Below are positions 1-46,827 of a stretch of 46,827 nt of DNA, piece after piece (the first letter of the stretch is position 1; every line of letters begins with the position of its first letter). The position numbers and the translations under genes were made by a program. The stretch spans positions 1 to 46,827 of IMG/VR virus record IMGVR_UViG_3300042691_014641; one strand, 5' to 3'. This DNA is from a virus. Under the pieces are notes generated by a model. It saw only the letters and a program-made list of their open reading frames with translations. It was not told the DNA's origin and did not search any database.

Positions 1-983
1 CTGGTCCCGAGGCGCTAGTCGCGTCCGGTGGACACAGCACACCGTTCGAGGTCAAGTACGACATCTTCGGCTTCGGCACCACGGTTCGCCCGATCCGTGA
101 CTCGCTGCCTCGCTTCCAGGCTGACCGTGGCGGTATCCGCTACATTCAGCCCCCGGTGCTGAGCAGCTACGCCAACGCCGTTGGAGTGTGGACAAACGTC
201 ACCGACACCAGCCCCGGTACCGACACCAAGACCAGCCTCACCGTTTCTGCCGCTACAGAGCTCACCGTCGCCACCGACGCCGTGACCCTGCAGCTCCAGT
301 TCGGTAACCTCATGACACGTGCGTACCCAGAGTTGATTGCTCGTCACAACGAGCTTGCTCTGATCCAGCACGCCCGTGAGGCCGAGCAGTACTTGGCTAG
401 CAAGCTGACATCCGGCTCGACAGCCGTGACCACCACCAGCCTCATCGGTGTTGCTCGCGACTTCCTCGTGCAGGTCGGCCGCGCCGCTACTCAGTACCGT
501 AGCCGTCACCGTCTTGACCCGTCGCAGAACCTCAAGGTCATTGCTCCTACATGGATCCGTGACGCCATGATCGCCGACCTCACGTTGGCCATGCCTGGCG
601 ACGGGACAATGAACGTTGCCGCTGGCGAGATCGAGGGCTACCTCGCTTCTCGTGGAGTGAGCATCACGTTCTCGCCCGACCTGAACGTCTACGGCGCGCA
701 GGGCGCAGAAGCGATGAACGAGTTCACAGACACCTTCACTTGGTACATCTTCGCCGAAGGAACGTTCCTGTTCCTCGACGGCGGTACCTTGGATCTTGGT
801 ATCATCCGTGACTCGACACTCGTCGGCACCAACGACTACAAGATGTTCGTTGAAACCTTCGAGGGCATCGCTAAGGTTGGTATCGAGTCGCTCGTCGTGA
901 CATCCACCATCAGCGTGAACGGTGTGGCTGCTGCCCTCCGCGACACGACCGGTGCTGCCACCGCCGCTGCGATCGAATACTGA
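1..983 (+). CDS. Major capsid protein, 5' end outside window
   Basis: This is the C-terminal part of the main head-shell subunit. The frame is open from the first full codon at base 3, so the gene starts upstream; the GTG at 156 is internal. About 326 residues are visible. I recognise the pattern of a long helix rich in His, Glu and Arg, then a P-domain-like stretch (WIRDAMIADL, MPGDG, GYLASRGV) and a late beta-rich region with FLFLDGG, typical of HK97-fold capsid proteins of actinophages. A strong hairpin follows the stop, and a second capsid-like gene lies 92 bases downstream, suggesting this is the hexamer-forming subunit. Family assignment is from remembered resemblance and gene order. 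Confidence 0.72.
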   Translation, partial: GPEALVASGGHSTPFEVKYDIFGFGTTVRPIRDSLPRFQADRGGIRYIQPPVLSSYANAVGVWTNVTDTSPGTDTKTSLTVSAATELTVATDAVTLQLQFGNLMTRAYPELIARHNELALIQHAREAEQYLASKLTSGSTAVTTTSLIGVARDFLVQVGRAATQYRSRHRLDPSQNLKVIAPTWIRDAMIADLTLAMPGDGTMNVAAGEIEGYLASRGVSITFSPDLNVYGAQGAEAMNEFTDTFTWYIFAEGTFLFLDGGTLDLGIIRDSTLVGTNDYKMFVETFEGIAKVGIESLVVTSTISVNGVAAALRDTTGAATAAAIEY

Positions 984-1003
984 TCCCAGTAGTACACTCG
1001 TTA

Positions 1004-1033
1004 GGGGGAGCCTGCATCCGTGCGGGCTCCCCC
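1004..1033 (+). terminator. 13-bp hairpin with TCCG loop after capsid gene
   Basis: Arms 1004-1016 and 1021-1033 pair over 13 positions with one T-G wobble and close a four-base TCCG loop. It starts 20 bases after the capsid stop. No T-run follows (the next bases are AAAACGAA), so it is either a U-less terminator or attenuator or an mRNA stabiliser that lifts capsid message above downstream genes. Confidence 0.7.
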
Positions 1034-1075
1034 AAAACGAATAAAAAGCAACTTTCATCAGGTAAGGAACCATAG

Positions 1076-1951
1076 ATGGCTTTCCCAAAGAATGGTGTAA
1101 TACAAGCACCAAAAATAGAACCTTCGATGTTCGGTCTGCTTTCTGTAGCTAAGCCCAATAACTCGAACGAGGAAGACAAGTGGGTTCGCGGCTTCTCGCA
1201 AGAGTGGGAGACAGAAGTCTATCACGTCTCAAATTATGACGACACAGACAACACCAGCGAAGACGTTGTCGCCGCTGCTGCAGTAAATTACTTCGACGAG
1301 ATCAAGCCATTTTTCATTGAAGTCGAAGAGATTAGATCTACACTAGGCTTTCTAGGCCTCGACAGAATCGCACGTATCAAGCGTCAACTTGAAGGCGTTT
1401 CTCAACACGCCCTTGAGCTCGAGCTTTGGGACGGAGCAATCCGTAAAGGCGAGAGCCACGACAACAAGGCACTTACAGCGAGCACCGCTACAATTCTAAG
1501 CAGCGGTACTGCGCTTTCTGCAAAAAGAGCTCTTGCACTTCTAGAGCACTACATCGGTCAGACATCTGACGGCGGCGAGCAAGGCGTCATTCACATGACG
1601 CGAGATATGGTCGCCATACTTTCGAGCAACAGCAACATGCTTTTCCACGACAAGGGCAAAGAGCACCTTCAGACGATGGGCGGAACTCCAGTCATCGTCG
1701 GATCTGGATACTCCGGAACAGGCCCTGACGGCGCGACTGGCGCGACAGCGTCAGACACCAACAAGTGGATCTTCGCAACTGGAAAAGTAAAAGTTTTCCT
1801 TGGAAACGTTGACGTTGTGAACGACAATCTAGCCCAGGCGTACGACGTGTCCGGAAACCAGAACGATATGCGGCTCAAGGCGATTCGCCCTGCCGCTGTG
1901 TACTTTGACACGTCGATTCATCTCGCTGTCAGGGTTGATTTGTCGATATAA
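1076..1951 (+). CDS. Second capsid-like protein (possible pentamer subunit)
   Basis: A 291-residue protein starting at ATG 1076 behind AAGGAA. It has an N-terminal arm, a charged helix (RIARIKRQLEGVSQHALELE), an HMTRDMVAIL segment, a TPVIVGSGYSG loop and a late W-FATGKVKVFLG strand. This order, and a nearly equal length to the preceding capsid gene, fit a diverged HK97-fold shell protein. Several actinophages encode separate hexamer and pentamer capsid proteins side by side, and T4 has gp23 and gp24. I infer this is the vertex or minor shell subunit. A head decoration or scaffold role is less likely because of the shared late-strand pattern. Confidence 0.55.
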   Translation: MAFPKNGVIQAPKIEPSMFGLLSVAKPNNSNEEDKWVRGFSQEWETEVYHVSNYDDTDNTSEDVVAAAAVNYFDEIKPFFIEVEEIRSTLGFLGLDRIARIKRQLEGVSQHALELELWDGAIRKGESHDNKALTASTATILSSGTALSAKRALALLEHYIGQTSDGGEQGVIHMTRDMVAILSSNSNMLFHDKGKEHLQTMGGTPVIVGSGYSGTGPDGATGATASDTNKWIFATGKVKVFLGNVDVVNDNLAQAYDVSGNQNDMRLKAIRPAAVYFDTSIHLAVRVDLSI

Positions 1952-1992
1952 GATTAACTGCGTCAGCAGATTTCTAACAAGGAGAAAACCAC

Positions 1993-3039
1993 ATGGCAAC
2001 TCAAGATTACGCCGCGAGCATTCAAGGTGTGTCAATTCGCGTCACACGTCTTGACGCGTCTGGCAACCTTCTTAATGAGCCTGGCGACAGCTACACGACC
2101 AGCGCGTTCATGCGTCTGTCGTTCACGCCGGAATACGAGCAGGGAGACGAAATTGTCGAGAAGTCGGCAAACGGCGTCATCTGCGTCTCGTACCGCGCGC
2201 CCGACACTCTGAAGAGAGTGACTATGGAGCTCGCGATCTGTGAGCCAGACCCCGAGTTGACACAGCTCGTGTCCGGCGGTCTGTTGCTCCGTAAGAACTA
2301 CGGCACATTCGCTTCGCCTGACCGCAAGAGCATCGGTTGGTCGTCCCCCGCTGTTGGCGACGACCCCGCCGGTAACGGTGTCGCGATCGAGTGCTGGTCG
2401 TTCGCCGTTGCTGACGGCAAGCGCGCTGGAACAAACCCCTACTTCCACTGGGTGTTCCCGTACGCCAAGCTTCGTCAGTCGGGCGATCGCGTGATCGAAA
2501 ACGGCATGATCGCGACAACCTTCGAAGGTTACGGCCTCGGAAACTCGTTGTTCGCTGACGGCCTCGACGATCGCTGGGAGTTCCCGACCGCGACGGAGCG
2601 CCCGTACTCGTACGCTCGTTCGACGTGGGCGCCGACAGGCCGCAAGGGCTTTTACACCTGGCACGGAGACCTTACGGCTACGATCAGCAACGTCGCTAGA
2701 ACTGCCTCGACTGCTACTATCACGACATCCGCTGCGCACAACTTTGTAGCTGGAGACGAAGTAGTAGTTTCTGGTCTAACAACCACCGCGTTGAACGGCA
2801 CGTACACGATCGCTTCGACACCGTTGACGACAACGTTCACCTACACTACGACGACGTCTGGAAACATCTCGTCGACAGCAGACGCTGGCACTGCTCTTGT
2901 AGAGGCGAACAGCCGCGCGGTCACCGACTTCGCGTCGCAGGGTTCGACAACCGCATACAACATGCCTGGCAACATCAACTACAACGAGGACGAGTCGATC
3001 GACTTCATCATCGCGTCCACAGAGGACCCGACGTCCTGA
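1993..3039 (+). CDS. Major tail (tube) protein with inserted beta module
   Basis: A 348-residue protein starting at ATG 1993 after AAGGAG. The N-terminal 220 residues (FTPEYEQGDEI, ELAICEPDPELTQLVSGG, conserved HWVFPYAKLRQ) look like the major tail protein of actinophage siphoviruses, which polymerises into the tail tube. Bases about 2677-2905 encode an extra module of about 75 residues (TITTSAAHNFVAGDEVVVSG, then NGTYTIAS, then TTFTYTT) that recurs in other virion proteins here and probably projects from the tube surface. The gene lies before the head-tail connectors rather than after them, unlike lambda order. A hairpin at 3053-3095 ends this early virion block. Confidence 0.7.
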   Translation: MATQDYAASIQGVSIRVTRLDASGNLLNEPGDSYTTSAFMRLSFTPEYEQGDEIVEKSANGVICVSYRAPDTLKRVTMELAICEPDPELTQLVSGGLLLRKNYGTFASPDRKSIGWSSPAVGDDPAGNGVAIECWSFAVADGKRAGTNPYFHWVFPYAKLRQSGDRVIENGMIATTFEGYGLGNSLFADGLDDRWEFPTATERPYSYARSTWAPTGRKGFYTWHGDLTATISNVARTASTATITTSAAHNFVAGDEVVVSGLTTTALNGTYTIASTPLTTTFTYTTTTSGNISSTADAGTALVEANSRAVTDFASQGSTTAYNMPGNINYNEDESIDFIIASTEDPTS

Positions 3040-3052
3040 TCAGCGTAACTGT

Positions 3053-3095
3053 CAATGGCGCGTTCTATGTGTAAAATACATAGGACGCGCCATTG
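3053..3095 (+). terminator. 18-bp hairpin between tail tube and adaptor genes
   Basis: Arms 3053-3070 and 3078-3095 pair at 17 of 18 positions plus one T-G wobble around a seven-base loop (GTAAAAT). There is no T-tract after it. Its length and position, 13 bases after the tail-protein stop, suggest a terminator or processing site separating the abundant capsid and tail-tube messages from the connector genes. Confidence 0.7.
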
Positions 3096-3123
3096 CAGTT
3101 TATGCAGATAGAGACGAGGTAAG

Positions 3124-4488
3124 ATGTCTAATCTATGGGTAACACCCGAGGAGCTCGGCGATTTTGCCGAGACAGAGTTTGCTTACGAGGCCGCCAAGTC
3201 GGCCTCTAACCTGCTCTGGGCGCTGTCGGGACGTAAATACAGCGGAACCACCACTGTTACGGAGCGTTACGTATGCGCCGGTCGTACGTACCGTTACGGC
3301 CCAGCCATCGACAACAACAAGGCCATTCTTGTCGATGGTGACGTATATAACTTCTTCTCAGATGACCTTGACTTCTACGAAGACATGACGTCGGACGGCA
3401 TGACCTCCACGTCTCGTATTCGTCTTCGCGGTCGGCCAGTCACAAAAATACACACGATACGTGACAGAGTAGGCAACATAATAAGCCCCGACAAGTATTA
3501 CTTGGTTGATCACTCGACAATTCAAGCCGTCGTCGGTGTGCCGTGGTCGGCGTGTAACGTCGAGGTCACGTACTCATATGGAGTTGAGCCTCCGACGATG
3601 GGCAAGATGGCGGCAAGAACACTAGCCATCGAGTTTGCAAAGTTGTTCAATGGCGACGACACGTGCGCGCTACCGCAGCGCGTAACATCGATATCTCGAC
3701 AGGGTGTGTCGTACACGCTGCTGGATAGTCAGGACTTCATCGACGAGATGCGTACAGGTCTGTACGCTGTAGACCTGTTTCTTAAGTCTGTAAACCCAGA
3801 CAAGGCAAAGGCTAAGGCCAGAGTATTTTCTACCGACGTTCCAAGAGCAAGAAGAAGCGCGCCGAAGTCGATGAAGCTCGGCGCAAGCGCTCTCGACATC
3901 GTCGTCCCCGCTGGTGGAACAGGCACGACGAACGTGTCACTCGATTCCATCAACGGTCTGTTCCTTCTGTCCGGCGGGTGGTCTCCCGAGGTAATCATCA
4001 GAAACTACGGTGAAACGGCGTCGAAGACGTTGACAGGCGCCGCGGTGACAAGTGACCCGACGACCTCGGCAAGAACCGTGACGAACAAGTCATTGTCGTC
4101 GAACGTCGCCACGATCACTACGAGCACAGATCATGGTTTTTACGTCGACACCGAGGTTGTCATCGCCGGTGTTGACGCAACGTTCAACGGCACATATACG
4201 ATAACTCAGGTGCCGACACCTACGACGTTTAGATACGCCAAGACCGCGTCGAACGTATCGTCTGTCGCAGCAAGCGGCACCGCCACTTCTACAACGGACG
4301 ATAGAATAACCATCTCCGTAACGTATGCCGACGCCCTTGAGGTTCTAAAGATGATCGACCCCGGGACGTACGAACTGTACGGCACACGGACAGTTGGTGG
4401 CACGACGGAGACGTCGTTGATCTGCACCGGCAACCTAAAGATCGGTCTTGCCTCGTCTGTCATCAACGCATACACGATCGGATCCTAA
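3124..4488 (+). CDS. Head-to-tail adaptor with C-terminal beta module
   Basis: A 454-residue protein starting at ATG 3124 (GAGG upstream). The first 245 residues resemble the HK97 gp6-like adaptor that docks on the portal ring in actinophages. Key stretches are helix-rich FAYEAAKSASNLLWALSGRKYSG, the TYSYGVEPP turn, CALPQRVTSISRQGVSYTL, and the RTGLYAVDLFL and ARVFSTDVPRARR region, all typical of this family. The C-terminal 200 residues are an addition: a low-complexity beta segment followed by one copy of the recurring virion module (about 4063-4290; ATITTSTDHGFYVDTEVVIAG, NGTYTITQ, TTFRYAKT). Adaptors are normally much shorter, so the added part is probably a surface decoration at the neck. 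Confidence 0.68.
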   Translation: MSNLWVTPEELGDFAETEFAYEAAKSASNLLWALSGRKYSGTTTVTERYVCAGRTYRYGPAIDNNKAILVDGDVYNFFSDDLDFYEDMTSDGMTSTSRIRLRGRPVTKIHTIRDRVGNIISPDKYYLVDHSTIQAVVGVPWSACNVEVTYSYGVEPPTMGKMAARTLAIEFAKLFNGDDTCALPQRVTSISRQGVSYTLLDSQDFIDEMRTGLYAVDLFLKSVNPDKAKAKARVFSTDVPRARRSAPKSMKLGASALDIVVPAGGTGTTNVSLDSINGLFLLSGGWSPEVIIRNYGETASKTLTGAAVTSDPTTSARTVTNKSLSSNVATITTSTDHGFYVDTEVVIAGVDATFNGTYTITQVPTPTTFRYAKTASNVSSVAASGTATSTTDDRITISVTYADALEVLKMIDPGTYELYGTRTVGGTTETSLICTGNLKIGLASSVINAYTIGS

Positions 4489-4992
4489 GTGGGAATCGTA
4501 GATATCTCAGAGGTCTCAGAAGACGCGCTAAACATCTGCAATATGCTAGATGGTATCTTGGCGCGCGTCGTCACTACGTTTAACTCGTACAACGTACCAC
4601 TGCCGACGAGAAGGTATTGGACGGTCGGACAGTCATCTATCGACTGCGAACAGTTGACGGTGACACTTGTTCAAACATACCTTGGCTCACCTGGCAACGA
4701 GATCTCTGAACCAAGAAGATGCACTGCGCCTAGAACAGCGGTTGTTCTTGTCACCGTCGCTAGAGAGATACCGACCGTGTCCGTGAACGGCAGGCCGCCA
4801 ACGTCGGCAACTATCGAGGAAGCCGCGCAGATATCAGCGATCGATACCTGGGTTCTTCTTCAGTCGATAAATCTTCTTGATATGTGGGAAGAAGGCGGGT
4901 ACGGAATCGGTGTCATCGGAACCGTCGAGACGCCACCACCTGAAGGTGGTTTTCAACTCGTCGTACTTCAGTTGACGATGGCGATCCCGTAG
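4489..4992 (+). CDS. Head-tail connector or tail terminator-like protein
   Basis: A 167-residue protein with a GTG start at 4489 immediately after the adaptor stop. Features are an N-terminal helix, a beta segment RYWTVGQSSIDCEQLTVTLVQTYLG, a conserved RTAVVLVTVAREIPTV strand and a C-terminal PPPEGGFQLVVLQLTMAIP strand. The size, alpha-beta makeup and place between adaptor and gp10-like protein match the connector or tail-completion proteins that join head to tail in actinophages. The final strand resembles tail-terminator proteins that cap the tube. I cannot separate stopper from terminator by eye. Confidence 0.5.
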   Translation: MGIVDISEVSEDALNICNMLDGILARVVTTFNSYNVPLPTRRYWTVGQSSIDCEQLTVTLVQTYLGSPGNEISEPRRCTAPRTAVVLVTVAREIPTVSVNGRPPTSATIEEAAQISAIDTWVLLQSINLLDMWEEGGYGIGVIGTVETPPPEGGFQLVVLQLTMAIP

Positions 4993-4999
4993 GTCTAAG

Positions 5000-5407
5000 A
5001 TGAGCGTTAGCACACAGGTCTACATGAAGTGGGACTACGGCGCTATTGAGGTGATGCTGAACTCGCGTGGCGGTAAGGTCAATAAGCACGTCGAGGCCAA
5101 GGCTAGAAAAGCGCAGGAGATCGCTAGATCACTTGTGGGTAAGCGTACTGGGCGACTCGCGGCTTCAATATCAATGCAGCGATCTAGAACGGCGACTGGT
5201 TTTGAGTTCACAATTGGCTCGATGAGAACGTACGCTCTCCTTCATCACACCGGCACTCGGCCGCACGTTATCGTTGCCACACCGCCCAAGCTTCTGAGGT
5301 TTAGAGGAAGCAATGGAGTAATTGTTCATAAAAGAGCTGTCATGCACCCTGGAACTAGACCAAATCCGTATTTGACAACAGCTCTTAGAATAGCGATGAA
5401 GACGTGA
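5000..5407 (+). CDS. HK97 gp10-like neck/tail-completion protein
   Basis: A 135-residue basic protein starting at ATG 5000. It has the gp10-family signature: a KARKAQEIARSLVGKRTGRLAASI helix-turn near residue 35-57, YALLHHTGTRPHVI in the middle, a FRG-V-HKRAVMHPGTRPNPYL motif and a terminal helix. The family makes up part of the head-tail neck and helps set tail attachment. It is seven bases from the preceding connector and ends the connector cluster before a 105-base gap that holds a candidate promoter. Confidence 0.72.
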   Translation: MSVSTQVYMKWDYGAIEVMLNSRGGKVNKHVEAKARKAQEIARSLVGKRTGRLAASISMQRSRTATGFEFTIGSMRTYALLHHTGTRPHVIVATPPKLLRFRGSNGVIVHKRAVMHPGTRPNPYLTTALRIAMKT

Positions 5408-5422
5408 TAAGTCTGCTCTTTT

Positions 5423-5453
5423 TTGCATGAGAACACGTGAAAAATGTTATAGT
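5423..5453 (+). promoter_or_regulatory. Candidate promoter before tail chaperones
   Basis: TTGCATGAGAACACG at 5423-5437 and TATAGT at 5448-5453 lie in the gap before the chaperone gene. TTGCAT to TATAGT spacing is 19 bases, slightly long for a sigma-70 type promoter. A similar TTGC...ACACG element occurs before 18953 and a TTGC...ATACG element before 19490, which raises the chance that it is functional. Confidence 0.35.
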
Positions 5454-5512
5454 TTACCAGTGCGTAGTTGCACAAAAGATACCTAACACACGGATGGAGA
5501 CGTAGATATCTG

Positions 5513-5860
5513 ATGGCTAAGTTTAAGGACTTCGGGACCCCTGATTTTTCGGACGCCGAACCGATCTCATTCAAGTTGTGCGACGAAGAGTTTACCTGTC
5601 GCCCGCAGATCCCAGGCAAGACTATTCTTGACCTGGCGACAAAAACAGCAGATGAAAACGCTTCAGACGCTGGTAAGGTTGTTGACCAGTTCTTTAGTAC
5701 AGTGCTAGTGCCGGAGAGTCTTGAAAGATTCAACGTTCTGTGCCTAGACCCCGAGCGGATCGTCCATATGGAAACTCTGATGGACATCATTCAATGGCTC
5801 GTCGAAATGTACTCTGAACGCCCTACGAAGCGGCCAGAGCTCTCGTCGACTGGGCAGTAG
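5513..5860 (+). CDS. Tail assembly chaperone, short form (G-like)
   Basis: A 115-residue protein. I chose ATG 5513 (GGAG at about 5495-5498) over the in-frame upstream ATG 5468, because the family starts with AKFKDFGTPDFSDAEPISF. Conserved parts are the beta hairpin CDEEFTCRPQIPGKTILDL, a helix with VVDQFFSTVLVPESLERF and the ending HMETLMDIIQWLVEMYSERPT. The protein binds the tape measure during tail assembly and is not in the mature particle. It immediately precedes the tape measure gene. Its last codons overlap the -1 frame that makes the long form. Confidence 0.8.
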   Translation: MAKFKDFGTPDFSDAEPISFKLCDEEFTCRPQIPGKTILDLATKTADENASDAGKVVDQFFSTVLVPESLERFNVLCLDPERIVHMETLMDIIQWLVEMYSERPTKRPELSSTGQ

Positions 5861-6267
5861 AACTCTGGCCGTATGTAAACGGCAAATCAATAACTCTTGG
5901 GTTAGATCTTCGGTCGCTATCTGCGCCGGATCTTCTTGACGTTCTTCATTTCTATTTTGAAGAAGACATGCACTCGATCAGCACCGCTGAGCAGGGCGAG
6001 GCACGAGACAAATCAAGAATTTCTCTATACGCTAATCTGTACGGCAGAGAGTACAAGTACGCGTCTTCTAAGAACAGCGGCACTACTCTTCCGCCGGACG
6101 TTGCTGATAGCATAATGGAAGAAGACTACGAAGTTCCTGTGCCTGTAGACCCGTTTGAGCGGTCTGGAAAGTCTCGAGAAGTCAAGCCATACATCGCCCC
6201 AACGTCACCAGACGCGTCGTCGAGACTTCCGTTTGGTAGAGGCCTCGACGCTCCACTAGGCCACTAA
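5513..6267 (+). CDS. Tail assembly chaperone, frameshifted long form (GT-like)
   Basis: This is the product of a -1 ribosomal frameshift joining the 5513 frame to the frame that ends at 6267. The downstream frame is open only from 5818 (its TGA is at 5815-5817), and the short form stops at 5858-5860, so the shift must occur in 5818-5857. The new frame continues smoothly as AARALVDWAVELWPYV and later DLLDVLHFYFEEDMHSI, a usual chaperone continuation. No canonical X-XXY-YYZ heptamer is present. The best candidate is C-CCT at 5821-5824, where the Pro tRNA can re-pair with CCC. The tail end is acidic then basic, as in GT proteins. Confidence 0.7.
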
Positions 6268-6320
6268 AAACCGTTGTAAAATCAATACTGATGCAATACG
6301 ATGTGAGGAGGTGACGGCAC

Positions 6321-9300
6321 ATGGCAATTGTCGGTACAGCGTACATAAAGATCAAAGCGATCACCACTGACTTCAGACGAGAAGCAGACCAGGCGTACGA
6401 AGCATTCAGAAGAATGACGATCCAAGGCTATGCCTTTGGTCCCGCAATTGCCGTTGCCGTCGGCGGTCTCTCATCGATGGTGTCTGGTCTTACGGCTCTT
6501 ACGTCGCAGGTTGCAGCAGCTCTACCATCTCTGATCGTTCTTCCTAGCATCTTCTCGGCGATTGGTCAGGCCGCGATAACTGCAAAGATGGCGTTTAGCG
6601 GCATCGGCGCAGCGATGAAGTCGCTCACGAAGAAAGGTGGCGGCGGAGGCGGTGACAACTCAAAGCGAGTAGAGGAGGCCGAAAGACGATTAGCTGAAGT
6701 ACTCGAGCAAAATCGTGAAGCGCTTGCTAGAGCGAACGATCGATTAACTGAAGCAGAAGAACGGTTAACTAAAGCGAGGCAGGAGGCGTCTGAAAGTCTA
6801 CAGCAACTTAATTTCGATGCTGAAGACGCCGCGCTATCAGAAAAGAAAGCCGCTATTGAACTCGAGAAAGCAAGAGAGACACTTGCTAGAGTTCAAGATC
6901 TTCCGCCGAATTCTCGAGCAAGACGCGAGGCTGAACTTGCCTATCAAGAGGCAGACCTCAACATGCGTCGTGCCAAAGACAGAAACGCAGATCTTGCTGA
7001 AGAAACTGAAAAAAGAAACAAACTTGGCATCGAAGGCCAAGAAGAAGTTGTTCAGGCGCAAAAAGCGGTACAGGAAGCCGTTGACGCGCGAGCAAAGGCC
7101 GAACTTGACGCGCTAAAACGGCTCATAGAGGCGCAGGAAAGACTCGAGGAAGCGAGAAAAGGTAGCGGCGGCGGCAGCTCGGCAGATGCTGAAGCGCTAA
7201 ATAAACTATCCGCAGAGGCAAGAGCGTTTGCTGAGTATCTTGTATCTATTCAGCCCAAACTTGTAGAGCTTCGTCACGCTGCAGGTAAGGAACTTTTTGG
7301 GCCTCTAACCTTTGCTCTTGACAACCTTGTCACTAATCTATTTCCGGCTCTTCAACCTATTCTTCAAAAAACAGGCAAGGCTCTTGGCAAATCTGCGCTT
7401 GACTTTTCAAAGATTGTCACTGAAGGTAAAAACCTAGAAGAGCTGACAAGAATCACTGACACTAACGCCGACACGACAGGCAAACTTGGCATCGTGTTCG
7501 GTAACCTGTACGACATCATGTTGTCGCTGCTCGACGCGGCAGACCCGCTCATACGTCGTTTTACCGACTGGATCGTCACCTTAACCACTGGTTGGAAGGA
7601 GACGAGAGAACTTAGAAATCAAACAGGAGAGCTGCGCAATACGTTCACTAGAGCAGGCGATATCGCTGCGCAGCTTGGTCGCGCGCTCGGCAAGAACGGA
7701 CTATTTGGCGCGATCATGAACATCGGCAAAGCCGCGTCGGGGCCAGGCTCCGGCGGCGAGATGCTGCTTGACACGTTTGAAAAGTCGATGAAGAAGTTCG
7801 ACGAGTTCACTAAAAAACTTCTTGATGACGGGTCATTGAAACAGTTCTTTATCGACGCATCTGAGAACTTTTCAAAGATCTCGACATTGATTGTCGAGAT
7901 AGTAAAGGAATTTCTAAAGCTTGGCGACGATGAAAGCATCGGTAAGACGGCCGACGCGTTGGTGCCGTTGGCCGGCACGATCGGTGACGTGTTTGAGATT
8001 CTACAAAAGGCAGCCCCGGCTATGGGCGAGTTTGTGACAAAGCTTGGAGAATTTTTGTCGCTGTTCGCCGAGTCGCAGTCTATCGAAATGTTCTTTGGGA
8101 CTCTTGAAACTGTTCTTGACATTCTTATCAAGATCTTCTCCAACGACATGATAAGAAAGATCGCTCTTCAAGTAGCGATGATCATCGGTGTAAGCAAGGC
8201 TCTCAGCGTCGTTGGCAGAATCGGTAGATTCGTTTTTATGGCCATAGGGGGCGCGTTCGGTAAAATCGCCTTTGTTTTCAGGGTTCTTGGCGTTCTGCTA
8301 AAGGGCGTGATTGGGTATTTTAAGCTTCTAAGACTTGGAATTATGCTGCTTGGCGTCGGCGGCGGTGTAGCTACCGGAATAACTATAGCGATAGCCGCGC
8401 TGTACGCCGCGATCGCTCTTGCTATAGTCTACAGCCAAAAGCTTAGGGACGCCCTTAAGGAGCTGTGGGAAAAGGTTCTAGCAAAACTCAAGGACGCGTT
8501 CGACGATATCAAGGGTGTGCTCGATGAAGTTTTCGGCGCGATGGGAGTCGGTAGCATATCTATCGATAAGTTTAAGAACGCATTTAGGGCGTTTGGCGAC
8601 TTCCTAGCGGAGTATTGGGTCCCGTACATTGAGCGCTTCGTCATGCCGCTGATTGACGGTATCAAGTTTGGCATCATGTCGTTTATCTACACCATCGGCG
8701 CCGTAATAAACGCGTTCAAGGCAGTGTATGAGATTATCCGCGGTGTGTTCTCGCTTCTCACCGGAGACGTAGACGGCGCGAAAAAACACTTCGGCAAGGC
8801 GTTTGGGTCGATCGGTAATACCATAGAGTTTGCGTTTAAGTCTATTGTTAACACCTTTAAGGCTGCCTTCAACATAATGAGAGCGCTTCTTACGCCGTTC
8901 ATTACTATCGTGCTAGGACTAGTAGAAATCCTCAAGCCGGTGTTCAACGCTATTTGGGGGATAATTAAGGGCGTAATAGATCTGATAATTAAGTACGTTC
9001 AGTTCATGTTTAACTTCTGGAAAGGCGTATTCAACAAGATTTGGCCTATCGTCAACAAGGCGATGCAGCCTGTGCTGTTCGTCTTTAAGACGTTCTTCAA
9101 CGTCGTCAAGACGGTGCTAGGCGTAATATTCAATGTCTTCAAGACGGTCTTCAGCGCGTTCATGGTTGTCGCTAGGCCGGTGTTCGAGATACTACGCGTC
9201 CTGTTTGTCAACGTTTTTAGAATCTTTATGAAAGGCCTTGAGATCTTCAAGGTGCTGTTCATGATGGTGTTCAACATCGTCAAGGCGATCTTCATCGGAG

Positions 9301-10259
9301 TGTTTACGGTCCTTCAGGTCGTGTTCAAGGCGGTTTGGGGCGCCATATCCTGGGGCATTAAGAACTTCGGATCGATCTTCTCGACGGTGTTCGGTGTAGT
9401 TAAGAGTGTCTTCTCGACGGTGTTCGGCTTCTTAAAGAGCATCTTCGACACCGTGTGGCCGTACATTACTACAGGCGTCAACATCGGCGTTGGCGCGATA
9501 ACAACAGCGTTTGGTTTCATAAGCAGCGTATTCAGCACGGTGTTTAACGCTCTCAAGCCTGTGTTTGAGCCTATATGGAACGCCATAATCGGAGCGATCG
9601 ACCTAGGCGTTGGGATAATCAGTGGCCTATTCGACAAGATTGGGTCTGCGTTTGCAACCGTGTTTGGCACTCTTGCTGGCATAGTCTCGTCTACTTTTAG
9701 TGGTGTAGTTAGCGTCATCGAAGGAATCATCAACGCAGTCATTGGTGGAGTTGAGTGGGGTATCAACCTTGCGATTACAGCTATAAACGGTTTGATCTCG
9801 GCGTACAACGCTATTCCGTTGGTTGACAACATCGACAAGGTCACAAAGATCACTCTTGAAAGAGTTGACATCGATGGGTCGAACGCCAGAGCTGCAGCGG
9901 CAGGGAAAGCGGCGTCGGAGTACTACAGATCTCGAATTGCCGCCAACACGACATACGGCACTAATGACAGCGGGCGCTACGACACTAGAGCGCGCCCGAT
10001 GGCACTCGGCGGCACCGTGTCGCCGACACCTGGCGGCGTGCTTGCTGTCATTGGTGAAGCCGGACGTCCAGAACGTGTTGAGCCTCTTGACCCAGACGGT
10101 CTATCAAGGCGCGACAAGGCGATGATCGAGTTTCTTTCCGGCGGCGTCAAAGGTGGGATCACCATGAATGTCTACCCGTCCGAAGGAATGAATGAAACCG
10201 AACTTGCGTCGAAGATCTCTAGAGAGCTTGCACTCCAACTCCGCAGAGGCGCCGCGTAG
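6321..10259 (+). CDS. Tape measure protein
   Basis: A 1312-residue tail-length ruler, the longest complete gene here, starting at ATG 6321 after a strong AGGAGGTG. Order of parts: basic N-terminus; hydrophobic segment at about 42-95; long charged coiled coil at about 113-285 (AEERLTKARQEA, AQERLEEARK); central alpha region; hydrophobic membrane-like segment at about 630-705; then a long run of Phe/Val-rich helical repeats with recurring VF-x-x-I/V-K motifs; and a C-terminus with GGTVSPTPGG, AVIGEAGRPERVEPLDP, typical of actinophage tape measures. At the usual 0.15 nm per residue the tail would be about 200 nm. No lysozyme or peptidase domain is evident. It follows the chaperones as expected. 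Confidence 0.9.
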   Translation: MAIVGTAYIKIKAITTDFRREADQAYEAFRRMTIQGYAFGPAIAVAVGGLSSMVSGLTALTSQVAAALPSLIVLPSIFSAIGQAAITAKMAFSGIGAAMKSLTKKGGGGGGDNSKRVEEAERRLAEVLEQNREALARANDRLTEAEERLTKARQEASESLQQLNFDAEDAALSEKKAAIELEKARETLARVQDLPPNSRARREAELAYQEADLNMRRAKDRNADLAEETEKRNKLGIEGQEEVVQAQKAVQEAVDARAKAELDALKRLIEAQERLEEARKGSGGGSSADAEALNKLSAEARAFAEYLVSIQPKLVELRHAAGKELFGPLTFALDNLVTNLFPALQPILQKTGKALGKSALDFSKIVTEGKNLEELTRITDTNADTTGKLGIVFGNLYDIMLSLLDAADPLIRRFTDWIVTLTTGWKETRELRNQTGELRNTFTRAGDIAAQLGRALGKNGLFGAIMNIGKAASGPGSGGEMLLDTFEKSMKKFDEFTKKLLDDGSLKQFFIDASENFSKISTLIVEIVKEFLKLGDDESIGKTADALVPLAGTIGDVFEILQKAAPAMGEFVTKLGEFLSLFAESQSIEMFFGTLETVLDILIKIFSNDMIRKIALQVAMIIGVSKALSVVGRIGRFVFMAIGGAFGKIAFVFRVLGVLLKGVIGYFKLLRLGIMLLGVGGGVATGITIAIAALYAAIALAIVYSQKLRDALKELWEKVLAKLKDAFDDIKGVLDEVFGAMGVGSISIDKFKNAFRAFGDFLAEYWVPYIERFVMPLIDGIKFGIMSFIYTIGAVINAFKAVYEIIRGVFSLLTGDVDGAKKHFGKAFGSIGNTIEFAFKSIVNTFKAAFNIMRALLTPFITIVLGLVEILKPVFNAIWGIIKGVIDLIIKYVQFMFNFWKGVFNKIWPIVNKAMQPVLFVFKTFFNVVKTVLGVIFNVFKTVFSAFMVVARPVFEILRVLFVNVFRIFMKGLEIFKVLFMMVFNIVKAIFIGVFTVLQVVFKAVWGAISWGIKNFGSIFSTVFGVVKSVFSTVFGFLKSIFDTVWPYITTGVNIGVGAITTAFGFISSVFSTVFNALKPVFEPIWNAIIGAIDLGVGIISGLFDKIGSAFATVFGTLAGIVSSTFSGVVSVIEGIINAVIGGVEWGINLAITAINGLISAYNAIPLVDNIDKVTKITLERVDIDGSNARAAAAGKAASEYYRSRIAANTTYGTNDSGRYDTRARPMALGGTVSPTPGGVLAVIGEAGRPERVEPLDPDGLSRRDKAMIEFLSGGVKGGITMNVYPSEGMNETELASKISRELALQLRRGAA

Positions 10260-10294
10260 GTTATGATTGTAAAGATGATTGAAATGGAGAACTC

Positions 10295-10918
10295 GTGACA
10301 ACGTATCTAATTAACGGATCAACGCAGATACCAGAAAACGGCGACGCAAACTGGGGCACCACGCTGAACACCGCTATTCAAGAGATAGACAACCGCTTCG
10401 TCTACTCATCTGGTGCTGCTGAGTATCAACTTGCCGGGACAATGTTTCACTACCTTGCCGCAGACCGCAGCGGTATCACGACAACTGCCACAAATCCGTT
10501 TGGTGTCTCGCCGAACCTTGAGCTTAATCATCTCTACACGTTTGAATACTTTCTGCGGTTGAACAACTCTTCTACAGGAGCGATCACTCTTGGCTGGGCA
10601 TCAACGGCCGCGACCGAGTTTCAGGCCGAGGTAGTAGTTTCACTCGAGACGGTCGCAGGCTCATCTACGTCGATGACAGGTTTCAACCAGTTCAACTCTA
10701 CCGCGAATAAGGCGATCACCGGCGGAAACACCGCCGCTATTCAAGTGATCAGAATTCGTGGCATGGTTCTTAAGGGTACGGCAACAGCAAGGTTCCCTCT
10801 GCAGGTCTCAGTGGCCTCTGGCACGGTGACACCGAAGGACGGAAGCTGGCTGAGATTCGTTGACCTCGGTCTTTCGACGAGCGGAACCACGAACATCACC
10901 TACGGAGACGTAGCCTAG
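10295..10918 (+). CDS. Virion protein of unknown role, fibre or tip-like
   Basis: A 207-residue protein from GTG 10295 (ATGGAGA upstream). It opens with TYLINGSTQIPENGDANWG, a start I associate with phage fibre and baseplate-periphery proteins, followed by beta-rich sequence (YTFEYFLRLNNSSTGAITLG, SLETVAGSSTSMTGFNQFN, VIRIRGMVLKGTA) resembling a jelly-roll or lectin-like sandwich. It lies between the tape measure and distal tail genes, so it is probably part of the tail tip. No catalytic motif is seen. Exact role unknown. Confidence 0.5.
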   Translation: MTTYLINGSTQIPENGDANWGTTLNTAIQEIDNRFVYSSGAAEYQLAGTMFHYLAADRSGITTTATNPFGVSPNLELNHLYTFEYFLRLNNSSTGAITLGWASTAATEFQAEVVVSLETVAGSSTSMTGFNQFNSTANKAITGGNTAAIQVIRIRGMVLKGTATARFPLQVSVASGTVTPKDGSWLRFVDLGLSTSGTTNITYGDVA

Positions 10919-10934
10919 TCAGGGCTGAACTTCG

Positions 10935-12152
10935 ATGGCAGAGTACACCGGTTTGTTGACGTACGGGAGCGGAGCCTATGGCTCTGGGCCGTACATCGAC
11001 AGCGTTTCTCAGAACAGAGAAACAACAAACGTAAACAAGACACTCATTCCGGAGCCGCCGCCAGTATTCACTGGAATGAAGCTCCGAGAAGACGTGCTAC
11101 TCGGCGATCTCATACTAAACAGACTCGACGCAAACAACGTTCTTTGGGTGTGCACAGACATCATTGGTTGGTGGGAGCACCCAGACCCCGAGATTCCCGA
11201 CATTCCGCGTGGTTGGGGAGACGGCTCGTTCGACGCTTCAGGCCGCTGGGCGGCACGCCAAATCACTCTCAACGGGTCTTTTCTAACACCTGGGCCTGAT
11301 CTAATGCCGGCAGCAAGAGCCGAATTGATCAACGCTACCAGTCTTGTTAGATCAGGCGCGTGGCTGAAGACCAAGGAATCTCCGACACGCGCTGCCTTCG
11401 TTCGCCTAAGCGGTAAGCCAAGCATTCAAACCGTAAACGCGCGCGGAAGAACCGACTTCTCGATCGGACTTCGTGCCGCTGATCCGATCAAGTACTCGTG
11501 GAATGACTCGGACCCAGACGGTTACGACGTAGTCAACCTAGCGTGTGCAAACTCATCTACGCTGGCAACCGGTGCAACTACGATCGAGAACGTCGGAAAC
11601 ATCGAGGTACCTTTGTTCATTGAAGTCACCGGCCCTATCGTTGGCCCGGCGACGATAGCGAACAGCGCGAACACTCAGGTCCTGACGATCGTTGAACCGC
11701 TGCGAGCCAGCGAAACAGCGACTGTCACCTTTAAGCAGATCGTAAACTACGTCATAACACTGACACTTAGCGCGGCGCATACGATAGTCGAGGGCGACTA
11801 CGTCACCGTCTCCGGCATGGGAGCTCCCTACGATGGCGTAGTTTTGATCACTGGAGCAAACTCCGGTGCCGGCGTCTACAACATCAGCTACACGAACACG
11901 ACGACCCAGACCGTGTCAAACACGGCGGCTACAGGCACCGTGTCACGAAACGCAGACGTTCTTGAGATAGACACGTACACTCACGAAGTTGCGTTGAACG
12001 GTGAGACGATCGGCGCCCGCGTAAAGATCGACACTCTTACAGATTGGTTGACGCTTTCTTCAGGTGACAACCCGATACAGTTCACAGACGAAGGCGACGC
12101 CACGTCCGACGCGTCCATGGTAATTTACTATAGGTCGGGTTGGATCGGTTAG
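10935..12152 (+). CDS. Distal tail (Dit-like) minor tail protein
   Basis: A 405-residue protein starting at ATG 10935. Residues about 45-210 fit a siphovirus distal tail protein: LREDVLLGDLILNRLDANNVLW, then GSFDASGRWAARQITLNGSF and RADFS-like strands ending in DFSIGLRAADPIKYSW. It would form the ring joining tube and tip hub. The rest is a galectin-like beta region with VNLACANSSTLATGATTIENVGN, then a copy of the recurring virion module (about 11740-11940; ITLTLSAAHTIVEGDYVTVSG). It sits between tape measure and hub genes, the conserved place for Dit. Confidence is good for the class, moderate for the exact name. Confidence 0.7.
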   Translation: MAEYTGLLTYGSGAYGSGPYIDSVSQNRETTNVNKTLIPEPPPVFTGMKLREDVLLGDLILNRLDANNVLWVCTDIIGWWEHPDPEIPDIPRGWGDGSFDASGRWAARQITLNGSFLTPGPDLMPAARAELINATSLVRSGAWLKTKESPTRAAFVRLSGKPSIQTVNARGRTDFSIGLRAADPIKYSWNDSDPDGYDVVNLACANSSTLATGATTIENVGNIEVPLFIEVTGPIVGPATIANSANTQVLTIVEPLRASETATVTFKQIVNYVITLTLSAAHTIVEGDYVTVSGMGAPYDGVVLITGANSGAGVYNISYTNTTTQTVSNTAATGTVSRNADVLEIDTYTHEVALNGETIGARVKIDTLTDWLTLSSGDNPIQFTDEGDATSDASMVIYYRSGWIG

Positions 12153-12184
12153 CCTTGACAAAGAAACAGAGATGAGAGACAGAC

Positions 12185-14602
12185 ATGACAGGGTTCGACC
12201 CCACCGCACCGAAGTATAGATACTTTGTAACAGATCTGCTGTCTAACTCTCTTCTTGCCGAAATTCCTTTTCAAGGCGTTTCGTACGAAAGATCGCTAAA
12301 GAGCGCCGGCAAGTTCAGCGGCAACATCGCCGTCATCGATGAAACCGATGCGTTGAACCTGTATGAAAACACGATGCCAGGCAAGACGGGGTTGTACGTC
12401 GTTAGGGACAACGAATGCGTCTGGGGCGGCATCATCTGGAGCAGATCGTACAGTCTGACCGAAAAAAGTCTGTCGGTTCAGGGCGCTGAATTTACAAGCT
12501 ATCTGTATCACAGAAATATCTGGCGCACGTTCAGCCACGACTTTGGCGCCACGGCGGTCAAGTCAACTGTAGGCGGTCTTACCGTAGTGACCCTTAGCAG
12601 CGGATCGTACGACTTTACAGCAGGTGCGCCTGTAAAGCTTGAGTTCTACGATGTCTCAAACTTCACATACAACGGCTACTACACCGTTCTTGCGTCTGGC
12701 CTTACGGACACGTCATTTGCTGTAAGCATTCCAAGCCTGCCGGTCGGTACGTACGCATCTACGACCGTCAAGGTCAGAGTCGACACCTATGATTATACGC
12801 GTGAGCTTCTCACAGAGATGCAGGTTGACTTCTCGAACATTCAATTTCCAAACTCGGAGCTGCAGCCTGGAGTTAGAAACGAGTTTGCCGTATCAACGAG
12901 AGCGTTGACAGACAACGTAGTCACGCTAACAACCTCATCAGCTCATGATCTTAGCGTTGGCCAGACCGTTGATGTTGAAAATATTGGCGCAAGTTTTGAC
13001 GGCAGCTACACCGTCACGGCGACAACTACAAATACCGTTTCATACGCAAAAACAGCAACAAATGTCGTAAGCGCGCCAACTTCTACGGCAATTGCCACGG
13101 TGACTAAGAAAGAGCTGGACGCGACAACTGGTCTTGTGACTCTTACTACGTCTTCAAGCCACAGCTTTTCTGTCGGGCAGTACGTAGATATCGAGAACGT
13201 AGACGACCCGGCGGCGGCGTACGCAACTTTTGATGGTAGACATTTGATCAACTCAACGCCTACGTCGACAACGTTTACGTACTACGTCTACGTCGCGTCG
13301 AGCGAGGTGTACGAAGCGACGATAACGAGTATAACGCACCCGATGATTGAAAGCACGGCTCACGCGTTTGGCTTGTTCTGGTATTTCTGCGACTCGATAG
13401 TGCCGTTTAAGGCTGGAGACACGGTAACGATTACGGGTGTTGATCCCGCCGCGTATAACATCACCGGGACAGTTTACAACGTAGACACAGAAACTAAAAA
13501 GGTATTCACCATACTCAACGCGGGTACTCCTGCCGCGTACGTGTCTGGTGGAGAAGTCTCCGGCCACATTACTATCACGGCAGATAACGCATTTTCTGTT
13601 GGCGACAAGGTAAGCATCGCCGGTGTGACGCCAAGTTCTTACAACTCCAGCGAAGAAACGGTGACGATTGCGACTTCAACGTACTTTGCTATCGCGAGCT
13701 CGAACGTAGATGAGTACGATAGCGGGGGATCTGTTAACCTAATCGTACCGTTGGCAGGGTCGGCAACCGTTACTCCTCGTCTCTTCTCAAACACCTATGG
13801 CCCGTTCCCTGGAAACTCAGACATCGGTATCGACTTTTCTACTAACGACTACAGCGGCGTTACGATCGACAACCGCACGTACAGAGGATACGAACTGCGA
13901 TCAATTGGCGAAGAACTTGACGAGTATTCTGACACCGTAGATGGATTTGAGTACCGAATCGACTGCGCGTACGATCCGACGACTTCAACGTTTACGCGAA
14001 CATTTGTGCTGCTGCCGATCAACGTGCCAAATCCGCCGGCGCCAGGCGAGGTGTCGCCACTAAGTCGTTTTGGCGCTGATGAACTCGTTTTTGAGTATCC
14101 CGGAAACATAAATACCGTTACCATGGATGAGTCAGCAGAAAACGCTGCAACAAGATTTTTTGTTGTCGGAAACATCAGTGATCTTGGAGACGAAGCTAGC
14201 CAACCGTACGCTGTAGCGTCCGCGACAGACCTGTTGAACGCGGGGTGGCCAATTCTTGATGAGTCGCAGACACGTCAGGACGCCTACGCTGAAAATCAAC
14301 TGTACGACTATGCGCAGCGCTATCTAAGTGAGTTTAGACCGCCCGTTACCGATCTAAAGATCGGCGTAAACGGTAGCATCGCTCCTGTTGTTGGTACGTA
14401 CGCGCCGGGGGACTGGTGTGCCGTCATCATCTACGACAACTTTGTACAGATGAGAATGTCAAGTGATCTCGAGATTCGAGACGACATTCTTGTAAGAAAG
14501 ATCGAGAACATCAAGGTAAGAGTTCCAGACGGCGTAGCGTTCCCAGAAGAAGTTGAACTGCTGCTGTTTGCCGAGTGGGAGGTTGACAAAGTTGGCGAGT
14601 AA
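12185..14602 (+). CDS. Tail hub (Tal/gp27-like) protein with tandem beta modules
   Basis: An 805-residue protein starting at ATG 12185. The N-terminus (RYFVTDLLSNSLLAEIPFQGVSYERSL, then GLYVVRDNECVWGGIIWSRSYS) and the C-terminal half (GYELRSIGEELDEY, then LYDYAQRYLSEFRPPVTDLKIGV) match the minor tail protein that forms the hub below Dit. Between them, about 12560-13745, the hub is interrupted by some five tandem versions of the recurring beta module, each with a V-TLTTSSAH / SVGQ-VDI / FDG pattern and differing spacing. A hub without these would be near 450 residues. No peptidase or lysozyme domain is visible. It overlaps the start region of the next gene. Confidence 0.7.
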   Translation: MTGFDPTAPKYRYFVTDLLSNSLLAEIPFQGVSYERSLKSAGKFSGNIAVIDETDALNLYENTMPGKTGLYVVRDNECVWGGIIWSRSYSLTEKSLSVQGAEFTSYLYHRNIWRTFSHDFGATAVKSTVGGLTVVTLSSGSYDFTAGAPVKLEFYDVSNFTYNGYYTVLASGLTDTSFAVSIPSLPVGTYASTTVKVRVDTYDYTRELLTEMQVDFSNIQFPNSELQPGVRNEFAVSTRALTDNVVTLTTSSAHDLSVGQTVDVENIGASFDGSYTVTATTTNTVSYAKTATNVVSAPTSTAIATVTKKELDATTGLVTLTTSSSHSFSVGQYVDIENVDDPAAAYATFDGRHLINSTPTSTTFTYYVYVASSEVYEATITSITHPMIESTAHAFGLFWYFCDSIVPFKAGDTVTITGVDPAAYNITGTVYNVDTETKKVFTILNAGTPAAYVSGGEVSGHITITADNAFSVGDKVSIAGVTPSSYNSSEETVTIATSTYFAIASSNVDEYDSGGSVNLIVPLAGSATVTPRLFSNTYGPFPGNSDIGIDFSTNDYSGVTIDNRTYRGYELRSIGEELDEYSDTVDGFEYRIDCAYDPTTSTFTRTFVLLPINVPNPPAPGEVSPLSRFGADELVFEYPGNINTVTMDESAENAATRFFVVGNISDLGDEASQPYAVASATDLLNAGWPILDESQTRQDAYAENQLYDYAQRYLSEFRPPVTDLKIGVNGSIAPVVGTYAPGDWCAVIIYDNFVQMRMSSDLEIRDDILVRKIENIKVRVPDGVAFPEEVELLLFAEWEVDKVGE
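12560..13745 (+). repeat. Five tandem diverged copies of the virion beta module
   Basis: Within the hub gene, protein-level repeats lie at about 12560-12780, 12895-13105, 13120-13330, 13335-13560 and 13565-13740. Shared features are a T(L/I)T strand, an F/L-S-V/A-G-D/Q turn, a V-I/V-x-G/N-V strand, a Y-N/D-G-x-Y/H strand and a closing F-T/S-Y strand. Copies two and three are closest. Boundaries are estimates. Confidence 0.6.
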
Positions 14603-15509
14603 TCTTAGAAGAAGCAGACGTACTTTTGGCCAGAGGTTTCTTGAAACAGAAACAAAGGTTTCATCTATTGTCAGACGCGGTACCCCTACGCGCATCGGAG
14701 CAAGAGTAGTTACTTCAGACAACATAGCGCCAGGCGCTATTACCGCACTGACCCTTAGCGCAGAGCTAAACGAAAACGTCGCGTCTATTCAAGCAAGCGC
14801 GAACGGCAAGAACGTCATCTACAGACAGCCAAGCGAGCCGACGGGTGGCAACTATAAGTCTGGCGACATCTGGTTTGACACAGACGACGACAATAAGTTC
14901 TATCGCTATCAGGAAGATCCCGTCAGCCCCGGCTGGGTCGGGTTTACACTGGGTGACAATGCCCTTGACAGCATCAGCGCTAATAAGATCACCGCCGGGA
15001 CGATCGACGCGAGCGTTATCACCGTCTCAAACATCAACGCTGCCAACATCACAACGGGAACTCTCACCGGCATAATTTTGTCAGGCAACACGATCGTCGG
15101 TGGCACGATCACGATCGGCTCCGGTACGACGATCTTCAAGGCAGATACCAACGGTATCTATCTTGGAAACTCGACGTTTGCCAGCGCGCCGTTTAGGGTT
15201 ACACCCGCCGGCTCGATGACGTCTACTACCGGATCTGTTGGCGGTTGGACGATCGGCGCGTCTTCGCTATCGTCTGGTGCGTTAGACGAACTAGGCAACG
15301 CGTACCTAAACACAAATGGAAGCGCTTGGTTCTCTGTTGGAGTGCTTACACCACTCGTTGGCGGCTACCTCGGACCTACAAGAACTTCAGGGTCAGCAGG
15401 CACGACGATCATCTCTATCTCCGGCGGTACCAGTGGGTTCTTAAGAAATATCTCGTATGGCGCGACTAAACCAACTGCCCCGGCACCAGGCGACATTCAC
15501 TTTAGTTAG
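14592..15509 (+). CDS. Minor tail protein, tail tip
   Basis: About 305 residues. I prefer TTG 14592, nine bases after GGGAGG, to TTG 14583 or 14553; all are in frame and overlap the hub gene end. The start is basic (SNLRRSRRTFGQRF), followed by a segment with SDNIAPGAI and LNENV, then GNYKSGDIWFDTDDDNKFYRYQ, and a run of LDSISANKITAGTIDASVITVSN-type repeats ending in TGTLTG. This KITAGTIDA repeat is typical of siphovirus tip proteins and host-specificity proteins that trimerise. The C-terminus has SAGTTIISISGG and a PAPGDIHF ending. It probably lies at the tip, next to the hub. Confidence 0.6.
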   Translation: MASNLRRSRRTFGQRFLETETKVSSIVRRGTPTRIGARVVTSDNIAPGAITALTLSAELNENVASIQASANGKNVIYRQPSEPTGGNYKSGDIWFDTDDDNKFYRYQEDPVSPGWVGFTLGDNALDSISANKITAGTIDASVITVSNINAANITTGTLTGIILSGNTIVGGTITIGSGTTIFKADTNGIYLGNSTFASAPFRVTPAGSMTSTTGSVGGWTIGASSLSSGALDELGNAYLNTNGSAWFSVGVLTPLVGGYLGPTRTSGSAGTTIISISGGTSGFLRNISYGATKPTAPAPGDIHFS

Positions 15510-15521
15510 CGAGAACTAAGT

Positions 15522-17717
15522 ATGGCACTTGAAGTTTGGAACGGGTCGTCGTGGGCCTCGATGTCAGATCCGGAGATCTGGAACGGGTCTGCGTGGGTCA
15601 ACATCAACAAAGGCCAGGTGTGGGACGGCACCAACTGGGTAACTTTCTATCAAAGAAACTCAAACGAAACGTACAGTGATCTCGATACCGTCGATAAAAC
15701 ACTCACGTCGATCAAAATTGGAGTCAACCACACCGGAACCGATAGACGTCGTGCCGTCGTGTGGATTGACGGGCAGTTTTCTACGACAAACCAAACTACA
15801 AGCGTATTTACGTCGAACATGGTGTCGTCGAACACGTCAGCGCAGTTAAACTTTACCGGTCTTACCCGCGGCACTACCTATGAATTTGACTCGTACATCG
15901 AGTATCTAGACTCGAGCAACAACGTCATTTCGACGGGGCCGTCGATGCTCGTTCTCCACGAGGACACGACACTTGACTACGTCAAGACCATACCGACGAC
16001 TCCGGTAAACACCGGCACGATTACCTCGACAAGTCTTTCATTTTCGTCATCGTCAAACGCAAACTACTCGATCAACGGCGCGACGGCGTACATTCAGTTT
16101 AGGCTATACGACTACCCCGGTGGAACTCTTCAAGACACGGTCAACAGCACGAATCTGCCGTCAAACGACACCACGACGTCCAGAACTGTGACGTTTACAG
16201 GGCTGAGCTACAACACCGCATATTATTGCACGGCAAGAACTTATTACGGGTCTCCAGTGTCTGGCTATAGCGACGACAGCGACCCGTCAAACGTCGTTTT
16301 AACCTACCCGCTTCATACTCCGTCTACTCCAGTGAAGGTCGACGGGTTCACGAGCGACACTGTTCTTACGATGGCGTCAGATGGTAACGCATACAACAAC
16401 GGCAGCGCTTATATGCAGTGGGAGCGTAGCTCAAGAACTGCCGGCTCGAGCGGATCATGGACCGTGGCTACTTTCACTGACTCGGGGAATCTTCTCACCA
16501 ACGACGCAACTACTCGAAGCGTCGCATACGCGTTTTCAGCGAATCAAACAGACGAGTACCGTTTTCGTGCCCGTGTCTACTACTCGACTCTTGGAGTCTA
16601 CGGTCCGTACAGTTCGTACTCTGCAACAGTAAGACCAAAGCTCTGGGTTAGAACCTACATACCGTCGTTCTCAGGCTACGCTGCAGCAAGTCAGACTTCA
16701 TATTTTTCTTCTGCGATCTTCGCGAACTCAAGCGAAAACGGCGCCGCAGAAGACTATCTTTCGTCAGACAACAACTCCGGAACGCAGTGGGAGGCCTACC
16801 CATATAAGACGGTGTCCGGCACTGCAACCAGGGTGAAAAATCTAACGTACTTTGAAAGATCTGCTGGCTTTGCTACAAATGTTTACTACATTGGCGATAC
16901 TTTTGACTTTGACCCAGCGTACCCTAACGTAGCTACGTCTGTCACGTCGCTAGCTTACGGTATCGACACGCTTACTCTTCAAAAAGGCGGCAACGTACGA
17001 GTAGTGTTAGACAGCTCGAGCAGAATCGGTCTTGAACCTGGAGACGACGTAAGAATTGTCGGCAGCAGCAGCTCTGTGTACAACCAAGCGTATCTAGTGT
17101 CGTCTGCGGCTGGCGCAATTCTAACGTTGACGCCTTTTGACAACGCTATATCTAGCCCATCAAGCGCGAGCGGTGGGTCTCTACGTGTCGATCAATCAAG
17201 AGGGATAGACACGAGTGTTTTTGGCGGAACCAGTGCTAGAACTAGTTCAGGGACAAACTTCGTCAGCAGAACTGACTCTGACTACCCGTACGACGTTCCG
17301 TTCTCAGCGGCGTTTGGCACCGTCTCATACACGGTAATCACATCAACAAAGGTAGCTAAAACTTCAAGTGACGATGACTTTGTGAGTATCCTATTTAGAC
17401 CGATACTACCAGCAGGATACCGTGACGCGACGCTTGAAGGTGTTGCTATACAGATCGGTTCAATAGCGGCTAGCAGAATTCAAGTGTACATGAACGGCAC
17501 AGGTTCTGGCGATCTAAAGTTTGACTCCGGTGGTTTTGGGACGATCGCAAACGGTTGGATATATCTGTCTGGATTTAGTCTCACTCCTACATACGCGGAC
17601 TATTATTTCTACATTAAGGCAAACGTGTTTCCCGGGTACTTCTCTGGAGACGGGCTGTACTACTCGACGATTAAAGAAATACAGCTACGTTATAGCTACG
17701 AGACATTGACTGGATGA
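15522..17717 (+). CDS. Tail fibre-like protein with FN3-like domains
   Basis: A 731-residue protein starting at ATG 15522. The first 45 residues hold three short repeats around WNGSSW, WNGSAW and WDGTNW. Three fibronectin-III-like domains follow (about 50-165, 165-270, 270-385), best seen in FTGLSYNTAYYCTARTYYG and the SGYSDDSDPS ending. Then come a joint region, a further beta module at about 16940-17190 (SSRIGLEPGDDVRIVGSS) and a C-terminal sandwich with VAIQIGSIAASRIQVYMNG. Such exposed domains suggest a receptor- or surface-polysaccharide-binding appendage. The last bases overlap the next start (ATGA). Confidence 0.6.
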   Translation: MALEVWNGSSWASMSDPEIWNGSAWVNINKGQVWDGTNWVTFYQRNSNETYSDLDTVDKTLTSIKIGVNHTGTDRRRAVVWIDGQFSTTNQTTSVFTSNMVSSNTSAQLNFTGLTRGTTYEFDSYIEYLDSSNNVISTGPSMLVLHEDTTLDYVKTIPTTPVNTGTITSTSLSFSSSSNANYSINGATAYIQFRLYDYPGGTLQDTVNSTNLPSNDTTTSRTVTFTGLSYNTAYYCTARTYYGSPVSGYSDDSDPSNVVLTYPLHTPSTPVKVDGFTSDTVLTMASDGNAYNNGSAYMQWERSSRTAGSSGSWTVATFTDSGNLLTNDATTRSVAYAFSANQTDEYRFRARVYYSTLGVYGPYSSYSATVRPKLWVRTYIPSFSGYAAASQTSYFSSAIFANSSENGAAEDYLSSDNNSGTQWEAYPYKTVSGTATRVKNLTYFERSAGFATNVYYIGDTFDFDPAYPNVATSVTSLAYGIDTLTLQKGGNVRVVLDSSSRIGLEPGDDVRIVGSSSSVYNQAYLVSSAAGAILTLTPFDNAISSPSSASGGSLRVDQSRGIDTSVFGGTSARTSSGTNFVSRTDSDYPYDVPFSAAFGTVSYTVITSTKVAKTSSDDDFVSILFRPILPAGYRDATLEGVAIQIGSIAASRIQVYMNGTGSGDLKFDSGGFGTIANGWIYLSGFSLTPTYADYYFYIKANVFPGYFSGDGLYYSTIKEIQLRYSYETLTG

Positions 17718-18874
17718 CAATGAAATACGTAACATTTTTTCAGTTTAGCGAAGATCTAAACATATATGAAACTCTTAAAGGTGACTTTCCGGCACCGGAA
17801 AAAACGTTCTTTCTTCTCGACGCCTACGAAGGTCAGACTTCAATTTCTAAGGTAGAAGATACGTTTGATTTCTCAAGAATCTCGCCCGAGATGATGGATA
17901 TCTTTAAGATAAGAATTCACTCTATCGATGAGCTAAGAGATTTTGTCAACTCAAACTCCGACTACAGATCAACACTAAGCGAATCGAACAGAGACACGTT
18001 TCATATTTCTTCGCCACCGCCGTTCAACGATCTCACTGATCATACGGACTCTGAGACGCAGCCGTTTGAGAACTGGGTGTGGAACTCAGTTGACGGGCAC
18101 TGGGAGCCCCCGGTTAAGCGCCCGCGGTTATCTAACAACTTTTCGTGCGTATGGAACCAGGATCGTTTGAACTGGGACATCGAGATAATAAATCAGCCGG
18201 AAAGAAAGTTTACAGGCTTTCAGCTATGGAAACCAGTCTTAAGAACGTCATCAAAGACGTACGCAAATGCGTGTTCGGCAAACAACTACACGATCAAAAG
18301 CTTTGAGCAGGTCACGCACGGTACCGCCAAGTTTGACACAGAAATAACGTCGTTCAAAGGCGCAAGAGACGCTCAGGAGCAAGGTCGTGGCGCGTTTCCG
18401 ACGATCAAACGTCATGATATGGCTGTTGACATCGCGCCTATCGCGTTCATTACGTACAGCGAATTAGACGAGACCTACGTAGACGTGGTCGGAACACAGA
18501 AGATATGGCAGACGCACCCGCAATGTATGGCGCATACGGCGCACGAGCTCTTTAGGATGATCATTGAGTGGGCGTGGTCGCACACTGAGCTCGGCAACAA
18601 CGAGCCGATGGCAGTAACGTGTCATGACGTGCTAAGAGCTCTTCAAATGCCGCTGAACGTCAGAAATGATCTGCTAGAGACTGTACCACCTCAGCCTGTG
18701 GCAAAGTACGTGCTAGGGGACTCCACGGCTCTGGTTAAGTCAACTACGTCTCCTGAGTGTCCGGAGTCGTTTAGATATTGGCTGATGGACGTCTACAGAC
18801 TGTTCTACAAAAGACTCGAGGACGAGCAGGTCCACGTGAACTACGACTCGCTGCCAGACTCGTATCCGATGTAA
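17714..18874 (+). CDS. W-rich protein, paralogue of the 38225 protein
   Basis: A 386-residue protein, ATG 17714 overlapping the fibre stop. Residues about 120-133 (WVWNSVDGHWEPP) and 146-155 (VWNQDRLNWDI) contain W-x-W-N motifs I associate with aquatic phage virion proteins. Residues 267-335 (THPQCMAHTAHELF, EWAWSHTELGNNEPMAV, PQPVAKYVLG) align with residues 131-198 of the protein at 38225-38941. Function is unknown. Linkage to fibres in both places suggests a role in fibre attachment, folding or modification. No enzyme motif is evident. Confidence 0.55.
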   Translation: MTMKYVTFFQFSEDLNIYETLKGDFPAPEKTFFLLDAYEGQTSISKVEDTFDFSRISPEMMDIFKIRIHSIDELRDFVNSNSDYRSTLSESNRDTFHISSPPPFNDLTDHTDSETQPFENWVWNSVDGHWEPPVKRPRLSNNFSCVWNQDRLNWDIEIINQPERKFTGFQLWKPVLRTSSKTYANACSANNYTIKSFEQVTHGTAKFDTEITSFKGARDAQEQGRGAFPTIKRHDMAVDIAPIAFITYSELDETYVDVVGTQKIWQTHPQCMAHTAHELFRMIIEWAWSHTELGNNEPMAVTCHDVLRALQMPLNVRNDLLETVPPQPVAKYVLGDSTALVKSTTSPECPESFRYWLMDVYRLFYKRLEDEQVHVNYDSLPDSYPM

Positions 18875-18882
18875 AAACAGTC

Positions 18883-18917
18883 TTGCTATGAACACGAGAA
18901 GATGGTTTACATATTAT
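18883..18917 (+). promoter_or_regulatory. Candidate promoter/operator before 18953
   Basis: TTGCTATGAACACG at 18883-18896 resembles the elements at 5423 and 19441; TATTAT lies at 18912-18917. This 78-base gap separates virion from metabolism genes, a natural place for a new transcript. TTGCTA to TATTAT spacing is 23 bases, too long for a standard sigma-70 pair, so the element may bind a phage or host regulator instead. Confidence 0.3.
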
Positions 18918-18952
18918 GATTCAACTAGTTCGCTACGAAAGATGGTATTCGC

Positions 18953-19429
18953 ATGATACAGGTAAAAGACGGAGACAGAATTCTTCAGTTCAACGGTAAG
19001 GTTCTTGGTAAGTCGTCGTCGTGGCGCAGAGACTCGCTGCGCTGGATAGAGTTCGAACTGTACAAAACGGAGAGTGGCTCGTACGTTCTTTCTCGCGTGG
19101 GCGTGTCTGTCGTCTATCACGCCGCGACGTGTCACCTCGTCAAAAGATACGGACTTAGTGAGGTGCCGACGCAATCCGTCACTGCGCCCAGAGAGCTCGT
19201 CCCGTGCGAAATCTGCAATGCCTCGCTTTCAGCCGCGGTTATCTTTCCCGAAAAGGACCGCAACTGGGCGCAGGTAAGCGAAGATCCGAATGCTGTTCTT
19301 GAGGCTCTTTACAAGTATGACGAGAGCGGCGCAAGATACCTTACGCACGTTGCTCAAAGGCTTCTTGAGGAAGCGTCGAAGATCGATAAAGGAATTGAGG
19401 CAGTATACCGTATCGAGGTCATCCCGTAA
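18953..19429 (+). CDS. Conserved-looking hypothetical protein with CxxC
   Basis: A 158-residue protein starting at ATG 18953. It has a basic N-terminal beta part (SSSWRRDSLRWIEFELYKTESGSYVLSRVG), then SVVYHAATCHLV and VPCEICNA, giving a possible metal site from His, Cys and CxxC. The C-terminus is helical (VLEALYKYDESGARYLTHVAQRLLEEAS). I do not recognise a named family. As the first gene of the metabolism/replication block, possibly with its own promoter, it may be an early protein. Confidence 0.55.
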   Translation: MIQVKDGDRILQFNGKVLGKSSSWRRDSLRWIEFELYKTESGSYVLSRVGVSVVYHAATCHLVKRYGLSEVPTQSVTAPRELVPCEICNASLSAAVIFPEKDRNWAQVSEDPNAVLEALYKYDESGARYLTHVAQRLLEEASKIDKGIEAVYRIEVIP

Positions 19430-19440
19430 TCGATCATCTT

Positions 19441-19464
19441 TTGCGTTTGAATACGTTATATAGT
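19441..19464 (+). promoter_or_regulatory. Candidate promoter before kinase gene
   Basis: TTGCGTTTGAATACG (19441-19455) is followed closely by TATATAGT (19457-19464), 26 bases before the kinase ATG. The first part resembles the elements at 5423 and 18883. If TATATA is a -10 box, the TTGCGT is too close to be its -35 box and may be a regulator site. Confidence 0.3.
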
Positions 19465-19489
19465 AGACCGCCAAAGGACGGATTGACGA

Positions 19490-20491
19490 ATGTTCATAGT
19501 TTTAGAAGGTGCAGACGCTTCAGGTAAGAGCACCCTTGCAGAAGAGATCAAAAGTCAACTCAAGCGAGCCAAGCCTGGCGCCGATGTAGAAGAGTTTCAC
19601 AAAGGCAAGCCTGAAGAACTTACCCGTCGCTGGGCTCTTCATGAGTATGCTGTAGCCATCGAAAGCATCGACTGGACGAGCCGCACTGCCGTGTCAGATA
19701 GGTGGCACTGGGGCGAGATAACGTACGCGCCGATCAAGCGTCCCGAGACGTGCAAGGACGAGTACGGTCTTCTTGGTGTAGCCGGCTGGCGCTGGGTAGA
19801 GCTCTTCCTCGAGTCCCGAGGTGTTGCACAGTTTTGGGTCTATCAGCCTCTCGAGGTGATCACCGAGCGAATCAATAGCCGTGGTGATGATTTTGTTGAT
19901 GCCCATGAACTTGCTGGTATTCTCGATAGATATGAGTTTGGGTACAACAAGGCGTATGGCGTAGAGCTAAAGGTCACCATTCCAAGTGGTATGAACTACG
20001 TTAAGTACGCCGCAGACGCTATCATTGAAGCCGCGACAAAAAAGTCAAAGGCAGCAGAACCACTTTCTAAGTTTCCGATGTATATCGGACCGAGATGGCC
20101 ACAGTCACTTCTTATCGGGGATAAAAGAAATGACCCGGCCGAGACTATTCTTCCGTTCATGCCTATCAACGGAAACTCAGGTGACTACCTTCTTTCGTCA
20201 CTCCCTGAAGCAAGTTGGCGAGCCTGCGGCATCATCAACTCAGATGACTTTTCAGAAGACTCGCTGAACGATCTTCTAGAAGTCCTTGGCCAGCCGAAGA
20301 TCATAGCACTTGGGAGACTGGCAGAAAAGAAAATTCGCCAGTGTGGATTGAACGATGACAGGTACGTTGTTCTTCCGCACCCACAATACGTCAGAAGATT
20401 CCATCATCAGGATCGCTCTGAGTATGGCCAAGCAATCACAAGTTTTGTCTACAACAGAGATGAAAGGTACACACATTGGATACTTCCGTAA
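19490..20491 (+). CDS. Deoxynucleoside monophosphate (thymidylate-like) kinase fused to UDG-like domain
   Basis: A 333-residue protein, ATG 19490 with AAGGACGG upstream. Residues 1-185 are a P-loop kinase of thymidylate-kinase type: Walker A GADASGKST (7-15), a DRWHWGE motif (70-76) in the place of the TMPK DRY motif, and a late lid-like helix. Residues 197-320 look like a separate uracil-DNA-glycosylase-superfamily domain: LLIGDKRND, LPFMPINGNSGDYL, IINSDD, PKIIALGRLAEKKI, and VLPHPQYVRRFHHQD. Phages usually encode these separately if at all. The kinase likely phosphorylates a dNMP; the second domain could be a glycosylase relative, nucleic-acid binder or base-modifying enzyme. Kinase call is firm; UDG-like call is moderate. 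Confidence 0.75.
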   Translation: MFIVLEGADASGKSTLAEEIKSQLKRAKPGADVEEFHKGKPEELTRRWALHEYAVAIESIDWTSRTAVSDRWHWGEITYAPIKRPETCKDEYGLLGVAGWRWVELFLESRGVAQFWVYQPLEVITERINSRGDDFVDAHELAGILDRYEFGYNKAYGVELKVTIPSGMNYVKYAADAIIEAATKKSKAAEPLSKFPMYIGPRWPQSLLIGDKRNDPAETILPFMPINGNSGDYLLSSLPEASWRACGIINSDDFSEDSLNDLLEVLGQPKIIALGRLAEKKIRQCGLNDDRYVVLPHPQYVRRFHHQDRSEYGQAITSFVYNRDERYTHWILP

Positions 20492-21336
20492 AGCTGATTC
20501 ACATTGAAGACGGTGTCAATGGTTACGTCGATCTTGTAAATCACGTGCTGCGCCACGGGCAGCCTGCTGCGCCACGTGGGTTTAAGACCTTAGAAATTGA
20601 AGACGCTGTTGTCTACATCGACGACATTTTTGCAGCTCTTCCGATCGGAGTCGGCCGTGGCACAGTGCCTGGTATCGGCGCCGTTGAGGCTTGCCAACTT
20701 CTTGGTGGCGTAAGCACTCCAGAAACGGTCATTGCAGTCGGGCCACAGTTTAAGAACTACGCCGAAGACAACGGGATATTTCACGGTGCGTATGGGCGCA
20801 GAACCAACGGACAGTATGACTATGCGATCGAGAAACTAAAGAACGACCGCGACACGCGACAGGCTGTCGTCACTATTTGGAACCCCGAATACGACAACCA
20901 AGAAGGCAAGAGAGACTATCCGTGTACTGTCCTTCATCAGTTCAGGATCAGAGACAACAAACTAAACATGAGCGTGTACATGCGGTCGAATGACGTGTGG
21001 TTGGGAGCAGCGTACGACTTCTTCCAATTTACAAGGGTTCAACTTGCGATGTGCAGCGTGCTTGGTATTGAGCCTGGCGCGTACGCTCATCACGTTGGGT
21101 CACTGCACATTTATGAATCGAACTATGCGGCCGCAGGTAATCTTAAGAAAACCGACAACGTCGAAGCCGTGCCGGCTATCTATGGAGATACGTGGGACGA
21201 TGTCAAGGACTCGGCGATAGCGATCCTTAACGCGGTAAATAATCAAAGCGGGATGGATTCTCTTTCTCCGCAGGAGCGGTGGTATGCTAGTGCCATGGTC
21301 ACAGCGATCGAAAAGAACAAAAGAAAAGAGGCATGA
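20476..21336 (+). CDS. ThyA-family dCMP hydroxymethylase-like (or thymidylate synthase) enzyme
   Basis: A 286-residue protein, TTG start 20476 behind GAAAGGT, overlapping the kinase end by 16 bases. ThyA-fold motifs are present: RDTR (125-128), catalytic Cys150 (YPCT), RSNDVWLG (170-177), and H211/Y213 in SLHIYESN. At residue 181 (GAAYDFF) there is Asp where thymidylate synthases have the Asn that selects dUMP (E. coli Asn177). T4 dCMP hydroxymethylase has Asp at this place. Known biochemistry therefore favours dCMP as substrate, giving 5-hydroxymethyl-dCMP. Neighbouring dNMP kinase, dCMP deaminase, MazG-like and GT-B-like genes fit. Thymidylate synthase with altered specificity remains possible. 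Confidence 0.78.
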   Translation: MDTSVKLIHIEDGVNGYVDLVNHVLRHGQPAAPRGFKTLEIEDAVVYIDDIFAALPIGVGRGTVPGIGAVEACQLLGGVSTPETVIAVGPQFKNYAEDNGIFHGAYGRRTNGQYDYAIEKLKNDRDTRQAVVTIWNPEYDNQEGKRDYPCTVLHQFRIRDNKLNMSVYMRSNDVWLGAAYDFFQFTRVQLAMCSVLGIEPGAYAHHVGSLHIYESNYAAAGNLKKTDNVEAVPAIYGDTWDDVKDSAIAILNAVNNQSGMDSLSPQERWYASAMVTAIEKNKRKEA

Positions 21337-21524
21337 TGAGCGGCGACTGGGACGACGACTACTCTTCACCGATGAAGGAAGCCGCGGTGAGCATGCACGA
21401 GATGTATCTCACATTGCGTGAAGCTGGGTTCTCCAGACGTGATGGACTAGAGCTTATTGCAAAAATGCTAATTACAGGCATCGCAGAAGCCTCGATAGAA
21501 GACGACGAAGATGACGAAGATTGA
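21333..21524 (+). CDS. Small acidic hypothetical protein
   Basis: A 63-residue protein starting at ATG 21333 (or 21336), overlapping the ThyA-like stop as ATGA and itself overlapping the deaminase start as TGATG. Central helices contain MHEMYLTLREAGFSRRDGLELIAKML, split by a turn; the tail is a run of Asp and Glu. Similar small proteins with an EAGF helix-turn-helix-like hairpin are common in actinophages next to nucleotide metabolism genes. Function unknown. Confidence 0.6.
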   Translation: MMSGDWDDDYSSPMKEAAVSMHEMYLTLREAGFSRRDGLELIAKMLITGIAEASIEDDEDDED

Positions 21525-22006
21525 TGGACGATACAAGACCTTCTTGGGATGAGACGTGGCTTGCTGTAGCCGAAACTATTGGACTTAGGTCTCGTTGCTC
21601 TCGTGCGCAGCTTGGCGCCGTAATCGTTTCTAGAGAACAAAGAATCTGTGCTACTGGTTACAACGGCCCTGCAGCAGATTGGCCAGAAACCGGGACGTGC
21701 GATCTATGGTGCCCAAGAGCGCGAGGAGAGGCGCCACTCGACAACATGTACGACGCGTGCCCAGCGATTCACGCCGAGGCAAACGCGCTGCTCTACGTTG
21801 ACCGCTCGAGTGTTGCCGGCGGGACACTATACGTGACGAGCGCGCCATGTATGCAGTGCGCTAAACTGATAACAAACTCTGGGCTTGCTCGAGTTGTATG
21901 CAGACTACGTTTGGCCGATCTTCATCGTAGACCGTACGACGTGTTTGAGTATCTAAAGAAGTGTAAGATAGAACTAACAGTAGTCAAGGACGACGACGTT
22001 GAGTGA
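21524..22006 (+). CDS. dCMP deaminase
   Basis: A 160-residue protein. ATG 21524 overlaps the previous stop (TGATG), so I take it over TTG 21521. Zinc-deaminase motifs: AIHAEANAL (H83, E85) and SAPCMQCAK (C109, C112). The insert with TCDLWCPRARGEA and DACP adds cysteines of the kind that bind a second zinc in dCMP deaminases. It converts dCMP to dUMP and is usually controlled by dCTP and dTTP. With the ThyA homologue it would set the balance between dUMP and a modified dCMP. T4 also has both dCMP deaminase and dCMP hydroxymethylase. Confidence 0.85.
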   Translation: MDDTRPSWDETWLAVAETIGLRSRCSRAQLGAVIVSREQRICATGYNGPAADWPETGTCDLWCPRARGEAPLDNMYDACPAIHAEANALLYVDRSSVAGGTLYVTSAPCMQCAKLITNSGLARVVCRLRLADLHRRPYDVFEYLKKCKIELTVVKDDDVE

Positions 22007-23822
22007 CAACGACCTTTCAAACGTACAACTTCATCTCGTAGATAGCGTCGAGAAGGCGCAGAACTTTCTTCATTGGCTTGGTCAGAGAAGACCGTACAAC
22101 GCTATCTCAGTAGACACAGAAACTGGTGAGTTACCAGGCAATCCAAGAGATCACGCGCTGTCTCCTTGGCATGGCCGTCTTCGCCTCGTGCAGGTTGGTG
22201 ACGGGGAGCAAGGCTGGTCTATCCCTTGGGACGAGTGGTCGGGCGTTTTCTACGAGGCGATGGACAAGTTTGACGGACCACTTATCTGTCACAACATCGC
22301 GTTCGAGGCTCGTTGGTTTGACGTTCAGTCTCGGTGGGATATTCCGTGGCACCGCGCTCACGACACGATGATCATGGCCCACGTAGTTGACCCGCTGGGC
22401 TCTGGCGCTCTTAAGCGCCTTGCGGCTCTTCATATCGACAGCAGAGCCGTTGCTCTACAGGACACGCTTGATGTTGAACTTGTCAAGAACGGGTGGACAT
22501 GGGGCACTGTCCCGACGAACTTCACACCATATTGGTCATACGGCGCGCTTGACTGCGTTCTAACCACGCGGCTGTGGGAAATGTTCTACAAGCAGTGCGG
22601 ACCAGAAGGTCCGTATCAGCGCGCGTACGAACTCGAGATGGCGACGCGCAAGATCGTTACACGCATGGAGATCAATGGTGCGCGCGTAGATCTTGACTAC
22701 TCGCAGAGGAAGTACGACGAACTTACCGCGTATACCGAGTCCGTAAAGAAGTGGGCGCGCGACACTTATGGTGGCGTGTCTATTACCAGCAACGTTCAAC
22801 TTGTTCGCCTGTTTGAGTCGCTCGGTGCTGAGATCACCGAGTTCACGCCGACTGGGCAAAAGTCATGCACTAAGGATCAATTAAAGATTCTTCAGAGAGA
22901 CGGAAACACTGAAGTATCGGCACTTGCCGACACTGTTCTCAAGCAACGTAAGGCTGACAAACTTGCCGGAACGTATTTCTCTAACTTTCTTACGGAGTCT
23001 ATCGACGGGATAGTTCACCCATCTGTTAAGACGTTGGGCGCTCGTACGTCACGCATGTCGATCACCAATCCGGCGCTACAAACGTTGCCTAAGGGAGACG
23101 ACGTAGTTCGACGCGCGTTCATTCCCAAGGACGAGGATCACGTGATTATCACGAGTGACCTTGACCAGGTCGAGTTCCGCATGTTCGCCAGTCTGTCAAA
23201 CGACACCAACCTAATCAATCTGTTTCATCTTGCCGATGCCACAGGTTCAGACCCGTTCACCGAGATCGGCCGTGAGGTGTACAACGATCCGACGATGCAG
23301 AAGTCTGACAAGCGTCGTGGTCTCATCAAGAGCATGATCTACGGTCGTCTCTACGGCGCAGGTGTTGCGAAGCAGGCGTTGACCGCCGGCGTTGCTGAGA
23401 TACAGATGAAACAAACCTCGGATGCGTTCGACAACCGATTCCCAGGAATGTCCTACTTCCAGAGACAGATAGAAGACATCGGAATGAGAAGACTGAAGTC
23501 CGAAGGACAGGGCTACGTCTACACGTGGACCGGGCGCAGACTGCCCTGCGACGAAGGCAGAGTCTACACACTTGTGAATTATCTCATTCAAGGTGGAGCG
23601 GCCGAGGTGTTCAAGTCAAATCTTGTTAAGCTCGACCAGGCGGATCTGACTGAGATGCTGATTGTTCCGGTGCACGACGAAATTGTGCTACAGGCGCCAC
23701 GTGAAGACGCTGAGGAGATCAAGCAACTTGTCAAGCAGTGCATGACCACAACGGATGGTTGGGCCGTACCGCTTACCGCAGACGTAGACGGCCCGCTTGA
23801 GACGTGGGGCGACAAGTACTAA
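21999..23822 (+). CDS. polA: DNA polymerase I-type (family A) with 3'-5' exonuclease
   Basis: A 607-residue replicative polymerase, TTG start 21999, overlapping the deaminase end by 8 bases, with AAGGA upstream. Exonuclease motifs: VDTETGE (38-44), HNIAFEARWF (98-107) and YGALDC (181-186). Polymerase motifs: A with SDLDQVEFRMFA (Asp387), B with KRRGLIKSMIYGRLYG (Lys444, Tyr448) and C with VHDEIVL. There is no 5'-3' nuclease domain, as in T7-like and many actinophage enzymes. Tyr at the E. coli Phe762 position is the state linked to processive, mostly virulent phages in ecological surveys. It is the core of the replication module. Confidence 0.92.
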   Translation: MSDNDLSNVQLHLVDSVEKAQNFLHWLGQRRPYNAISVDTETGELPGNPRDHALSPWHGRLRLVQVGDGEQGWSIPWDEWSGVFYEAMDKFDGPLICHNIAFEARWFDVQSRWDIPWHRAHDTMIMAHVVDPLGSGALKRLAALHIDSRAVALQDTLDVELVKNGWTWGTVPTNFTPYWSYGALDCVLTTRLWEMFYKQCGPEGPYQRAYELEMATRKIVTRMEINGARVDLDYSQRKYDELTAYTESVKKWARDTYGGVSITSNVQLVRLFESLGAEITEFTPTGQKSCTKDQLKILQRDGNTEVSALADTVLKQRKADKLAGTYFSNFLTESIDGIVHPSVKTLGARTSRMSITNPALQTLPKGDDVVRRAFIPKDEDHVIITSDLDQVEFRMFASLSNDTNLINLFHLADATGSDPFTEIGREVYNDPTMQKSDKRRGLIKSMIYGRLYGAGVAKQALTAGVAEIQMKQTSDAFDNRFPGMSYFQRQIEDIGMRRLKSEGQGYVYTWTGRRLPCDEGRVYTLVNYLIQGGAAEVFKSNLVKLDQADLTEMLIVPVHDEIVLQAPREDAEEIKQLVKQCMTTTDGWAVPLTADVDGPLETWGDKY

Positions 23823-24142
23823 TGAATCGCTACCTTGAAATGGCGATGTGCGTTGCCGCAAAGAGCAAGTGCCGTCACAAGCACGGTTGCGTCGTCGTAA
23901 GAAACGGAAAAATCGTCTCAACGTCGACAAACAAGAAGATTGGCGACCCGAAGACCGCGTGGCGGGTGTCCCATGTTCATGCTGAGTTTGCCGCTATCAC
24001 CGCGGCAGGCAACCTGGCCGTTGGTTCTAACGTCTACGTTGCCAGAATCGCGGCAGACGGATCACCGGCTCCGTCAAAGCCGTGCAAGAAGTGCGAAAGT
24101 ATACTACTAAGATCTGGAGTATCTAGGGTGGTTTGGACATGA
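23822..24142 (+). CDS. Small second zinc deaminase-fold protein
   Basis: A 106-residue protein. ATG 23822 shares its A with the polymerase stop (TAATG), so I prefer it to TTG/GTG codons upstream. It carries a compact cytidine-deaminase core: HVHAEFAAI (HAE at 53-55) and KPCKKCESIL (C88, C91). It is much shorter than the 21524 dCMP deaminase and lacks its cysteine-rich insert. The substrate is unknown; candidates are deoxycytidine, dCMP or a modified cytosine nucleotide. Its C-terminus overlaps the RuvC-like gene start (ATGA). Confidence 0.7.
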   Translation: MNRYLEMAMCVAAKSKCRHKHGCVVVRNGKIVSTSTNKKIGDPKTAWRVSHVHAEFAAITAAGNLAVGSNVYVARIAADGSPAPSKPCKKCESILLRSGVSRVVWT

Positions 24143-24603
24143 GGCTTATTCTTGCTGTGGACCCGGGAAAGAAGAGCGGTATCGCTACCATTTCCTATGA
24201 GAGTGGCCTAGAACCGCGCCTCTTGGCCTCCGGCGAGTTTCTTATGGAAGAATACCATAAGCCGATACTTGAGGCCATTCAGGCGGCCAAAGAGACGGGC
24301 GCGAAGCTAGAAATTGTCTGCGAGAGGTTCACGATCAACGCTCAGACGGTGAAAAACTCACAGGCGCCGTTCAGCCTCGAGCAGATCGGTATTCTTAAGT
24401 ATCTCATGCTTAGCAACGGTATAGACCCCGATACCCTGCTATTTCAGTCGCCTTCTGACGCAAAAAGAATGTTTGACAACACTGCTTTAAAGAAATTGGA
24501 CTATTGGTATCGCGGTGGAGAAGGTCACGCGTTGGACGCGATCAGACATGGTTTGCTGCGTTTAGTGAAGACTGGGTGGGCGCCGACTAGGCTGCTTGAG
24601 TAG
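24139..24603 (+). CDS. RuvC-like Holliday junction resolvase
   Basis: A 154-residue nuclease. ATG 24139 overlaps the previous stop (ATGA). RNase-H-fold motifs: LAVDPGKKSG with Asp8, VCERF with Glu62, and GEGHALDAIRHGLL near the C-terminus with Asp133. The Q-rich AQTVKNSQAPFSLEQIG segment is typical of phage RuvC-like proteins of actinophages. It probably cuts branched DNA during recombination or before packaging. It ends the first replication transcript segment; an 86-base gap follows. Confidence 0.8.
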   Translation: MRLILAVDPGKKSGIATISYESGLEPRLLASGEFLMEEYHKPILEAIQAAKETGAKLEIVCERFTINAQTVKNSQAPFSLEQIGILKYLMLSNGIDPDTLLFQSPSDAKRMFDNTALKKLDYWYRGGEGHALDAIRHGLLRLVKTGWAPTRLLE

Positions 24604-24604
24604 T

Positions 24605-24651
24605 CATACTAAGAAAAAATTGCATGCGTGAAGACATTTCCGCTTAGTATG
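24605..24651 (+). promoter_or_regulatory. Inverted repeat with embedded promoter-like TTGCAT
   Basis: CATACTAAG (24605-24613) and CTTAGTATG (24643-24651) are perfect 9-base inverted repeats separated by 29 bases. Within them TTGCAT (24620-24625) and TAGTAT (24645-24650) are 19 bases apart, and GATACAGT follows. This may be the promoter and operator of the helicase operon. Confidence 0.4.
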
Positions 24652-24689
24652 TGATACAGTGACAGATAACGAACGACAAGAGGTATTGA

Positions 24690-26492
24690 GTGCCAGTTGA
24701 TGTAGAACTTAATGATTCGGGTGAGCACATCCGCATCGACACCGAATGGCGATACAAAGAGCTATGCAAAGGTATCCCGGGTGCGACATGGTCAGCCGCT
24801 GACAAAGCGTGGCGTGCACCACTTGGTTGGTCAACGTGCCTTGCTCTTCGGTCGGTGTTTAAGACCGAACTGCGTATCGGACCAAGACTTACTGAATGGG
24901 CTACAAACGAATTCAACACGCGAGTTGCTCCGTGCAACGAACTGCGTGAGCTTGAGACGGCCGACGGTGACGAGGCATTGTTCCCGCACCAGCGTGCCGG
25001 AGTAAAGTTCCTTGCCGCTGCGCGTCGCGCTCTTCTTGCTGATGAGCCGGGCCTCGGAAAGACAGCGCAGACGATCCGCGCATTGAAAGAACTAAAGGAC
25101 AGAGGCGAGGAAGTGTTTCCTGCGCTCATCGTGTGCCCGAACACTCTGAAGAAAAACTGGAAGCGCGAGTTTGCGATGTGGTGGCCTGGAGTAAACGTTC
25201 AGGTTATCAGCGGATCAGCGACACAGCGCCGTAAGCAATTCGCCGAAGAAGACGTTGACGTGTACGTCATCAACTGGGAGTCATTGCGTACTCACTCGCG
25301 TCTTGCCAGTTACGGATCTGTTGCGTTGGCGCGATGCGTTGAATGCGGCGGTCATGATGAGAAGGTTTCGGAAAACCGCTGTGAGGTGCACATCCGTGAA
25401 CTCAATAAGATCGACTTCAAGTCAGTAGTTGCTGACGAGATTCACCGTTCGAAGGAACCAAAGAGCAAGCAGACACGAGCGCTTTGGGCGGCAACAGGAA
25501 ACGCAGACATCCGTTTTGCGCTCACTGGTACGCCTATCGCCAACAACGTTCTTGATCTATGGCCGATTCTGCACTGGCTGTCGCCAAACGAATGGCCTAG
25601 CAAGACTCGTTGGATCGACCGCATGGTTGATACGATGTTGAACGCATTCGGTGGAATGATGGTGCTCGGCGTCAAGCCGCACATGCACGACGAATTCTAC
25701 GCGGCTATCAACCCGCGTATGCGCAGAATGCTCAAGGCGAAGGTTCTTCCATGGTTGCCACCTGTGATCAAGGAGCGCCGTGACGTAGAAATGTCTACCA
25801 AGCAGAAAAAGGCGTACGAGCAAATGCGCGACGTCATGATCGCTCAGTTGGAAAGCGGTGAAGCGCTAACAGCGCCGAGCCCGCTAACTCAAGCTACACG
25901 GTTGTTGCAGTTCGCAAGTTCATACGCCGCGATCGATGTAGACGAGTTTACTGGAGAGATCGCCGTCAAACTGGCAGAGCCGTCGTGCAAGGTAGACGCG
26001 CTGATGGACGACATCGAAAACGGTGACTTTGGAGATGACTCAGTCGCCGTGTGTGCGGTGTCTCGACAGCTCATCGAACTTCTTAGCGCCCGCCTTGAAA
26101 AGGCGAAGATTCCTCACGGATTGATTACTGGCGCACAGACAGAGGAAGAACGCCAAAAGGCCATCGACGATTTTCAGAATGGCAGAATTAAGTGGATTCT
26201 TTTCACGGCGCAGGCCGGTGGAGTTGGTGTCACGTTGACTGCCGCGCGCAGACTGATCATGCTTCAGCGCCCGTGGTCACTGGTTGATTACAAACAGGCT
26301 CTTGACCGAGTTCACAGAATCGGTAGTGAGATCCACGACTCCATCGTGATCACAGACTACGTTACCGATGGGACGATTGAAGAGCGTGTCATTCAGGTTC
26401 TAGACACCAAGGCCGATAACTTCGAGCAGATCGTACGAGATAAGGACCAACTTCTCAAGATGTTGAGAGACGACAAGACAGGATCACTATGA
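24690..26492 (+). CDS. SNF2-family DEAD-like helicase
   Basis: A 600-residue protein, GTG start 24690 after AAGAGGT. The N-terminal 85 residues resemble a HARP/SMARCAL1-like DNA-binding part (W-SAADKAWRAPL). Helicase motifs: Walker A DEPGLGKT (118-125), DEIH (249-252), LTGTPIANN, and the C-terminal FTAQAGGVGVTLTAA and QALDRVHRIG arginine-finger region. Between motifs Ia and II is a small zinc-ribbon insert with C216, C219, C231 and H234. Such phage proteins are thought to remodel forks or anneal strands. The stop overlaps the nuclease start (ATGA). Confidence 0.88.
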   Translation: MPVDVELNDSGEHIRIDTEWRYKELCKGIPGATWSAADKAWRAPLGWSTCLALRSVFKTELRIGPRLTEWATNEFNTRVAPCNELRELETADGDEALFPHQRAGVKFLAAARRALLADEPGLGKTAQTIRALKELKDRGEEVFPALIVCPNTLKKNWKREFAMWWPGVNVQVISGSATQRRKQFAEEDVDVYVINWESLRTHSRLASYGSVALARCVECGGHDEKVSENRCEVHIRELNKIDFKSVVADEIHRSKEPKSKQTRALWAATGNADIRFALTGTPIANNVLDLWPILHWLSPNEWPSKTRWIDRMVDTMLNAFGGMMVLGVKPHMHDEFYAAINPRMRRMLKAKVLPWLPPVIKERRDVEMSTKQKKAYEQMRDVMIAQLESGEALTAPSPLTQATRLLQFASSYAAIDVDEFTGEIAVKLAEPSCKVDALMDDIENGDFGDDSVAVCAVSRQLIELLSARLEKAKIPHGLITGAQTEEERQKAIDDFQNGRIKWILFTAQAGGVGVTLTAARRLIMLQRPWSLVDYKQALDRVHRIGSEIHDSIVITDYVTDGTIEERVIQVLDTKADNFEQIVRDKDQLLKMLRDDKTGSL

Positions 26493-27448
26493 CAATCACT
26501 GAAACACCGGTGCAGCTTAACCGCGAGCCGCTAAGAATCTCAAACTCTGAGATTCAAACGTTTAAGGACTGCAGAAGAAAGTGGTGGTTGAACTACTACC
26601 GTAGACTTCAGCCGCAGACTCAAAACTTTACAGGCGCTCTTGCGTTAGGCTCACGCGTTCACTCGGCGTTGGATATGTACTATTCAACAGGAACTCCACT
26701 GCTCGAGGCATACGCTCACTTTGTGCAGCTCGACAAGAAGGCTCTTGTAGAGAGCTTCCGCGACACGATGGAACTCGAGACAGAAGCCGAGCTCGGTAGA
26801 ATCATGCTCGAGGGATATCTCGACTGGGTCAACGAGAACGGCATCGACGCCGATCTTGAGATGATCTCGACAGAAGAAATCATCACGATGCCGATGTTCG
26901 AGGGCAGGGTAGAACTTCAAGGTAAACTTGACATGCGTGTTCGTCGCAAGGCAGACGGTGTGCGTATGTTCCGTGACTTCAAGACGGTTGGCGGTTCGTT
27001 CACAGAGTTTGCTGCTCTTGCTCACATGAACGAGCAGATCCTAACGTACATGCTTCTCGAGGCGGCGCAGAACAAAGAAGGCGAGCGCAGCGAAGGCGGT
27101 ATCTTCACGATGTTGAAGAAGGTCAAGCGTACAGCAAACGCAAAGCCGCCGTTCTACGATCAGATCGAAGTCAGACACAACACCTTTGCGTTGAGAGCGT
27201 TTTGGAACAGAATTCATGGTACCGTAGGCGACATGCTCGCTGTGCGAGACGCATTGGACGAAGGACAAGATCATCACTTCGTTGCATACCCTCGGCCAAG
27301 CCGAGATTGCAAGTGGAAGTGCCAGTTCTTTGCAGTATGCCCGTTGTTTGACGACGGTAGCGCTGCAGAGCACGCGATCGCCGAGCTGTATACGCAAGGC
27401 GATCCGTATAAGTATTACGAATCAACAGAGATGAAAGGAAGTGAATGA
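26489..27448 (+). CDS. Cas4/RecB-like PD-(D/E)XK exonuclease with Fe-S cysteines
   Basis: A 319-residue protein, ATG 26489 overlapping the helicase stop. Motifs: FKDCRRKWW (C28), GSRVHSALD (H58), GKLDMR (D148), RDFKT (D163-x-K165) and NEQILTYM. Three late cysteines C274, C278 and C284 with C28 fit the 4Fe-4S cluster of AddB/Cas4-type nucleases. It likely resects DNA ends for the recombinase encoded next. No Cas1 or CRISPR array is nearby, so a CRISPR role is not indicated. Confidence 0.85.
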   Translation: MTITETPVQLNREPLRISNSEIQTFKDCRRKWWLNYYRRLQPQTQNFTGALALGSRVHSALDMYYSTGTPLLEAYAHFVQLDKKALVESFRDTMELETEAELGRIMLEGYLDWVNENGIDADLEMISTEEIITMPMFEGRVELQGKLDMRVRRKADGVRMFRDFKTVGGSFTEFAALAHMNEQILTYMLLEAAQNKEGERSEGGIFTMLKKVKRTANAKPPFYDQIEVRHNTFALRAFWNRIHGTVGDMLAVRDALDEGQDHHFVAYPRPSRDCKWKCQFFAVCPLFDDGSAAEHAIAELYTQGDPYKYYESTEMKGSE

Positions 27449-28206
27449 CCATGAGTGGAGTACAGCGATCGCTTACTCTCATGGTGTACGGTGAATCAAA
27501 GGTCGGTAAATCGACGTTTGCAGTCACTGCACCATACCCACGTCTGATGCTGGACGTGGAAGGCGGGCACAGATTCCTGCCTATCAACGTAAAGTACTGG
27601 GATCCGTTGCGTGAGGAGCCGCCGGCTGCTGACGGGACGTGGGATACCTGCGTTGTCAACGTCACAGAGTACGACACCGTTCTCAAGGCGTACCAGTGGC
27701 TTCAGATCGGACGCCACCAGTTTAAGTCACTGATCATCGACTCGGTCTCCGAGTTGCAGGTTAAGTGCATGGACAACATCGCCGGAACGAATCAGATGCA
27801 GATGCAACAGTGGGGCGAACTTCTTCGTCACATGGGCGCGCTGCTTCGTGATCTCCGCGACCTTACGATGCACGCAACCAACCCGCTCGAGGCAGTCGTG
27901 CTGACAGCGATGGCACGTCAAAGCCAGGATGGCCGGTATCGTCCGTACCTCCAAGGTCAGCTTGCCATTCAGGCTCCGTACTTCTACGACATCCTCGGTG
28001 CGATCAACGTCGAAGAGTTCAACAACCCGGACCCGACACAGGGACCGTACAAGGCGCGTCGTATGTACGTCGAGCGCACAAGTCAGTACGAGGCAGGCGA
28101 ACGTGTTCAAGGCCGCCTTGGCAAAATCGTCGAGCAGGGAGACCTCAGTGTCGAACGAATGCTCGATATCGTTTTCGGACCCCGTCCGGATCAGCAAGCA
28201 AAGTAA
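27445..28206 (+). CDS. Sak4-like RecA-fold ATPase
   Basis: A 253-residue protein, ATG 27445 (or 27451) overlapping the nuclease stop. Walker A GESKVGKST (16-24), a DVEGGHRF segment in the place of the first acidic strand and Walker B SLIIDS (95-100) define a RecA-fold ATPase of the Sak4 single-strand-annealing/recombinase group. Downstream KARRMYVERTSQYEAGERV is usual for the family. Sak4 proteins work with a phage SSB, and the next gene encodes an SSB-like protein. The Cas4-like, Sak4 and SSB order supports a recombination-dependent replication unit. Confidence 0.85.
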   Translation: MTMSGVQRSLTLMVYGESKVGKSTFAVTAPYPRLMLDVEGGHRFLPINVKYWDPLREEPPAADGTWDTCVVNVTEYDTVLKAYQWLQIGRHQFKSLIIDSVSELQVKCMDNIAGTNQMQMQQWGELLRHMGALLRDLRDLTMHATNPLEAVVLTAMARQSQDGRYRPYLQGQLAIQAPYFYDILGAINVEEFNNPDPTQGPYKARRMYVERTSQYEAGERVQGRLGKIVEQGDLSVERMLDIVFGPRPDQQAK

Positions 28207-28234
28207 CCAACACAGAAAGACATAGGTAAAAACA

Positions 28235-28807
28235 ATGAGCACACTCAATTGGGGTGACCTCGTCAAGGAGGCGGGTGACGTCGGTGGGTACGACCCGCTG
28301 CCCGACGGCGACTACGACCTCGTGATCGTTGAGGCACAGGCTAAGGCCACTCAGACGGGCAAGACGATGTTTGCCGTGAAGGCACAGGTCACAACCGGGG
28401 CGCACGCTAAGCGTCTCGTGTGGGACAACCTCGTCGTCTCGACAGACAACCCGAGCGCACTCGGAATCTTCTTCCGCAAGATGAACGCTCTCGGTCTTGA
28501 CCGCAACTACTTCGCGACCAACCCGACGAACGCTCAGATCGAGCAGACCCTCAAGGGTCGTAGCTTCCGCGCGCAGGTTGGTAGCCGTACATGGCAGGGT
28601 CAGAAGAAGAACGAGATCAAGACATACTACTCTCTTCCGACAACTTCCGCTCCGGCTCCTATGGCTGTAGCCCCTGCTCCTGCTCCGGCTCCGGCACCTG
28701 CTCCGGCGCCCGCACCTGTTGCCGCTGCTCCGGCTCCGGCACCTGCCCACGCTCCGGCACCTGTTGCCGAGGTTCAGGCACAGACACCGCCAGCCGCTCC
28801 GTTCTGA
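28235..28807 (+). CDS. SSB-like (DUF669-type) single-strand DNA-binding protein
   Basis: A 190-residue protein from ATG 28235. Residues 1-130 are beta-rich, beginning WGDLVKEAG, with GDYDLVIVEAQAKATQTGKTMF, as in DUF669-type SSB-like proteins that pair with Sak4. The C-terminal 55 residues are almost only Pro and Ala, a flexible linker built from DNA repeats, ending AAPF. The terminal Pro-Phe recalls the SSB tip that docks partner proteins, although the acidic residues are missing. A strong hairpin follows 17 bases after the stop. Confidence 0.75.
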   Translation: MSTLNWGDLVKEAGDVGGYDPLPDGDYDLVIVEAQAKATQTGKTMFAVKAQVTTGAHAKRLVWDNLVVSTDNPSALGIFFRKMNALGLDRNYFATNPTNAQIEQTLKGRSFRAQVGSRTWQGQKKNEIKTYYSLPTTSAPAPMAVAPAPAPAPAPAPAPAPVAAAPAPAPAHAPAPVAEVQAQTPPAAPF

Positions 28808-28824
28808 CGAGCTGCTGTTCTTTG

Positions 28825-28862
28825 GTGGTCGCCCGCGGCATGAGAATGCCGTGGGCGGCCAC
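28825..28862 (+). terminator. 17-bp hairpin with GAGA tetraloop after SSB gene
   Basis: Arms 28825-28841 and 28846-28862 pair over 17 positions with two T-G wobbles and close a GAGA (GNRA) loop. TTGAGTATC follows, not a T-tract. It separates the recombination genes from the GT-B-like pair and may end or protect the SSB message. Confidence 0.75.
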
Positions 28863-28888
28863 TTGAGTATCACACAAAGGATGAATCA

Positions 28889-30097
28889 ATGAAGATTTTA
28901 ATGACAGGGTTCACAGCTCTTCAAATCAATACAGAGCACAGAACTATTAAAAAGATCGACGTGCCAGCGTCGATCGTTGAAGCTCTTGAAAGCGTCGGCC
29001 ATCAGGTAGATTGGCGACGCGTCACACCTGGTGAAGATCTATCGTCGTACGACGTAATCTGGGTCAACCTCGGACCCTTGAACTCTCTTAACGGCCGCCA
29101 GGGCGCTATGGGCGCGCTGTACGCGCTCAGCTCTGGTGTCCCGGCAGTCGGGTTCTTTGATGACTGGCAATTTGCCGCCGTGTTCAACGCGTGCCGCTCA
29201 CTTGTTCGCCACCCAGAGATCCTATACAAGTATCTTCTGTCTGGGTCATCGGTTCGTGGCGACGAAGGCGCGACGTACTTCTCAAAGGCTGAAGCCGACG
29301 CGGCACTGGAAAGAATCATTGCCGCTAATCCCGACGCTGCAAAGAAGTGCGCCGTCGGTAGATACTTCTTTAACGACAACGACGACAACATCAAGGCGCA
29401 CGAAGGCCAGTTGGTACAGACAGCACAGGCTCTTCTGGGCGAACGCTGGTCGTATGGCATGGTTCCAGTGTGCCCGATGTACTCGTTTGGTGACCGTTCA
29501 CTTGTCCGCAAGAGAATGCCCGCCGAGATGGCTGGCATTGAGGCGCTAGACCCAAGTTCAACGATCTTCAATATCCTGTCGTCAGCCGAGCCGCTCCCTC
29601 CGTCTGAGAAAAAGCGTGCCTGGGTTCTCGGGGCGCTTGTGCCGCACGACACTTGGCTCGAAAAGAAGAATCCAGATTGGCCTGTAGAGATCGTAGGAAG
29701 CCGAAAGCTAATTAGAAAGTTCGGCGGACAGCGTTTTGACACAGAGGAAGACGTTCTTTCGTTTTACAACGAATACTGGGGAATTCTTTCGCCTCCGTAT
29801 CCGCATGCCGGCTGTGGTTGGTGGAGAAGCCGATTTATGTACGCCGCAAGGGTGAAGTCTATTCTTGTTACAGACAAGGGAGAAGGAAAGCCGCTCGGTG
29901 CACCATACTCGTTGACAATCAAGCAGGTCGAGTCGATGTCAGACGACGATCTGGCTGGTGCGGCAAACGCACAGGCGGACACGCTTCGTTCACATATGCC
30001 GACGTACGATTCGTTTGTTGATCACTGCAACAGGATCGTTCATCGCGCGTTGAATGAAGACAAGGGACTGAGGATCAATCCAGACGGTAGCAGGTAA
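28889..30097 (+). CDS. GT-B-like putative glycosyltransferase A
   Basis: A 402-residue protein from ATG 28889. The N-terminal half is Rossmann-like (MKILMTGFTALQ, VIWVNLGPLN, PAVGFFDDWQF at 86-95); the C-terminal half (RAWVLGALVPHDTW, VEIVGS, GCGWWRSRFMYAARV, SILVTDKGEGKPLG, QVESMSDDDL) fits the sugar-nucleotide lobe of GT-B enzymes. This layout resembles T4 beta-glucosyltransferase in plan, not in close sequence. The next gene is a diverged copy. The location inside the replication block, with a ThyA homologue carrying the dCMP-type Asp, makes a DNA-base glycosyltransferase the attractive reading; virion or wall glycosylation is the alternative. Confidence 0.6.
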   Translation: MKILMTGFTALQINTEHRTIKKIDVPASIVEALESVGHQVDWRRVTPGEDLSSYDVIWVNLGPLNSLNGRQGAMGALYALSSGVPAVGFFDDWQFAAVFNACRSLVRHPEILYKYLLSGSSVRGDEGATYFSKAEADAALERIIAANPDAAKKCAVGRYFFNDNDDNIKAHEGQLVQTAQALLGERWSYGMVPVCPMYSFGDRSLVRKRMPAEMAGIEALDPSSTIFNILSSAEPLPPSEKKRAWVLGALVPHDTWLEKKNPDWPVEIVGSRKLIRKFGGQRFDTEEDVLSFYNEYWGILSPPYPHAGCGWWRSRFMYAARVKSILVTDKGEGKPLGAPYSLTIKQVESMSDDDLAGAANAQADTLRSHMPTYDSFVDHCNRIVHRALNEDKGLRINPDGSR

Positions 30098-31110
30098 TGA
30101 AGTCAATTGCCATCTCTGGTATGACCGCCTCTCAGGCGTCGTACAGATCGTTTCATCATCGCGCGAGCTTCATAGGCTGCGTTGCTTCAATGTTGAAAGA
30201 CAACAACGTTGCCGTGCACTTTATAGAGCCAAGCGTTTTGCTAAAGAAAAGTGATCTCGATCAGTACGACTCTGTATTACTCGGTGTGGCTCCTATTCTT
30301 AGTATCGCCGCAAACAAGGCGTATGGAATTCTGCACATGATCAATCTGCTAAAAAACGATAGCAGACTTAGACTATTTGTAGACGCTCCAGAACCCGCTA
30401 AGATAGCCGCAAGCCTACGCGCCATCGATAAAAACAACGATGACATCATCAAACAGTTCTACTCGGGTAGAAAGCAGTATTCAGACGTAGTTGGTAATAA
30501 AAAGATTCTTGAGTCCACACTAGGTGGCGTGAAAACTCTTTTTTCTCACTGGGACTACGTTACTTTGTACCCGAGTAGCCCGTTTGTGGATTCTCAGGTT
30601 GTTAAGGCACAGCTCCCATGCACAGATGTTTCTACGGTTCTTCCTGTAGAAGTAGACAGTGTTCTTATCTCGTCTGAGATAAGCTCTACAGCAACGTCAA
30701 GAAGTAGACGCTGGGTAGTCGACAGCATGAACTCAAAGTGGTTCAAGTCTCTACAAAATACTCTTGGTAATTCTGCTGTTCAGATGAAAAGCAACAGACT
30801 GTCAACTGACTCAGACGTAGAAAAGATGATGCTTGAGTCTCAGGGGTCGATTCTAAGCGTACAAGATGATGGAATGCTCTGGTGGAGCTACAGAATGTCG
30901 CAGGCGATGAACTCTAGAACTCCAATAGTAAGCGACTGGAAGATTACGTCTATTCTTGGAGATTCTTGGTCGTTGCTGCCGGCAAACGTAGAGGAAATGG
31001 ATTACGTTGATATCTACGAACTATCGGTGACACAGCGGAAGCGCTACACAGGCGCGCTTATGAACGCACAAGACACTATACACACACTAAAGAATGGATT
31101 AGGGCTGTGA
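30097..31110 (+). CDS. GT-B-like putative glycosyltransferase B (paralogue of A)
   Basis: A 337-residue protein; ATG 30097 shares one base with the upstream stop. It begins MKSIAISGMTASQ with DSVLLGVAPIL and LRLFVDAPEP, a Rossmann-like N-lobe. The C-lobe contains GMLWWSYRMSQAM, TPIVSDWKITSILGDSWSLL and VEEMDYVDIY, which line up with GCGWWRSRFMYAA, SILVTDKGEG and VESMSDDDLA of the preceding protein. It seems to be a diverged tandem duplicate, perhaps for a second sugar or adding to another position. I see no family-level signature beyond the fold. Confidence 0.5.
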   Translation: MKSIAISGMTASQASYRSFHHRASFIGCVASMLKDNNVAVHFIEPSVLLKKSDLDQYDSVLLGVAPILSIAANKAYGILHMINLLKNDSRLRLFVDAPEPAKIAASLRAIDKNNDDIIKQFYSGRKQYSDVVGNKKILESTLGGVKTLFSHWDYVTLYPSSPFVDSQVVKAQLPCTDVSTVLPVEVDSVLISSEISSTATSRSRRWVVDSMNSKWFKSLQNTLGNSAVQMKSNRLSTDSDVEKMMLESQGSILSVQDDGMLWWSYRMSQAMNSRTPIVSDWKITSILGDSWSLLPANVEEMDYVDIYELSVTQRKRYTGALMNAQDTIHTLKNGLGL

Positions 31111-31592
31111 CAGACAAGGTGCTATTTGGCAAGTGGCTAGAGAAGACTCGCCAACTGCAAACAGACGTGTACAACGTCGACTACTCGTCGTTTCATAGCG
31201 ACGAGCATGACGATCTAAGAAACCTTATCGAGTACATCCGCTGGAACATGCTGGCGATCGACGACGAGCTTGCTGAGGTCCGTAAGGCCATCTCGTGGAA
31301 GCCTTGGCAGCACGATGACCCGTACGCCGATCGCCACGAGATCCTCAAGGAATGCGTTGACGTTCTGCACTTCGTTGCAAACATTCTTTGCGCCGCCGGC
31401 GCGACTGACGAAGAACTTGACGCTGAGTATTTGGCTAAGATGCAGAAGAACGCTGATCGCCAAAAGAACGGCTACAGAGTTCTTGACAGTGGTGTCAAGT
31501 GTGCCCAGTGCTTCAGAGCTCTTGACGACTATGACGTCAACTCATGCCTTGAATCGTCGTGCCCACAGCAGACGTCAAAAGGTGGGTCATGA
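31107..31592 (+). CDS. MazG/dUTPase-2-like NTP pyrophosphohydrolase with zinc ribbon
   Basis: A 161-residue protein, GTG 31107 overlapping the previous stop (GTGA). The all-alpha NTP pyrophosphatase core shows DDELAEVRKAISWKPW (E54, E57) and EILKECVDVLHF (E82, D85), the acidic magnesium site of the dimeric dUTPase/dCTPase/MazG superfamily. The C-terminus adds CAQC and C-x4-C (C132, C135, C147, C152), a likely zinc ribbon. It could hydrolyse dCTP or dUTP, the job T4 gives to gp56 when making modified cytosine DNA, or clean the nucleotide pool. Substrate cannot be told from sequence. Confidence 0.75.
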   Translation: MTDKVLFGKWLEKTRQLQTDVYNVDYSSFHSDEHDDLRNLIEYIRWNMLAIDDELAEVRKAISWKPWQHDDPYADRHEILKECVDVLHFVANILCAAGATDEELDAEYLAKMQKNADRQKNGYRVLDSGVKCAQCFRALDDYDVNSCLESSCPQQTSKGGS

Positions 31593-31825
31593 ACGACCTA
31601 TGGGAAGATGCCTCGTCTCTTGAGATAAAAATTGACGACGTTTTAAGAGTGAAAAAAGACGCATATGGCACAGACGCTGGCAGGCTTCATAACGGAAGAC
31701 TTGTTAAGGTTGTAGAAGTCAAGGGTGGCGACATCTACGTCACTACTATAGACTACAAGACTCCGCACATACCATCTGCCAGACACCCTGCGTATAAACT
31801 AGAGAAAAAGATCGCTTCGATATAG
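31589..31825 (+). CDS. Small hypothetical protein
   Basis: A 78-residue protein. ATG 31589 overlaps the preceding stop (ATGA) and is preferred to an upstream in-frame codon. Sequence: an acidic N-terminus, then KIDDVLRVKKDAYG, GRLHNGRLVKVVEVKGGDIYVTT, which alternates like a small beta barrel (SH3-like). No catalytic motif. It belongs to the run of small genes before the methyltransferase. Function unknown. Confidence 0.55.
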   Translation: MNDLWEDASSLEIKIDDVLRVKKDAYGTDAGRLHNGRLVKVVEVKGGDIYVTTIDYKTPHIPSARHPAYKLEKKIASI

Positions 31826-31826
31826 C

Positions 31827-32219
31827 ATGGACAGCAAGATTGATCTTTCTGCAGTTCTTTCAAGATTTGAAGAAAATTGGTCAAGAAGAATTGACTGTTC
31901 TCCAGGCTGGCACTCACTCATCGTTAAACTTGACGAAGAGCTGAGTCAGATAGACCCAGACTACACGATACAGCAGGTCAAGGAAAAATTTGGTGGTCTT
32001 AGATACTACTTCAATACTAAGACAGACCGGTTTAAAGAAATGGACAGCGTCGTACGCAGATACGAGCAGATCGCGTGGGAAACCTGCGAAGTGACAGGCG
32101 AACACGGCGTGTTGATGGTGAGAAACGGCTGGTATAGAACTATAAGCCCGGATCTTGCGCCGCCCGGATTTGAAGTTGTAGATAGGGAGAAACTTCTAGA
32201 TGGCGAAGCTAGTTCGTAA
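31827..32219 (+). CDS. Conserved KFGGLRYY-type hypothetical protein
   Basis: A 130-residue protein from ATG 31827, one base after the preceding stop. The segment CSPGWHSLIVKLDEELSQIDP, then QVKEKFGGLRYYF, MDSVVRRYEQIAWETCEVTG is a pattern I know from many phage and bacterial genomes (GW, KFGGLR, CE-TG). The Cys, Glu and Gly motif may bind metal or a ligand. No activity is established for the family that I can recall. The C-terminus overlaps the next gene by 20 bases. Confidence 0.65.
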   Translation: MDSKIDLSAVLSRFEENWSRRIDCSPGWHSLIVKLDEELSQIDPDYTIQQVKEKFGGLRYYFNTKTDRFKEMDSVVRRYEQIAWETCEVTGEHGVLMVRNGWYRTISPDLAPPGFEVVDREKLLDGEASS

Positions 32220-32400
32220 CGCTCTCAAGTGTTTGACGTGCAACAAGGTAATTGAGTCGGTGCATAGGCACGATTTTGTTCGCTGCGCGTGTCCCGAGGA
32301 TACAGACACAGGTGTATTTGTAGACGGCGGTCTTCTGTACCAACGTGTCGGCTATGGAATAAAGGCAGAGTTCGAAGATCTTAGTGAGTACGAGGAGTAA
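32200..32400 (+). CDS. Small zinc-binding protein (DUF7695-like)
   Basis: A 66-residue protein, ATG 32200, overlapping the previous gene. It has CLTCNKVIES, RHDFVRCACP and DGGLLYQRVGY, giving four cysteines in two CxxC or CxC pairs and the VDGG-x2-Y-x-R motif of a small family common in phages. Likely a zinc ribbon. Role unknown. Confidence 0.7.
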   Translation: MAKLVRNALKCLTCNKVIESVHRHDFVRCACPEDTDTGVFVDGGLLYQRVGYGIKAEFEDLSEYEE

Positions 32401-32402
32401 AA

Positions 32403-32603
32403 GTGAGACTTCACATCGAGATGAAATGCACCGGCAGAACGTTTGAAGAGATTCACGAGTCTCTTACAAGCAAGTGGTGCGAGTTCATTCAAGACCAGTC
32501 AGCAACTATCCCTCTTGACTCAGAGGTCTTTGTCTCTCAGCCTGAAGACGACCCTGATTCTGCGTTCTACGTCGCTAAACTGGTCGCGAGGGTAAAAGCA
32601 TGA
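32403..32603 (+). CDS. Small hypothetical protein
   Basis: A 66-residue protein from GTG 32403, two bases after the previous stop. It begins RLHIEMKCTGRTFEEIHESL and ends VAKLVARVKA, a possible beta-alpha-beta fold. Acidic middle (QPEDDPDSAF). It overlaps the next start by four bases (ATGA). No family recognised. Confidence 0.5.
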   Translation: MRLHIEMKCTGRTFEEIHESLTSKWCEFIQDQSATIPLDSEVFVSQPEDDPDSAFYVAKLVARVKA

Positions 32604-32896
32604 AGAACGAAAAAAGCCCGCGGCAGGAGATGCTTGAAACTGCCGCGAAGATAATCTCAGGTCAACGTGACACGCAGTACGGCGGACCTGAAGATAACTT
32701 TGGAAGAATCGCCAAAATATGGGGTGTTCTTTTTGGCAGAGAGTTCACCAACGAAGACGTCGCTATGGCGATGGTTGCAGTCAAGGTTGCTCGTTACGCT
32801 TCTAATTCTGGGTTTCAGCCAGACACGTGGACGGACATCGCTGGGTACGCTGCATGCGGCTACGAAGTTGGTCTAAATAGTCAGGTCTCTAAGTAA
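32600..32896 (+). CDS. DUF6378-like phage protein
   Basis: A 98-residue protein, ATG 32600 overlapping the previous stop. The sequence contains QRDTQYGGPEDNFGRIAKIW, then DVAMAMVAVKVAR and WTDIAGYAACGYE, the pattern of a family widespread in phages (YG-P-DNF, DIAGYAA). It is all-alpha and often sits near nucleotide-metabolism or methylase genes. Biochemical function is not known to me; a nucleotide-pool role is only a guess. Confidence 0.7.
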   Translation: MKNEKSPRQEMLETAAKIISGQRDTQYGGPEDNFGRIAKIWGVLFGREFTNEDVAMAMVAVKVARYASNSGFQPDTWTDIAGYAACGYEVGLNSQVSK

Positions 32897-32940
32897 TACG
32901 TGTTAGTGTTAATTATCGCATTAGACAATGAGGAAGAACA

Positions 32941-34182
32941 ATGAGCAATCCGACGTTTATCGACTGTAACGGCCTTGCCGGTTTTATGAGCCTTGGCTTC
33001 GTAAGATCTGGCATCGACATGAAGGTCAGAACTGGCACTCTTAACTTTGGAAACCCCGTCGCCGAGGTAAACAGAAAACACCTCGGTAACGAGTGGACGT
33101 CTTTCTTTTCCGAAGATCCGAATGATTGGCCCGACATGAGCGCTGACGTCGTGCTTGGCTGCCCTCCATGCTCCGGTTGGTCGCTGTGGTCAGGTCCGGC
33201 AAACAGAGGCCCGGACGCTAAGGCGCACGAACACACGCGCGCGTTCATGAAGTACGCCGCTAGAATCAAACCAAAGATGGTCGTCTTTGAATGCGTACAA
33301 CAGGCGTACACGCAGGGGCGTGCGGTGATGAACCAATACCGCGACATGCTCGAGGAGCTGTCAAACAAGAAGTACGACCTGTATCACGTCAAGCACAACA
33401 ACCTCATGCTTGGTGGTTTCTCGTATCGTATGCGCTACTTCTGGGTAGCCGTCGAAAGCGGTATGCCTTTTGGCGCCCATGCGGAGATGCCAAAGGAAAT
33501 GCCCAAGATGATCGACGTGATCGGTGACCTCGAAAATCTTGAGATTACCTGGAACAAGCAGAAGTACAATGCTGAGCCGTCGAAGTTTGTCGCAAACCTG
33601 AGAAACCAAGATGGTTATGTTGACGGTCACATGAACAGAACAAACCTCGAGTCGCAGAGAATTCAAGAGATCTTCGACATCCTTGGAAACGAAGGATGGA
33701 AGCCCATGGATGCTTTGAACGTCGCTCTCAAGGAAGCCGTCGAAAAGAACGGAAACAGATTCCCGCAGTCTTGGGCGACAAAGGAAGAGAAGATTCGCCT
33801 GAACGACTTTTACATGGGATTCTCACTGCCAGCCCGCTGGGACGCTAACTCATTCTGCCACGTCATGACCGGCAGCGCTCTTGATCACATCGTTCACCCG
33901 ACGCAGCCGCGTCGTATCACTCACAGAGAAGCCGCAAGAATCCAAGGTCTCCCAGACGACTGGGAATTCGTAAGCGTCAACAACTACTCGGCTCTTGGGG
34001 CGACGTGGGGTAAGGCAGTTGCCGTGCAGGCGGCAACATGGATCGGCGAGGCAACGGCAGCTGCCCTTAACGGTCAGCCAAACGGACCGCAGGGCGAGTT
34101 GATCGGCGAGCGTGAGTGGCTTTTGGACACTGACAAGGGATTTAGCCGTAACTTCGTGAAGAAGAACTTCTACCAAGAATAA
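32941..34182 (+). CDS. C5-cytosine DNA methyltransferase family protein
   Basis: A 413-residue protein from ATG 32941 after AGGAAG. Motif I FIDCNGLAGFMSLGF (6-20), motif IV GCPPCSGWS with candidate catalytic Cys77, motif VI FECV with Glu117, a motif VIII-like YRMRYFWVA and a late motif PRRITHREAARIQGLPDDW and ALGATWGKAV (motifs IX/X) define the fold. PCS instead of PCQ and ECV instead of ENV depart from the common form. It could methylate phage DNA against restriction, or act on 5-position chemistry in another way. No restriction endonuclease gene accompanies it. Confidence 0.8.
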   Translation: MSNPTFIDCNGLAGFMSLGFVRSGIDMKVRTGTLNFGNPVAEVNRKHLGNEWTSFFSEDPNDWPDMSADVVLGCPPCSGWSLWSGPANRGPDAKAHEHTRAFMKYAARIKPKMVVFECVQQAYTQGRAVMNQYRDMLEELSNKKYDLYHVKHNNLMLGGFSYRMRYFWVAVESGMPFGAHAEMPKEMPKMIDVIGDLENLEITWNKQKYNAEPSKFVANLRNQDGYVDGHMNRTNLESQRIQEIFDILGNEGWKPMDALNVALKEAVEKNGNRFPQSWATKEEKIRLNDFYMGFSLPARWDANSFCHVMTGSALDHIVHPTQPRRITHREAARIQGLPDDWEFVSVNNYSALGATWGKAVAVQAATWIGEATAAALNGQPNGPQGELIGEREWLLDTDKGFSRNFVKKNFYQE

Positions 34183-34217
34183 CATAAAAGCGTGCGTCAC
34201 AAGATTTTCAGCCGTCC

Positions 34218-34226
34218 TGATATAAT
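34218..34226 (+). promoter_or_regulatory. Extended -10 promoter element TGATATAAT
   Basis: TGATATAAT matches the extended -10 consensus TGnTATAAT exactly, in a 73-base gap. A transcript would start near 34233, leaving a short leader with GACGGAGTG before ATG 34256. No good -35 is seen, which is acceptable for an extended -10. It would drive the accessory operon of 34256-35721. Confidence 0.6.
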
Positions 34227-34255
34227 CATTGTTCTAAACAGTGACGGAGTGACTC

Positions 34256-34765
34256 ATGCAATCTTTTCTTGTATCTACAAATTCGTTTGAAGAAACGGCC
34301 GCGGGGCTTGACAACAAGCGCCTCCACAAGCAGACCCTTGAGGCGTGGCAGTGTCTGCTCACGATGTGCAGGCTTGACCCTGACGGCAACGACCGCGAAC
34401 CTAAAGGCTGGTCTAGTCACCCTGTAGTCAAGATGTGGCGAGGGCACGAGACGTTGCTTGTTTCGTATATCACCGCCACATACTTTGAGTGGCGTTCACG
34501 AGGCTACAAGTCGACGTTACTCGAGAAAACGTTGCGTACGTACGACACCGCCGTGTCCTTGGGCAGAATTTCCAGCGACATCACGCTGCCCTCGTGGATG
34601 CAGGACGTTCAGTACTTTGAGAATCTATGCTCTACTCATCGCGTCGCCCTTCTAAACAAGAACTACGAGTGGTATTCGCAGTTCAAGTGGCCTGAAGACA
34701 CCGGCACACGCCCCGACGGGTACGAGTACCTGTGGCCTCACCAGGACGGATTTGTAAACGCATGA
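34256..34765 (+). CDS. Pyrimidine dimer DNA glycosylase-like protein
   Basis: A 169-residue protein, ATG 34256 with GGAG upstream. The signature ETAAGLDNKRLHKQTLEAWQ, then GWSSHPVVKMWRGHETLLVSYITA, matches the T4 endonuclease V-like family (LDNKRL-KQ, HP-x3-MW). These proteins cut at UV-made pyrimidine dimers through a glycosylase/AP-lyase step. In a sunlit-water phage this would be useful. The reading ends in DGFVNA, with its stop overlapping the lipoprotein start (ATGA). Confidence 0.75.
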   Translation: MQSFLVSTNSFEETAAGLDNKRLHKQTLEAWQCLLTMCRLDPDGNDREPKGWSSHPVVKMWRGHETLLVSYITATYFEWRSRGYKSTLLEKTLRTYDTAVSLGRISSDITLPSWMQDVQYFENLCSTHRVALLNKNYEWYSQFKWPEDTGTRPDGYEYLWPHQDGFVNA

Positions 34766-35721
34766 TTTCTGTCAAACATCGAGAAATATCGCTTATCGTT
34801 GCTGCTACTGCCGTCGTCTTGTTGTCAGGTTGCGCCGCGCGGGAGCCTCTATCAATTGATGAAAAATACGCAATTCAACAAGTTGACGTAGCGAGCTCGG
34901 GTTCTTTTAGCGAGTCCGCTACTTCTACTTCTTTAGCGGGTATGACTTCTACTCGGGTTGAAAACTCGGAAACTGCACCAGCAGCGGCTTACTCTGCTTC
35001 TTCTAAAGAAAGTTCTTTAGTAGAAACTAGATCAACAACAACTTCTGGGACTCTATTGTCTGTAAGCGTTTCTAGACTAGTAGTCACTCACGGAGATACT
35101 TTTACAATTTCTATTGAAGCAACTGACTCAGACGGAGTCAAGCAAGTTGGTTTTTGGCTCGAAGTCAACGGCTCGCAAAGAGACTTTTGCAGTCAGTCTG
35201 CAGAAATGACATCAGGCAGTGCAGAGAATGGCGTTTGGTCTCGTGACTGCGTTGTCCCAGCAGCAGTTATCGGTGGAGTGTACACCGTGCACCCATACGC
35301 ATTAGATTCATTGTATAATGAAACATTCTCAAACTCACGCGCTACATTCACTGTTGATGGCGGAACTAGTGACAACACTGGGCCAAATATTTCAAGAGTC
35401 GTGGTGTCGAAGACAGCGGTTCTTCCAGGCGACACTTTTACGATTTCTATCTACGCTGATGACACTTCTGGTGTTTCTCGAGTCGGGTTTTGGTTTGCTC
35501 TCGACAGAGCCCAGCGGAACGATTTCTGCGGGCAATCAACATCACAGACAGCAGGTACAAACACAGACGGGGTCTGGGAGTACCAGTGCACCGTTCCGGC
35601 GTCTACGCCGACTGGCTCATACACGGTCTTTCCGTATGCGATGGACACCGTGCTTAATTGGACCAACAATAACTGTTGCACAACATCAAACTCTTTTGCC
35701 ACGTTTACAGTGACTTCTTAG
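34762..35721 (+). CDS. Lipoprotein with two repeated extracellular domains
   Basis: A 319-residue protein, ATG 34762 overlapping the previous stop. Signal peptide: basic MISVKHREIS, hydrophobic LIVAATAVVLL, lipobox LSGC with Cys24 as the acylation site. A Ser/Thr-rich linker of about 75 residues follows, then two homologous domains (about 107-205 and 213-319), each with GDTFTISI, GV-x-VGFW, an FC-Q-S loop, a CTVPA/DCVVPA strand, YTVxPYA and FTVxx. The paired Cys in each may form a disulphide. It would be anchored on the outer face of the host membrane. A surface-altering or superinfection-blocking role is an inference. Local codon use looks AT-richer than neighbours. Confidence 0.7.
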   Translation: MISVKHREISLIVAATAVVLLSGCAAREPLSIDEKYAIQQVDVASSGSFSESATSTSLAGMTSTRVENSETAPAAAYSASSKESSLVETRSTTTSGTLLSVSVSRLVVTHGDTFTISIEATDSDGVKQVGFWLEVNGSQRDFCSQSAEMTSGSAENGVWSRDCVVPAAVIGGVYTVHPYALDSLYNETFSNSRATFTVDGGTSDNTGPNISRVVVSKTAVLPGDTFTISIYADDTSGVSRVGFWFALDRAQRNDFCGQSTSQTAGTNTDGVWEYQCTVPASTPTGSYTVFPYAMDTVLNWTNNNCCTTSNSFATFTVTS

Positions 35722-35725
35722 GCCA

Positions 35726-35742
35726 CTCAGACGGCTTCTGAG
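35726..35742 (+). terminator. Weak hairpin after lipoprotein gene
   Basis: CTCAGA (35726-35731) and TCTGAG (35737-35742) form a perfect 6-bp stem with CGGCT loop. A competing CGGCT/AGCCG pairing at 35732-35745 is possible. It has no T-run. Confidence 0.3.
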
Positions 35743-35796
35743 CCGCTAACCTAGATAATCCAGGCAAGATTACCGCACTTACGGCACGTGACAAGA

Positions 35797-35802
35797 TACA
35801 AT
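35797..35802 (+). promoter_or_regulatory. Candidate -10 element for a leaderless transcript
   Basis: TACAAT (within GATACAAT) ends 9 bases before ATG 35812. If used, transcription would begin about at the ATG, giving a leaderless message as is common in Actinobacteria. No Shine-Dalgarno sequence precedes 35812. Confidence 0.35.
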
Positions 35803-35811
35803 CTTTCTACT

Positions 35812-36162
35812 ATGAAAGATTCTAGAATTGGTGAATCTCTCTGGGTCGAATGGTCTGGAGAAGACTACGACTTTTTTGACAGAGATCTAGCGACGTTTTA
35901 CACGGTCGGACACGTAGATCTTGAGAACGACGTAGTAAAAAGAGCTCTTGCATCCGCACTGCAAAGAGACGGGATCGCCGTCTCGTTGGGTGAAGGATAC
36001 AGACTTTTAGACGGTGCCACTTCGATGCTCGGGTACGCCGGCTGCGTCGATGGTGACACCGACATGACAATCTGCGCCCAGGACGGCGAGACACGCGACG
36101 GAGATGACGTTGACGAAGTTCTCGAGGTGACCTGGGTGGAGATTCAATGCCAAAAGGTGTAG
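35812..36162 (+). CDS. Acidic hypothetical protein
   Basis: A 116-residue protein. I chose ATG 35812, since the upstream GTG 35788 overlaps the likely promoter. The sequence is acidic (EWSGEDYDFFDRDLATF, VDGDTDMT, GDDVDEVLEV) with one predicted helix (VVKRALASALQRDG). No domain recognised. Its end overlaps the WhiB gene start by 16 bases, so the two are probably cotranscribed. Confidence 0.55.
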   Translation: MKDSRIGESLWVEWSGEDYDFFDRDLATFYTVGHVDLENDVVKRALASALQRDGIAVSLGEGYRLLDGATSMLGYAGCVDGDTDMTICAQDGETRDGDDVDEVLEVTWVEIQCQKV

Positions 36163-36632
36163 GCGACTTTGAGTGGATGGACGAAGCTGAATGCGGCAAA
36201 CGCAGTAACAAGCACATGTCGTCTTACTTTTTCTCCGCTGTCCCGCGAGAAAAATATGACGCTAGAAACCTATGCTTTCAATGTGACGTCCGTAAAGAAT
36301 GCTTAAAGTACGCTCTTGAGAACAAAGAAATCTGGGGAGTCTGGGGCGGAAAGGACGAGGCAGAGATTAGAAGAACTCTGTCCCTGTCGCATGAGGGTAA
36401 GGAAATACGTAGAACAAGATTTCCGAACTGCCCGTACTGTGGAGCTCGTCCAGTAAAACTTTCTGTAGTCGTCGCGCCGTCGCCTGAAGGCGGGCGTTGG
36501 ACAACAATGAAGCTTGTTAGGTGCTCAGAATGCGAGTTTACGTGGAGAAGTCGCACGAGCGCAAACGCGGTAGCTGCATATCACGCTTCTCGTAAGAAAT
36601 CTGAAAACGAGAAGAAAAAGAAAAAAGACTAG
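36147..36632 (+). CDS. WhiB-family Fe-S transcription factor with C-terminal zinc ribbon
   Basis: A 161-residue protein, ATG 36147 behind GGAG. WhiB core: C16, C43-x2-C46-x5-C52 ligands for a 4Fe-4S cluster, then GVWGG (64-68). Unlike typical WhiB proteins of about 80-110 residues, it adds a second metal domain, CPYCGARP (C95, C98) and RCSECEF (C126, C129), and a Lys-rich tail. WhiB proteins bind the host sigma-A and change its promoter choice; the phage copy may redirect host RNA polymerase. It marks an actinobacterial host. It is the last + strand gene and overlaps the convergent 36629 gene by four bases. Confidence 0.85.
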   Translation: MPKGVGDFEWMDEAECGKRSNKHMSSYFFSAVPREKYDARNLCFQCDVRKECLKYALENKEIWGVWGGKDEAEIRRTLSLSHEGKEIRRTRFPNCPYCGARPVKLSVVVAPSPEGGRWTTMKLVRCSECEFTWRSRTSANAVAAYHASRKKSENEKKKKKD

Positions 36633-36772
36633 TTGTCTTCTTTGCTTTGAAGCGCCTTGTTCAAGGCGTCTACAGTCGCCTCAAGAATCGCGATCTTCTG
36701 CGCTTGCTGCGCTATCTGGTTTGTAAGACTTAGGACGATCTTGTCGATGTCAAGTTCTAGGTTATCTGACAT
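36629..36772 (-). CDS. 47-residue coiled-coil protein
   Basis: A short gene reading from ATG 36772 to TAG 36629. Residues include DNLELDIDKIVLSL, QIAQQAQKIAILEATV and DALNKALQSKEDN, a heptad pattern of a single coiled coil. The ATG shares its A with the glycosyltransferase stop (TAATG), and GGAG precedes it, so translation is probably coupled. It is the last gene of the - strand operon and converges on WhiB with a 4-base overlap. It may be a small assembly or regulatory peptide. Confidence 0.65.
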   Translation of the reverse strand: MSDNLELDIDKIVLSLTNQIAQQAQKIAILEATVDALNKALQSKEDN

Positions 36773-37566
36773 TATCTATTCTCCGTCTGTTCATTTAGTT
36801 CTTCAAATCTGCTATCTATCATATCACTGTACTTAGAAGAAATCTCGACCACGAGATCTTGAATTAGTGCGTTTCTTTGCCTCTGCGCAGTTGACGGTCC
36901 GATGTGCTGCTTATATAGAAGCTTATTGATATGAAGAAACTTTGTCTCAAGAAAGGTTCTTACGACAAGTTCGTAGTCGTCAGCAACTACGTACGCTGGG
37001 TTGTGCCCGTTAAGCTTTCTATACACGTCTGCGCGCCACGCTCGAACATGATTAGGCGCTGATACGATGTGCTTCATCGTTGTCGGATTGATCTCAGGAG
37101 CTGACATCGCCCAGACGCCGTGTTCTTCAGACCAGTAGTCGCTACCGTAGCCGAATCCCCAGCCTTCAGGGTAGCGCCCCGACACACCGTTCTCAAGTAT
37201 CTCACACCAGTCTGAATAGACAAACCCGATGGTTTGGTCAGAAAACGCTTTCGCAACCTCGTCAAGACAGTCAGGGTACAGCTCATCGTCGTGGTCGAGC
37301 TCAAGAAGAATGTCTCCTTTAGCGACCATGAAACCGTTTCTCTTGACGTCGCCGATGGACCCTGAGTGGACGTGTGAGCGATGCATCGAGATCTTGTATC
37401 GTTCATCCGAACAAAAACCGTATAGCTGTCGCCACGCTTCTTCGTTTGTTGAGTCGTCCCAGATTACCCACTCCCAGTCTGTGAATGTCTGCTGCTTAAG
37501 AGAATTCCAGGTGCGAGCAAGAATGTCGGGAGAAGTGTTGTACGTGGGTGTGATGATAGAAATCAT
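36772..37566 (-). CDS. Family 2 (GT-A) glycosyltransferase
   Basis: A 264-residue protein from ATG 37566. Hallmarks: SIITPTYNTSPDILARTW at the N-terminus, VIWDDST, GSIGDVKRNGFMVAKGDILL and LDHDDELYPD, the DxD-type metal and UDP-sugar site. The middle has SAPNHVRAWRADVY. It is soluble, without membrane segments. It lies in the fibre operon next to the 2OG oxygenase, so a virion protein (such as the Thr-rich collagen-like fibre) is a plausible acceptor; modification of host surface glycans or phage DNA cannot be excluded. Confidence 0.85.
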   Translation of the reverse strand: MISIITPTYNTSPDILARTWNSLKQQTFTDWEWVIWDDSTNEEAWRQLYGFCSDERYKISMHRSHVHSGSIGDVKRNGFMVAKGDILLELDHDDELYPDCLDEVAKAFSDQTIGFVYSDWCEILENGVSGRYPEGWGFGYGSDYWSEEHGVWAMSAPEINPTTMKHIVSAPNHVRAWRADVYRKLNGHNPAYVVADDYELVVRTFLETKFLHINKLLYKQHIGPSTAQRQRNALIQDLVVEISSKYSDMIDSRFEELNEQTENR

Positions 37567-37570
37567 GCGT

Positions 37571-38212
37571 CTAAAAGTGTCTGTGCGTTTCTACTGGTTG
37601 ACAAACTAAAAATGAACTAAGTATTAGTTTATCTGAAGATATCGGCATCATGGCTTCGTGCGGGTACATCCAAGAAGATGGAAATATCGCTACTCCACCT
37701 TTCTTCGGTTTTATGTAGTGATCCTGATATCTAAAGTACGTCTCTCCGCCTTCATCTACAGTGTTGATGTAACACACGATTCCAGCAACTCTGTGTATCG
37801 TATCGTGATTCCAGTTGTCTCCGTCAACGTGCTCTTTGTAGTAGCCATCGTTCTTACGGTACATCTGCCACAGATAGCCTGTGTCGACGATATTTGGCGC
37901 CTTGGCCAGTTGATCGTAGATGTTGAGATAGTCACTCACTGGAAGCTTTAGTTCTTCATAGATTCTATCATCTATGTTAGATCTCTCGGCTATTAGACTT
38001 TCGTCGCACTGCGATAGTCTTTTCATGTCTTGATCAAGTGTATGCTTCCACGGGGAGTCCTCAGTTCCACCGTTTGACCCGCTCATAGTTACGCCAGGTA
38101 AAGCTAGACTATCGATGTTTCGATAGTAAAACTCCCATACGTCTTGGCAGAGGTAGTCTGATAGACCGTTTTCGTAGTAAGCTATACCTTCATGTAGGTA
38201 CTCTAGGTGCAT
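37571..38212 (-). CDS. 2-oxoglutarate/Fe(II) oxygenase, prolyl 4-hydroxylase-like
   Basis: A 213-residue protein from ATG 38212. Double-stranded beta-helix motifs: KEHVDGD (His128, Asp130), CYINTVDEGGETYF, KPKKGGVAIFPSSW, YPHEAMMP (His185) and Lys195 to bind 2-oxoglutarate. This is the arrangement of prolyl-4-hydroxylase-type enzymes, frequent in aquatic phages. It needs iron, oxygen and 2OG. Cotranscription with a collagen-like fibre suggests peptide hydroxylation, yet that fibre carries its Pro at X of Gly-X-Y and not Y, so classic 4-hydroxylation is not assured. Other residues or nucleic acid bases are alternatives. Confidence 0.8.
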   Translation of the reverse strand: MHLEYLHEGIAYYENGLSDYLCQDVWEFYYRNIDSLALPGVTMSGSNGGTEDSPWKHTLDQDMKRLSQCDESLIAERSNIDDRIYEELKLPVSDYLNIYDQLAKAPNIVDTGYLWQMYRKNDGYYKEHVDGDNWNHDTIHRVAGIVCYINTVDEGGETYFRYQDHYIKPKKGGVAIFPSSWMYPHEAMMPISSDKLILSSFLVCQPVETHRHF

Positions 38213-38224
38213 GATTGTACAATA

Positions 38225-38941
38225 CTATCTCGACCCGTACGCCCAAATCGTCTTAGTTGCAACTATTTTTTGCTCCACCCACTCGTTGAACTCGTTTGAC
38301 ATGTCTGGAATATCTTCAACTGGCGGTCGCATTCTTGCGTTTGTTAGCCCACGAAGGTATCTTGCAACCTTTTGATCTGGCACGGCAGACCATAGCCATT
38401 CAAGAATATCTTCAGGTATGTCCATCTCTGCAATGAATTCATGGGCTACAACTGCGATTTCTTCATTATTTCCCATGTTTTCATGAACCCAAGCCCACTC
38501 CAAAATGCCGCGGAACAACTCCTGCAGCGTACGGGCGTTGCACTCGGAGTGCTGCATACTGTGTTCTTCATTTTCAGGTTCTGCGTACTCAAGGTACGCG
38601 ATGAATCCTTTTTCCGATTGAATCGGAACACGGAAAATTTTGCAGTGAGTCAGACACGTGTAGTGATCGTTTGTCGTACCGTACGGTTTTGACGTTGATC
38701 CACACGAGCATATCTCTGTTTCGTAGTCCCAGTGATGAAATCCGCTAGGAAGAAATGCGTTTCGTGGAGCCCCGTTATCGCACCGGGTTGACTCAGTATT
38801 ATTTTTTTCGTTCCAGTCTGCTTCAAATCTAAAGTTTTTTACGGCCTTACAAAAGTTGAACAAGCCTACTGAGTCTGTTAGACCTATTTCACGAAAGTAG
38901 TACCCTACGCCGTATTCGTGCTGAGGTTGCTCTTGTAGCAT
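38225..38941 (-). CDS. Paralogue of the 17714 W-rich protein
   Basis: A 238-residue protein, ATG 38941 after AGGAGAG. Residues 131-198 (HSECNARTLQELFRGILEWA, then HENMGNNEEIAVVAHEF, DQKVARYLRG) align closely with residues 267-335 of the 17714 protein. The N-terminal half is different: it is Cys/His-rich (CSCGSTSKPYG, HYTCLTHCKIFRV), which may bind metal. It lies between collar fibre and oxygenase genes. Function unknown; a fibre chaperone or adaptor is a guess. Confidence 0.55.
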   Translation of the reverse strand: MLQEQPQHEYGVGYYFREIGLTDSVGLFNFCKAVKNFRFEADWNEKNNTESTRCDNGAPRNAFLPSGFHHWDYETEICSCGSTSKPYGTTNDHYTCLTHCKIFRVPIQSEKGFIAYLEYAEPENEEHSMQHSECNARTLQELFRGILEWAWVHENMGNNEEIAVVAHEFIAEMDIPEDILEWLWSAVPDQKVARYLRGLTNARMRPPVEDIPDMSNEFNEWVEQKIVATKTIWAYGSR

Positions 38942-38951
38942 AGATTCTCTC

Positions 38952-39830
38952 CTAAAACCTAATGATGAAGTAGATCGGCACTGTAGTCACGGTATGGTTG
39001 TGTGCGGTAGCGGTTTCACCGTGCGTGTTGCTAGTCGCACTCTTATTCCACGTGTGCGTATGGTTTGCTCCTCCAGAGCCTAGCGTATGCGAATGAGCTG
39101 AAGTATTGGTGTACAACTGTGCCCCAGATGTGTGCGAATGGTCCTGTGCATTGTCAAGGTTTTGGAATCCGTGACCTGCACCATCGTGCGCTACGGACGC
39201 CGTGGATCTAGCCGCCGAGTTTCCATATCTAGTACCGCTGTGCGTATGAGTGTTGCTTGGTGCACCTGTGTTATGCGAGTGATCAAAGTTTGAGGCAGCA
39301 AGTTGGTGGTTATGACTCAGGCCGGTGTTACTGTAGTTGTGATTGTGCCCTGCCGCGCCTCCGTCGGCGGCTGTAGTAGAGGTCGAAGAATCTATGGCAT
39401 GAGAATGCGACAGACTCGTGCTGCTAAACACGGTTGCAGTTGCTGGGACTGTTGGTGTAGTCGATGCAGCGATGCCGATTGGAATAAACCCTACGGTGCT
39501 AGGTAATCTAAAATGACTAGTTCCAGCAGCACCTAAGCCATTTGTCAACGTTCCATATCTAGTTCCGATGACACTGTATAGGTTGCCGTACGTGGCTATT
39601 GCTTTTTCTGTGCCGTCACATAGTAGCCATCCGGCCGGGGGAGTCGTTGCAAGTGTAGAGTCACCAGCCCACATCTCAATTGTCCCGACTGGGATTATGT
39701 TTGCGGGGGAAAATGACGTACCGTCGTAGACTAAAGCGTTACCTTCAGTAGGCCCAGAAGAGCCGTATAGATCGATAACTATGTTGTCGACAGTGACCGT
39801 AGAAGGTGTTTGAAATGAAGATTCAGCCAT
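38952..39830 (-). CDS. Tail collar-domain fibre protein 3 with HxH array
   Basis: A 292-residue protein. ATG 39830 overlaps the upstream stop (TAATG). N-terminus: VDNIVIDLYGSSGPTEGNALVYDG, an anchor pattern shared with the 40959 and 41786 proteins. Then a phage tail-collar domain, PVGTIEMWAGD, PPAGWLLCDGTEKA, GTRYGTL, FRLPSTVG. The C-terminus has many HxH units (SHSHAI, HNHNYS, HNHQL, HSHNTG, HTHSG, HSHTS), as in T4 gp12/gp37-type needles where HxH motifs on a trimer bind metal ions. It is likely a short receptor-binding fibre. It ends IYFIIRF, as do its sisters in similar form. Confidence 0.8.
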   Translation of the reverse strand: MAESSFQTPSTVTVDNIVIDLYGSSGPTEGNALVYDGTSFSPANIIPVGTIEMWAGDSTLATTPPAGWLLCDGTEKAIATYGNLYSVIGTRYGTLTNGLGAAGTSHFRLPSTVGFIPIGIAASTTPTVPATATVFSSTSLSHSHAIDSSTSTTAADGGAAGHNHNYSNTGLSHNHQLAASNFDHSHNTGAPSNTHTHSGTRYGNSAARSTASVAHDGAGHGFQNLDNAQDHSHTSGAQLYTNTSAHSHTLGSGGANHTHTWNKSATSNTHGETATAHNHTVTTVPIYFIIRF

Positions 39831-40957
39831 TATATGTACCTAATCATGAAATAAATTCCAGTGATCGTTGCACTGTGCGAGTGTGAAACGCTCAACGTAC
39901 TCATTCCTTTTGTGAAGCTATGAACGGAGGTACCTGAGTGCGCGTTTCCACCGCTATCTCCGGTATGACTATGAAAAGTTGTGTTTGAGTTTACGTTGTG
40001 CGAGTGGTTTGCACTAGGCGCACTGATACCGCCATGCGTATGGTTTTGGTTTACACCACCCGTGTTGTTGTTTGCTACTGTAGTACCAGGGGTATAGTTA
40101 TGGTTGTGAGTAACATTGCTGGTCGAATAAACGTGAGAATGCGAGCCGGAGTTGGTAGTTCCGCTTGAAAAGTTGTGAGTGTGATCTGCGCCTGAGTTAG
40201 AACTGTTGTGTGAGTGATCTGTATTTCCGGAGCCTTCTGTGTAAGAAACTACAGCAGTGTGAGTGTGAGTTTCAGTGAACGTTGTCCCACCGACGTTTGC
40301 CGACGTTGGAGTGCCACTGGCAGAGCCTATCGGGAAGTTTCCGTTAGAGAAGTTTGGCAGAGTAAACGTTGTTGTCGCCCCTGCAACGTTCGTTACGCCG
40401 TTGCTGTATGCTGTTCCACCGTACTTGTTTCCTATCACAGCATGAAGAAACCTAAACATGTACGTGTTAAGAGACTGGCCGTTACAAATTATGTAGTTTG
40501 TGCTTGATACGTTTGTGACCGTGCCAGCGGTGGGCGTCGTCCCTCCGACTACCTGATACGTCACAGACGTAGAGCTGTTGATAGCTGAAACTACAAATGA
40601 AGTCGGAGAACCGCCGTACAGAGTACCCGTACCCGCTGTCGCGGTTATGATCGAACCTACCGCAAGACCGGCGGTGGTGGCCATTCCAGTAACTGTAGCT
40701 GTCCATGGGGACGCGTTTGTGCCCGACCCAGATATAGAACCAACAGTGCCAGTGGCACTCACTACAAACGCAGGAGTGGCTCCGGTTGAAGATGTCCACA
40801 TTCTTACAACGCCGGTAGGAATAGCTTTCTGAGTCGCAATAAACTTAGAACTTGCGGAGCTATATATGAGGTTGTTTTTAGAAGACGAGCTAGAAGTGTC
40901 GACTACGACACCTTTACTGCTCAATGTTGTTGGGATGTAGAATTTAGACGAGCTCAT
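39830..40957 (-). CDS. Tail collar-domain fibre protein 2 with beta module
   Basis: A 375-residue protein. I take ATG 40957 (MSSSKFYIPTTLSSKGVVVD), just after the upstream stop, over a more distant ATG 41032. A short anchor with KNNLIYSSASSKFIA precedes the collar part (IPTGVVRMWTSST, YIICNGQSLN, NKYGGTAYSNGV, FTLPNFSNGNFPIG). Between these, at about 40510-40780, a module of about 85 residues (ATVTGMATTAGLAVGSIITA, then FVVSAIN) resembles the recurring virion module. The C-terminus has a long HxH array (HTHTAV, HSHNS, HTHNF, HSHVY, HNHNY) and ends IYFMIRYI. Confidence 0.75.
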   Translation of the reverse strand: MSSSKFYIPTTLSSKGVVVDTSSSSSKNNLIYSSASSKFIATQKAIPTGVVRMWTSSTGATPAFVVSATGTVGSISGSGTNASPWTATVTGMATTAGLAVGSIITATAGTGTLYGGSPTSFVVSAINSSTSVTYQVVGGTTPTAGTVTNVSSTNYIICNGQSLNTYMFRFLHAVIGNKYGGTAYSNGVTNVAGATTTFTLPNFSNGNFPIGSASGTPTSANVGGTTFTETHTHTAVVSYTEGSGNTDHSHNSSNSGADHTHNFSSGTTNSGSHSHVYSTSNVTHNHNYTPGTTVANNNTGGVNQNHTHGGISAPSANHSHNVNSNTTFHSHTGDSGGNAHSGTSVHSFTKGMSTLSVSHSHSATITGIYFMIRYI

Positions 40958-40958
40958 G

Positions 40959-41783
40959 TCAAAACTTAATGATGAATAGAAGTTGTATAGTGCTAATAGT
41001 GCCGTGCCCGTGCGTCGTAACACCGACCGCATTCGCCTGGTTTATAGCCTGGCTTGTGAAAGTTATGCTATTGTGCGCATGAGTGTGCGACATGCCTGGG
41101 CCGTCTGTGGAGCTGTGCGAATGGTTCGCGTTTCCGGATGCATCGTTATGTGAGTGGGTTGCAGTGTTGCTTGACGATGCGTGGGTGTGGTTGGAGTCAG
41201 ATGCACCCGTGTTTGAAGAAAAGTTTCCAGTTCTATCTATTAGATGCGTATGAGCTCCGCCAGCCGGCGTGTTGCCGCCGTGAGAATGGTTGCCTTTTTG
41301 CCCGTCTGACGCATTATGAGTGTGTGCTGCATCGGTACCGCCGGCCGCATGAGTGTGCGCGAGGGAGACAGCATTTGCGTCTGCTGTGCTATATCCCACG
41401 TTATGGGAGTGAGAAAATGAATTACTACTGCTAGTTGTGCTTGTTAGGTTGGTTGTTTGCGATAAACCAACAGAAGGCTTGCTCACGAAGTCTGGTACGT
41501 TAAAGTTTGCACCTGAGCCCCCGTACCTATACTGAATCACTGCAAATAAATTGGCGTAGGTCCCTGTTGTTGCGTATGACCCTCCGTTGCATACGACCCA
41601 ACCTGTAGGCGCAGTTGCGCCAACGTACATCACGACAGTTCCTATAGGAGTCTCAGTTACAGGAGTATACGACGCTGTCCCCGTGTCGTAGGCAAGCGCC
41701 TGGCCTGTAGACGGCGTACCTAGGTTGATCGAAAAGCCGTCTATGTTTAGGTCGTCTGATATCTTAAATGAACTTACGGCCAT
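40959..41783 (-). CDS. Tail collar-domain fibre protein 1 with HxH array
   Basis: A 274-residue protein from ATG 41783, two bases after the big fibre's stop. Anchor: NIDGFSINLGTPSTGQALAYDTG. Collar: TPIGTVVMYVGATAPTGWVVCN, QYRYGGSGANFNVPDFVSKPSVG. HxH-rich needle: SHSHNVG, HTHAAG, HTHNAS, HSHGG, HTHLID, HTHAS, HSHND, HSHSS, HTHAH. End: LLFIIKF. It is the first of three adjacent related genes; together they could form mixed or alternative receptor-binding tips. Confidence 0.8.
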   Translation of the reverse strand: MAVSSFKISDDLNIDGFSINLGTPSTGQALAYDTGTASYTPVTETPIGTVVMYVGATAPTGWVVCNGGSYATTGTYANLFAVIQYRYGGSGANFNVPDFVSKPSVGLSQTTNLTSTTSSSNSFSHSHNVGYSTADANAVSLAHTHAAGGTDAAHTHNASDGQKGNHSHGGNTPAGGAHTHLIDRTGNFSSNTGASDSNHTHASSSNTATHSHNDASGNANHSHSSTDGPGMSHTHAHNSITFTSQAINQANAVGVTTHGHGTISTIQLLFIIKF

Positions 41784-41785
41784 GG

Positions 41786-44700
41786 TTATACCATCACTGT
41801 TTTTATGAACTCGGCAGACATTGTGCTACCTGATGTTGTCGTAACAGTCAATATAATATTACTTCCATCCACAGTAGCGGCGACTGATATACCACTTAAC
41901 GGTCCAAGTGTTTCAATGACAGCATACTCTACGTGGTCAACTGCCGAGGCACCACTGTTTGCATTGGGGCTTACTAGGACTTTTGAGGTACGTATGGCCG
42001 TGCCCTGGCTTATTCTTAGAGTATATTCAATTGCTTGTGGGTTGCTGGACACCGCAATCGTATCGATTGTTGTTGTAGTATTTGCGTTTACTGTTACTGT
42101 TGTCCCGGTTGTCGACGATGAGTTTCCCATCACCGTAGAGGGGATTGTTCCAGAAAGGTTTCCTGCCGTCAGGTTCGTGAGGTTTGCTCCCGAGACTGCA
42201 CCGAATGAGCCAGACCAGGTTCCTGAAGTGATTGTTCCAACCGAGGTAAGACTTGAACTAGTGACTCCAGAACCAAGAGTTGTAGAGCTAAGTACCGACG
42301 TTCCATTGATGTAGTAGGCCTTGCCTGTCGCAAGGTTTAGATGCTCAGACGATGTCCAGGCATCTGTTGCATCAACCCAGTTGAACGTCTTGTCTGACGC
42401 GCCTTTAAGGGTGATGCCACCACCGTCTGCCGCCGTGTCAAGAGTGTTGTCCGCGCCAAGAACGATGTTCTTGTCGTCAATGCTCAATGTTGTCGAGTTG
42501 ATCGTTGTGGTCGTGCCGTTGACCGTCAAGTTTCCGGCAATCGTCACCGTGCCAGACGAGTTTCCAATATTTAGTGTTGTCGCCGCTCCACCAAAGTTGA
42601 TGGTGGTGGCTGTTGTATTAAGTAGATCAAACGACGCGCTTCCGGTCGTCAAACTTGTAGTAATTGCGGGCGATGTTCCAAACACGAGAGCGCCGGAGCC
42701 TGTCTCGTCAGAAATAACGCCGGCAAGTGCCGACGACGTCGTTGCGGCAAACTGCCCTAACGTTCCAGTTGTTAGCGCAACGTTTGTGATTGCGCCGCTG
42801 CTGCCGTTTACCGTAGTAACACCGGTTGTTGATGTCAGATATGTCGCTGTATCTACGCTCCAAGTCCCGGCGCCGTTAGTCTTAAGGAAGCCGGACGTTC
42901 CAGTAAGAGCAGCGATTGCAGAAAGATCTGCGTCATACGCTTGAACGTTGGTTCCGATGACAAGACCTAGTGTAGTTTGCGCGGCGCTTGCGTCGGCGTC
43001 ATCAACCAAAGAGCGACCAAACGAGGTAAATGTTGCCAATGACGCCGTGCCCGAGCCAGTGAAGTACGGCAACCTATCTGCGGCACTTGTTAGTCCCGCT
43101 ATTGCAGCGAGTTCGACATCGTATCCCTGGACGTTTGTGCCGATAGCAAGACCGAGATTGCTTCGTGCCGTGGCGGAGTCTGTTGCTCCGGTTCCGCCGT
43201 TAGCTATCGCAATAGCTGTGCCGTTCCACGTTCCGATCGTGATTGTCCCAACGGAGGTTAAGCTCGAGTTAACAACAGTTGAGTTAAGCGACGTGCCGGT
43301 AAGCGTGCCAGCCGCAGCGGTGACAGTCTGTGACCCCGCGCTTGTCAACGATATAGATGTGCCGTTGAGAGAGATACTCGAGTTTGTCAACGAAATTGTT
43401 GGGCTTGAGCCTTCAGACGGAGTGTGAGAAACCGTGATACCAGTGCCGGCAATCACGCCTGAAACGTAGTTGCCGTCTGTATCTGTACCTAGCGTAATTT
43501 TTGAGTTAGACCATGAACCAGCACTGTATTTAAGAAAGTCACCGGTAGTTGGAGAAGCTAGAGCAACGTCTGATAGATCATCGATAGAGCCTGTAGGACC
43601 GGCAGGCCCTTGCACTCCTGTCGCGCCTTGTGGTCCCTGTGCGCCTTGAGCACCTGTTGCACCCTGCGGACCTGTTGAACCTTGCGGTCCAGTCGCACCC
43701 TGCGCGCCTTGTGGGCCCGTGTCGCCTTGAGGGCCAGCGGGTCCTTGTGCCCCGGTCGCGCCCTGCGCGCCATTTGCGCCTTGCGGTCCGGTAGCTCCTT
43801 GTGGTCCAGTCGCGCCTTGCGCGCCGGTCGCACCTTGTGGTCCAGTTGCACCTTGTGCTCCGGTCGCACCGGTTGCGCCTTGTGGGCCCTGTGGACCCTG
43901 TACGCCAGCAAGGAGGTTGGTGGTAGCGCCAGTAGCACCTGTGGATATGTCTAGGTAAAAGCCGCGGTTAGTTCCGCCATTCTCAAAGAAACGCAATCTG
44001 TTTTGGTTAACATCAATGGTTACGCCACTTACAAGTGTTGTATTTGTTGTTGCTTTGTTGAGGAATATTTCCCCACCCTCATCACCATTGCTGTATACAG
44101 ATTCAAGGTTTCCATTTACTTTTAGACTTACGCCGTCATACTGAAGTCCAGAACTGCCAGCGGGGTTATTGGAACTATCTTTGTATACGATTTGGTTTGC
44201 TGAACCAGCAACTGGACCCGTGGCTCCTTGTGCTCCCTGCGGTCCCTGTGACCCTGTAGCACCTTGTGGCCCAGTCGCTCCTTGGGGTCCAGTGGCTCCT
44301 TGCGGTCCGGTGTCACCTTGCGGTCCAGTGGATCCTTGTGCGCCTTGCGCACCCTGCACACCTGTTGCGCCCTGCGGCCCTTGTGGCCCTGTATCTCCCT
44401 GCGGACCCTGCGGACCGGTGGCTCCTTGAGCGCCTGTAGCGCCCTGCGGCCCTTGCGGGCCAGTGTCGCCCTGCGGGCCGTCAAGACCTTGAGCGCCGGC
44501 AGGGCCTTGTGCGCCCTGAGCTCCCTGCGCTCCGTTTGCACCTTGCGGCCCTTGCGGGCCAGTGTCGCCCTGCGGACCTTGCGGACCTGTTGCGCCTTGC
44601 GCACCGGTGGCGCCTTGTGCTCCTTGCGCACCGACATCACCTTGCGGGCCTTGTGAACCGGTTGCGCCTTGCGCACCAGTTGCTCCTTGTGCACCGGTGG

Positions 44701-46827
44701 CGCCTTGAGCACCCGCATCGCCTTGTGGTCCTTGTGAACCGGTTGCGCCTTGCGCGCCTGTTGCTCCTTGAGCGCCTTGCGCTCCGTTTGCACCTTGCGG
44801 CCCTTGCGCACCAGTTGCGCCTTGTGCTCCTTGCGCACCGACGTCGCCAGTGCGAGCAAAGGTAATAACGATACTTTCACCGTTACTGAACGAAGACGCC
44901 GAGCCAGAGACATATGAACATTCGACGTCAAAGAAGCCCGTCTCCTCAGTGACCGCTGAAATTGTGAACACAGCAAAATCAGAAGAGTCGCTCTTGTTGG
45001 AGATGCGGAAGTGGCCTTTCATCGTACTTGTTGAGTCGTCGATTGTTCTCAGGTACGATTGAATGTCTGTTGAATTGGCGTCAACGTCATCAATTTTTAG
45101 TTCTGAAGCAAGAGTGATGTCTGAGTTGCTGAACTTAAGTTTTCCTGCGCCGGGGTCAGTGTGCGCCGTGTCGGTATCAAAAACGTATTCAAAAGTAACG
45201 CCACCAAAGTTCCCTTGCGCACCTTGCGGGCCTGTGGCTCCTTGTGAACCTTGAGCGCCTTGAGCTCCTTGAACACCTTGCGGTCCTGTATCGCCTTGCG
45301 GCCCTTGTGCACCAGCGGCGCCTTGTGGTCCTTGTGCCCCGGTTGCGCCTTGCGCGCCTGTTGCTCCTTGAGCGCCTACATCACCTTGCGGACCTTGCGG
45401 CCCAGTTGCCCCTTGTGCGCCTTGTGTGCCTGTTGCACCCTGCGGACCTACATCGCCTTGTGGTCCCTGCGGACCTGTAGACCCCTGTGCTCCTTGTGGC
45501 CCCTGCGGACCAGTGGCTCCTTGTGGACCCGTGGCACCTTGAGGGCCTTGAGCACCTGTTGCACCCTGCGGACCGACGTCACCTTGTGGTCCTTGCGCGC
45601 CCTGAGCTCCAGTTGCACCCTGCGCTCCCGTATCTCCCTGCGCGCCCTGCGCGCCTGTTGCGCCCTGCGCGCCTGTAGCACCTTGCGGTCCTTGAGCTCC
45701 TGTAGCGCCTTGCGGGCCGTCTACACCTTGCACTCCCGCTGCGCCTTGCGGGCCTTGCGATCCAGTTGCACCTTGAGCACCTTGAACACCTTGAGCGCCT
45801 TGCGGGCCTTGCGCGCCTTGAGCGCCTTGCGCGCCTTGCGGTCCTGCTGCGGTGGCGGGAGCAAACTTTGTCCCATTGAAAACAAGCGCCTGATCAGTTG
45901 TAGCGCCTGTTGTGTCGATCTCGATGCTGTCAACTGTAAGAGTTGATGACGACAATGCGCCGGTCACGTTCAGTGACGAAGCGTTGCGGGTGCCATCGGC
46001 GAGTAGATATTGCGTGTGATCGTCGTCAGAAAGACCGGTGAGCGAACCATGGTCAGAGACTGGTGTTGCAGGGACGCCACCAAGAGGAATGGTTACGCGC
46101 TTATCGACAACAGATGTGATACGAGCGTTCGGCGTATTTACATACGCAGTCGCTGTTTGATAAATGATCTTATAGAGAGGTCTAAACTCAACGACAGGGA
46201 ACCCGGAAAGGTTCATGTCTTCCCACTGAACTGCTTCAGCCTCACCTTGACTGTTGTATTCAGCCTGACCTAGCACGCCTATGATCGGGTTACCAAGATT
46301 ATTTGTAGCGGTGATCCATGTGATGCCGAATTTGTTGTTACTAATGTCGGTCGTCGACCAAGTGCCTGCGGTGTTCAGGTTGTATTGAACTAAAGTTGTT
46401 CCCTGCTTCATTGGAAACTGTGTTGCTGTGTCGGTGCGCCAGTGATTATTGAGACGATAGAAAACGGGAATGTAAGCGCCACCCTGTAGTCGCTGTTGCC
46501 ACGTATTCGCGGTCGGGGATGCGGAGTGCGTGATGTCTACCTGGAGGTCCTCATCAAAGAAGGTGCCGTCGGCAATATCAATCTTTGCATGAGCATCTAG
46601 TGAGCCGTCGCCAGTTGTGGTGTAGTTGTTGGCACCAAATCCATTGGCAATTGCGGCACCACGGGTTCTATGAAGATACTCATGTGTTGCCCAGTCAAGA
46701 ACGATTCCATGTCTTTCGTCGGCAAAGAAATACGCCTTGTTATCTACTTCGTTCCAATAAACATACGCTGTAGGCGTGTCGTTTTCCCAATCAAAAAACG
46801 TCGTGCTGTAGGAAAGTTCACCTGTAT
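41786..46827 (-). CDS. Giant collagen-like tail fibre, 5' end outside window
   Basis: At least 1680 codons; the frame stays open to the window edge, so the ATG at 46411 is probably internal. Order from the visible N-terminus: beta-rich head ([49 protein letters not shown]), anchor with [21 protein letters not shown], a Gly-X-Y block of about 70 triplets, a globular spacer, a second block of about 70, a second spacer, a third block of about 36, then a C-terminal fibre with two GLxIGTNVQxYDxxLxAIAxLT repeats, [18 protein letters not shown], and a sandwich end. The triplets are mainly GPQ, GAT and GAQ. It likely trimerises into a long receptor-binding fibre and leads an operon with an oxygenase and a glycosyltransferase. 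Confidence 0.85.
43588..43911 (-). repeat. Collagen Gly-X-Y block 3 (about 36 triplets)
   Basis: The reverse strand encodes [12 protein letters not shown] triplets with Gly every third residue and Pro only at X. The nine-base repeat unit makes the DNA repetitive. Bounds are approximate. Confidence 0.85.
44212..44849 (-). repeat. Collagen Gly-X-Y block 2 (about 70 triplets)
   Basis: A second triplet block, between the two globular spacers. Longer sub-repeats such as [14 protein letters not shown] recur, a sign of expansion by unequal recombination or slippage. Asp occurs at X (GDV, GDT). Confidence 0.85.
45205..45850 (-). repeat. Collagen Gly-X-Y block 1 (about 70 triplets)
   Basis: The first block after the anchor domain. 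It consists of GAQ, GPQ, GVQ and GAT triplets. Pro is at X and Gln or Thr at Y throughout what I read. Confidence 0.85.

Follow-up and report, generated by a model that had tools for sequence, protein, structure and literature searches.

A group of freshwater phages with predicted actinobacterial hosts probably carries a set of genes for replacing cytosine with an altered, sugar-coated cytosine. The set was found in the window, a stretch of 46,827 nucleotides that is a fragment of a virus genome (IMG/VR record IMGVR_UViG_3300042691_014641). We favor reading it as a T4-like cytosine-replacement module, in which 5-hydroxymethyl-dCMP would take the place of cytosine and the first of two glycosyltransferases (GTs), gtA, would add a sugar taken from a sugar nucleotide of the host. 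Most known cases of sugar-coated cytosine are in T4-like phages that infect Gram-negative bacteria. In the literature searched, we found no report of it in actinophages and no DNA chemistry for any member of this group. If our reading is true, a common group of freshwater actinophages would guard its genomes with DNA sugars that change through cassette exchange, which would help to explain how phages stay ahead of modification-dependent nucleases. It would also provide new, sequence-unrelated DNA glycosyltransferases as tools, and the content of a cassette might reveal the sugar that disguises each virus.

The gene block and its nucleotide enzymes

The first-pass annotation proposed a pathway for glycosylated cytosine from a dNMP kinase, an Asp-type thymidylate synthase (TS) homologue (ThyA), a dCMP deaminase, a MazG/dUTPase-like protein and two tandem GT-B-like proteins. 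Each named reading frame is present at its coordinates, and the four nucleotide enzymes were recognized by profiles of the expected kind (Table 1). The two GTs match no Pfam family, yet their predicted structures are GT-B folds. The gene order of the block was found again in more than 100 viral loci, far too often for it to be due to chance. The dCMP deaminase-like gene also occurs in a few relatives without thyA.

Table 1. Genes of the block in the window and a neighboring methyltransferase gene
Gene product	Position	Strand	Evidence
dNMP kinase-like protein	19490..20491	+	333 aa; P-loop GADASGKS; phrog_761 E 2.4e-16 (N-terminal domain)
Asp-type thymidylate synthase homologue, proposed dCMP 5-hydroxymethylase (thyA)	20476..21336	+	PF00303 E 2.9e-22
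dCMP deaminase-like protein, accessory	21521..22006	+	phrog_174 E 6.8e-41
gtA, GT-B glycosyltransferase, proposed module transferase	28889..30097	+	AlphaFold2 pLDDT 87.5
gtB, GT-B glycosyltransferase, gtA paralogue	30097..31110	+	model pLDDT 93.0
All-alpha NTP pyrophosphohydrolase, dUTPase_2 / T4 gp56-like, proposed dCTP remover	31107..31592	+	PF08761 E 3.7e-12
C5 cytosine DNA methyltransferase	32941..34182	+	PF00145 E 5.7e-23

The key residues of ThyA are Cys150, Arg170, Asp173, Leu176-Gly177, Asp181 and Tyr213. Cys150 is kept in all 58 relatives. Asp181, which stands at the Asn177 position, is Asp in 57 of the 58, and the one exception appears damaged at several sites. At this site, hydroxymethylases have Asp and the true TS copies within the same genomes have Asn. 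The best PDB match is the CMP hydroxymethylase MilA, and the family aligns with T4 gp42 (hhalign 98.4%). With these features, ThyA is a predicted dCMP hydroxymethylase of the T4 gp42 type. TS enzymes with an Asn-to-Asp change at this site are also able to methylate dCMP, and a C5 methyltransferase gene co-occurs with the module. ThyA could then be a dCMP methylase that gives phage DNA with 5-methylcytosine, leaving the GTs to other targets. We give this little credence: ThyA lacks the TS-type C-terminal tail (...MAV/MAI) seen in the true TS copies, its closest PDB relative is a hydroxymethylase, and the first GT is bound to the presence of the module.

The folate site bears on which cytosine derivative would be made. 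The 5-hydroxy-dCMP (5-hodCMP) synthase reported for Mosigvirus RB69/NP is described as a TS-superfamily homologue of the hydroxymethylase (PMC13390438, our source for the RB69 chemistry). If the window's ThyA made the same product, the sugar would be joined straight to the C5-OH of cytosine, and some relatives (type IV, below) do carry a kinase and a nucleotidyltransferase, as among the RB69 sugar genes. However, the folate-site residues Asp173, Leu176, Gly177 and Tyr213 are retained in the window, and the ThyA family shares the RSxD...G motif with T4 gp42 and true TS, whereas RB69 ORF048c has RSQN...VV. A 5-hydroxy base is thus unlikely, although it has the best chance among the alternatives, and hydroxymethylcytosine would be the modified base. 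A thymine-derived base, made by a 5-hydroxymethyluracil pathway of the SPO1 type, is very improbable. ThyA has SPO1-type enzymes among its BLAST relatives and the kinase is fused with a uracil-DNA-glycosylase-like domain, but SPO1 gp29 has Asn where the window's family has Asp, and a gp56-like pyrophosphatase accompanies ThyA. The fused domain, at the kinase C-terminus, was absent from the first-pass annotation and falls below the Pfam cut-off (Pfam UDG, E 0.0097).

The kinase reading frame overlaps thyA, and the G, G and K of its P-loop are kept in 55 of 55 relatives. The protein encoded at 31107 is 29% identical to T4 gp56 (BLASTP E 1e-13), and its ExxE...ExxD motif (E54, E57, E82 and D85) is conserved in 45 of 45 relatives. 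It has the characters of a T4 gp56-type dUTPase_2, for which dCTP is the proposed substrate; dUTP or another NTP is also possible.

In the proposed mechanism, this MazG/gp56-like enzyme would hydrolyze dCTP to dCMP, and ThyA would hydroxymethylate dCMP at C5 with methylene-tetrahydrofolate. The kinase encoded next to thyA, together with host kinases, would phosphorylate hm-dCMP towards hm-dCTP, which the phage family-A polymerase would build in instead of dCTP. After replication, gtA would glycosylate the hydroxymethyl group, with a sugar nucleotide of the host as donor, and the added sugar would protect the DNA against restriction. gtB may add or extend a sugar here and may have another or an additional substrate elsewhere. 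Complete substitution at C5 would fit poorly with a conserved C5 cytosine methyltransferase, which is counted against the module reading.

Linked gain and loss across relatives

A survey anchored on pol covered 82 loci, and changes were counted on the polymerase tree. The kinase, ThyA, the first GT and MazG are all present at 38 loci and all absent from 44, a distribution that requires two or more changes on the tree. This all-or-none pattern is strong evidence for a single functional module, although the tree resolves just two independent gains or losses, a number too small for a sign test. The TS fold and dUTPase_2 are both missing from nine near-complete sister genomes, and dUTPase_2 is present in all eight module genomes. 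The C5 methyltransferase is found in 6/8 module-plus genomes versus 1/9 module-minus genomes; missing from two of the eight, it was rejected as an obligate part of the module.

gtB behaves differently. It occurs at all 82 loci, including those of a large sister group without ThyA, MazG and gtA and relatives without any TS-fold gene, and is therefore a core gene of the phage group that is not specific to the module. The T4-like steps of the proposed pathway, and the shared gain and loss of kinase, Asp-type ThyA, first GT and MazG, hold up; the two tandem GTs as a pathway-specific pair do not. The first-pass annotation had named GT homologues that regularly occur without Asp-type ThyA as evidence against the pathway, and this is what we find for gtB but not for gtA. 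Among 11 phage records examined with a gtA homologue, nine also have Asp-type ThyA. C48C1 has no TS-fold gene and Vibrio phage F86 has only an Asn-type TS; these two cases, and gtB without a TS-fold gene, also count against the module reading.

Glycosyltransferases and an exchangeable slot

gtA and gtB are paralogues (hhalign 99.6%) for which no sequence match to any PDB chain was found. Sequence homology to T4 BGT was not detectable either (hhalign probabilities 1.3% and 0.5%), so neither was assigned to the BGT family. T4 BGT is nonetheless the best PDB match of the gtB model (VIA Z 18.0, 300 residues, 3.9 Å). The gtA model matches SenB (16.6), T4 BGT (16.5) and T4 AGT (15.4). Asp91-Asp92-Trp93 of gtA is invariant, and our guess from position alone is that the catalytic Asp100 of T4 BGT corresponds to Asp96 of gtB or to Asp91 or Asp92 of gtA. 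A PDB entry named 'phage HY126 glycosyltransferase' is also among the structural matches; no paper on it was found in the literature searched.

Since SenB and cell-envelope GTs score nearly equally, likeness to GT-B models is insufficient to show DNA as the acceptor. Both GTs might act on virion or host surface glycans and lie near nucleotide genes by mere synteny. The presence of gtB in phages without a TS-fold gene, the structural closeness of SenB and envelope GT4 enzymes, and the interpretation of the UDP-galactopyranose mutase (UGM) of phage DSL-LC01 as a cell-wall gene by its authors (PMC10611076) are in keeping with this. gtA, however, comes and goes with thyA, the kinase and mazG, and is sited in the replication module, away from the tail genes. 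A surface role for both enzymes is quite improbable, but gtB alone may have one. No bacterial gtB homologues appeared in a scan of genome contigs, though the evidence is weak because a single short pattern was used.

The contents of the first-GT slot vary among relatives: gtA; a gtA' with UGM; another GT; or the latter GT with kinase, HAD and nucleotidyltransferase genes (type IV), a cassette that resembles the RB69 sugar-activation genes. Because the slot can be exchanged as a cassette, the sugar probably differs among related phages, and phage enzymes would make some of these sugars. In T4-like phages of Aeromonas and Erwinia, which likewise have Asp-type ThyA, UGM genes also lie beside gtA homologues. 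UGM was rejected as the source of the window's own sugar: it is absent from the 10 large relatives checked, eight of which have the window's gtA type, and a phage-made furanose is therefore unlikely for type I. Tentatively, these observations can be joined in an exchangeable 'sugar cartridge' acting on hydroxymethylcytosine. UGM cassettes would then give a DNA furanose (galactofuranose or arabinofuranose), and gtB would be a BGT-like enzyme of the whole lineage, active also in genomes that lack a hydroxymethylase, which would imply a second acceptor base. A furanose sugar in DNA is unreported in the literature searched.

Comparison with known systems

T4 makes glucosyl-hydroxymethylcytosine with gp56, gp42, gp1, an alpha-GT and a beta-GT. 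The window shares with T4 an Asp-type dCMP hydroxymethylase homologue with matching motifs, a gp56-like pyrophosphatase, a dNMP kinase and GT-B transferases structurally nearest to BGT (about equal to SenB for gtA). Unlike in T4, the GTs lack sequence homology to BGT, and the group has a family-A polymerase, an exchangeable sugar cassette and a predicted actinobacterial host. The arabinosyl-cytosine pathway of Mosigvirus RB69 also has two GT candidates, and the kinase and NTP-transferase genes of the type IV relatives resemble ORF052c/053c (kinase BLASTP E 4e-4). Its ThyA-like enzyme, in contrast, is of the 5-hydroxy type without the folate motif, and the window has no sugar-activation genes.

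The Gordonia phages GMA2, GodonK, Forza and Sixama all have Asp-type ThyA, gtA and gtB (4/4). GMA2, GodonK and Sixama also have a dUTPase or MazG-like gene and a C5 methylase close to the GTs. They differ in the distance from ThyA to the GTs (~17-26 kb) and in a third GT. No published DNA chemistry was found for these four phages, which are isolated and culturable. The Actinomycetia phage DSL-LC01 has an identical gene order over the whole block, but its gtA is just 30% identical and UGM lies between its two GTs.

Gene content around the proposed pathway

The first-pass annotation proposed a pathway for glycosylated cytosine, and all the ORFs it cited were found where it had placed them. Searches with Pfam and PHROGs returned no named family for gtA or gtB, two tandem predicted GT-B glycosyltransferases (GTs). 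Since the window is an IMG/VR virus fragment (46,827 bases, 51.7% GC), the rest of its genome's genes lie outside view. The nearest annotated record, Actinomycetia phage DSL-LC01, is collinear with the window across the block but, unlike the window, has a UDP-galactopyranose mutase gene between its two GT genes.

The second deaminase-like ORF is limited to part of the phage group, and the phosphofructokinase label of the DUF6378 protein looks doubtful. The GT2 glycosyltransferase and oxygenase probably modify the virion surface. Their region differs among close relatives, and DSL-LC01 has a tryptophan-halogenase-like gene there.

Features of the window, with Pfam and PHROGs assignments
Position	Strand	Feature	Remark
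19490-20491	+	Thymidylate-kinase-like	Weak UDG-like C-terminus
20476-21336	+	Thymidylate synthase (TS) fold	ThyA
21521		dCMP-deaminase-like
21999		Family-A DNA polymerase
23804-24142		dCMP-deaminase-like	Second, short ORF
28889-30097	+	gtA
30097-31110	+	gtB
31107-31592	+	dUTPase_2	MazG
32600-32896		DUF6378 protein	Conserved after module; PHROGs label phosphofructokinase
32941-34182		C5 DNA methyltransferase
36772-38212	-	GT2 glycosyltransferase and 2OG-Fe(II) oxygenase	Beside tail-collar genes

Linkage of the module genes

The first survey used scans seeded with gtA, gtB and ThyA. The common order across loci was kinase-thyA-deaminase-pol-ruvC-helicase-exonuclease-recA-ssb-(slot)-gtB-mazG-...-C5 methylase, with MazG following gtB in 135 of the 137 untruncated loci. 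What fills the slot before gtB varies. Some loci have gtA there, and others (DSL-LC01, L157) a diverged gtA with UDP-galactopyranose mutase. L132 has a different GT; in L184 and others, an L132-like GT is joined by an APH-like kinase, a HAD phosphatase and a sugar nucleotidyltransferase. This APH-like kinase weakly resembles RB69 ORF052c (E 4e-4).

Because module genes had served as seeds there, a second survey started from a diverged relative's polymerase. Pooling thyA-seeded and polymerase-seeded results gave 82 loci whose flanks were long enough on either side. The kinase, thyA, first GT, gtB and mazG were all there in 38 loci, while 44 had gtB alone with none of the other four; no intermediates occurred among the 82. 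On the polymerase tree, the module state changes at least two times, on well-supported branches and with all parts at once, although a sign test would need more than two events. No TS-fold gene was found in 15 records of sister phages, which are related but without the module; nine of these are 125-154 kb, "near-complete" status being judged by length only. The same nine have no dUTPase_2, compared to its presence in 8/8 module genomes. The C5 methylase is more loosely linked (6/8 module genomes and 1/9 sister genomes). The pattern of the kinase, ThyA, gtA and MazG is that of a single functional unit, as expected of a base-replacement pathway.

The C5 methyltransferase accompanies the module in most genomes and is absent from module genomes G014 and G017. 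A C5-substituted cytosine should block such an enzyme.

In a large sister group (L290-L369, e.g., L277 and L291), gtB lies directly 3' of ssb, and the kinase, thyA, gtA and mazG were lost or never possessed. The likely active-site residues of gtB are kept in both module and sister groups. gtB belongs to the core gene set of the entire phage group and is not exclusive to the module. The first-pass annotation would have counted it against the pathway if homologues of both GTs were regularly found without an Asp-type ThyA. Within the 82-locus survey this was the case for gtB, present in 44 loci without thyA, but not for gtA, which lies inside the unit.

Glycosyltransferase folds and occurrence in isolated phages

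gtA and gtB are paralogues (hhalign 99.6%), and their predicted structures are confident (pLDDT 87.5 and 93.0, respectively). Against the PDB, the gtB model was closest to T4 beta-glucosyltransferase (BGT; VIA Z 18.0, 300 residues, 3.9 A), followed by the selenosugar enzyme SenB (16.5) and T4 alpha-glucosyltransferase (AGT) with DNA (15.3). For gtA, SenB (16.6) and BGT (16.5) were tied, ahead of AGT (15.4). No sequence homology of either protein to BGT was detectable, and the fold shared by these models would not in itself prove that DNA is the acceptor.

gtA, gtB, a third GT and an Asp-type ThyA occur together in four isolated Gordonia phages (GMA2, GodonK, Forza and Sixama). For three of them (GMA2, GodonK and Sixama), the region near the GTs also showed a C5 methylase and a dUTPase or MazG-like gene. 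UDP-galactopyranose mutase adjoins a gtA homologue in three phages that also have an Asp-type ThyA: Aeromonas phages 25 and 60AhydR15PP and Erwinia phage FBB1. There are two exceptions: phage C48C1 combines a gtA homologue and the mutase but lacks any TS-fold gene, and in Vibrio F86 the gtA homologue is accompanied only by a TS of the Asn type. At L193, L194, L196 and L198 (Aeromonas/Erwinia T4-like phages and C48C1), the mutase sits beside the gtA homologue, some being annotated merely as hypothetical.

The literature searched contained no account of glycosylated cytosine in actinophages. The GMA2 paper says only that the phage's glycosyltransferases might protect DNA (PMC4524720), and the DSL-LC01 paper interpreted the mutase as a cell-wall gene (PMC10611076). 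We infer all the chemistry proposed for the module.

Comparison with T4, SPO1 and RB69 enzymes

MazG is 29% identical to T4 gp56 (BLASTP E 1e-13), and all 45 sequences compared retain the four acidic residues of its metal site. Each of the 55 kinase sequences has an intact P-loop. Candidate substrates would be dCTP or dUTP for MazG and hm-dCMP for the kinase. The C-terminal third of the kinase protein (approximately residues 199-312) is a fused uracil-DNA-glycosylase-like domain, which Pfam matches to UDG at a score short of its cut-off (E 0.0097) and whose IG...GD and HP motifs are kept in nearly all relatives.

The closest solved relative of the window ThyA is MilA, a CMP 5-hydroxymethylase with the same Asp, and the family matches T4 gp42 with an hhalign probability of 98.4%. 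In one alignment, the residue at the Asn177 position is Asp in the proteins of the window, DSL-LC01, a Manatee Spring virus and the four Gordonia phages. It is also Asp in T4 gp42 and in the second of the TS copies from the two Aeromonas phages and FBB1. The true TS copies of these last three phages, and that of Vibrio F86, have Asn there. SPO1 dUMP hydroxymethylase also differs from the window ThyA in having Asn at this site. RB69-like phages are reported to use a related 5-hydroxy-dCMP synthase instead (2026 paper, PMC13390438). Since the window ThyA shares the Asp with gp42 and MilA and retains the folate-site motif (RSxD, then G) that RB69 ORF048c does not have, dCMP hydroxymethylation is the best reading of its putative activity.
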